Shown in pieces: positions 1 to 64,000 of a stretch of DNA of 64,000 nucleotides. The translations under genes and the position numbers were made by a program. The stretch is from Panorpa germanica (lineage: Eukaryota; Arthropoda; Insecta; Mecoptera; Panorpidae), in NCBI GenBank assembly GCA_963678705.1, contig OY783218.1, positions 9,868,152 through 9,932,151 of the forward strand, in the 5' to 3' direction. The notes under the pieces were generated by a model, which saw nothing but the letters and a program-made list of their open reading frames with translations, ran no database searches and had not been told where the DNA came from. The first letter of the stretch is position 1. The number at the start of each line of letters is the position of its first letter.

Positions 1-1099
1 GTGTAACATCCGCCCTTCGAATCTTACTTACAACAATATTAAATTCTAAACTATGTAGATTTTAATACTTGATAGTGATAATGTATTAACATCACATACC
101 AATGCTAATATAACCTCTATAACACGGCGTTCTCTCACGGCTTGTTTGCATACGAGTGTATCTAAAGATAATATGTAACCTATGTAATTAATATTGTTCT
201 GAAAATGATTTATATCTTGCTTAATAATATGCAAAAATGTTTAAATTTGTTGATCAAATCATATGAACTCGAACTCGTAGCTATTCAGCAGAACGAAGGT
301 TAAAAATGAATGAATTATTTTATGTTTGTACTGTATTTTGAATAAAACTTTCGTTTTTATATGAATTTAATTTCGTGTTATAATTTTTTGTCCATTAAGT
401 TCACAAGGTCGATTTAGAATTCGTAGAAAAACGAGTTTACAAAAAGTACACAATTTTTTCTATACTTTTTAATTATTTTATTTACATTAATAATGCTTAT
501 TAAATATAGAGGCGGTTTGAACGTTGTGGGACCTCCAGAAAATCGATGTAACCACAGAAACCTAAAATTTGTAATTCATTTTTATTTGCAGTGCAATGTG
601 TTTTTTATTTAAAATGACATTGAAGAGTAAGAAGTGTTGTCTATGTTTCAGGCGTCTGAAAGTGTTTCATCTAGTTTTAGAATATAGTAATATAGCTTTA
701 TTATTTTACGACTATCGATTTTAAATATTCACTCCATATTTTCGAAACGTCACTCTTTTCGAAATATAAATTATGAATGTATTAGTGTATGTAATTTCTT
801 TGTTCATTGCATGCAATTATAAAATCTGAATGCTTTATCTCAGCAACAGGATATGGTATACATATATTTCTTTTATGTTTTACAAAACTATACATTGCGA
901 CTAACAATAAAAAATCAAAGCGACCTAGTTTTAAATAACACGAAAATCCCCAGAGATAGAAAATAAATATAAATGTCCATCTCTGTTAAAAAGTAAATGT
1001 TGAATAAAAAATGTCTTTCATGTTTCATAAATAAAATATATATCTATATAAGCACAATATTAAAATGTTTTTTCTAAAACAAAATATTTTTATTTGCAG
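1..1099. other. Upstream intron of Abl, no gene seen
   Basis: AT-rich sequence before the first recognisable Abl exon. No exon-like frame or splice pair could be supported on either strand. It most likely belongs to the intron joining the N-terminal Abl exon or exons, which lie outside the window. Confidence 0.5.
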
Positions 1100-8035
<6,936 letters not shown>

Positions 8036-10838
8036 ATGTTTTTATACTTTTATTATGAAAACTGTGCACTGCACGTTGCTCTCTTGAATGTATGGATAAA
8101 ATATGGAGTGGTATTATTTTTTGTAATGTTACTTTTAAAATTGAGATTATCGCAAGTAATTAAGGTATATATTTTATATATATAAGCGACTACTGTATTT
8201 GATGTATATTTTTTAATTAAATTAATTTAAAAATGAGAACTTTATAATCAAGTAAATATAATTTTAAAGAAAAAACAAATCAAATTTAAAAACGAACATA
8301 TTTTTATTACGATAATGGTATGTTTTATAGTTTAATTGAACTTTAATTTTTGTGTGTGAGTGTATAAAAATCATTTAGTGATTTTTTTGTATTGGAAATA
8401 TATGTTGCATGTAGTTTTTCCCGAATATCAAAGAATTTCTCATTTTTAGTAAAATTTTAAACATAAAACTTTACTAAAAATATTTGATAATTTTTTGAAT
8501 TCTTTTAAAATGCTCAATGGTACATTACGACTGAATTTTAATTAAAAATAATGAGCGAAATTATTTTACACAGAATATAAACAATTAAAATATATAAAAA
8601 TATACAATTATTAAATTGTAATCGTGTATAATGATAATTATTAAGAGTCGAGTGTTATTCTTATTAATTAGTTGATTTTAAAATTTTACACTTTGTTCCT
8701 AGATCTTAATTATAATTTTAGGTGATGAAACTATTTTAAAGACTTCGAATCTTAACATCTGTGCCACCGATAACAAATAACATCGAGAGTGTCTTGATCA
8801 GGATTAGTTGACTGATAATTCTAGCCTACAGGTTTGAGTATTTTTAAATAATTTACTTTTTATTTTAATTAAAGAGCCTCTCATATTAGAATCGACATTT
8901 GCAACATTCTTGTTTTTCAGTAGGGTATATTTGACTTTATCATAATTAAAAGTTTCTACTTTAATGTTTATCAATACATCACGCTACTGCAAAAGTCGGA
9001 TGTCGCAAGTAGTCGGTTCTAGTGCGAGTGAGTGAATACTTGCTTATCAAATTAACAATTTTATATAACTGTAATTTATTAAAAATTAATAATAGCTGCT
9101 CGACTCTTAGTTTACTAAGTCTAGTCTTAAAGAAAAATAATACATTTAATAATAATATTATATTTGTATCGCAGAAAAAATGAAAAAAATTTAACACTTG
9201 AAATAACATTATTACAGTACTGAAAAATATTTGATAGAATTGTAAAAGAAAAGAATAATTTTAAGGTATTAAGTAATTATTTAGATTACGTGTATATTTA
9301 AATAAAAAATACAATTTTAATTTAATAATTAATTATTTTAAATCATGGACTTTTAAATAATTTTTATTATTTAAGGTTAATACATCCAAAGATATATAAA
9401 CAAACAAAAAAATCGAAAAAGTTGAATTTTAATTATTTGTTTTAATTTACATATTATTGAGAATTAGTAAGAAGCATCTAAGAATAAAATAAATTAAAAA
9501 CACTTTATGAATTTTCATTGACAGAACTCTCGAGCTACTGATGAGATTTTGTTGTTTTAAGGTGGTTCAATAGTAAATCCACTCTTTTACAGAATTTGAT
9601 AAAATTAAAATATGATATTAATATAAGTGCCCTTAATTTAGTTGCAAAGTTTCAAAGTTTTGATTTAGAAAAAATAATGTAAAGTTTAAAATTGAAATTT
9701 TTTAAAACAGCGTACACGTATTGAAGGTAGCTATCGCAACTTGGCAACGTAGTATGACATTATGCTTGTCGCGCGTTGGCATAGATAAAATGGTTTCGTT
9801 GCAGTGTACAGTGTTGCCATATTTCTTAACAATGTGATTGTATTTAGTTTCTTATGTATAAAAAAGCTGTACTAATATATATATTAATACATGTAGTATT
9901 GAGTACAGTCTTCAAGAAAAGTGAAGCATTATCCTATAGAAATGTACGTATCGTTTGTACTTAATGTCCCACTATACTTTTGCCTACTTTTGTCTCTAGT
10001 AAACTTTCTTAAACCAGTTTTTATCAGCCTTTGAGTGGGATTAATATTATGATCTGCTGCTATCGGAATTGGATTTTAGTTAATCTCTGTTATAGGACCA
10101 ATAATATGTAAATTAAAATTTGAATATAATTATTTTTGGTAATTAATTGTAACTCCGTGCAATTTTGAAAATAATAATAAATACAAATAAACAAAAACAT
10201 AGTCAGTCAATCACTCACAACGATTTCTGAATTTAAGAAATATTAAAATTATATATTTTTATATTAAAAATATATAATTTTATATTTGAATAAATAAAAT
10301 TTTGAAATATTTATAAAAAACAAGTAATTATTAAAACTGTAATTCCATATTCGCATAGTTTTATTTAGATGGTAAATGAAACTTGGACCATGTGTAATTA
10401 TATCAAAATCATACCATTTTTGACCATGTTAAATTTAAATAAATTTTTTTTATTTGCAAAATTTATAAATTATTTATTTCTTTTTATATGATATTAAATT
10501 TAATAAAAATTTGTCGTATTCTTTAATTTAAAACGTAATCAATCTAGGTAAGTATTTTCGGATATGCATAGAGAATATAGATGTCTCTACTTCATCTATT
10601 CCAATTTAACAAAATACAGCAAAAATTAGTTTGGTTTTATTTATTATCTTAATTAATGACAAATTTTTAATAAATTTAATATCATATAAAAAATTATTGT
10701 AAAATTGATATTAATGAAAAATACAATAATAATAAAATGTAGTTATATAAATAAAAAAAAATAGTATTCTTTTATTTTTATTTATGTATTATAAATTTTA
10801 TATACAAAGTATAATTATTATAATATCACTGTTTTAAG
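8036..10838. other. Abl 3' UTR and AT-rich intergenic stretch
   Basis: The first few hundred bases after the Abl stop should be its 3' UTR; no single polyadenylation site could be chosen. Beyond it I see no supported gene on either strand. A copy of an interspersed motif (AATGTTTATCAATACATCAC) lies at about 8955-8995. The part next to 10839 should be the 3' UTR of the minus-strand gene, with AATAAA-type signals (reverse) near 10771-10785. Confidence 0.6.
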
Positions 10839-12397
10839 TTATTGAGAAGATTCTTCTGCTGGAGATTCTTCAGTTCCTTCTTCATCTCTGTAAAATAAAT
10901 TTAACAAAACTTGTTAAAATTTAAAACTTTCATATAGCTTACAATATTTTAAACCAATAGCTTTTTGAATATAACATTTCGAACCGTTACAAGAAATGGA
11001 TCCAGATAAAAATACTTACGTGTTTTGGTGTGGGTATTTAATTGTCTTTGCTCCTAAGATTTTAGAAACTGGTACAGGAAAACTAAAATGTGGTCCTTCG
11101 TTGTCATATTTTTCATCTGGATAATTGGTGATTTCCTCTCTGTTATTCTTCTTCTTATCGTCATTGCTGCTGAGTCTATCGGTACCTCTAATCATGCGTT
11201 TATGTTTCAAGGTCTTCGACTCTGTTGGTAATTCAGCAACAGCTTTATCTTCAGCCTTTTTTACGGTAGCATCTTCCTTAATAACTGGACGACTTGAAGG
11301 TATCTTTGCCTCTTCAACTGTTACTTTTGTATCTTCCTTTTTAGTTTCTGCAGCTTCAACTTTTGGTGGTGTATTTCTTACAGGTCGTTTAATTTCATCA
11401 ATTGTCACTTTAGGTTGTTCAATTTCTGGTTTCTTTTCCGCTACTTCTTCTTTAACAACCTGATGACCAGAGGCATGTTGAGGTTCTGCTAGTGCAGGTT
11501 TAGGTTTTTCTACATCGTTTGCTGGAACATTTCTTGATGGACGTTTTACTTCTTCATTTGTTGATTTAGGTTTATCGCATTTCTTGACCAACAAAGGAGC
11601 ATCAACAATAGGCTTATCTTGTTCAGTTTTTGGACTATCCTCCACTTTTGCTGGAGTACTTCTTGAAGGACGAGCTTGTTCTACCTTTTCTGTTGCATCT
11701 TTCTGCTCTGCAGTAATTTTCTTATCTTCGGTTTCTTCTTTATGTGCTCCAAACTTGGTTGACCCCCTGGATAACAACAATTTTGGTTTATCTTCTTTTA
11801 CTTCCTCTGGAGCAATTGGTTTTGTTTCTTCACTAGTTTTCTTTTCTTCTTTAACGCTTTCAGCATCACGTGCCAAACGTGGTTTGTCTTCGGCAACTGT
11901 CTTAGTTTCAGCTGGTTTTACAGCATCTGTAGCTTTAGCTTCCTTTGGTAGTTGCTCTACTTCCGTGGTTGGAACTGCCACAGAAAGAGGAGTCCCACTT
12001 TCACGGTGCCAGTCTGCAGACTTGACATCAGCGACTGGAGTTACCAGGATAGTTGCCTCTGATGTTGGTGGGGGTGGATCGACAATTACGTCAGGATTGA
12101 TTGGAGATGGTCTAGTTAGTTGATGGCTTTGACGCACTGGCCTTGTTTCGATGAGTTCTTTGTTGTTATGTACCACGTGAGATCCAGGTTGAAGTTTCAG
12201 GATATCCGCAGATGTTGCTACAAGTGGTATGGTGTCATCGATTGGCGCTGCAAAGATGGCCGCCAAAGACAGACTGCACGCCAAGAAATGTAGCTGAAAA
12301 GATAAAAGTTATTGACCTGTAGTGTCATAAAACGTTGAACAAATATTTATTCAATCGTAAGTATTCTTTGACAGCTTGTACTTACAGCTAGTTTCAT
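10839..12397 (-). CDS. Secreted Lys/Glu/Pro-rich repeat protein, function unknown
   Basis: Three coding exons on the minus strand: 12397-12386 (only Met-Lys-Leu-Ala), 12293-11020 and 10887-10839. Phases agree and give 444 aa. The start is chosen because it restores a signal peptide (MKLALHFLACSLSLAAIFAA) right after a tiny first exon and a good GTAAGT donor. The mature protein is low complexity: Lys, Glu, Pro, Ala and Thr dominate. A loose repeat of the form RP(S/V)RxxPxxVE recurs near residues 212, 255 and 307, with a weaker one near 336. A basic stretch KHKRMIR could be a processing site. The tail is acidic (TDEEGTEESPAEESSQ). One cysteine lies in the middle. I do not recognise the family. 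Extracellular matrix, cuticle or haemolymph roles are all possible; none is shown. Confidence 0.85.
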
Positions 12398-12436
12398 TTT
12401 AACTCTAGTAATGTTGATAAAACGACAATCAAACAG

Positions 12437-12474
12437 AAACTGATGTTCTGCAAGAAGTCAATTAGTTTATATAC
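12437..12474 (-). promoter_or_regulatory. Core promoter of the Lys/Glu-rich gene
   Basis: Reading the minus strand, a TATATAAA box sits at 12473-12466. An arthropod-type initiator ATCAGTT follows at about 12443-12437, roughly 25-30 bases downstream, with the ATG at 12397 some 45 bases further on. The TATA to initiator spacing is canonical. Confidence 0.7.
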
Positions 12475-14309
12475 GATCTTGTAACAACGGACCTTTGTAA
12501 AGTGTTCTGGGGACACGTAATTACGTGATAGGTGTTAATGACCGCTAATTGTTTGACAAATAATTGTTTTTTCAATGTCAAAAGTGAAAAATATATTCAC
12601 TCTGGTAAAAGTTTTTTATTAATTAGAGATGATTTTTGTTTATTTTTTATTATCTAAGAGATTGTTTGAACTTTTTAGAATATTTATTGGTAATTTAGTT
12701 TATTAGTTAGTTAGCAGAGGTGAATTGGTTTGGGGTACACATACATATCAAGCAAAATTATTTTGTGAAGTGTCACTATGTCAATTCGTTTGCTCAATTC
12801 AATTTGAACTCTTTGCGAATCGTCGAATTGATTGAAGTTGAATTTACTTTGTGATTTACCGGGTACCTTTCACCGTTTAATTTTAGAGGGAACTACATTT
12901 TAACAAAGTTATAAGTTAGCATACTAAGGGCCCACTTTCAATAGTTAGTTAATAAACGACAGTTTTGCTACAGTTATGTTCAAAATCAGCCTAATGTTTA
13001 TCGGCATCGGAGAAAGTTACAAAACAGACACCTACTAATGCAATGGGCTTGTGTCCTCATTTTTTAGTGGTCGATTTTTCAATTGTTGATTGAAATTGAT
13101 GTTAATAAATGTGTATTGGCGTGTCTATTTTATTAAATATCTAAATATTGACGGAGATATAGCAATTAAAAATTTGAATTGTAGTTTTAGCGCTAGAAAT
13201 GGTCGCCCATATTTGTATGACATGAAATGCATTTTTACGTCAGTTATTTGTTGAGTAGGTCAGTGTTGTGGTAATGTTTTGTAGCTGTTGGTACTCAAAC
13301 AATCCAGTCAAGTCAAAGAATAATAAGTTTTTACTTTATTTAACCCTGTTAAGGCAGACATAATATTGAAATTTTATTGTTCCTTGAAATAACTGTAAAT
13401 AATATTTGATATTTTGATATATAAATACATATAGCAGAGATTTATGATCTGTAAGGTTGGTAACCTTACACAAGGATTGTGATGTCACATGCATTTGGAG
13501 TTTGTACAACGTTGAATCCCTTTAATAATTAAAGAGACAAAATGACTTTTTTAATTGTTAATATCTCCTAACATATAAGGAGTTATTAAAAAATAATTGA
13601 ACATTTGAGGTTCTAGTAACCCACTTTATTAATATATAGTACACTTTTATAGAAATTAAGACATAGGACACAAGCCCATTGCAGATGGTTTGCGTCTTCT
13701 CTTTACTTAAAATACGATATTCTTTAAATTTTAATTAATTAAAAATTAGTAAACATATAAAATAACCCACTAACCTTTATATATTATATAAAACCACCAT
13801 GCAACATTTTTATATTATTTTTAAAATTGCAAAAACTTTTACCTAATTCTTTTTCGTAATTTTTTTCTAGATATGCTAATTTAAGCGCAAATATTGCTGC
13901 TATATTTTTTTAAACACTACCTGTCGACGTTGCGTATAATTTGCTTAATTTAATTTGTTTAATTAACATAATATTTATGCTGTACACTTAAAGAGTTGAC
14001 ATTTTAAAATAATGTTTATTTAAAAAATACTTAAAATTTTGTTTGTTTATGTTTTTACTTTTTTATGTTAATAATGTTGTAGTGTAAGACCAAATATTAG
14101 TATGTAAAGAAGCCTATTAATATTTTACGTTCATTTTATGTAATTTGTTTGTAAATACATAAAGGAACATTTTAAATACAAGACAAGTTCTGTCACAGTG
14201 AATGTTTTGTACAGGGAGGTAATTTATCACAAGGTATTATTTATATACAATAAATACGTAATCTTCAGAATGCTTTGAGACTTGTAGGCCATCCTATATT
14301 ACCAGATGC
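12475..14309. other. Intergenic region between divergent genes
   Basis: No gene is supported here. The notable content is the 635-bp TIR element at 13044-13679; the rest is AT-rich unique-looking sequence. The two flanking genes are transcribed away from each other, so upstream control regions of both should lie here. Confidence 0.6.
13044..13679 (+). mobile_element. MITE with GGGCTTGTGTCC terminal inverted repeats (copy 1)
   Basis: About 635 bp, bounded by GGGCTTGTGTCCTCA at the left and GGACACAAGCCCAT at the right, which are inverted repeats of each other. The interior is AT-rich with no ORF of note. It is nearly full-length and closely matches 16297-16929 and, inverted, 57117-57740. Superfamily is unassigned because the target duplication cannot be read clearly: CAAT on the left mirrors ATTG on the right, so it could be part of the terminus. 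Confidence 0.88.
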
Positions 14310-14420
14310 CCTTTGATTTTGAGAGCTCCTTGACGTCGCGCAGACGCGGGCGTCTATTTCGACGTCACGACGTTATTCGATTCAGGCGTCCGGTGCTCTG
14401 CTAGGTTGTTGTATGCTTCA
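14310..14420 (+). promoter_or_regulatory. Probable XPR1 promoter / 5' UTR, CpG- and CRE-like
   Basis: A GC-rich island in AT-rich surroundings just upstream of the XPR1 start. It has many CpG dinucleotides and two CRE-like cores (TGACGTCG near 14331, CGACGTCACG near 14360). There is no TATA box. The composition fits a broadly expressed, TATA-less promoter. Inference from sequence only. Confidence 0.5.
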
Positions 14421-14520
14421 ACATATGAATGACGTTTAGAACATATGTTTCCAATTATTTACTTTCTTTATGGTTAATAAAATAATTTAAATGTTAATAT
14501 AAATTGAAGTAAAATTTGTG

Positions 14521-17500
14521 ATGAAATTTGCAGAACATCTTAGTGCCCACATCACGCCGGAATGGAGGAAGCAGTACATCAAATACGAGGTCTGTGTTGT
14601 CAATGTGTGTAGGTGTGGGTTTGTTTGTTGTGTTTGTGTATGTGCTGTGTGTTTATAAAATTTAAGAGAAATTTGTTAATTCGTTTTTATGTTATTTGCA
14701 TTCGATGACAATGAAATTGTAAGGCTTTATTGAGACTAGATCATAAAATGACATTTTCAGAATTAACAGAATTCGAAAACTTTTTCTTTGCTTGGTTAAA
14801 GTCATAATCCAGTAAACAATTTGGTGAAGTGTCCTATTTAGTGACGTTTCTATCACTATTTCACTTCAATTATAGTTTGCATCAACTTTATTTTATTTGT
14901 ATTCCGACATGTGGAGTAATTTCGCCATTTGTAGCCGATAAAGTGGGCATTTTATATGAAAGACTGTGAGAAACTGACGCATCTTCAATAAGATGTCAAA
15001 TTTAGGCTGTTTTCACATTGGAACAGATTAATACGATGCCAGATATGAACGACTATTGTCACTATATTCACATTAGCACACTTTATTATGAGTGAAAGTT
15101 TCTAATTTAATGTTTATAAATACACACTGTATTGAAAGAGTTAAAAGTACATATTTTATATATGTCAGTTTTCCTTAGCATTAGCATTTCAATTAACTCT
15201 CATGATAATCTAATAAGCCTTAAAATCTTAGTTTCAAGCTAAATTAATACCTTTCAGATTAAATACAACATAGTACGTTTAGTTAACAACATTTTATCTA
15301 CATTTGAGGTTATAAACACTATTACTTTTTTCTAGTATAATTTGTATATTCCAAATCACGATAGTTCGGCGGCGACTTATACTTAAATGAGGTTATAAGA
15401 GCGGTATAAATCTATAATACGATAATGAATTTTATCTTATTCGTGTCTATATACATTATAGAAAAATAAGTGAGTCAGTGCTATTTAGTTATATCGACAA
15501 TTTATACCCCACAACTTGTTTTAAGTATGAGTCGCCGCCGAACTCTCGTAATTTGAACTATACTACAAGATATTGTTTCCGTGCCTATTTCCTTTAAACA
15601 TTTGATACAGTGCAGTTATTTTGTTCAATTGCAATGCTTTATTGAAAGTGCATGCTTTATTGAAAGTGCATGTATTGGGAGATTAAAAAATGCAAACACC
15701 ATTTTTAAAAGGTAATATTATATAGAAGCTTATTATATTATTTTATTGTATTGTGACATTCTTACTATTTACGAGGTCCAAAGCGTATAGTCCAATCTAC
15801 AACTTCACATTATAAATTGCAAACTTTTGTCGCTTCTTTTTTGTGTGTTAAAAATTCGTTCTCAAGTTTTCTTTCAACTTCATACCGAATATTTGATTTT
15901 TCATTCTTTCGATTTCTTTGTGATAATGAAGTTGAATCATCTATTTCAGGAGATGAAGGCGATGCTCTACAACGCCGTGGAGCAGTCTCCATCTGCGGAG
16001 GTGGTGGATCCTGATATACTTAAACGATATTTTACGAAATTCGACGAACAATTCTTCCACTATTGTTACAAGGAATTAGAAAAGATCAATACGTTTTTTT
16101 CAGGTGCATTTATTTATAAATTCGTAGATATAGCATATGAACATAATATAAAATAAGTGCTCTGAAACATGTTGCACGACACAAAAAACGTTGCTTATGG
16201 GGAAATTTAAATTTTAAATAAAATAGCGCAATATTTTTATATCTCTCTCATTATCCATAATACGATCCCTAATAGTAAAGAAAAGGAAATAGAATAAGCT
16301 TGTGTCCTCATTTTTTAGTGGTCTATTTTTCAATTGTTGATTGAAATTGATGTTAATAAATGTGTATTGGCGTGTCTATTTTATTAAATATCTAAATGTT
16401 GACGGAGATATAGCAATTAAAAGTTTGGATTGTAGTTTTAGCGCTAGAAATGGTCGGCCATATTTGTATGATGTGAAATGCATTTTAACGTCAGTTATTT
16501 GTTGAGTACGTCAGTGCTGTGGTAATGTTTTGCAGCTGTTGGTAGTCAAATAATCAAGTCAAGTCAAAGAATAATAGGTTTCTATTTTATTTAACCCTGC
16601 TAAGGCAGACATAATATTGAAATTTTATTGTTCCTTGAAATAGCTGTAAATAATATTTGATATTTTGATATATAAATACATATAGCAGAGATTTATGTTC
16701 TGTAAGGTTGGTAACCTTACATAAGGATTGTGATGTCACATGCACTTGGAATGTGTACAACGTTGAATCCCTTTGATAATTAAAGAGACAAAATGACTTT
16801 TTTAATTGTTAATATCTCTTAACCTATAAGGAGTTATTAAAAAATAATTGAACATTTGAGGTTCTAGTAACGCACTTTATCAATATATAGTACACTTTGA
16901 TAGAAATTAAGACATAGGACACAAGCCCATTTAATTAATTCGCCACAGAATATGTTGAAGTGTATCTGATACGTAAAAATTACTTTCAAACAAAAGTATC
17001 ATAAATAATTCACATTTACAGAAAAGTTGGCAGAAGCCACAAGAAAATACGCGAATCTGACCAGCGACCTCCGTGAAGCGATTGAAGATGCGAGGGGAGC
17101 TAATGATAACTTCTGGAAATCAAGAAGAAAACTATTACACAAGCAAAATGTACCCCATCGAAAAATTCAAGAACTGAAGCTGGCGTTCAGCGAGTTTTAT
17201 CTAAGTCTAGTTCTTTTACAAAATTATCAAAATCTTAATTTCATGGGATTTAGAAAAATTCTTAAAAAACATGACAAGGTTTGTTTGAAAATTTTTATTT
17301 AATAATTTTTAAAAATTTGAAATTTATTAGACCATTTATATTTCTGTAGTTACTACACGTGGACGCTGGTATGCGATGGCAACAAGAGAAAGTGGAGCTA
17401 TCTCACTTCCACGTCAACAAAGTAAGTGAATTTAGAATGAGAAAGATGCTATAAATGTGTGTTTATATGGACATTACCTCTTCTAACAAAATAAAGCATA

Positions 17501-20268
17501 TTTCACATATTTTCATAAGTTATTAGGATATTTCCAGGTTGATATTAGAAACAGAAGGAGCCGTAACACGAGAATTGGAAGGCGGTGACCGTGCGAAAGC
17601 TATGAAACGTTTGAGAGTTCCGCCGCTAGGGGAGCAACAAAACATCTGGACAACTTTTAAAGTTGGATTCTTTGCTGGAGCTCTAGTTGTCTTGGCCGTA
17701 TCTGTGATTATATCAGGTCTGCAAAATAACTCCACATTTTCTACACTTACACCATAAATATTAATCAGTTTTCATGCAATAGGTATTTTTCACCATGGGC
17801 GAGACGACTGGCGAATTGTTTTTCGTTTATATCGAGGACCATTTCTTCTAATCGAATTCTTATTTCTTTGGGCCATTAATGTTTACGGATGGAGATCTTC
17901 TGGAGTCAATCATGTGCTAATTTTTGAGTTAAATCCAAGAAGTCATCTGTCAGAGCAACATATTATGGAAATTGCTGCAGTTTTTGGAGTTGTCTGGGCC
18001 CTGAGGTATCTAATAAATAAAATATATTACATAGAAAAGTGTATTTTGATTTACTATATACATATTTTTTTATTTATTAATTTATTTTGTGTGTCGTTGA
18101 CTTTACATTCTTTCAATATTACATCTCTTTGCAAACCTAAACTTAAAATTATTCTAACATTTTTAATAATTCCAACAGAAATGTTTGAATTTTATACTCT
18201 TGTTCCTATATTTTCTTGCTCCTTACTCCTCATTGTTTCTCTACCTTTACTATTTCTTCTTGACTCTCTTCCTTTACTATTTTATTATTGTCTCTATCTC
18301 CGTCATCCACCCCTTGTTCTTATCTCCTTTCCGCAAATCCCCTATTTTCTGAACTGAAGTTTAACTGTTTCCTCGCTACTTCTTTCTTTCTCCAGCTTCC
18401 CTTCACTGCCTCTTTTAGTACTTCCTCTCCCTTTATGTTCCCCATGCATACCAGATACGAGATTATTTATTGTCCTGTTTTACTTTCCTCTTTTCTATTT
18501 CCGCCATCCCTTTAATAGCTGCCCAATATTCATCTCGCTCACTACTTTTTCCTGACAATCAAACTTAATGTGCTCCAGTGTTTCAATCTCCGTTCCACAC
18601 ACTCTACACATTATTTTCTCTCTACTTTCCCAGTATCTGTTTCCTTTCTCCTTATTTCCCAATCTAAACCTCGCAATTCTTCTCATGTTTTTTGTGTCTT
18701 TTTCTATTAAGTACTGTGGTATATCTCTCTCCAAAATCCTCTTATATCTTGTGTTGTAATTGCTTTTCTCAATTTTTTCCATTCTTTCCTGTGGCTGTAT
18801 CTCCTTATCCCTTCTCCTTAGCTCCTCTTCCACACTTGCGCCACTTACTATATTAATAATTTTGTTTCAGCGTTCTCTGCTTCCTCTACAGTCCTTCTTT
18901 GGGAGTCCCTGCGTATGCACATCCATTATTTCTCCATGTTTTAATGGTGGCATTTTTAGTAAACCCGTTTAAAGTATTTAGATATGAAGCAAGATTTTGG
19001 GCGCTAAAAGTTCTGGTAAATATTAAAATTCATTACGATTCTTTCTGATGAGTTTTAATTAAATAATGATTTTCAGGGCAGAATTTTCCTTTCACCATTT
19101 TTCTACGTCAGCTTTGCTGATTTTTGGGTAGCTGATCAAATAAATAGTATTGTAACAGTTTTTACAGATTTGCAATATTTATTTTGTTTCTACGCTAGAA
19201 TTGATAACTGGCAAGAAGCTAAAGGTTTGTTTCTTGACTAAATTATCATTTACAAAGTAACCTATTGTTCTTTTAATAATCAAGAAAATGTTTATTGTGT
19301 TTCAGATGCTAGTATTTGTTTTGAGAATTCGTACTTTATCAGACCCATTGTTGCATCCTTGCCTGCTTGGTTTCGCCTTGCGCAATGCTTACGTCGGTAC
19401 AGAGACACCAAAGAAGCGTTTCCACATCTTGCGAATGCTGCTAAATATTCCACAACGTTCTTTGTTTTACTATTTGCAACACTGTATTTAAAATATGCAG
19501 GTAATTTAAACGACAAATAAACTTATGAAAGAAAAGAACTGTAATGTTTCTATTAAACGACTAATTATTGTAATTTGTTACAGAAACAAATAAGAACACA
19601 CTAGAGAACCCTTGGTTTTACGCCTGGATTACAGCATCTGCTATATCATCTTGCTATACATATGCATGGGACATTAAAATGGATTGGGGTTTATTCGACC
19701 CTAAAGCAACTGACTACCCGCTACTTCGAGAAGAAATTGTGTATCCATCGATGGTGAAGAATAAAAATAATCTGTCATACTGCTAATAATGTTTTCTATA
19801 TATATTTTTTCATTTCTTCCAGGGATTCTATTATTTTGCGATTGTCGAGGACTTCCTGCTTAGATTTGCGTGGGTATTATCAATGTCTTTAACTGAGATG
19901 GGGTATATTCATGCTGATCTAATGGTAACCATACTGGCACCAATTGAAGTATTCAGGTAGTGAAGTTATTTACTGTAAAATAATGAAATCAATTATGTAC
20001 TAATAATTGCATATTTTTCAGGCGTTTTATGTGGAATTTTTTCCGATTAGAAAACGAACATTTAAATAATTGTGGTAAATTTCGGGCTGTCAGAGATATT
20101 TCTGTAGCTCCTCTTGAGTCGACAGATCAAATAACTATCTTAAGGATGATGGATCAAGAAGACGGTGTAACAAATAGACATCCTGCACCAAGGAATAATA
20201 ATAAGAAACAGAGACTTCCCCTGAGGGCTCTACTAAATGCTGAATCTACTGATGAACTCGATTCATAA
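14521..20268 (+). CDS. XPR1: XPR1-type phosphate exporter (SPX and EXS domains)
   Basis: Twelve exons: 14521-14589, 15950-16103, 17022-17278, 17350-17421, 17527-17716, 17783-18005, 18871-19015, 19077-19224, 19306-19500, 19584-19753, 19823-19956, 20022-20268. Phases close and give 667 aa, the family's usual size. Residues ~1-185 form the SPX domain: start [15 protein letters not shown], then [20 protein letters not shown] and the basic [10 protein letters not shown] helix that binds inositol pyrophosphates in this family. Several membrane helices follow, then the EXS domain with [42 protein letters not shown] and [11 protein letters not shown]. The tail [14 protein letters not shown] is typical. 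Known role: export of inorganic phosphate, gated by inositol pyrophosphates. The donors after exons 1 and 5 are weak (GTCTGT, GTCTGC). AATAAA lies at 20314-20319. It is complete and looks intact; insects often carry several paralogues, so orthology to a given one is uncertain. Confidence 0.95.
14809..15140 (+). repeat. Interspersed repeat relic in XPR1 intron 1
   Basis: Bases 14809-14970, beginning CCAGTAAACAATTTGGTGAA and including GTGACGTTTCTATCACTATT, have a clear inverted match at 30966-31112. The following part, with CATTAGCACAC and AATGTTTATAAATACA near 15070-15125, matches motifs at 8955-8995 and at both ends of 40382-41060. It is a non-coding dispersed element, class unknown. Confidence 0.6.
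16297..16929 (+). mobile_element. MITE with GGGCTTGTGTCC termini (copy 2) in XPR1 intron 2
   Basis: About 633 bp between exons 2 and 3 of XPR1. It opens GCTTGTGTCCTCATTTTTTA and closes GGACACAAGCCCAT. It is co-linear with 13044-13679 with only scattered substitutions, and the orientation matches the host gene. Non-coding. Confidence 0.88.
18050..18848 (-). mobile_element. LINE 3' fragment in XPR1 intron 6
   Basis: Minus-strand frame 18833-18495 encodes the C-terminal tail of a LINE ORF2: [20 protein letters not shown] followed by [18 protein letters not shown], the C-x2-C-x(8)-H-x(4)-C knuckle seen at the end of many arthropod LINE polyproteins. The 3' region runs to an A-rich, AATAAATTAATAAATA-like tail near 18050-18080. 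It is 5'-truncated and differs in sequence from the fragment in the Abl intron, so a different lineage. It is antisense to the host gene and enlarges that intron to about 865 bp. Confidence 0.72.
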
Positions 20269-21032
20269 ATTATAAATAGTTTTAATAACAATATTTACAA
20301 TTTTTACTGTTGCAATAAATGACCAAAATCTACAATTTGTCATAGCTATATTTAGACCAATTTGTTCCAAACCTTAAAAGTGTTCCAATATATATATTTC
20401 TGATTAAGCACAAGAATGTAGATGAAGTTACTTATTCTAAATTGTCGTATTTTCAATGTTTACCCAGTCTTGTATAAATACTCGTAGATTCAAATAATAA
20501 TTCTCCTGTGTCATTTGTATTTTCATTTTAATAAATTCAATCGTGATGTGTAAGGGTAGAAGTATTGATTTTTATGCAGGCGTCCTTTTCAATAGAAAAG
20601 GTAACAAATACATTGGACTACAGAATGCGTAAACTATTTTCAGTACAGTAATGGGTATTTCTCTTAAGCTCAAATTTGGCATCTAATTACTTTTTAATTA
20701 GTCTGATTGTTATAGACGATGTTAGAAATTAAATGTGCAATATGCCTAGACAAAATAATTATATAAAGAACAGATAGTACAAATAAAATCTGTTTTTGAT
20801 ATGGGTAAAACAAATTACATAATTTTGATTGTTGGAGCTTTGTTATAGAAAATAGAAATAAAAAAAACAAAGAGAGTCTATTGTATGTTGCAGTTTCATA
20901 TATTTATGTTAGTTGATACAAAACAAATTATATTAAGGTTGTTCATGTATATTTACAGCATAAACAGAATATAAATTTAAGTATAAAATTAATTTGTATT
21001 TTTTTTTATTATCTTTTATCTTTATTCACTTC

Positions 21033-24000
21033 TTATGCAGTTCCTAATGGGTTTCCAACCCATGGGTACTTGGCTGGACATGTAACAGCGCATGAGGTCA
21101 TCCAGAGAGGCCACTCAACCTGGAAGTAACATAAACGTTAAGATATTTTGAACATTGAGCATTGTTCTATCAACGACAAGACTTTGTTTTAAATTTGTAG
21201 TAATATTTAAAGACATTTACCCCGTCTCTCAAGAGCTCGCAAGCTTTTTTAGTACAGCTGGGTGTCTTAATTTGGCTACATCCTGAGGTCCAGCTTGATG
21301 AGTCAATTGAGCTCAGAGGAACTGGGTTCCTGACCCATTCGACAACGCGTCCAACAGGAACCTACGAATAAAAATTAATAGATTTATAATTCACATCCTT
21401 TGATTTGTAAATATCTCAGTTTTGCTCACTTACAATATAAACATCAGGTAAACTTTGTAGGTATGTGACAAATTGTTTGTAAGCTTCCAATCTAGCAGCC
21501 TCGGAGAACCAAGCGGAGTGGACGAAGAAGCCAAATGGAGCCTTGTTTCCTTTGTAGTGGCGGTTGAAGTTATCCTTCATGAAGTCGAGGAGTCCTTCTA
21601 CGTCAGCTGGGCTAGAACGTTATAAACTTTATAAGTCATGAAATGTTATAATTATTATTTTTGTCATAAAAGAGTTGCTCACAGTAGTTCATATAAAATT
21701 TCACTGTTATCTACAAATAGTGAAACCATTTCACCTTCTAAAACGAAATTTGCGGGATACTTACATATTGACACATGCATCAACCATGGAGCAGATAATA
21801 TTCTTCTGATCATACCAGTTGATCATAGGAACAACCCATTTTCCTGGGTGACTCTTTGTTGGGCATGGAGGAATGCTACAATCCTGAGGGGATGGCTCAT
21901 CAAGAGTGTAGGGCCACAGACCTGGGTTCATGTAGGTTTGAGTGGGCCAAGAGCAATCGTATTGGAAACCATATTTAGTCTTCATTTCAAATTGATTGTC
22001 TCCAGCCATTTGAAGGAAGGGCATGCGAAGTCCAGTGATGTCTTCTTTTGGAATGTTTGCAAATTTATTTATAAGGTCTCTTTGTCCGTCGAATTCCAAT
22101 GCGAGTTCTTCTACGCTGGCACCAGCCCAATATGGTAAATCAGTTCTGTGGGAAATTGAATGAAGCGCAATCTCGTGGCCGTTAGCCCATAGCTCGTGAA
22201 GCTGGAATGAAGAAAGTTATTTATGATTCATTATAACATTTTTCGAAATTATTGGCCAAATGGCCAGGCGATGTTGCTTACAACTTATATCCTGTGAAGT
22301 TGGTATGCTAGTGCTCTTCCATTGAGCTACACTACTTTCTGAATAGTTAACACTAGACAAGATTATATATATTATTAATTGCTTTTCTGTATAATTCATT
22401 TTGTATTATTGTATTGTATTTATGTGTAATTCGTTCTGTACAAATAATAAATTATTTCATTATGTACTACTACTTAATAGATGGCGCAATCGGTTTAAGT
22501 AACTATATGCTAAATGTTTAAGCCTGAAGAGCAGGCAACTTAAATTACGTTGTTTAAAACCAGTCTTGCAGCTTTGCAAGTTATGGATATTTCTTCTAAA
22601 ATATCATTTCCATATTTTTGATATATTTTTAAAGGGTTATGTCTGGAATACGTTAAATTACTATAAATTCAATAAAATGATAAACTGTTGAATTAAATTA
22701 AAAATATCTACGCTTTTGTGATTTTTATTTAACTTCTTTTAAATTAATGGACTTTTTATCTAAAAGATTAATAATTATATTTTTTAATTTTTTTGATGGG
22801 GTTATGTCCGCTACACGTTTAATTAATGAACTATGCAATTAAATTTAAAATATTTACGCATTTCTAGATTTTATGGAACTTTTTAAAATACATGTTCGCT
22901 AGGCTTTAAATTAAAGAACTGCTTGATTACATTTTAAATATCTTCGCGATTCTGACTTTTATCCGACCTTTTTTAAATTCATGGACTTTTTTTTCTTAAT
23001 TTTTTTTTTTGATTTCTTGAATTTTTTTGATGCAATTATGTTTGCTAGGCTATAAATAAAAGAACTGCTTCATTACATTTTAAATATCTTCGCGATTCTG
23101 ACTTTTATGCGACCTTTATTAAATTCATGGACTTTTTTTTCTTAATTTTTTTTTTGGATTTCTTGAAATTTTTTGATGCAGTTATGTTCGCTAGGCTATA
23201 AATTAAAGAACTGCTTCATTACATTTTAAATATCTCCGCGATTCTGACTTTTATGTGAACTTTTTTAAATTTATGGACTTTCTTTTCTTAATTTTTTTTT
23301 TTTGATTTCTTGAAATTTTTTGATGCAGTTATGTTTGCTAGGCTATAAATTAAAGAACTGCTTCATTACATTTTAAATATCTTCGCGATTCTGACTCTTA
23401 TGCGACCTTTTTTAAATTCATGGACTTTTTTTTTAAATTTTTTTTTTTGGATTTCTTGAATTTTTTTGATGCAATTATGTTTGCTAGGCTTTAAATTAAA
23501 GAACTGCTTCATTACATTTTAAATATCTCCGCGATTCTGACTTTTATGCGACCTTTTTTAAATTCATGGACTTTTTTTTCTTAATTTTTTTTTTGGATTT
23601 CTTGAAATTTTTTGATGCAGTTATGTTCGCTAGGCTATAAATTAAAGAACTGCTTCATTACATTTTAAATATCTTCGCGATTCTGACTTTTATGCGACCT
23701 TTTTTAAATTCATGGACTTTTTTTTCTTAATTTTTTTTTTTTGGATTTCTTGAATTCTTTTGATGCAATTATGTTTGCTAGGCTTTAAATTAAAGAACTG
23801 CTTCATTACATTTTAAATATCTTCGCGATTCTGACTTTTATGCGACCTTTTTTAAATTCATGGACTTTTTTTTCTTAATTTTTTTTTTGGATTTCTTGAA
23901 ATTTTTTGATGCAGTTATGTTCGCTAGGCTATAAATTAAAGAACTGCTTCATTACATTTTAAATATCTCCGCGATTCTGACTTTTATACGACCTTTTTTA

Positions 24001-26310
24001 AATACATGGACTTTTTTTCTAAAATTTTTTTTTGGATTTCTTGATTTGTTTTGATGCAGTTATGTTCGTAATGTTTTAAATTAAAGAACTGCATCATTAG
24101 ATTTTAAATATCTATGCAGAAACTCAAAAAATTGCATTGCTCTTCAAATCATAAAAGTGAACCTTTTCATCATTTTTAACAAGATTATAGTCTTCTTTCA
24201 TTTAGATTTAATATATTGATATATCATAAACTAAAATGCTTATTTAAAAATGAATTATAAATTTGAAATCAGCATTCAAAATTAAGTTAAAATCCGTAAT
24301 AAAATGACATATATATTTTCTTCAATTTTTATGAAAAGTAACAAGAGTATAACCTTCTTACTTTTCATAAAAATTCAAGAAAAATGTATGTCATTTTATA
24401 ACGGGTTTTAACTTAATTTTCAATGCTGATTTCAAATTTATAATTCATTTTTAAATAAGTATTTCAGTTTATGATATATCAATATATTAAATCTCTTTAT
24501 CAGATTAAGCAATGAAAGAAGACTATAATCTTGTTAAAAATGATGAAAAGGTTCACTTTTATGATTTTAAGAGCAATGCAATTTTTTGAGTTCCTGTGTA
24601 GATATTTAAAATCTAATGAAGCAGTTCTTTAATTTAAAACATTACGAACATAACTGCATCAAAACAAATCAAGAAATCAAAAAAAAAAATTAAGAAAAAA
24701 AAGTCCATGAATTTAAAAAAAGTCGCATAAAAGTCAGAATCGCGGAGATATTTAAAATGTAATGAAGCAGTTCTTTAATTTATAGCCTAGCGAACATAAC
24801 TGCATCAAAAAATTTCAAGAAATCCAAAAAAAAAATTAACAAAAAAAAAGTCCATGAATTTAAAAAAGGTCGCATAAAAGTCAGAATCGCGAAGATATTT
24901 AAAATGTAATGAAGCAGTTCTTTAATTTAAAGCCTAGCGAACATAACTGCATCAAAAAATTTCAAAAAATCAAAAAAGAAAAATTAAGAAAAAAAAGTCC
25001 ATAAATTTAAAAAAGTTCGCATAAAAGTCAGAATCGCGGAGATATTTAAAATGTAATGAAGCAGTTCTTTAATTTATAGCCTAGCGAACATAACTGCATC
25101 AAAAAATTTCAAGAAATCCAAAAAAAAAATTAAGAAAAAAAAGTCCATGAATTTAAAAAATGTCGCATAATAGTCAGAATCGCGGAGATATTTAAAATGT
25201 AATGAAGCAGTTCTTTAATTTAAAGCCTAGCGAACATAACTGCATCAAAAAATTTCAAAAAATCCAAAAAAAAAAATTAAGAAAAAAAAGTCCATAAATT
25301 TAAAAAAGTTCGCATAAAAGTCAGAATCGCGGAGATATTTAAAATGTAATGAAGCAGTTCTTTAATTTATAGCCTAGCGAACATAACTGCATCAAAAAAT
25401 TTCAAGAAATCCAAAAAAAAAATTAAGAAAAAAAAGTCCATGAATTTAAAAAAGGTCGCATAAAAGTCAGAATCGCGAAGATATTTAAAATGTAATGAAG
25501 CAGTTCTTTAATTTAAAGCCTAGCAAACATAATTGCATCAAAAAAATTCAAGAAATCCAAAAAAAAAAAATTAAGAAAAAAATGTCCATGAATTTATTAA
25601 AGGTCGTATAAATGTCAGATTATCCTAAATATTTAAAATGTAATGATGCAGTTCTTTATGCTATAGGCTAACCAACATAACTGCATCAAAAAATATCAAA
25701 GAAACCTAAATTTTTTTTTTAGAAAAAATGTCCATGAATTTATAAAAGGTCGCATAAATGCTAGAGTATCGTAGATATCTAAAATGTAATTTCGCAGTTC
25801 TTCATTTTATAGTTTTACGAACATAACTGCTTCAAAATATATCAGAGAAATGTAAATAATATTTTAGAAAATACGTCCATAAAGTCGAAACGTAAAAAAT
25901 TAAATTATATAAATCTATGTGTTATAGTATTAGCGTGAGGATCAGGCGCTTTGAAACGTGTTATTTTTTCTAAAACTGAATTTTATATTAGAAATAAATA
26001 ATTAGATACTCACCAGAGTATAATCAGTGTATTCATGTGAGTTGTAATAGGTTGCAACAACTGGGCAACCATTGTGGTTCTTCTTTCCAGTGAAAATATC
26101 TCTGTAATATTCGATATTGATAACATTAACTGCATCGTCAAAAGTCAATGTAACAAACTGTGGGGTCTCTGCAAGTGATAAACCCCCCGGAGTGTCGGTA
26201 CTGGCACAACGGCAATCCGGAAGAACACAATCTGCAGGACATCCGTCCTTCGCAGAAGGAGCAGCAAGGACCGCAGCAGCGAATAACACGATTAGGACGA
26301 CAGCACGCAT
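21033..26310 (-). CDS. Chitin deacetylase, short group V-like form (copy 1)
   Basis: Five minus-strand exons: 26310-26014, 22201-21765, 21611-21434, 21361-21221 and 21119-21033, giving 379 aa. The signal peptide starts [20 protein letters not shown]. The polysaccharide deacetylase motifs are in order: TFDDAV (residues 56-61), HSISH, RMPF, DCSWP and LWPYTLD. The metal-binding Asp and two His are therefore present and the enzyme looks active. Family reaction: removal of acetyl groups from chitin, outside the cell. There is no chitin-binding or LDL-receptor domain, which matches the short, often gut-expressed insect deacetylases (groups V or similar). Exons 1, 2 and 4 match the neighbour at 28475-30112 exactly in length. 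Intron 1 is 3.8 kb against 256 bp in the neighbour, because it holds a palindromic satellite. AATAAA (reverse) lies near 21020-21026. Confidence 0.94.
22262..22338 (-). repeat. tRNA-like / SINE-head relic
   Basis: On the minus strand, TAGCTCAATGGAAGAGCACT resembles a tRNA D-arm with A box, followed by a tRNA-like stretch GCATACCAACTTCACAGGAT. The expected B box (GGTTCGAATCC) is degenerate (AAGTTGTAAGC) and the arms do not pair into a sound cloverleaf. This is most likely a tRNA-derived SINE fragment or a dead tRNA. Confidence 0.45.
22790..24110 (+). repeat. Left satellite array, ~147-bp units
   Basis: Tandem units with a period of 146-148 bp, marked by a recurrent (C/T)GCTAGGCT(A/T)TAAAT motif at about 22896, 23041, 23187, 23333, 23480, 23626, 23774 and 23920. 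Each unit also has ATTCATGGACTTTTTTT and GCGATTCTGACTTTTATGCG. From 23480 on, units alternate between two subtypes (GCAATTATGTTTGCTAGGCTTT and GCAGTTATGTTCGCTAGGCTA forms), giving a ~294-bp dimer. The outermost unit is the most diverged. Non-coding; it lies in intron 1 of the first chitin deacetylase. Confidence 0.93.
24111..24600. repeat. Palindromic core between the two satellite arrays
   Basis: The core is itself an inverted repeat. For example ATCATAAAAGTGAACCTTTT near 24148 is mirrored near 24540-24565, and AATGAATTATAAATTTGAAA near 24250 is mirrored near 24430-24455. The symmetry centre is near 24345, where short arms AAAAGTAA and TTACTTTT flank a few unpaired bases. A degenerate relative of one arm occurs at about 26800-26965. 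Confidence 0.88.
24601..25870 (-). repeat. Right satellite array, same units inverted
   Basis: The same ~147-bp satellite as 22790-24110 but in reverse orientation. Markers of the form AGCCTAGCGAACATAACTGC occur near 24784, 24930, 25079, 25224, 25372 and 25519. TATAGCC and AAAGCC subtypes alternate, as in the left array. The last two or three units are clearly degenerate, mirroring the decay at the left edge. Confidence 0.93.
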
Positions 26311-26324
26311 TCTGATGGCTGCTG

Positions 26325-26372
26325 AACTGACACTGTAATGCTTGAACCACCGCGATAGTTTCTTATTTATAG
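26325..26372 (-). promoter_or_regulatory. Core promoter of chitin deacetylase copy 1
   Basis: Minus strand: TATA box CTATAAATAA at 26372-26363 and initiator-like TCAGTT at 26330-26325, followed by the ATG at 26310. The spacing is somewhat longer than the usual 25-30 bases, so the exact start is uncertain. The neighbouring paralogue also has a TATAAATA box, close to 60 bases before its ATG. Confidence 0.65.
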
Positions 26373-26639
26373 TGTAGTGTTCTTTCTCTATTTTTGTGAT
26401 ATCATATCAAGAAATAGATATTATTGTGTTTCGTGGAGATTCGTATCGGTCAGTTTAGAAAAACATGTATTTTGATTGGTTTGTTTGTTGTTGAATGACA
26501 AATATCTGAAGGATGGGATTTACACGGATAAAAATGTAACTTACAACATAAGTAGATAACTCACACTAAACACAGTTATCTTTATTTAAGGTTTATGCAA
26601 CATAACAAAACTTACTTGCTATACCATAAAATAATTAAC

Positions 26640-26965
26640 ATTTTTCCCTCCATTTTTTAATGGGGGTTATTTTTATAAACCCTATAAATCAATTTAAAAT
26701 ATCTATGCTTTTAAAATGTCAAAATAAAAATAGTTTTTTTTTTGTTAAAAAAGTATTCATAAAAATCGCAAAAAGTATGGTGTCTTTTTCTTGATTTCTA
26801 ACACAATTTTGAATGCTGATTATAGATTTGCAATTAGTTTTTATGTAAGTGTTTTGGTTAACGAGATATCAGTATATTAAAGTCGAACCGTAACAGATCC
26901 GGAAGAATAGTTTTCAATTCTGAAATCAGCATACATATATTCAAAAACATATATCACATTTAAAA
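26640..26965. repeat. Degenerate relative of the intronic palindrome
   Basis: The stretch 26815-26890, with GAATGCTGATTATAGATTTG and GAGATATCAGTATATTAAAG, is an obvious diverged match to the palindrome core near 24420-24500. The stretch at 26690-26760 (ATCTATGCTTTTAAAATGTC and a poly-T run) resembles an outer satellite unit. It is an older, unexpanded copy of the same element outside the gene. Confidence 0.6.
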
Positions 26966-28474
26966 AATATGAAAGCCAACAATGTATTGTTTATAATTAA
27001 CACATAATACACACCCGTTGCATTGCAATGGGGCATATATCTAGTGTCGATGGTCCATTCTAACGAAATTAAATATTCGTTAATATTTACACAGAAATGA
27101 AATGGGATGGAATATTTTCCTCATCATTAGCAAAATGTTTCAAAGATTTTACTTGGAATATACTTGTACAATGTTATCTACAGAAACTTTGAACGCAGAT
27201 TGTTTTACAGATTACCAAATATTATTTCGTTATTGCCGATATACGAGACAATAATCTTAAAATTATCATTGATTTAATTAAATAAAATTATTTTAAGGAA
27301 TCAACAAATAAAAATTATAGTCATTGTGTGGTGCCAAATACCACGTTTCAATTTTATATCTTAAAAATTATAAAAAGTCATTTTTACGTTAAAAATATAA
27401 AACGATTATGCTGGGAGTCATGGCCCAATTTATCAGCTCTTATTTTTATTGTCTGATTTAAAACCATTTGAAATTTAGGCACTGAGCGTGTGTATACCAA
27501 ATTTTCATGTATATACTTGTTTATCGACTGATGTCTTGGTAAAAACTATCAAGCAAACACAGCACTAGCAGGCTTGTAAGACAAATGTCACATTAATACA
27601 CACGGAGACCTGCACAGAATGGGAAAGGGGCGCTCCAGCCCCCAAAAGTAGGAAATATGACTGGATGCAATAGATTTATTTCGCGTTAAGCCTTTTCTTA
27701 AAGCGAAAGCAATTGTGACTCCAAAAATATGAAATGGGCCTACTGTGGAAGGTAATTGTGATTGCGTACAATGTAATGTTTATGAAAAAGTACATTTCAA
27801 AGGCATCAAACGCATTGAATTTATTGAATGAAACGTAGATGAGAAAAGAAGCAAGAAAGAAGACATAGGACAGCTAGGAGTCTACAGTGAAGACAACTAG
27901 GAGTCGTTGAATACGTTTCGCGAAAACCGTAGCAGTCGTTGAATACGACTCCCTTCTCGCCCAACGTAACAATACGTTAAGACAGTGAATAAGGAACTTT
28001 TCGAATGATACCGTAAAAAATAATTGTTTGCTACAACATTACTTTCTTGAGGTGATAGAAAGAGTTTCATTATTAAATTCTACGAGAGCAGGAACAAGTA
28101 AAGACTATTTCAATTAAAAATTGTAATTTATTGAAACCATTTAATTATTGGAGAATTAAAAGTTACGGTACTTTGAAAAGAATTTAATAAGGAAAACGGT
28201 ACTTTGAAAATATACTGACGAAAATTTCAAGAGTAGTTAAAATTAATTTTCTACTCAATTAGCTCGATATTATAATTATCTACTATTTGTAACTTAAATT
28301 CCTCACATTTTTTGATATAAAAATATGACTTTACTAGTAATACTAGGTAATAAATAATTAAATTAAAATAATAAAAAAAAAATAACATTTTATATTAAAA
28401 TCAGTTTATTAGTTATTTATAATTAAATCAGTTTATATTTTTCGTTCAGTTCTCATAATGAAATATTTAAATAT
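26966..28474. other. Intergenic spacer between the two deacetylases
   Basis: No gene found. A GC-richer island near 27600-27980 contains a short inverted repeat, with GGAGTCGTTGAATACG at about 27899 and GTCGTTGAATACGACTCC near 27934-27952. The right end should carry the 3' UTR of the second deacetylase, with AATAAA (reverse) near 28405-28411. Confidence 0.55.
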
Positions 28475-30112
28475 TTATATTTTCTCTCCAGTTGGATTTC
28501 CAACCCATGGGTAGACAGCGGGGCAGGCAGCAACGCAAGATGTCATCCAGCGGGACCATTCTTCCTGTAAACAGATAATTTACAAATATTAACTTAAACC
28601 CCACAACATTTTTCAAGAGATGGCTATGCAATATCAAGAAATACACTTACGTCAATTTTGTTTAATTCGCAGGATCGTGGTGTGCAGTATTCCTCTTCAA
28701 TTTCACGGGTCTCTTCTGTCCAGTCAGAATTTTGAATGGAGCTCAGAGGAATTGGGTTTCTTACCCATTCGATAACTCTTTCAACGCCAACCTAGGAAAA
28801 TACGCCGAGTTAGACAAAATACTACTCCTAAGTTTTGTTTTAAGGTTAAAGTTGTTGAGGTCTTACCAGGTAGACATCAGGAAGGGTCTGGAGGTAGTCA
28901 ATGAATTTAACGTAAGCCTGGAAGTGAACCAAGGGGGCAACATTGAACCAAGCAGCGTGTACGAAGTAGCCGAAGGGGGCTTTGTTTCCAAGATATTGAC
29001 GGTTGAAGTTTTGCTTCATGAATTCGACGAGTCCATCGATATCCTTGGGGCTAAGCGAATAATTCAATGTTAAACAACGTTGGAATTTGGTAGGTCAATA
29101 TTTTTGATATTCAGGTACTTACATATCAACGCATGCATCCATCATAGCGCAGACAACATCATTGTTATCCTTCCAGTTGATCATGGGAGCGACCCATTTT
29201 CCTGGGTGGCTCTTTGCTGGGCAAGGAGGGATGCTGCAATCCTGAGGAGATGGATGGTCGAGGGTGTAGGGCCATAGACCTGGGTCCATGTAGGTTTGGG
29301 TTGGCCAGGAGCAGTCGTAGAGAAAGTCGTCATCAGTTAACATGTCGAATTGCGTGTCACCCGCCATTTGAAGGAAAGGCATACGGATTCCGGTGATATC
29401 TGCCTGTGGAATTCTAGCGAATTTGGCGATCAGGGATCTCTGCCCAGCGAATTCTTGGGAGAGGAGGGCTTGGCTGGCCGTTGACCAATACTCAACATCG
29501 GTTGTGTGGGAAATGGAGTGAAGGGCGATTTCCTGGGCGTTGACGTAGAGTTCGTGGAGCTGGAAACATTTACAATTCAATTTGTGTTTCTATTACGTTC
29601 TATTATCCATTACGTTGACGCATGCTTTATCAGATGATAACAAAACTTTTGGTAATTAAATCTAATAACATCGAACCGTGCTGGAAAATATGTCACTTGA
29701 CAATTTCTCCAGATGCTACGCCATTACTTCGAAGATATACTTTATTATTATTACTTTCGATTGACGAGATTTTTAAAAATGAATTATAAAATAATTATCA
29801 AAGATATTCTCTTACCAGGGTGTAGTCGGTGTATTCGTGGGAATTGAAGAAGGTGGCAGAAACTGGACGTCCATTAGGGTTCGTTCTGCCGTAGAGGGCG
29901 TCTCTGTAGAATTGGATGTTGCTGATGGTCACAGCATCATCGAAAGTCAGCATTACAAACTGTGGAGTTTGGTCAGGTGCCAAACCTCCAGGAATATCGA
30001 CTCCAGCACATCTGCAGTCTGGAAGAACGCAGTCTTCAGGACATCCATCTCTTGCAGATGGTGCAGCGAAGACAGCGGCGACGAACAGTGCAATTAGAAC
30101 AACGGTACGCAT
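28475..30112 (-). CDS. Chitin deacetylase, short group V-like form (copy 2)
   Basis: Five minus-strand exons: 30112-29816, 29559-29123, 29050-28867, 28791-28651 and 28564-28475, giving 382 aa. The start gives a signal peptide [20 protein letters not shown]. Catalytic motifs: TFDDAV (56-61), HSISH (113-117), RMPF (158-161), DCSWP (181-185) and LWPYTLD (194-200), all intact. It is a secreted, chitin- or chitooligomer-deacetylating enzyme by family. There is no accessory chitin-binding domain. Exons 1, 2 and 4 have the same lengths as in copy 1, and exons 3 and 5 differ by 6 and 3 bases, so the pair arose by tandem duplication. Introns are short (72-330 bp), unlike the 3.8-kb intron 1 of copy 1. 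Confidence 0.95.
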
Positions 30113-30164
30113 ATTTGTTGTTACAGATCTGCTAATTCAATTAATTGCTCTTGTTCGAGTTCTG

Positions 30165-30176
30165 TGTTATTTATAC
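30165..30176 (-). promoter_or_regulatory. TATA box of chitin deacetylase copy 2
   Basis: Minus strand reads GTATAAATAAC about 55-65 bases before the ATG at 30112. This leaves a short 5' UTR. The box matches the one found before the paralogue. Confidence 0.7.
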
Positions 30177-30965
30177 TGGTTTTTTATCTTTTATTTTATG
30201 ATAGCTTATCAAAAAATCAAAATTTAGGACAACGCAATGAGAGATAATGGACACTGTTGACTAAATTGTTTTTAAGAACGCGTGCAAGAAGATTGTAAAT
30301 TGAGACAAGAGTACAAATAAACTGAAACAGGTTTGTGGATATGACCATAGTCATTCACAAGACCACTTATTATTTTTCTTCTTTTAAAATTGCTTTTTGT
30401 AAAAAAAAAAAATAGTTATAGTTTCGAAAATGTTCATTCTTCTGATACTACGGATACAGGTGGGAATTTTCCTTAGAAAAAAAGAGGCCTATCATATTCA
30501 GGGGCACTTATGTGCGGTGCACAATAAGCACACAAGCACGACCTGGACCTAGGCATTCGCCCAAACTTTGATAGAAGAGTACAACACTCAGATTCCATTC
30601 TATCCGTTGCAAATTTAAAACAGAATTCTTTTCACCGGGCCCTGTGGCGATTCTGGACGCCCCTGAGTGTTACAATTTTTGTGTTCTTTTGAACAAGGAG
30701 TAGTACCTTCTTCAATGATTTTTAAAAAGAAACAATTACTGCAATAATTGCAAATAAAAAGGAGCGCTTTCTTTGTTATATTTGTAAACAAAAAGGAGGC
30801 AAGCAAATGCAAAATTGTAAATCGCATACCAAAATTCTTATGCGGAAATTCGCCTACACCATTTTTCTAAAGACAAGTTTTTTGAAGAAAAGGTTTTGAA
30901 GTCACTTTGCCATCATATAGAGATGCGTATGTTTTTTTTTTTAGCAAAGAATTAATTTACAATTT

Positions 30966-31112
30966 AGTTTCTTACAGCCGTTCATATGAAATGTCTATTT
31001 TATCGGCAGCAAATGGTGAAACTACTCCAGTGCGAACTATAATTGAATTGCAATAGTGATAGAAACGTCACAAAACAGGATACTTGACCAAATTGTTTAC
31101 TGGGTTCTAACG
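30966..31112 (-). repeat. Inverted copy of the 14809-14970 repeat
   Basis: Reverse-complemented, this reads CCCAGTAAACAATTTGGTCA, GTGACGTTTCTATCACTATT, GCCGATAAAATAGACATTTC and then CGGCTGTAAGAAACT, in the same order as in 14809-14970 of XPR1 intron 1. Non-coding and moderately diverged. Confidence 0.65.
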
Positions 31113-32310
31113 AAATACCAACCTAAAGTAGCTAACACATTAGCGTTTTGGTTTGGACAACTAAACAACAACAACTTGTTGCATACATCTTATATAATCA
31201 TTTTAGTTCAACATTTCGAGCTCATCTGAAAAGCGAAGTGCCATCGAGTTCGTTTCGACCTCCGCGATATTTAATGTGAAGTAGCGAAGTTCATATAATT
31301 TAAAATGGTGAAAACCATTAGTTATTTTCATGTTCAAATAATATATAAACATCAGATTTTATTTCCACACTGTACCTGTCCAAAAAACCACTGTATTTAC
31401 GACCACTGTCAAGTTTAATGCATCTTTATCTGCCTTGTCAAATCTTTTAAAAACTAACCTACAAGATTCATCCATTCCGCCACCTGTGCACATTACTCCA
31501 AAGATGCATATCATCATAGAAACATATTTTTCCTTGTCTAACAAGTCAGATCTTGTATCATTCCGTTTCTTTCAGTAAAACAAATTTCAATAAAGTAATA
31601 TTATGTAATCGAAAACGTGGATTTGGAAACAAAAGATTACTTCGTTTTGTGATCCATGGTGCCGAAAGTTAAATCTGATAATTTCAAAATGTTTGCGATT
31701 GAAATTGAATTAATTGTATCCTGTTGTTCAATGATACGGTTTATCTTTAGATGGTTATCAACTAAATAATGATTAACGTCAAATAATTTCATATATTTAT
31801 TCAATTCTATCGATTCTTATTGAAGTAAGATTGGAAAAACCTACATTTAAATAATATTTAGTTACAGGAAGTACATTGTGGTAATTAAATCTTGATTCAA
31901 GGATAGTAATTAAGATGCTGGGATAAATTTCAAGGACTTTCTAAAGGTTAATTAAATAGGTTTTTTTGTTTTGTTAATTTTTTTAAATAATTTACATATA
32001 TTTGAAATTTTTATTATACAATATTAGTTAAATATTTTCAAATACTTATTATGATAGGGGCAGTTTAAGTTAAGGGTTTTATTTATACATGAAGTTGTAT
32101 CCAAAAATATAAAATGTGAACATAGCTTGACAAATTCTAAAAAATAACCTTGCAAGAACATGAACAAGCTGGTTTCAAATAAGCTATCAATTTTCGTACT
32201 CTCTCTTCTATTTTTCCAGAAAATGAAAGAAATCTTCTTTATTATATTTACCCCCTCAAATCCGAAGAGAAGCAGTCTCCCTTCTTTACATACTAAAGAG
32301 CATTCTCTTC

Positions 32311-33095
32311 CAGTGTTACCAACTCGAATTTTTTCAAATACTTCTATATGACTTTAAAAGTTGGTAGTTTCCAACAATGCTTAATTCGAAAAGTAGGTAG
32401 ATCTACCAACTACTTTATTTCGAGGTTTATAAAGATTCTGCCCTGAGATATAATACCCATAATTGACTTTTTTAATAAAAATAATTTGTTTTAATAGAAA
32501 ACAATAAAAAAAATGGTGAATTTTTTTTATGAGCTATTTATTCAAATATTTTGTGCATGTAAAAACAAATAATAAAATATGAATTATTAAATAAATAATT
32601 AAATTGTATAATTTATATAAATTATGAATAATTAAATAAATTTTTGACTATTTTAATCTTTAAAAGAATACATATTCTGATTAAATAATTTATAATGGGC
32701 TTCCGTAGGTACAGGTTCACTTTATTGCACTCACAACTTTTTTTATTTCAAATGCTGAACTTTTGTTTAATAACAATTATGGCTGACACATAAAAACATA
32801 CATAAGTAAATATATATATTGACATAATATGTCAATAAAATGACGGACGGTTATGTACAGCAACGCCCTCTTTCTATTTTGTTTAAAATTCAAAATAATT
32901 CACCGAAGAGTAAAACAATTAAATAATTTGATTGGTGATAAGGAGTCAAGGTATTAATATATTATTTTTACAAAAAAAAATCAAATTTTTTAAAAATTAA
33001 AAAAGTTGGTAGATTTTTCATCCAGGGTAGTAGATTTGAAAAAAATGTTAAAAGTTGGTAGATCTACCTAAAAGTTGGTAGAGTTGGTAACACTG
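32311..33095. mobile_element. hAT-type MITE with perfect 8-bp target duplication
   Basis: 785 bp, bounded by perfect 15-bp inverted repeats: CAGTGTTACCAACTC at 32311-32325 and GAGTTGGTAACACTG at 33081-33095. It is flanked by identical 8-bp direct repeats TTCTCTTC at 32303-32310 and 33096-33103. CAGTG ends with an 8-bp duplication are diagnostic of the hAT superfamily. Subterminal copies of AAAGTTGGTAGATCTACC lie near both ends and are plausible transposase sites. There is no transposase frame, so it is non-autonomous. The clean duplication suggests a fairly recent insertion. Confidence 0.9.
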
Positions 33096-35419
33096 TTCTC
33101 TTCTCTAATATGAATTGCTATCTCTTTTATACAACAGAGTGTAAAAGAGATGACAAAAAAGTTACAAGATCTCGTCAATTTCTAATTCTCCGTTTACAAA
33201 TTCTCTAAGCACAAGATACTCAAATAAAATAAGAAGTACGACTCAGGATGTAAAACTTTGTTGATATTTAAATTGATTAGAGTTTAATTATTTAAATATC
33301 TAAATTAAAAATAGTAGTTATTAATTTCTTAAATATGCTCATTAAGGTGAAACGATACATGGCCATTTTTGATTTGCAATATAGATGGCGATACTATACA
33401 GCAGGTTAAATATTATCAAAGAAAAAACATATTTTCTATGTTTAAATCGTTTTATGTAAGTAACTATAAACGCGAATCAAAATCTAAAGCTGCAATTAGT
33501 TAGATGAATAACGTATCTACATTTTAAGCATTCTTGCACTGACTTTTAATGCGTTGGAACTGCAAAAATAAGTTTTGAAAATGAATATTGCTATATTATC
33601 TAGTAGGTCAAGTGTATCGTTTCATCTTAAGATAAATTTGTTAATTATTGGCCCAACAAATTAATGTCGGGCACACAAAAAATTAGTCGTTAGACTCATT
33701 TGAGTGCTCCCCTCCACGGAAATCTTTAGTAAAAGGCGAAAGATTTATTCGCTCTGAAGGGAAACCAGAGTAACGAAAATTTAAAAAATTCGACTCCTAC
33801 AAAATACAGAACATACAACACTAGCGAGTGTTAAAATAACTAATCTTACGTGTCCCTTAGTGTCCCAAGGGTAGAACAGCGGAGGGGATGGGTCACGTAT
33901 ACAAAAAGAGAAAGCTGTCTAACCCCCAAAAAATGTTGTATTATAAACTCCTTTAAACTTATATTATTATTGATAAATAATGAAGACTATTTTACATAAG
34001 GTAAATAATAAAATGTGGCATTATGTAAAAAGTATTACATTAAATAATACATAAATTTACGTATTACGTTCCGCGAGTATCTTTTTTAGGTTATATTTGA
34101 AACATAGAAAGAAAAACTAATTTATATTTTTGAACACAATCATCTAGATGACTCAATATAGTAATTAAATTTATAAGAAGGTAATTTTTTGATGATTTTA
34201 AATCTTTACATTATTAATTTTGTTCTAAACATATCACATTTTGGAATTTTTGGGATTTAATTTATTAAATACTTATATAATTTTTAAAATTAAATTCGTA
34301 TGTTCGTTGATCCTTAAATTGAAATATAGTTTTTTTCTTGTTTATAAAAAATTTAATTTAAAAAAATATTTAATAAAAATATTTAAAAAACTATATTTCA
34401 AATTGTTGGAATTCTTATTATTAAATATTTTTTTGTAAGTTTGTTTTTTATTTTTCATTATTTTTATTGAGAATATAATTATTTTATTTGATTTATTTAA
34501 AAAAGTTTTTTTTTTTATTTATTAAAAATGGATTATTTATAAATTTTGGTTTTAACTGACTTTTTGGCACAATTAATTTTGAGCAGCTTGTCCTCTTCCA
34601 CAATATTTCTAATTGACAATTTGTGTGCTAGGATTGAACATTTTATAAACAATGCATTTTTAATGTTTCTCTTTTCTTTACTAGAATTGAATCTTAGCGA
34701 AAGATGTTTTTGATATTATAAAAATTCAAAATTAATTATATACACATATATTTCCTTAAATACTTTACTTAACGCTACCTGTTTCCAATTCGAAGCCTAG
34801 TTTTAATGTCCTCAATATTTGTTAACAAATAATATTGTACCAATACATCTAAAAATCTTTGCAACTGCTGGCGTAGAATATTAGAAAAAAATATGTATAT
34901 AATTATTTTGTTTTATAAATTTAAATAACATACAAAGAAATCTTTCTTTAAGAAACAATTTGAAGATAAATTGCAGAAAACGTTATATTAATTGAATATT
35001 TTTGAATACCCTATGATTTCTAACATTATTATATTAATTATATATTAAAGATTTACATTTTCAACAATTTATCATTTATATTTATATAATTTATTATATA
35101 TATTTTTTTATATATTTATATATAATATATATTTATCTAACAATACAGTCGAACATTATTTTATTTTATTTTATTTCCTAGCCTGTACAAATATTTCTCT
35201 CTATTTAATAATATATACGTTCAATATGTTTAATTCATTCATTCAATATATTTGTTTTATAATAATTACAATTATCAGTATATGATTCTGTTTATTTTTA
35301 AACAAAAATTTAATGTTCAACTTTTATAGTACATGTTTTGAAACACAGATGTCACTGGTAGTTGAATAAATTTATTAAATGGCATCTGGGGTGCATACAA
35401 AAATAAGACATATGACATC

Positions 35420-35650
35420 ACGTCCGCTTAGTTGCTATCTCTTGTACACAACAGAGCGTAAAAGAGATAGCATATTCAACACAGAACTCTTATCCATAGA
35501 AAAAATAACTGACCTACCCTTAATAGTACAGACATGTTACGTCATAAATATGGCCGACCATTTCTAGCGCTAAAACTACAATTCGAATTTTTAATTGCTA
35601 TATCTCCGCCAACATTCTTCTGAACAATGAGTACAGAAGCCCATTAACTG
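35420..35650 (-). mobile_element. Truncated relative of the GGGCTTGTGTCC MITE
   Basis: In reverse orientation it carries the conserved block ATGGTCGGCCATATTTATGA, the TAGCGCTAGAAATGG motif and CGGAGATATAGCAATTAAAA, shared with the full elements, and ends in AGAAGCCCAT. The left part holds a hairpin GCTATCTCTT ... AAAGAGATAGC near 35433-35471, related to sequences at 33115-33155 and 43249-43280. Confidence 0.65.
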
Positions 35651-37382
35651 TGGTCAGTCTTTAACGAGATTAGAATTAAAAAAAACATTTCTTCTTTAAC
35701 GTCATAACTGTAGTTTAACTGAAGATTGAAAAAATAACTAAGAGTTTAAGTATATTTTTTTTAGGAAGTTTTAAAGTCTAATCAGTTATTATAGAAATCC
35801 ACCCCGAAATCTCATACACACTAAACACGGTTATGTAGCATTAACGTATAATATACGTCCAAACATATCTACTATGTTACGTATATGCTACGTTTGTGTT
35901 TACAGGCTTATTAATCATATAAGTCTTTAGTAAAAATAAATAATCTAAAATTGAAAAAGTAAAACAGATTATTTATTAAGAATAAATATTTTCTAATTAA
36001 TAATTGAAACTACTATATTAAGATTTGTATATATATACAATGAATAAAAATTCATCAAAAATTGGCGCGAAGTTTAAATTATTTCTATATTTAAAATAGG
36101 AATAAATGAGGTAAATATTGTATACAAATGTAGTTATAAAAAATTGGAGCTCTTAAAGGTTAATATAACCTATTAAATATATCAAATAATTAATTTAAAA
36201 AGTTCTTATTTATGTAAATGTAATTGGTACAGTCATTACAACAAAGGTCTTGCAACGGGATGCGTTAAAATACACATATAGGTAGATGCTCGGACTGTTT
36301 AGACCTTTATATAAATTTAATGTTACTTGTATAAGATCAGTATATTAAATAATATTATATTAATCATAACTTTATTATATTATACTGTATTTTAAAAATA
36401 AAAGTGTATAGTCTACCGTAGTTTATACCCATACAACCAACTACAAGACTACTCTCATTGCAAGACTTATATTTAAGACTGTGGTAAATAGGAAGTATAC
36501 AAAAAATTGTAGAAATTTGTAGGGTGCATTTGTTCAGACGAGGAAAAAAATGCCTGTTGTTTAGAAAAGTGTCGTACTGTAAAAATACACCCCTAGTTAT
36601 GTTTAGATTGGAAAAATTTGTAATTATGGTAGGCTTATTACCAGATTTGTGGATAGTTTTTCTAATTGCTAAATTATGTTTTCAATTTTAAGTGTATAGA
36701 AAAAGTGAATAGAAATGAAAAGTGAAATTTTCAAAAATATTTTGTTTCTTTCGAGTAATACATTATTCTGTAATTCGTTAGGTCCTAATTACTTGAGTAA
36801 TTAGAGCCCAAGGAACGCTAAATAATTATTATCATTTAAGTTAACACAGCGGCGATTTAATTAAAAGGGGGCCCAATATTTAAAAAAAATGTTTTATGTT
36901 CTTTACTACGGATTTCAGAATTTGTCACTAAACACAGTTATATTTATTTTACAATTATTTTACAAAAAAGTTTATCTTGAACATAAAATTATCTATGTTA
37001 ATTTTTATTACATAAAAAAAATGTATTTACGTTTCGTGACGTAAATAAAACTACTAATGCAAGGTTTTATATAAGAGATACTTAATTACCATTTATTCCT
37101 TAAAAATGATAATCTTTTAAGATTCTAAAATTCATAAAACAGGCTCCTTAAAATTTTTTATGATTATGTTAATAAGCAAAAAGGTAGCTTTTTTTCTAAA
37201 ACGGGATAAATAGGTCAAAACACGTTGTGTATTATGTAAAGTTGTGTTTAACCGGATTTATTTTTATACTTGATATAAGCCTACTATAAATACAATTACA
37301 AATTACTTTATTTAAGCTAAATATATGAGCATATTAAATACTTCGATTGAAATTATTGTAAAGATTATGTCTTACTCGCAAT

Positions 37383-40300
37383 CTAAACAGCTATGGAGTA
37401 ATCGGACGGTTGACCACTTCCTGGAGGACCACTAGGTCTGGCCCATAATGACGATCGTAGACCTAGTTTTAATTTTTTCAATGTATCCATATCGCATTCT
37501 GCTTCTGATAATTCCATAGGTTGTGCACTAGGTGTGTGATCTTGATTTCCTGTACCTGGTGTTCCAATTGCTGCTACAGGACGTACACCAGGAGTTCCTC
37601 CTGTGAAGTTTGTCTCAGCTACTGAGAGGGTGCGCATGGTACTCCTGGAGGGGGCAAGCCACCTTAGTTGATAGAAATTGTGATGATGTGAGAGTGATGG
37701 TATAATGTTTTTTTAAAAATGTCATGTAATTAATTTTGTAGTTGTATCTCATTGATATTGGTAACTGTCAAAGAGGAAGTGACGTCATTCGTTAGTAGTT
37801 TGAACACAATAATTAAATAAACAAATATAGGTATAGAGTCTTGTACCTCATAGAGACAAATCTTAAACGTCCTAAATCTACCTAATTAATTAATATATGG
37901 TTTTGTACACAAGTCTGATAAAGCGGAAAAGTAATGCTTTAACCGATTTTAATATTTTTGAAATAAAAGGACTGAAATGGAGAGAGGAGTCAGGCCCTGA
38001 TTTGAGGGAGGGCAGGCGGGGCTACTGCCCCGGAGCCTCCACGAGAGAAGGGACCCCACAATAGAAATAAAAGAAATAAATTTTTGAAAAGACTTGATGT
38101 AAAAATAATTGTTCCTTTTGTTTGGAAAATAATTGGGGGCCTTCGCTCCTTCGCTGCCCCAGGGCCTCCACACTTTTAAATGCGGCCTTGAAAGGAGTAC
38201 TTTGAAAGGAAAGGAATGGCGATAGAAGAGACAGAGAGAAGAAAAGAAGAAGACACTTTTACTAAATTTAAGGTTAGAAATCGGTAGCATGTTCATAATA
38301 TGCCATATGCCATATGCAAAAAGTGAGCGAGGCTTAACGCGAACATTCCAAAAAGAAAATTATATAAGAGTATGATATAACTTTGAACCTTCTCTTTCCC
38401 AGACTTGTGTACAGGAGACCATGTGTACAGCAATTAAAACAAAATCAAAAAAACATTTATATGATAATTAATTCTGAAACAGAACCACTCAACCTATCTC
38501 TTTTTATCTAATAATAAATGCGTGTATAAAATTGTCCAATAATAAAATATTAAAAAATAAAATTATTGAAACAATGAAGCATTTATTTATAAAAATATTT
38601 TATTCAAATGATTGAATGGAAATGAGTTTTACAATTACACAGATTGATGAAAATTTAATACCTTGAACGCCCTCTTCTTGGTAGAGACTTCTGCTCAGAC
38701 ATTGGTGATAGATCTGAAGAAGTGCTGGACTGCGTTCCGTGGTATATGAGACCTGTAAGAAGAAAGGATATATCGATTCCATTTTTCAATCATAGTCATC
38801 AATAAATTAGGTATAAGTGCAATTTTAATTAGAAATATAAACAAGCCTGGTTCTTAGAAAAAAACTTTCGGTGTATAGTCGTCCAACGACTTAGGGGGTA
38901 GCACGCAGGGCAACCGCCCGGGGCCTCGCATTCTCGCGCAAAAACCCAAGTAGAAAAATTCATTACTATATATCTATTTGAATCTCGCGCCTTGAATCAC
39001 TGCGTCTTCTTTTAAGATATTCATGTACCTTAGTTTATCATCATTAATATTTGTGCTTGTTAACTTTTATAAAACTTCCAATATAAAATTTTATTTTTCG
39101 TCAATTATCATCAAAAATACTTATTTACAATTTACATAAATTAAATGGCTAGGGCCGTCACTGCTTGCAGGTAATAGAATATGCTTTTTGTTCAAGGGTC
39201 ATTAGGTTCGCAAATAATATGCATATATTAATTAGCGACAGAATTAAAATTGAAAATATTTTTTTTTTCGCGGCGAAAATATATTTTTTTTTCCAAGTAT
39301 CTGCCGCCCCGGAGCCTCGCAATTGTTAAGGCCGCCCCTGTTGAGGAGTTTGACAAATCATAGTTTGAGGAGGGGGCATGAAAAACTAGAACACCAATGG
39401 AATATTCACAGAGATAAAAAAGTACTAGTAGTATTTAATATATCTTATCAAATAAAATGTAATTTACAAAATGAAAAGTTTTTCAACTTTCTATCTTATT
39501 TCCAGCTTACCAATGATTACTTTGGAAGTTGTCTCACTTTAAACCAAAATTAAAAAGAACCAAGAAAAGCTGAGTTTTTAAGATAATAAAAAAAAAACTA
39601 ACTATGTTTTAATTTGGCATCCAGTTGATTTGAAGATTCAGTTCGACTTGAAGTCAGTTGATCGGGATCCGATTCTGAATCATCTGAGTCTGGTTCATTT
39701 TTTCGACTGTGTCTTCTTCTAGCACCTTTGGAACTCTGAAAAATATACATACATATTTTTAAAACAAAAGTTCTCAAATTATACAGCTTGAAAAAGCTTC
39801 TTAGCGAAAGCTGTTTTAAATAGCTTCTAAAACATAAAATATTTTTTTGGTATACAGTGGAACTTTATCTGAATCTTGTGCATTAGATTCTTCTTATCTA
39901 CATCAAGGCCAATATATATAACTCTATTACGTATATCATTATCAATTATCCAAACATATATTCATTGTTTGTATTTATGAAGTGAAAGTTAATCAATCAA
40001 GTTTAATAATTACTAACGGAAATTACGATGCAAAAAAACAATTTAATTCGAGTATTGATCCGATATGAAGTTATCAGATGGTCCGTGTAAATCAGATAAT
40101 TAATTACACGTTTAATTAGTCAGGAATTCTGCAGAAATCTCTGAATCTGATCAGATATTTATTATCGCGCTGTGATTCACAGAAATTAGTCCAGGTGTCG
40201 TGATACCAGTTGATAATGATAACCTATTATCAACAAGACCAAAATCATTGTTTGTTTTCAATTTCTTTTTGAATCATTTTTAAAGTTGTATATTCAAATA

Positions 40301-43300
40301 TACAAAAAAGATTCTAAGACTAAGTCAAGTAAGTGTATTGGAGTTATTTTGCATTTGTAAATATGCGAGCAAATTTTTACATTAATATTTATCAATACAT
40401 CACTGTGCTGAAACAGTTCATAATCGTATGTACTTGCGTTTGTACGTATGTAAATAATAGTTTATATACATACGATATCCATACGAATATACCTTAAAAC
40501 CCCTTGGATATACATGCTATATTTAAGCTATATACATTCATGTATATTGCAAATCCTATGTATATGCTGTTGCCAGGTAAAACGTACAACGTATGTCATA
40601 TGTATGTGCAAATGCAAAGGCCTATTTAAATATTGCTGCATGTACATAGTATGTACTGTCATGTTTATTCATTTCATGTATATGCATTATATGTACATAT
40701 ATGAATATACAGAGAATAGTAAGCGATATCTTTGTGTCATTGGCTTTGTGTGTAAAATGAACAATGTCACAATTATATATTTAGAACCGAGATGAAAGTT
40801 TGAAAGAGGCGAAAAGCATTGAAAGATATTATCCAAAATTATTTTAATTTCAATTGGCGTAAAGTAATATGTTTGTTTCATCTTTGGGTAAAACATAGTT
40901 ATGCTTGCATATAATATGATTATGTTTTTTGTGTTTTGAAAAATGCACTATATGCAATATAATATGCACTTTTATTTCTTTCAACATAGTGATGTATTGA
41001 TAAACATTGAAGTAGAAATTTGACCTCATGTTACAGTGTGCTAATGCGAAACAATTCAAATACACCTTACTGATGATACCCGATACGTTGTCTCTTCCAG
41101 TGCGAGAGTGTCTGAGATATACAAAATAATAAGGAAAAATAACAAATTTATTTTGAGAAAAACTATCAGCTTCTCTGCAAAGGTTAAATAATCACCTAGA
41201 GTGCCTTAGTTTCTGCTGTATACCATTTCCTATAGTAGTGTCTACTAAGTTAGACAAGGCGCACACTGGAGACAAGATTGTCTTTACACGAAATTTTTAC
41301 AACTGTCTTTATTCAACGTATTCACAGAGTTTGTTTTATTCTTTCTACTATGAAGACAGTATTGTCTACAGTGTGCGACCAGCCTTAATATTTGTATATA
41401 TGTAAAATATATACAAACATTTAGTATTGGGACCATGCACAACTGCAACGCCAAGTAATTTAGCAACTAAAGAAGGCTCTTTCAATATTATGTTAATTCA
41501 GATAAATGTTATTTTATTTAATTTGAATTAAAGGTCTTATTTCGTAACTTTTTCTTTGACGTCATTCGTCATTAATTGAACTAATGTGATATTCATTGGT
41601 TTGTTAATATTACTAACTAACTAGCCTAAAAGTTATAAAATAAGACTATTAGTTTCGTAAGTATAATAAAAAGTCTAAAATTATGTAAAGTTAGCAAGGA
41701 TTCCAACCAACTATCCACAATATTTTAAAGCACTAAGCTAAAAAACAGCCTCCTTTAATGTTCGAATTATCATCGATTCTATTCTCCCTATAACTATGCA
41801 TTTCGCACGGTCCCAATACTTGGATTAGGGAATGTATAGTTTGATGTAGTGGTTTTGTTTAATTTTTACAGCATCAAGACAAATAAATAAAATTTAGAAA
41901 AAAATAACTTAGCCAATACAAAAGCAAATATTGAATTTGTGCGTTTTTTTTGTACATTTTGACGCACAATATTGTAGTATGGAGAAGATGCCAATCTGTT
42001 ATATGTTGAAGTAGCGGAATGTGGTGGTGGTTGGTGAAGATGTACCGCTGAAGGGTGCATCCCTGGAGGTGGTGGAGGACTGGCACAACCCTCTGTACCA
42101 GCTCGTTCGTGATACATGAACGAATGTAGGAGGGTGTTTGCTCCAGCTGTGGAGTGGCTCTGCGCAAGAGTGCTGGCCTCAGAGAGTTGAAACGTGGCGT
42201 ATGGTGATATGTCTTCAGAAGTTTCTAAAATTGGAAAAAGAATTACACGATAACGGATTTAATTAGCGATATTATAATAAATAATAATAAAAATAATATC
42301 ATAATAAATTATAATAAAAATAATATTTTCGCGTCGAAAAAAAATAATATTATTAGTATAATTTTAGTGGAATATTTTCTACCTGGTATTTTGTCATTTC
42401 CGGCTTGTAAAGCTACTTTATGAATGGTTGCGTAGTAGCGTTCTCTTTGGGCATCTGCATTTTGTTGATTTTCTATCGATTCTTTTCTCACTCTATCAAC
42501 ATTTCCTGCAAAACGTTACGTCACATAATTATGTTATTTTTTAAAATATATAGATTGGAAATATAACAGACACTTACGATTTTTCCAACACAACGCTGCC
42601 AATGTGATTGCGATTATAATCACACCAATGGACACGATGGGAATTACTACCCTAAAATCAGCGTAACTAATAGCGACAGAATTGCTTCCTCGTTTCACCA
42701 ATTCTGGTGGAGGAGGATCTGCAATACAAATATTTTTGTAAATAAACAAATAATAAAGAAAAACAATCTTTATTAAAATATTCTACCTCCATCCTTTGTT
42801 AAAGTAACAAAATTAAACTCAGCATGTGAGTTTCCAGCTATATTATGAGCCTCCATTTTTAATTGATACAACGAAGACGGTTGCAGCCCGGAAATAGTAA
42901 ATCTTCTTTGAGGCTTCAACGCATTTGATACTGAAAATTGTAATAATTCTCTTTAGTTCTTTAACCCTTCATAGTACAGGATAATTTTAAAAGAAACTAT
43001 GACAATACGCTTGTGAACTTATTTTATAAGGGTTGATTTTTTAATTGTTGATTGAAATAGATGTTAATAAATGTATACTAGCGTTTTTATTTTATTAAAT
43101 ATCTAAATGATGACGGAGATATAGCAATTAAAATTTTGAATTATAGTTTTAGTGCTAGTCATGTCGGCCATATTTATGACGTAACATGTCAGATTATTAA
43201 GGGATAGTTTAGGTATTTGTTATATGTATAAGAGGTCTGTGTTGAGTATGCTATCTCTTTTACGTAATCTCTTGTTAATTTCTACTAAAATATAGCGAGC

Positions 43301-46300
43301 TTTTTAAAAATGGATTGGACATTTGAAGTCCTGGTAGCTAGGTTATCAATATTTTGCACAGTTTTATAGAAATTAAGACATGGTTCAAAAGCCTATTGAA
43401 AATTAGAATATGGTGAAAGAACTATTGCATGAAGAGAGGAAGAGAAGACTACCTAACGTCCATTGCATTTCATTAACAGATCTATATTGCAGCACAAAAT
43501 ATAGCAGGGGGCATCCATTATCAGGCCAAACATGGAGCCTCAACACCACTGAAGTAGAATTTGGTGAAAGAAATGCTCCTGGAGAAGGCACACCAGGTGC
43601 TTGACCTTGTGTCCTCACTAACAACGTCGGAGACGCTGGGGATGTTCCAATTTTATTATGCACCGTTAAATACAAGTGGTAAGTGCTTCCACATTGAAGA
43701 CCCTATAGAAAATAAATATATTTTAAATAAATATATATTTTTTGTTACTGATTTCTTTTTTAATTGGTTCCTACCTTTAATTCGTGACTTGACGCGTGAC
43801 GCGACATGGCCATTTCCTCTAAATTCCCATGTGTCTTCATATAATGTAATGTGAACCCACTTAAAGGAGCCATTCCTGTAGCACCAGGCTTCCAATGCAA
43901 TAGAATACTGCTTGATGTAGCACTGGTCACATATAACACAGGCGGACCAGGGGGAACTTGAACTATCAAGTTATACGTTAATCTATCCGTTCCAATTCCA
44001 TTATCAACCTGTAAAATATAAACCACAAAGTAGAATATTGACACAATGATTTTATAAAACAATTTATTTAATTACTGACTTGGCAAGTGTAATTTCCAGA
44101 ATCAGATTGCTGTAGTCCAGAGAGTAACAATTCTCCAGAATCTAAAAGTTGCATATTGTGATTTGCACCAGCTCTTATGGGAGCTTCTGAACGTAACCAT
44201 TCCCTACGGGGTTGACCAACAGCGTGGCATGATAGAGCTACAGAACTTCTCCAAGATTTAACGACAGGTCCTCCAAAGGATGTAATTCGTGCTGACACTA
44301 AAATCAATAAAATATATAATTACTATAATCAGAATTGATTAATGGAGTTTTTATTAAATATAGACTGTATGAACCTCGGCTTGACGCTATCTGCTGCGCC
44401 ACCCTTGAACTACGACCTTCGCCAACTCTTGTTGATGCTGTAACCCAGAATTGATATTCTACATGCTGTTGAAGCCCCTTTGCTTCGAAAGTTGTGTGTC
44501 CCGATGGAAGATTTCTTTTATTATGATTTAGCTCTTCTCTTCCATCGACAACTCTATTAGAATATTAAAAATTATTAAATACATAAAGCATAATTTTACT
44601 GTTTAATTCATGTTCAATAATAAATAAAATGTACCTTGTATAAAGTATATATTTAGTAATTATTCCATTAGGTTCACTAGGGGGCAGCCAAGAAACAAAC
44701 AGAGACTGTGGGGAACTAACCACTACTTTAATATCAGCAGGAGCTTCAGGAACTAAAAATAAAGAAACAAATTAATACGTTTTCCCCTATTCTGATATAG
44801 TTTATCTTGAGCATGGGTGTTACAGATAAAGAATTAAAAATACATGTATAAAATTGACTGTATTTTAATAACAGGGCATGTACAGATATGTTTTATCATT
44901 TTATTCAATTTATATATAATGTCCAGCACTGTAACATTATGTATTTTAGTAACGTATCAGTCAAATTCAATTCTTTACTACAGTTATGTTTTTAAATATT
45001 ATTATAAATACTAAATATAAATTTTAAAATTATGTAGATACTGTGACAGTATTGTAAAATAGTTGCAAAACAAATCACAATATAATGTAGAATTGTTCTC
45101 ACCATCTTCTTCAGTCTGACAAAAAGCAGTCTGCGTTAAAACACCATCGCCCATCCTTGTGAAGGCCAACACCTGCATGCTATAATTTGTGTATTTTCTT
45201 AAGCCTGTCAGGACTGTAGTTAAGGCTGATGTCTTTCTTGTTTCCATTTCGTCATTTGCTGCAAATTTAAATTAAATTAAAGATATTGAAATATTAAATT
45301 TAAATTAAAAGATATTAAATGGCTTTACCTTTAACATAATCATTTAAAACAGGTTCATAAATCAGTTTATATCCTTGAAGAACACCATTACAATGTGATG
45401 ATGGAGGAGGTTGCCAGGATATTTGCAAAGATTGTGATGTAAGAGCAGCACATCTTACATCTTCAGGAGGCATACTAGGAACTGAAAGTAATAATTTTAA
45501 AATTATTTATGAAAATTATATCATTACTAGCTTTTACCCCCGTCGCAAGCGACGTTTGTTTTTTGTGAGTGGCTTGAATTTCAAGTCAAAATTTAATTTT
45601 TAAATTGAAATAATAAATAAACTCGTCCTATATTGATTTAAAATTTAATAACAATTAATTTTTCATACAAACTGACTAAGAAAATACATTTTTTATATCA
45701 AAATAAAAAATATTTTGAATTTATGCGATATTTGAACAACTTTTTTTCAAAATTTAGGATTTTCTTTTCGATTCGTAAATAAGTTGCCAAGGTTAGCCTA
45801 TATACAAAATTTCAACTTTCTAGCACAATTTTTACTCTCGGCAAATACTGCCCCCGTGCCCCCCAATAAAATTTTGAAATTTTGAATTTTTTTTTTTTTA
45901 ATAATATACTTAATTATTCTAGAATCCAGAAAATGAATTTTCTCCAAAGTTCCCTACCGGGCCCCCGAATTTCTTTAACCCCCCCTTTTTCAATTTTTGA
46001 ATTTCTAATTTTTGAGAAATGTCAGCATTGAATACTTTAATACACATGCAAAATTTCAACTTTCTATCTTCTACGAATTAAAAGTAATACAGCAAAGAAG
46101 GGATCACTTTTTTCCAGTTTTTCCAAAATTACGGGTTTCCAGGAAATTCAGGGAAAAATCCGGGGACGCCAAAAGTCTTAGAATTTTTTTCTCTACGAAA
46201 TAGGAAATTTTTAAAAACTTCCCTGGAGCCGTTTTCGAGATGCCATACAAAATTCGAACCAAACATATAAACACATAAACATATAAGAATATAAATATAC

Positions 46301-49300
46301 ACTTGGTACATTATAATATACTTGAGTTTACCCCCGTCGCAATGCGACGTCTTTTTGGCGTGTATCATTTGAATTCAATAAAATAATTCGTAATTAAATT
46401 TCATATTTAACTGTTCTATTTTTAAATTGAAATAATAAATAAACTCGCGCACATATACACACATATAAATTGACTAAAAAAATATTATTTTTTTATCAAA
46501 ATAAAAAATATTTTCAATTTATGCGTTATTTGACCAACTTTTTTTCAAAATTTGGGATTTTTTTTTTCGATTCGTAAATAAGTTACCAAGGTTAGCCTAT
46601 ATACAAAATTTCAACTTTCTAGCACAATTTTTACTCTCGGAAAATACTGCCCCCGTGCCCCCAAATAAAATTTTGAAATTTTGAATTTTTTTTTATTAAT
46701 AATATACTTAATTATTCTACAATCCAGAATATGAACTTTCTCCAAAGTTCCCTACCGGGCCCCCGAATTTCTTCAACCCCCCCTTTTTCTATTTTTGAAA
46801 TTCTAATTTTTGAGAAATGTCAGCATTAAATAGCTTAATACACATGCAAAATTTCAACTTTCTATCTTTTACGACTTGAAAGTAATACAGCAAAAAAGGG
46901 ATCACTTTTTTTCCAGTTTTTCCAAAATTACGGGTTTCCAGGAAATTCAGGGAAAAATCCGGGGACGCCAAAAGTCTTAGAATTCTTTTCTCTACGAAAT
47001 AGGAAGTTTTTAAAAACTTCCCTGGAGCCGTTTTCGAGATGCCATACAAAATTCGAACCAAACATATAAGAATATAAGAATATAAATATACACCTGGGAC
47101 ATTATAATATATGATGACTTTATTGTAGAAAATGTGTTTACCATCTTCCATGGTTTGTGTTGTAGCTGGTTCAGAAAGAGGTCCTGGTCCGACTTGATTG
47201 AATCCTTGGACAACAACAGAATATCTTGTAAATTTTAATAAGCTTCCTAAGAGTAATTCACCAGATCCGTCTTCTCCATCACCCGATACTGAAGTGAAGT
47301 TATATGATGATGAAGCGGAATTAGTTCCTCTGAAACCTTTGAGTACAAGAAAAACTTCAATAGAACGTTTATGTAACGAATAGGTTTACAGTTAAATATT
47401 ACAAAGTGCATCTAGAATGAAGTATATATATCTCGGTATACTATTTTATGTTGAATAAATCTTACATATACGTAACTATCTTTAACGGGATAATTAGGAA
47501 TGTAATAAATACAATTTATTATAATCGAACAAGCTTGTAATGCCCGTTAGAAAAATATGAGGCCTGAGCGACTAATATTTTTGTAGACCACTTAAAATCA
47601 ATAACTCAATAGTATCCTATCTAGGTAGAATGTAAATGACCTTCTTCTTTGGATTTTATACTATATTTAATTGTATTGTTACAATTTTAAGAGTCTGTAA
47701 AACCTGTTACATCTGGTCTTTTGGTCTAAATTATGATTAAAGTATGCAACCATGTTAACGTTATATGGTAGGCAACCGTACATTATTTATGATACTCAGG
47801 TAATAGTAAATAAACCTTTCAAATTAGATTACCTATGTTAAATCCTTGAATTTCACCGTGGCGCAGTTCAAACAATGGTGGACTCCAAGTTACTAAAATT
47901 TCTGTGGAAGACACTGGCCTAACTGCTAAGTTTAATGGAGGTCCTGCAGGTCTTTGTGGTTCTGTTCTTACTGTCAGCTCAGGACTAGGCGCACTTCGTC
48001 CAGCAGGACCTTCTGCGATAACTCTAAATGAATATTTAGTTGCAGGCTTCAAATTTTCTATCAAAGCTGTATACTGCATTGGTGCATCTGTTATTTCCAT
48101 CTGTTGCCAAGGACCTGCTCGAAAAAAAATAAGAAATATTAAAGGTTCTCAACGATTCCTAAATTATTAGGTGAACTTACGATCTCCTTCTCTGAATTGG
48201 ACAATGTATTTGTTGACCTCAGCGGTATCTGCAGCTCTGTGCGTCCATTTTACATTCACAGATCTTGATGATATCATTGCAGCTTCCAAAGAATTTGGAC
48301 TTTGAGGTGGTTCTTGAACCAGAAGCTGGACAAGTTGTTGATCCTTTCCGTACTGATTTGAAGCTTGACAGAAATATGCACCACTGTCTCCTGCATCAAC
48401 GTTAGCGAGCTGTATTTCTGCAGCTATTCCATCCGGAGTTACATCTTGTTTCACCGAAACCCTAATTGACAAAACCATGACATTAAGCTAGTTTAGTAAT
48501 GACAGTGAGTAAATGTAATGACACTGTTAACAAATATGACAACGCCGTATAGTGATTTTACTAGTGAACTTTACATGCTAAAGTTTTCCTAACCTGTAAT
48601 TTGTTGAGGGATTCAATTCTAATTTTCCACCTCTCAACCAGACCACATGAATCGGTTTATCTCCATTAACATCACATTGGAGGGTTGCGGTATCGCCCTT
48701 CTTAACAGTAACCAAACGGGAAGGTGCCGAGAAGTATGGTGAAGCTGAAACGTCAAACTCATAATTATTGATTGACAGTAAAAATAATTGAATATATAAA
48801 TAGTTTATCAACTTACAATTAACTTTCAGTTGAACAACTTTTCCGATACCTGTACCAATCCCATTATTTGCTTGGCACAGGTAAAATCCTTCTCGGTCTT
48901 CCTTAACATGCTGCAGAAGAAGAGATCCATTGGAGAGAAGTTTTGTGTAAGGTCTCTCTCTCACTTCTTCGTATTCTCCTGATTTACTACCTGAAATTAA
49001 TGCGTGAATATAATTAATCTTCTTCCGCAATTAAATTAGATACTTAACACTAATCAATGAAGGCACTATAATTATGACTTAAATTTTTTTTTAAGCATTA
49101 ATGCTGACCATAAACTTAAATCATATTTAGAAGTTGTTATATTTATTTTAGAATAAATTGAAGTAAGAAAATATAGTTATTATTTTATTATAATTTATAA
49201 AATATTATAATCTGATATTGATGGTGCCATCTTCGTACATCCTGAATAACTTTTAGTTCAGTGGATCGTCCCGCCGCGAGATGGTTTGCATACGTGTCTG

Positions 49301-52300
49301 GTATCATAAAATTATTTAATTTATTAAACAAAAATGTAATTAAACTTATTTAAATATTAATTAGTATCTAAATGTAACATTAGTTGTAATAAGGTTAGTT
49401 ATACAATATTACTGTTAATGCTTCTTCAAAACTTCAAACCTTTTTATAGACATTCTATATCTACTGGTTTGAGGTTAAAATATTTGGATCAAATAATCGA
49501 TTTACTAATTACGCATTGCATATAATAACTCCTTTTATATTTCATAGCTCCAAAATCAATTAGTGTTACTATTTACATACTATTTAATTATAATTCTGAT
49601 CTATAAGTGTATTCGGATATTTTTTAAATGCATGTGTAGTGTATTGTGAGTAAAATAAATTTAGTCTTTGGCGAGGACGCCATCTTGCTTTGAACATGTT
49701 GAAACAGGTATTTATTTTATTTGCATCTTTGCTATTTTATTATATATTAGTTTTAGATTGTGTCTGTGCTTTTATATTTAATTTAAAAATTCAAATATAT
49801 TATTAAACAAATTATTAATAATATTTTCTGTTCTTCTAGGCTTGCTTTAACAAATCATGCTGATTGGACCAACAAGCTAATGGTAAGTGTCAATTCTATT
49901 AAGCATGTTTCTGTATTGTATTCTTTTTCTTAGGATTTTAAAAATACTTATGTTAATAATAAATTCACTGGGTACTTTTTTATATGAATTTTGATTTCGT
50001 TTAACATATATTAAAGATATGATTTCGTTTTTACATAATTTCGTTTAATATTATTAACTTTAGACGAAGTTTCAAGTTATTGTGCTTGCAGCACAGCATT
50101 TCTAAGGCTTAGACAATTTATTTAGTAATTAAAATAATGATTTCGTATTTTATGAAACAACTGGTCTTCGAACATATTGTCTTACTTATATCTTATTCAA
50201 ATAAATCAGTATTTCCCAAACATCATACTTTCTGTTCAGCAAAACTTGAACATCCAAATTAATTATTATATCGAAGGAATATCATTTATATAGCATACCT
50301 GTAGTTTTCTTCCAAACAACGACAGGTGGAGGTACCCCTTGCGCTTGGCAATGCAATATTACATGCCGATTTCGTTCAACGCTTAAATCACTGGGTTCAA
50401 CAATCCATCTTGGTGGCACTAAATCAAAAAATATTACTTTATATTTTAAATTTATTCTCAAAAACTAATAATTATTCGACAATTACATGTATAATACAAT
50501 TAATTTTTTATTTACAACACTCTTGCTAATTATTTATGGTCTATGATAAAACAATCCTGTCATTAACATCAATATGCTACGAAATTGTAATTAGCGAAAC
50601 GGGAAAATGATGAAAAAGCTGAGATTAATAGTAAATATTCGAAAATTCCTTTTAATTATTTTATTTTATTGATAAAGTTAATAAAGTTTTCTGCATTATG
50701 TGGTTCAAGTCTTTGCTATATATTTAATTTACTGGTAAAATAGATGGCGTTCAAGTTTATAACAATGAGTAAATGTTTTGAATAATTTATTTGAAAGTTT
50801 TTAAAATCTAATGGTTCAACTTTTTCATCAATTTGATGTGACAGGTCTTTCTTTTGGTCTTTGGCATGCAATATCTGATTTCATTTTCAGATTACTTGTT
50901 TGATCATAGCCGCACAAATGATTAACAAAGAGTCCTTAAAACTAATTAGATTTTATAAATAATTTTGAATAAAAAATATAAATATAAATAATTTTGAAAA
51001 CTTGAATTTTCCTAACATTTTGTGTAATGTCTCGTATATGTATAGTGTAATGTATTTTTATTTATTTCTTTTTCAAATAAAATTTTTGAAAAATGGTTTA
51101 AAACGTTTACTTTAGGCAACATGGACGCTTAGTCTACTGAAATAAAAATAAAATAATAATTTTATAAATTTTTATAAAAATAGGCAAAAAATTTTCATTG
51201 TGGGCAAAAAATAAAAAAAAAAATTACTTAGGCTTAAATAAAATACATTTCAAAAATGATTATTAAGAGGCAGGGTCTACGAATTATTTTGAGGGTTTAA
51301 TTAAAAAAAATAATAATTAATAAGTAAAAATATAATAAAAACTGCAATCCATATGGTGGCATTTAAAGTGGTTCATGTAGCAAAAATGTGGTTAAGTTTA
51401 ATCATAAAATGTTCCATAAAACAAAATTATTGTTAGGCAACCAGCTTCAAAAATAAAGAAAAGAATAAATAAGCCGAAACACGTATTGTGCTGGTATATG
51501 ATACCTCTAAAAAAACGAGGTCAAAACAAACCAAAAGAAAAGAAACAAAAGAAAAACATTTTCGCCGCAGAAACAGTAACATTAACCAAAAAAGAAATAA
51601 TAAATAGTTATAAATATCGTCCATTTTGGGTGTAAAATATAAATAAAAAACAAAATGGAAGTTGCGACCATTTTGAGAATCATAATATACGTTAGAAGTT
51701 TAATCAAATAAATGTTTCATATATTATATTGCTGTCTTTGTCTTACAACTGCGAAAAGTAGTTCTATCTCTTTCTAAACCACGAGTAGATCCGGCAAATG
51801 GCAATATAATATGAGAGTACACTTCTTTAAATAAATCAACAACGTTTCCAATCTCTAATTCACAGTTCTATATAAGTAATGATAGAAAAAAACATGCGAA
51901 CATGCCATTCTCATGCCATATGTCAAAAAAATACACATAAGGATGACAAAATAGATTTTGAAAAGGCATAACAGGTTTACATGACAATATTTTATATTAA
52001 GGACTATTTAGTGGAAGTTACTAGAATATTTTAGAAATTTTCAATCAAAGTCCGTAATATAAAAGAAGATAGGAAATGAAAATAATACTTAAATAATAGA
52101 AACATTCCGAGGTCATTCGTAAATCATCGTCAATTTCCGGCACATGTCACAATAAAAAAAATGGGGTGCGTACGATTACCTTGGTGATGCTGACAATTGT
52201 TTATAAGATATTTATGTTTAGATTTTAATATAAATAGTGGCAGGGTTTTCAAAATCAAATTAATAACAAATTATTTTAATTATAATAAATGGCAGGATTT

Positions 52301-55300
52301 GAAATCACAGTCGCAACTTATAAAATGTATTAATTTGTATTTTTTTTAACTTGTTTTTTTTTTTTTTTGTAAAGTCATTCTCAATGGCGTGCTGTTTTTC
52401 ATGAAGCGATTTGGATTTTTTTGGTGTTTATTTCGTTATACAAAGCCAAACGTTTGAACTTTAGCCTTTGGATTCGAGCTCTTGGAATTCTATAATATTC
52501 ATATAACATTAGCTCTAGCAAAATAAATAAACCTAGAAAAATTTTAGTTGTTGTTTGAGTTTAAGGTTAATTTGTTTCTATGTTTGTTTATCGGTATGTT
52601 TGTCTTAATGTTGTGTGGATTAGGTGAGAGTGTTAAATGCGCATTTGTGTGACCCACACTGACGAAAAACATTTATTTTGAAAAAGTGACACAAGTTTTC
52701 AGGACGTAAAATTTAAATTTTCGGTCAGGTAATCTTAAATCAAGTGCTAAATCTATTTAAACACATTTTGATTTTTTTTTGAGTTTATCAAAACGTTTTG
52801 CATTAAATTATTGTAATATTTTGATTTCATAATAATTTTTGGGGTCGATTAATATTGTTTTTAAGGGACTAGACCTCCCAGACCACGTTTTTTCGTACAA
52901 GTATGTATGTATGACTTTATCATCATCAAATAGTGCATACATACACTTACATAAAAACTATATTAAAAGATAATCTGTGAGCATGTTTCACTGCGGGCTC
53001 TCTGATGGTTGCCACCGTATCATCACTAAGAATCGTCAGAAATAAAGAAAATTAAACATTTTCTTGTAATCAAATGTAATAGCTATCGTGTAGCATAGAG
53101 AAATAAAGAAAAAGTCGATTTTGAGTTAAAATTTTGAGATACCTTTCACAAGATAAGTTTATAAAATAATTAAAATGTAGGATACAACTTTCCGGGTCAT
53201 GAGCCGTATATAATTTCCTATAAATTTCAAATTATTCATTACTAATATTTTTGTTAACACAAATTATATTTTTGCAAAATCCTTGTCATCCCTTGTTCAA
53301 ACAGAATTAAACTTCCTGGAAATGAAAAGGTATTCCAGGCAGGCAGGCAGGCAGACGGGCAGACAGTTGTTCCACATAACTGTACTGTGCCCCTGACGAT
53401 TTGATGTTCAAATGATTCTATCACTGGTCTGTTATTTTTTAATTAAAATCCGTTTGAATCTTGTTAATTAGATGTTAAATAAAATAATGAAATAGTTGCC
53501 ATGCTGCTGATATTCAAATCACTAGCAATGGTGGCGCGTTGGTGGAATATAGGTCACACAAATGGGCCACAGAGTTAGTGGAGGGGGAGGATGTTATTGA
53601 ATATTTTGGGTGCTGCTCTTTATATCTGTGTATACAGTGCTAGCCGCTGTTTGTATGTGAGGTAGTGTAGAGTAAGTGGGAGAGGTGGGGAGGCGTATTT
53701 TATGTAGGTAGAGTAATAATTTCCTAGTAAAACCAGCGAAACATCAAATGTTAAATATTGTATTATAAACGTTACACTGTAAATACAATCAACTAGGAGA
53801 TATGCAATTTATTGATTTTATTGTACCGGTAGAAATTTGGAAAAAGCTTGGTTTTATTATGAAACATTGGGTGTACCATGTTCTGGGTGTTGTTGTGTTC
53901 TTGTGAGGGTGGGTTGACCTGCCACGCGAGTTACCTTTGACCTGCAGACGCGCCGACAGTCTGACCTCAGCTGCAGGATTAGATGCCACGCAAGTATAGT
54001 CCCCCGTGTGGGCAGCCTTCAAAGATGGTATACTAAGAAGAGAGGAATACATATCCAAAGAAGATACATTTACTTCAAGATGTTGTGGTAAAGGTTCTCC
54101 ATCTTTAATCCAACGTAGTGTTAATGGGGCATCACCCCGTGAAACCCCACAAACCGTGCGAGTTCGCATGCCCTCAGACAACCCGTCTTGGAAGGAAAAG
54201 GGCTCAATAATAGGAGGAACTGAGACAGAAAGAGATACAATCATAAGAGCAAAAGAGAAAACAAAACAGTGCAACGTGACCCAACTACCATACTAATTTT
54301 TAGAAGTTTTTTTTGTATGAGTTAGAGGGTCGCGAACTGAAGGTTACCATTGACGACTACTCGTTGCCATCTGGAGGTCTCTGATGCCAGGTTTCTTACT
54401 GCACAAGAGTAATTTCCACTGTGGTCTGGAGATAGACTTTCTATCAAGAGTATGCTGTTATATTGGTCGACTTGGGTGATTGACACGCGGTGGTTTGGTT
54501 CGATGGAACGGCCATCTTTACGCCAACTCATCGTTAAGGGCAGATCACCTTTCACTACGGAGCAGGTGAGACTCGCTCGGTCACCAACGTTCAAGGCGAC
54601 CTCTGCGCTGTGGAACGGACTAAGTTTTGGGGGAACTGAAAACACATGTTGGAAACAACAGTTTAAGCAAAATCAAGAGAAATGTTTAAGCAAATAACAC
54701 AGATGTCCAATTCCAGGGAAGATCTTCCAAGTCATGTCAACTGCGCGGGGAGCTGGACACCTATAAACGCTGAAAGAAACTGTCATAAAAAACATACATA
54801 TCAATCCCTCATCAAGATTAAAGAATGTATCATTTTAAATCCAAATTATTGATTGCAAAGTTGAATAAGGCGATATTATACCCGTTCCATACTTAAGTTA
54901 ACTAACAAATTTATAAAAGACTAATGAATTTCCAATGTTCTATTTTCCCATTCTATTCTTCAGTAAACTTCAGTGAACTTGTGGTTATTAATAACTATAG
55001 AGAAAGCAAGGTACTGGCACTCGGCAACCCTCTTTGATCCTTTTAAACCCGAATGATAATCAACAAACAATCTTTCTTACCGATAACGTTGACCTCCCCG
55101 CTTCTCCTGGCGCTATGTCCTTGCTTATTCCTAGCCCAGCACGTGTACACTCCAGAATCTGCTGTCTTTTGCACTGGACTAATCATCAAACTTCCGTCCC
55201 CTTGCACCTTCTGCCGAATATCGTCTGGTAATTCTCGACCACCTGATTTTAAATAAATAATCAAAAATAAAGTTTCTAAGAAGTTTATTGTTTTCTTTTA

Positions 55301-55792
55301 TAAATGAAGTAAATGTTTAATGGGTTCTTACTTCTTTCCCAATGGATTTCTTCAATTGGATATCCTGCGACAGGACATTTTAGTTGTAGGACTTCTCCAG
55401 CCACCGCTGTTACTTTGGGGATCAGTCTAATATATGGAGCACCTTTAAAATAATTAATATACTGAGTATTTGACTTTGAATATATCTAGATGATGACACA
55501 GTAGTACTTGGCGATAACTGCTGTCTTTGGGATTGATCAGAGGACCAGAAATACATACATAATAATAAATTTATTAAGCATAAGGTCGAAATAACACTTA
55601 TTTCAAGAAGAAACATTCATACAGTCTTTTAAAGTCTTACCATATATATTCAATCTAGCTGCATGCCCACTTTTACCCGCTCGATTTTCAGCCGAGCACG
55701 AATATTCGCCGCCATCTTCCACCATCACATGACTAATATTAACATGACTTATGACGTCACCGTGTACTGTGACGTATTGTCCAATCACAAAT
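37383..55792 (-). CDS. Dscam2: Dscam2-type cell adhesion receptor (5' exons outside window)
   Basis: Minus-strand exons in transcript order: 55792-55641, 55442-55332, 55242-55081, one of 54635-54348 or 54219-53935, 50418-50299, 48990-48817, 48744-48594, 48461-48181, 48114-47833, 47336-47142, 45481-45329, 45258-45103, 44752-44635, 44553-44375, 44297-44080, 44008-43775, 43702-43453, 42930-42787, 42718-42578, 42505-42383, 42224-41968 (3' edge may be 41956), 39735-39603, 38752-38662, 37644-37383. All phases close, giving about 1457 codons. Domains: Ig5 (part) to Ig9, four FN3, Ig10, two FN3, membrane span [20 protein letters not shown], then a cytoplasmic tail with [16 protein letters not shown] and [16 protein letters not shown]. 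The C-terminus SIAV fits a PDZ ligand. Family role: homophilic neuronal self-recognition and tiling. Two alternative Ig7 exons identify the Dscam2 type rather than hypervariable Dscam1. Ig1 to Ig4 are not in the window. Confidence 0.95.
37984..38190 (-). repeat. GC-rich interspersed repeat in Dscam2 intron
   Basis: The motif TGCCCCGGAGCCTCCAC, followed by GAGAGAAGGG and AATAAATTTTTGAAA, is repeated with small changes at 59196-59345. A second GCCCCAGGGCCTCCAC block closes the unit near 38155. Non-coding. Similar CCCGGGGCCTCGC blocks occur at 38880-39345. Class unknown. Confidence 0.6.
38880..39345. repeat. Related GC-rich element in Dscam2 intron
   Basis: The left end carries ACCGCCCGGGGCCTCGCATT near 38918. 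The right end carries TGCCGCCCCGGAGCCTCGCA and TAAGGCCGCCCCTG near 39300-39340. The two blocks are direct, not inverted, repeats. The interior is AT-rich without ORFs. Confidence 0.5.
40382..41060. mobile_element. Probable non-autonomous element with ~33-bp inverted ends
   Basis: TTAATATTTATCAATACATC ACTGTGCTGAAAC at 40382-40414 is mirrored at about 40980-41013 (minus strand: CAATGTTTATCAATACATCA CTATGTTGAA). The same motif occurs singly at 8955-8995 and 15097-15140, so it is dispersed. The interior is rich in CATGTATATG-like words and non-coding. No target duplication could be identified. Confidence 0.5.
43008..43396 (+). mobile_element. Diverged, shortened copy of the TIR element in Dscam2 intron
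   Basis: Shares ATTGTTGATTGAAATAGATG, TTTATTTTATTAAATATCTA and ATGACGGAGATATAGCAATT with the full-length copies, and ends AGAAATTAAGACATGGTTCA. The termini are mutated (CGCTTGTGAACTTA at the left). It lies between the exons ending 43453 and starting 42930 on the minus strand. More diverged than the others, hence older. Confidence 0.7.
45528..47108. repeat. Tandem dimer of a ~790-bp repeat in Dscam2 intron
   Basis: Copy A is about 45528-46320 and copy B about 46325-47108. Each begins TTTACCCCCGTCGCAA and ends with a stretch rich in AACATATAAGAATATAAATA before ACATTATAATATA. The two are highly similar throughout, for example GGGATCACTTTTTTCCAGTT and CTGGAGCCGTTTTCGAGATG. There is no long ORF. 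The repeated A/T-rich end would fit a retroelement tail, but no family signature is visible. It inflates one intron to 1.7 kb. Confidence 0.8.
48991..50298. other. Dscam2 intron between the two Ig8 exons
   Basis: About 1.3 kb with no exon-like frame or recognised repeat. It is AT-rich, apart from a GC-richer patch near 49250-49310. Confidence 0.6.
50419..53934. other. Dscam2 intron downstream of the Ig7 exon pair
   Basis: A 3.5-kb intron that separates the alternative Ig7 exons from Ig8. No coding frame was supported. The part closest to the exons (53570-53720) is G-rich on the plus strand, with GTGGAGGGGGAGGATG and GTGGGAGAGGTGGGGAGGC, so C-rich in the transcript. Being next to a regulated exon pair, it is a reasonable place to look for splicing elements. 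Confidence 0.55.
53335..53366. repeat. (CAGG)n short tandem repeat
   Basis: CCAGGCAGGCAGGCAGGCAG followed by two imperfect units, in the intron downstream of the Ig7 exons. Confidence 0.85.
53935..54219 (-). CDS. Dscam2: Alternative Ig7 exon, downstream variant
   Basis: A 285-base exon encoding one whole Ig domain. It opens [17 protein letters not shown], has the first cysteine in [13 protein letters not shown], tryptophan in LRWIKDGE and second cysteine in [11 protein letters not shown]. The acceptor (CTCAG) and donor (GTAACT) have the same phases as the upstream variant at 54348-54635, so either can join Ig6 to Ig8. It resembles one of the two Ig7 forms I recall from fly Dscam2. Choice of this domain would change homophilic binding specificity. 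Confidence 0.93.
54348..54635 (-). CDS. Dscam2: Alternative Ig7 exon, upstream variant
   Basis: A 288-base exon, first in transcript order. It encodes [19 protein letters not shown], cysteine in [11 protein letters not shown], tryptophan in MSWRKDGR and second cysteine in [11 protein letters not shown]. It has the same entry and exit phase as 53935-54219. The two exons are only 128 bases apart and are diverged paralogues of the same domain. Inclusion of both would keep the frame, so mutual exclusion must come from splicing control rather than frame loss. Confidence 0.93.
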
Positions 55793-56360
55793 CTGCAAAG
55801 AGAAAATGTCTTTAGTAATTGTTTTTAATTCATTAAAGTGTTCTCTTTCTTTCGGACATAACATTACGCAGTAAACAGAGATAGACAAGTAATACAAGTT
55901 ATAGCGCTCAAATAAATATTTAAAGAGTCTGCATTAAATGAACAAATTGAAAACGAACTAAAACGTAATTAAATTAAAAGCATTTAAATGTCAAATAATA
56001 AATAAAAGTCGAGCTTTTTCTTAATTTGTTAAACTTTCACAAAATGATAGAAAATAAAATTCTTGTAACATTTAATAAAATAATAATAAAAAAATATAGC
56101 ACAAAAAAACAAGACATCTTAATGGACGACAAAATTATATTAAGGAAAAACACATTAATTTCATTTTCATTAAAACAAAAAACAAAAACACTTTTCTCTC
56201 TTGATTAAAAGTTCTTGTACATTTCTTATTCCTTTTTTATTTATTGCTATCTCGCTTTAACTTAATAAGTTTCTAACTTTCTATCCCTTTCTACGTTTTT
56301 ATGCTTATATTTTCTTGGCTGCTACACTTTTAAAAGTATATTCGAAATTGTGGCGCGTAC

Positions 56361-56684
56361 TTATTGATAAAAACTATGAGCTGCGTATCATATAGTAGAT
56401 TATTTAGCCTGTACTGCCAGCGGTTAAAGCTTTTGCAAACTATTTCAGAAGTGGGACTCCAAATGACGCTGTTGGGTTTCTGAAGAACCTCTAGGAAATG
56501 CAACAGTTCCAAGAGAGATTCTCTTGCAGTTCTGTAATCAACAGATTTTTCAATATATCTACCTTATTACATTTTCAATACAAAAAAACCTAATTGCTTT
56601 AATAGCTCTAAATATATGATCCCTTTCTTTGAGTTGTTTGCTCTTCTTGGAAAAGCCATAAGCAGTATTTCGTTTAACGAATAT
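56361..56684 (-). CDS. Unidentified two-exon coding fragment
   Basis: Two minus-strand exons with matching splice sites and phase. The first is 56684-56590 (acceptor TTTCTATTTAG, donor GTTTTT). The second is 56531-56361 (acceptor GATTACAG; donor GTACGC uncertain, otherwise open to 56330). They encode NTAYGFSKKSKQLKERD, then HIFRAIKAIRTARESLLELL and HFLEVLQKPNSVIWSPTSE and CKSFNRWQYRLNNLLYD. The peptide is helical and well composed, not Ig-like, so not part of Dscam2. I do not recognise it. It may be a few exons of a nested gene, or a captured gene fragment. Confidence 0.45.
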
Positions 56685-57116
56685 CTAAATAGAAATGAAA
56701 AAACAAAAAAACAATTATCTAAATAAAAACAATGATTTTACAATTGTACAATTTTTATTATTGACATTGTTCAAAATAAAACCGGATTTCCTTCCCCTTC
56801 CACCTCCACTCTTCTCATTCAACAAAGCAATGATTCAGTGAAAAACTCTTGGCTGCTTTGTGCCAATGAAAATATACTGGGAAAATGTAAAAATAAATCT
56901 CCTGGGAAAACAAGGGAAATACATTTACTGGTACGAGTGTAGAGACATAGTAGGCAAATTTTAAGTTATATATATTGTTCAATTTATTTTGTGAATAAAT
57001 TGTTGCAACTGGATGGAGATTTATTTCAATACTAGGAACAGGGCAAAGACGTCATCACGTGTATAACCCAATTAATTGGGATGCACTCTTGTTATAATAA
57101 ATACAATTAATACTCA

Positions 57117-57740
57117 GGGCTTGTGTCCTATGTCTTAATTTCTATAAAAGTGTACTATATATTGATAAAGTGGGTTACTAGAACCTCAAATGTTCAATTT
57201 TGTTTTAATAACTCCTTATATGTTAAGAGATAGTAACAATTAAAAAAGTCATTTTGTCTCTTTAATTATTAAAGGGATTCAACGTTCTACGCATTCCAAA
57301 TGCATGTGACATCATAACCGCTACCAACCTTACTGCTCATAAATCTCTGCTATATGTATTTATATATCAAAATATCAAATATTATTTACAGCTATTTCAA
57401 GGAACACTAAAATTTCAATATTATGTCTGCCTTAGCAGGGTTAAATAATATAAAAACTTATTATTCTTTGACTTTACTTGATTATTTGACTACCAACAGC
57501 TACGAAACATTACCACAGCACTGACCTAATCAACAAATAACTGACGTTAAAATGCATTTCACGTCATACAAATATGGCCGACCATTTCTAGCGCTAAAAC
57601 TACAATTCAAACTTTTAATTGCTATATCTCCGTCAACATTTAGATATTAATTAAAATAGGCATGCCAATACTCATTTATTACCATCAATTTCAATCAACA
57701 ATTGAAAAATCGACCACTAAAAAATGATGACACAAGCCCA
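57117..57740 (-). mobile_element. MITE with GGGCTTGTGTCC termini (copy 3)
   Basis: About 624 bp. It begins GGGCTTGTGTCCTATGTCTT and ends ATGATGACACAAGCCCAT, in reverse orientation relative to copies 1 and 2. It matches them along its whole length, including TTAGATATT, CGGAGATATAGC and TAGCGCTAGAAATGG (reverse). It lies in the probable 5' intron of the Dscam2-type gene. Confidence 0.87.
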
Positions 57741-60694
57741 TTCACCAAATATAGAGTCAATCTAAAATTCGACTTAAAATAAATAAATAATCTAAGTGAA
57801 AAAAGAAATACATTTTTTAAAACATTTCTTTAACATACTCATATTTATTACATTGGCCTAAATCCTATACGTCAACTTTGTCTGATTTGTTGGTACACAG
57901 ATTATAGCATCTAAAACATTGTAACAAATATGAAACTGTATTTTTATGTCATCCACGTTTACGAGAGCAGCATCTTGTTGCTGAATCCACCACCAGAGGG
58001 ATATCAATAGCGTAGTACAGAGCAGGACGTGACAACATATCGAAATACAAATAAAGATAAATGGACAAGTTCCGCCCAGCCAGCATCTTATCTCCCCGGT
58101 ATCTCGCTCTCGCTGGTCCATTGGGATTTATACAATGAATGTAGATTGAGATAAATTCTATTTTGTATAAAAAATCTTTTCACAATATATTCTTTATAGA
58201 GTCCCTATTTTTATATTGTTAAATTTACATCAATTTAGTGTTGGAATGTAATTTAAGAATAGAATGATTCTAACAGATGTCTTTTGTGATAGTGTGTGTC
58301 TTATATGTATGAGGGTAAGGACTAAGTAAGGTAAATTACACCTCAATAACTAGGTAAGGCGGCAATAACGGTTAATCTACAGATTTATCTGACTATAAGT
58401 TCGATTTATACACTACAAGTTATATTTTCGCCGAATAACATATAATTAAATATTTGCTTTGCATTTTTGAATAAATAGCACACAATTCAAGTAAGAAATA
58501 AACATAGAAACAGAATTAGAAACTGTAATAAGAGTATCACTTAATTTCTATTAACCCTGAACAAATATTAATTTCATTTATTGATTATGTTAGAAAATAT
58601 TATTTTCGCTTCGTGGAAAATAAAAGGCAAAAAAGTGTTTTTTATGGTATACTAATTTTAAGTTACTATCTGATTTTCTTGAGCTCTTTGGGACTATGTT
58701 TAATGTCTATTTGGCAATGTGTCCCAGTGCTCCACCTGCCATGAACGGCGCTGAACTAATAATTTTACTGTAACGCGTATTTACACGTCATTAAACTCTT
58801 CTGGTTTAGTATATTTTATAGTCTAACCTGCGCGCTTTTATTTCCCATGCTAGACTTTTCTAAACAATTACAAAAAATATGATAAATCTGTTATGTTTTA
58901 TATTTAATATGTCATGTATGTAGACAAACTGTTATTCATATGAAATATACGAAAGAGTGAGAAAAATAGACAAGATTGAAGAGTACGGAGATAGATCTAC
59001 TGGAATTCACACTTACTACTTGACTAGTTTTCACATGTTCTGAATAGAAGCTTTAGAAAATTATGATCTATTGAAACTATTTTTCTTTAGGTTGAACTCG
59101 AAATATAAATCATATTTGCTAAATGTCACAGTAAAAGTCAAGTCAATGCTACTGCCACTATAGTTTACTAGTAACCTAAATAACTACTAGTATCTCCAGG
59201 TTCGGATTTGAGGGAGAGCATTCGAGGCTTCTGCCCCGGGGCCTCCACAAGAGAAGGGCCTTCACATTAGAGATAAAAGCAATAAATTTTTGAAAGATTT
59301 GACGGAACAAAATTGTTCCTTCACACCTTAAATATCCGGCACTGAGTATCTCCAGCAAATGACTGGTTAATTTTTTAATGTTACAAGTAATTTTTGTAAT
59401 GTTAGAAAAACCACACGTAGCGGAAGTTATATTAAATCAAAAATGACCTTAATTCTGCCTGAAATCGATAATATATGATTCTTGATGTGTCTTCGGGTTC
59501 AATCACTGGACTAAAGTTAGATTTGCTGGGATTAGTTGTAATCAAATTAAGTTGATTATATACATACATAATTGTAAACTTATAAGGTAGTGGTGTGGTA
59601 CATATATATGAGTCCACGACACCATAACGAAATACCCAATGGCAAACTACATTGTATTAGATAAGTAACTTTAAGTTAGTAGTTAGTTGTTAGTTATATA
59701 TATTAATTATTTGTTAGTTTCTTTTGCACATACAAAACAAGATTACTTCTTATATAAAACCAATTTATAAACCGAAATTTAAAAATTAAAATAATGATAG
59801 CTCTTCCTAGGATTATTTAAAATAGACATAAGATATGTATAACAAATGTACTAAATATTCATGTATCAATAAAAATACTTTGAACTTTAAAAAAAACATA
59901 GTAGGAGGTAGGACTCAGCATCGAAAATAAGTCGACGTTAAATAAATTAAATAAAAAAAAATTATTGAAGAACTTTTCTTGAGAAATTTCAGGATTCAAT
60001 TAAATTTATGAACGTACTTTCTGAATTTCTGAAAAAAATATGTAGATTACAAAACTATTAATATTTAAAAACTAAAACACTAAAAAATATTTTAAACATG
60101 TGGATTTTTCTATATATAAAACAATCACGATCAAGTATTGATCATAAGTATATATAAACATATTTTCTGTGTCAGCTTTAAAAACTCATAAAATTAAGAT
60201 GAGTTTTGTGGAATCCAGAATGAACTCCGGATGCCCTCTCGACTATGGGATTAGAGTGCATTCAGTGATGAAAGGCGCTGTGCTTCAATCTGCAATAGTA
60301 GTAGTAGTACGACTAGCGTATTTAGTACAGCGTTAGTTGCAGTCAGAGAAGCTATAGTTTGCGTTAATGCTGATGGAGTGAAACACTAACTCCACGAAAG
60401 TTCGTTGCGTTCACAGAATAAGGGGTGGTAAATGAAATGGGATAAGTGGGAGGGGATGTCATATTATGAAGCTCAACCAGCAAACACACCACCATTTTAA
60501 AAAGTTTCATAAAAATTAAAAATATGGAAAAGTAAAAACGAAGAGTAAGAAAATCCATTACTTAGGATGAAATGTCATCTATGGAAAACGAAGAAAACGA
60601 CTTCTTAATTGTTATCTTTTAATTCATTTATTTTATTACTTTTAGTAAACAAAAATCTTTTATAGTATAGGCATCACTAATAATTTAATGAAAG
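57741..60694. other. Probable Dscam2 5' intron, gene-poor
   Basis: No supported exon. One GC-richer repeat copy lies at 59196-59345. A minus-strand frame at 57858-58121 with hydrophobic stretches is open but shows no family motif and is not called. Confidence 0.5.
59196..59345 (-). repeat. Second copy of the 37984-38190 repeat
   Basis: Shares TTTGAGGGAG, CTGCCCCGGGGCCTCCACAA, GAGAAGGG and AATAAATTTTTGAAA in the same order and spacing as 37998-38118. Non-coding. Confidence 0.65.
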
Positions 60695-61903
60695 TCAAGC
60701 CATCTTATTTAAAGACTGGAACATTTGCAGCATACTGTCCATGGAGTATTTGTTACAGTTTCTCTTCATGCGAAGAATTGATTCCTCCAGTTGCAGCAAA
60801 TCGTCCTGCAAGTTTAGAGGACAAACGGTTTTGTTTTCACATCGCACTGCTGCTTGACGCAGAAGAACCTTGTACTGGGAATCCAATGCGATAACCCGTG
60901 GTCGTTCGGCGTCAATATATTTTGTTATGTCTGCCATGAAGTATAAAAGCTCGGGATCATAGGATCCAAAGACCCTATTCAGTGTAACTCCCAAATCTTC
61001 GACGTGGAGAAGACATCCACTAAGATCCACCAACATTGCATGTATATGGGCCATTAGGACTTCTTCAGGAACTGCCTGAGAAGGTCCATGAGAAATCTCG
61101 TGTACACCTGTTCCACATTCCACATTCTGGAAAACATTGACCGGAAACATTCAACTAATTCATTATTTTAACTATGATTTAGAAGAGGGACGAGCGGGGA
61201 TAAGAAATGGACGTACATGAGATGAAAAGGAAATAGAAGAAGGAAGAGAAAAAGAAAGAGAATGTGAATGTAATACGAAGAATTGTCATATAAGGAAGTA
61301 AGAAAAGGAAGACCGATAAGAAATGTCGTTTCAGAAGTGGGAAAGGAGAAAGAAGAATGATGATTAGGTGGGATCGGGTAAATTAATTATATATTCTCCT
61401 ACATCGATAGATATAAAGAGATATTGAAGGATAACAAAGGAAGACAACTAACAGAAAATGAATAAATTGCTAAAATGGAGAGACATAACAAGTATTTGAA
61501 GTATAGCGATTAGGCTGTGGAATGGAGGAAGATGAGAGGATTTGGTAAAGAGGCATAAACTATAAGAAAGAATAAAGGAAAAACTAGAATATTTAAAAAA
61601 GGAAAGAGACCAGAAAAGGGGAAATATAAATGGTGGAGACATTTTAATATATTTTGCTTCCAATTGAAGCATTCTAATAAAATTAGATGAAAGGTAGTAG
61701 GACAAGAGACAGATAATGAGAGAAAAGGAGAGGGATTAAAGAAAAAAATATTTAAATCGTTTAAATGAAAAAGATTAGAAGCTAAATTTTGTTGCTAAGA
61801 AGTTTAATAACTCTATAATTCTCAAATATTTATAGAGGAATAATACCTGCGATATCAAACCTATGACGCAGAAAGCTGCGACGACAATTTTGAGGTCTGC
61901 CAT
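60695..61903 (-). CDS. Small secreted protein of unknown function
   Basis: Two minus-strand exons: 61903-61847 (19 codons, signal peptide MADLKIVVAAFCVIGLISQ, donor GTATTA) and 61126-60695. Total 162 aa. The intron is 720 bases, phase 0. The mature part is mostly predicted-helical and has cysteines in NVECG, LSGCLL, RCENKTVC and KRNCNK. TATA-like boxes lie near 61950-61960 on the minus strand. It is probably nested in the Dscam2 intron on the same strand, since Dscam2's N-terminal exons are still missing upstream. It shares a C-x5-C element and general build with the partial gene at 63604-64000. It may belong to an insect-specific small secreted protein family, but I cannot name it. Confidence 0.8.
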
Positions 61904-63603
61904 TGTTGTGTGCAGGTTAAACATTGAAAAATTATACAATACTTTCGCCAATTTATACATCGAAATAATTTGAATATTATGTGATTTCATTTTGTCCTCG
62001 GAACGTGGTTCACGACGGATTTTACTTCATTTTATTTAATATTTTCCAATATATATTTTATTGTAGACATAAACGTAAATGTGTGGTGTTTTATATATGG
62101 ACAATAAAAATAATATTTTCAAAAAGTCACGCCAGAGAAAAATATTAAAGTTGACTTTATTTTCAGCGTTGGACAGCGCACGATGATACACTTTAATCTT
62201 TCGTGCGCTTAATTGTTATTTGATATTATTTACTAATCACGATTTTTGTTTTTGATGCGTTTCTAACGAATAAGGCTGTTTTAACACTGCCACAGACAAA
62301 ACCATACAAATGATACTAAAATTTTACTAGCTGTCACTGAGTAAAACTTCAATGCTGTTTACCTTTTCTTCGATGTTTGATCCTAAAATGTCAATGCGTG
62401 TGATGTGAGCCGTGCGGACCTGTAGACGCTTATCTTAACGTTCATACAATTTGAACTCAGCATTTAAATATTTATGTAATACAATAGTTTTCTCACAATT
62501 CGATCAAATTACTCATTTCTATTCATCAGATAGGTTTTCCAAAACAAGATTTATTTTATAAATATAAAATACTTTAAAAAATTCAAAATCTATCTGCTGG
62601 TTCTTGTGTTATAAAAAATAAAATATAAAGATTCGTAAATAAGTTGCACCACTGTCTCTTATTATTATATAATTATATTTTTATATAATCAAGGTAAAAA
62701 TTCATCATTATATTTTAAACATTTTTAAGCACAGTTAATCAATGGAGTGTCAATACCTTAACGACCATTAGTCATTTTATCGATTTTAATAAGCATTTTA
62801 TAATTTTGTATTTATAAAATTGCTTGTTCTTAAATTACTTACAAAATCTTCTATGTAGCTACGACCTAACTTTCTCCTGTATCCACATTGTCGATGTGCT
62901 TAGTTGTTTTCTTCTATTATATTTTGTCTTATGTGCTTCTTTTATATAAAAAGAGATACGTCCGCATATTTGTCCGTATTGTGTAGCATACGCCTAGAGA
63001 ACTGTGTCCTTTGATAATCTGTATATGGTTTTGAAGAGTAGGCTATCGTGTGTGTACAAATATGTACACAAAAATGTCAAAATTTGGATTAATGAAATTA
63101 ATCCTAGTTTGTGAGTAACGGTTTTTAAAAAACAGCGTTTTCTATTTCTTTCGTCAACTTTGAAAAAGTGTCTCATTTTCCTGGCGGTATAGTACGCTTA
63201 TTATAGGGCTTAGAGAAAAGTTGTCAAGGTGAATTTTGTTGAAAATTTTATCCTCCTTAAAGTTGATAATATCTACCAAAGTCTAGAACCAACAAATCAG
63301 AAGATATTTGAAAGAAACCAAGAAAAGTACACTTAAATTTTTTTGGAGGTTTTTCGAGTTGAAAAACTTGGTTTTTCACTCCAGTCTCGGTGAATTATAC
63401 ATAGTTACAAAATGATTGCATTATTTTTCTTATTATGTATCATAAAAAGAATACAGTAAAGTTATTATATTTAATAAAACATTTTTATTAATTTTAGAAC
63501 AATATTACAACATTTGACATAACAATTTTTCAAACTAGAGTTAATTTAGGTTAGACATGTTATTTTCATATTGCATCTTCATTAGTTATGGGTGATGAAG
63601 CAT
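61904..63603. other. Spacer between the two small secreted-protein genes
   Basis: No gene or clear repeat seen. A reverse AATAAA signal for the partial gene to the right lies near 63483-63490. Confidence 0.55.
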
Positions 63604-64000
63604 CTACGTGCACACACCTTCACGAATAACGTTGACACTTAGGTCGTAAACGTCAATCAAAGTGTCTGCCACGTTTCTGTATTCGTTCGCCATAACGGAC
63701 ATCAAAGACATGCAAGGTTGCTTCAACTGACGATCACATGGTCTTCCTCCATGACATACTTTCTTCGAAATTTCCCAGAACTCTTGAATCGCATCTTCGT
63801 GTTGCCCAAGAACTGCTGTTTGGTGTTTAACCATCTTCTTAGTGTCCTCCAAAGCTAATTGTGTTTTATATGGTAATTCGCAGATGTTGAGAATATCCGT
63901 TGCTGCATCGTCGATCATTCCCAAAGAAATTGTGGTCTTTGTTACAAATTCGCGCAATTCGGCAATGCATAGATCTTCTACTAGGCCGGAATTGATCCGT
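63604..64000 (-). CDS. Second small helical protein, partial (runs off window)
   Basis: Minus-strand frame open from the window edge to the stop at 63604, about 131 codons. The peptide is helix-rich with cysteines in DLCIAE, NICELP, KKVCHGGRPCDRQLKQPC and the final EGVCT. Its start, and any signal peptide, lie beyond 64000. It has the same strand and general make-up as the gene at 60695-61903, which also has a C-x5-C pair, so the two may be distant paralogues. No function assigned. Confidence 0.7.
   Translation of the reverse strand, partial: RINSGLVEDLCIAELREFVTKTTISLGMIDDAATDILNICELPYKTQLALEDTKKMVKHQTAVLGQHEDAIQEFWEISKKVCHGGRPCDRQLKQPCMSLMSVMANEYRNVADTLIDVYDLSVNVIREGVCT

What the first reader, a model, noticed from the sequence alone, without database searches (positions are those of the whole stretch)
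22790..25870. A ~3.1-kb palindrome of facing satellite arrays inside a chitin deacetylase intron
Two arrays of ~147-bp units face each other around a core that is itself an inverted repeat. The whole lies in intron 1 of a gene that must be transcribed through it. The nascent RNA could fold into a duplex with arms of over 1.3 kb, a natural substrate for Dicer-2 (hairpin siRNAs) or ADAR. The tandem-paralogue gene lacks it, giving a built-in control. The sequence shows the structure; the RNA role is inference.
Basis: partly seen in the sequence, partly recalled or inferred. Interest (0 to 1): 0.8.

Follow-up and report, generated by a model that had tools for sequence, protein, structure and literature searches.

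The report
Mobile satellite palindrome in a scorpionfly intron
The 3-kb palindrome in this gene is real, but it is one copy of a family of mobile, hairpin-shaped satellite repeats scattered through the genome of a scorpionfly, so it is probably an inserted passenger and not a device built for this gene.

Summary
Window 22892-25824 is an inverted repeat (91% to itself): eight 146-147-bp units, a palindromic core with a 16-nt centre, and eight units facing back. It lies in the 3,812-bp intron 1 of a chitin deacetylase gene; that intron is 256 bp in the tandem paralogue. The modelled transcript folds far better than shuffles.

The feature is not specific to this gene. The genome matches Panorpa germanica. 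The same facing-array cassette recurs on many chromosomes: 26 of 26 cassette loci read show it, and 40 of 40 scored cores (of 1,012 candidates) are palindromes. In 19 of 20 copies both core halves are closer to a half in another copy than to each other, so the palindrome is copied as such. Six loci carry both ends of a canonical Helitron. The window copy has other ends and no Helitron termini; how it moved is open.

Most likely it is an inserted, foldback-like mobile satellite. A dsRNA role is possible but untested. Known kind, unusual variant.

The parts
22440..25969 (.). Whole copy of the dispersed repeat (about 3.5 kb), judged by where genome-wide similarity stops on each side; probably end-truncated compared with some other copies
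22440..22555 (+). Left end domain (contains the hairpin-like GCCTGAAGAGCAGGC), shared with other dispersed copies
22672..22891 (+). Degenerate outermost units of the left array (72-73% to the unit)
   Evidence: L001 positions 1383 and 1516
22892..24113 (+). Left array, 8 units of 146-147 bp, all pointing to the core
24114..24599 (.). Core, itself an inverted repeat with a 16-nt asymmetric centre near 24345
24600..25851 (-). Right array, 8 units in reverse orientation, all pointing to the core
25904..25964 (+). Right end domain, shared with other dispersed copies
22202..26013 (-). Intron 1 (3,812 bp) of the chitin deacetylase gene that holds the element; GT...AG
26014..26310 (-). Exon 1 coding part of the host gene (99 aa from ATG)
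21761..22201 (-). Exon 2 region of the host gene (end not modelled exactly), matches chitin deacetylases of known structure

Best explanation
The palindrome is a copy of a dispersed, non-coding mobile repeat of what matches Panorpa germanica, whose body is two facing satellite arrays around a palindromic core (a foldback-like cassette). It was inserted into intron 1 of one of two tandem chitin deacetylase genes. SHOWN: the structure; the dispersal; the same facing arrangement in every cassette locus that I read; arm lengths that vary unit by unit; core halves that are closer to halves of other copies than to each other (so the palindrome is copied whole); and complete canonical Helitron ends around the cassette at six loci. 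INFERRED: rolling-circle (Helitron) transposition spread at least that subset; unequal exchange, slippage or conversion between arms changes unit number and homogenises units; the window copy got into the intron by insertion and is normally spliced out with it; any dsRNA made from it is a by-product.
For: Genome search with the element: 246 matches from only 35 of 1,550 first-look candidates scored. Core search: 40 of 1,012 candidates scored, and 40 of 40 match on both strands (recounted). Cassette loci read: 20 from the whole-element search, 1 from the right-end search, 5 from the core search; 26 of 26 have forward units, core, reverse units. 393 of 393 units in the first 20 loci point to the core (units that were shorter or too degenerate for the length filter were dropped). 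In 19 of 20 copies both core halves are closer to a half in another copy than to each other (the best of 38 others is taken, which favours this outcome somewhat); own halves form a clade in 1 of 20, in a tree with 8 of 36 inner branches well supported. The window's halves are 93.8% alike but 98.8% and 95.9% like those of L025. Nearest neighbours of units: 210 same arm, 54.7 opposite arm, 128.3 another copy; in the window copy 6, 9 and 1. Helitron ends: L009, L010, L015, L020, L054 and L057 have a TC start and a hairpin-plus-CTAG end. Helitron_like_N (PF14214): 150 of 893 candidates scored, all 150 over the cut-off. Window-type end domains flank the arrays also in L026 and L027, and both domains pair up, same orientation, within 1.2-3.6 kb at nine further loci. 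The paralogue intron is 256 bp.
Against: The window copy has no Helitron termini and I saw no target-site duplication, so its own way of moving is not shown; its left end looks truncated. The A expected before the 5' TC was present in 3 of 7 starts inspected (L015, L020, L054; not in L009, L010, L026, L057; the L026 start belongs to a neighbouring Helitron, not to the cassette). One weak 3' end (L014) lacks CTRR. Three Helitron Rep loci that I fetched share no end sequence with the cassette carriers, so the helper is unidentified. No empty site from another individual or species was available.
Confidence: 0.87

Rival explanations
1. Hairpin-RNA locus: the intron is transcribed, folds into a kilobase duplex, and Dicer-2 makes siRNAs (or ADAR edits it), acting on the gene or in trans on the repeat family.
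For: Strong predicted duplex on the transcribed strand; plausible gene with intact splice signals. Long hairpin RNAs feeding the siRNA pathway are known in insects (recalled).
Against: No RNA data here. The same structure exists at many loci, so selection for this gene is not needed. No Rfam family matches in 20500-30500. The fold follows from the DNA symmetry and says nothing about processing.
Confidence: 0.2
2. Classical foldback (Foldback/Tetris-type) cut-and-paste element: long inverted arms made of tandem units, moved by a transposase with 8-10-bp target duplications; the Helitron ends of some copies are hitch-hiking.
For: Anatomy is that of Tetris: tandem units inside long inverted arms with varying copy number. 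Window-type copies have end domains that recur with the cassette. L051 has the right end domain on both sides, inverted.
Against: No target duplication seen; left and right end domains of the window type are not inverted copies of each other; six copies end at Helitron termini instead.
Confidence: 0.3
3. Satellite that seeds inverted duplications: the arrays themselves promote template switching, making palindromes in place, and the mobile ends are secondary.
For: At L051 the palindrome runs on beyond the end domains, by about 0.96 kb on the right and 1.19 kb on the left (which holds an extra 225 bp), at about 99% identity; the outer break lies about 23 bp from another unit of the same satellite. 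At L012 symmetry runs about 525 bp beyond the arrays at 97.5% (not followed up).
Against: In the other 19 of 20 loci mirrored similarity beyond the outer filtered units is absent or ends within about 310 bp, part of it degenerate units; one short hit in L024 is far from mirrored. Core halves are closer to other copies than to each other in 19 of 20, so palindromes are not made afresh.
Confidence: 0.1
4. Assembly artefact.
For: Palindromes can arise from chimeric reads.
Against: PacBio chromosome-scale assembly with reported QV 59.9 (PMC11464959, passages); the window's arms differ by about 6% over ungapped columns, unlike a read that turns back on itself, and many copies lie in distinct flanks with unequal arms. 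Raw reads were not seen.
Confidence: 0.02

Closest known systems
Tetris, a foldback element of Drosophila virilis (PMC4079207; abstract and two sections read)
   Same: Long inverted arms built of about 220-bp tandem units, variable unit number, non-coding middle, seeds satellite arrays
   Different: Tetris has 8-10-bp target duplications and shared outer inverted domains; here the core is itself a palindrome, the unit is 146-147 bp, no target duplication was seen, and several copies have Helitron ends. No sequence comparison with Tetris was made
Cg_HINE and DINE-1-like Helentron elements with central satellite-like repeats (PMC7492417 abstract and one section; PMC4067079 passages)
   Same: Non-autonomous rolling-circle elements that spread satellite-like arrays
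   Different: As described in what I read, a central array between subterminal repeats; here two arrays face each other, and the carrier ends are canonical Helitron (TC...CTAG). A review mentions Helitron/Helentron arrays in differing directions in oyster (PMC12628747, passages)
TCAST transposon-like elements of Tribolium castaneum (PMC3411249, passages)
   Same: Satellite monomers in inverted arms of a hairpin-forming, non-autonomous element, near genes and in introns
   Different: At most 1,181 bp with about one monomer or less per arm and a 3-bp target duplication in some; here up to 24 units per arm
Macro-dyad satellite arrays of Tribolium madens (PMC13081366, passages)
   Same: Satellite arrays facing each other around conserved inversion sites
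   Different: Those are major satellites of (peri)centromeric megabase regions; here short dispersed copies, one in an intron. That paper says such symmetries were documented only in Tribolium

Membership tests
Helitron (non-autonomous), window copy | 5' TC and 3' hairpin plus CTRR ends | tested here: not met
   No match to the carrier ends at the edges of the window copy; other Helitron families' ends were not searched for
Helitron (non-autonomous), carrier copies L009, L010, L015, L020, L054, L057 | 5' TC, 3' CTRR, hairpin about 11 nt before the 3' end | tested here: met
   TC start and CTAG end in 6 of 6; the hairpin stem ends 12 nt before the 3' end in the one end that was folded, and by eye in the rest; defining features from PMC4067079. 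The 5' base was set from where carrier copies stop matching each other
Helitron (non-autonomous), all 3' ends near arrays | CTRR followed by T | tested here: met
   12 of 13: CTAG then T in 11, CTAA then T in L016, not in L014. The probe ended in CTAGT, which favours such ends
Helitron (non-autonomous), carrier copies | Insertion between A and T without target duplication | tested here: inconclusive
   T after the 3' end as above; A before TC in 3 of 7 starts; the L010 start abuts another Helitron-like CTAG end
Helitron (non-autonomous), carrier copies | An autonomous partner with the same ends | tested here: inconclusive
   PF14214 is abundant, but 0 of 3 Rep loci fetched share the ends; only 3 were looked at, with 1.3-4 kb of flank
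Foldback/Tetris-type element | Long inverted arms made of tandem repeats around a middle domain | tested here: met
   26 of 26 cassette loci read
Foldback/Tetris-type element | Inverted outer end domains and 8-10-bp target duplication | tested here: inconclusive
   No duplication seen by eye at the window copy or in nine end pairs, but the exact ends are not settled; inverted end domains in L051
Helentron / HINE | Subterminal inverted repeats, 3' palindrome, insertion in TT | tested here: inconclusive
   Both window-type end domains contain short hairpin-like motifs, but no shared subterminal repeat was established
Hairpin-RNA (endo-siRNA) locus | Phased 21-22-nt reads from both arms, Dicer-2 dependent | not testable with these tools
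   Only the fold was computed

The most novel reading that the evidence does not exclude
Scorpionfly Helitrons carry kilobase, facing satellite palindromes. Their single-stranded transposition intermediate would be self-complementary over 1-3 kb, so the palindrome may be tolerated or even used during rolling-circle copying. The same cassettes, dispersed and sometimes intronic, would form a genome-wide set of natural long hairpin RNAs, and can seed inverted duplication of host DNA (as at L051).
Probability: 0.25. Interest if true: 0.7.

Novelty: new variant of a known kind. Interest (0 to 1): 0.45.

Why it matters
Kilobase palindromes with tiny spacers are usually unstable (recalled), yet this genome keeps many of them, with arms of 3 to 24 units. 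If rolling-circle elements really spread them, they test how a self-complementary strand is copied and joined. It also extends facing satellite arrays beyond the beetle genus Tribolium, to dispersed copies of which at least one lies in an intron. For the gene, the tandem paralogue without the insert remains a useful natural comparison for any effect of an intronic dsRNA.

Tried and rejected
Assembly artefact: rejected (divergent, unequal copies in distinct flanks), without raw reads. In-place formation of each palindrome: rejected for the family by the core-half comparison, though L051 shows an inverted duplication of flanking DNA and L012 may show another. A window-copy target duplication: looked for by eye at both ends and in nine end pairs, none seen. 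Filing the window copy as a Helitron: not done, because its ends failed the test. Rfam search of 20500-30500: no match. Pfam on exons one by one: no match; the PDB sequence search settled the enzyme family. Partner Helitron: 3 Rep loci, no shared ends. A first count of symmetry beyond the arrays had wrong array limits for L012 and was redone. A search with three array units alone did not complete and was dropped. Literature: searches; in the Panorpa/satellite/Helitron search none of the 20 listed papers of 202 contains the word Panorpa, so I found no printed description of this repeat in that listing.
Full report
OBSERVATION. The window holds two arrays of 146-147-bp units, 22892-24113 and 24600-25851, which are reverse complements of each other. 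A minus-strand self-search aligns 22892-25824 with itself at 91.2% identity. A global alignment of 22790-24345 with the reverse complement of 24346-25870 gives 93.7% identity over ungapped columns (117 of 1,599 columns gapped). The core is itself palindromic; its centre has a 16-nt asymmetric spacer between TATGAAAAGTAA and its reverse complement (read from the sequence). Chance is not an issue for arms of this length.

HOST GENE. On the minus strand, exon 1 codes 99 aa from 26310 to 26014, intron 1 runs 26013-22202 with GT and AG, and exon 2 starts at 22201. Exon 2 matches chitin deacetylases with solved structures (5z34, E 4.9e-50; 5zns, 3.4e-27). The tandem paralogue has the same splice positions, 69 of 99 and 106 of 147 alignment columns identical in the two exons (the second count includes the stop column), and an intron 1 of 256 bp. 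The gene models are mine and rest on no RNA data.

ORGANISM. The genome is 464,208,970 bases in 249 contigs. The lengths of the 12 large contigs that I saw (C1-C4, C9, C13-C17 without C10-C12, C20 and C21) agree with Table 2 of the Panorpa germanica genome note, for example 30.64, 29.11, 15.3 (the window's) and 47.99 Mb (PMC11464959, passages read).

A DISPERSED FAMILY. The whole-element search scored 35 of 1,550 first-look candidates and returned 246 matches on many contigs. The core search scored 40 of 1,012 candidates; 40 of 40 places match on both strands (recounted). I read 26 cassette loci: 20 chosen from the best whole-element matches (L001, L009-L027), L051 from the right-end search, and 5 from the core search (L054-L058). 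All 26 have forward units, palindromic core, reverse units. The first 20 hold 393 units that pass a length filter, and all 393 point to the core. Arms hold 5 to 23 such units, 24 under a looser filter, and 3 full units in the left arm of L057; the two arms are often unequal. Because the loci were picked by similarity, this does not show how common degraded or one-armed copies are. The candidate counts come from a loose first look and are not copy numbers.

HOW THE PALINDROME IS INHERITED. If each palindrome arose in place, the two core halves of a copy should be each other's closest relatives. In 19 of 20 copies both halves are closer to a half in another copy; the exception is L011. Taking the best of 38 others favours this outcome, and the tree is weakly resolved (8 of 36 inner branches well supported, own halves a clade in 1 of 20). 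The window's halves are 93.8% alike, but 98.8% and 95.9% like those of L025, a copy about 0.4 Mb away on the same chromosome. The palindrome was therefore copied as such. Within arrays, units are locally homogenised: nearest neighbours are 210 in the same arm, 54.7 in the opposite arm and 128.3 in another copy, ties shared. In the window copy 9 of 16 are in the opposite arm, so the arms have exchanged sequence or grew before they were doubled.

WHAT CARRIES IT. L009, L010, L013, L015 and L020 share a longer element at roughly 92-96% identity. Its 3' end is a hairpin whose stem ends 12 nt before the end, closing in CTAG, and T follows; its 5' end starts with TC. These are canonical Helitron features as given in PMC4067079 (passages). 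Both ends are present in L009, L010, L015, L020, L054 and L057. Matches to the 3' end lie near the arrays in 11 of the first 20 loci, two of them weak (L014 80%, L016 83%). Of 13 such ends inspected, 11 have CTAG then T, L016 has CTAA then T, and L014 has neither; the probe itself ended in CTAGT. A genome search with the 3' end scored 40 of 231 candidates, and all 40 matches reach the last base of the query. Against this: A precedes TC in only 3 of 7 starts, and three Helitron Rep loci with long reading frames show none of these ends. PF14214 itself is abundant: 150 of 893 candidates scored, all over the cut-off.

THE WINDOW COPY. Similarity to other copies begins at about 22440 (no other match listed begins left of query base 222, window 22437). 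On the right, 29 of 42 other matches stop at or before query base 140, window 25969, and 13 run further, to 26008 at most. Its end domains differ from the Helitron ends. The same pair flanks arrays in L026 and L027 and occurs together in one orientation at nine more loci, 1.2 to 3.6 kb apart (what lies between was not read). Some other copies extend further left, so this copy is probably truncated. I saw no target duplication. The window copy thus belongs to the cassette family but fails the Helitron end test.

SYMMETRY BEYOND THE ARRAYS. In 19 of the first 20 loci mirrored similarity beyond the filtered units is absent or ends within about 310 bp; in L012 it runs about 525 bp at 97.5% (which replaces). 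In L051 it runs about 0.96 kb on the right and 1.19 kb on the left, at about 99%, beyond the end domains. A 336-bp part of that flank matched only its two places at this locus among the rows listed (40 of 915 candidates scored, not all matches listed). So inverted duplication of flanking DNA happens, but it does not explain the family.

RNA. The minus-strand 2,933 nt fold to -1897 kcal/mol, 93% paired, 1,366 of 1,370 pairs crossing the centre, with 20 uninterrupted helices of at least 21 bp; five dinucleotide shuffles gave -524 to -546. This supports only the statement that a transcript could form a long duplex.

VERDICT. A foldback-like mobile satellite, a subset of which travels in Helitrons, inserted in an intron. 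The RNA role is a fair hypothesis but not needed. The anatomy joins known pieces (Tetris, PMC4079207; Cg_HINE, PMC7492417; TCAST elements, PMC3411249; macro-dyad satellites, PMC13081366) in a way that I did not find described in the listings and passages that I saw; a 2025 review mentions Helitron-borne arrays in differing orientations in oyster (PMC12628747, passages). Hence a new variant of a known kind. On checking, confidence in the best explanation was lowered from 0.88 to 0.87 because of L012 and L014.

Noticed in passing
L051-L053 (G000:C20:2413664-2418640): A copy whose palindrome continues about 1 kb into flanking DNA at about 99% identity; 336 bp of that flank matched only this locus, once in each orientation, among the rows listed. 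The outer break lies about 23 bp from another unit of the same satellite: a likely recent inverted duplication.
   Followed up: partly
L012 about 1667-2192 and 6714-7241: Mirrored flanks of about 525 bp at 97.5% outside the arrays: either a longer end domain or another inverted duplication.
   Followed up: no
window 13042-13680, 16298-16931 and 57117-57742; L026 about 6273-6911: A repeat of about 640 bp, present three times in the window at 93-99.5% identity to a copy beside the cassette L026 on another chromosome; its ends look like inverted GGGCTTGTGTCC (by eye), so perhaps a young small DNA element.
   Followed up: no
window 46242-46320 and 47041-47114, minus strand: Two diverged matches (80% and 75%) to the 5' end of the Helitron carriers, so the window may hold other Helitron relics.
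   Followed up: no
window 26721-26881: Imperfect inverted repeat, 72-74% like the cassette core, upstream of the same gene; could be a relic or chance.
   Followed up: no
L019, L021, L055, L056: Core regions with an extra, partly duplicated core copy about 196 bp away, giving nested palindromes.
   Followed up: no
window 18495-18866, minus strand: Open frame that looks like the cysteine-rich tail of a non-LTR retrotransposon reverse transcriptase (recalled, not searched).
   Followed up: no
L010 position 1363: A carrier Helitron starts directly at the CTAG end of another Helitron-like sequence, a head-to-tail junction.
   Followed up: no
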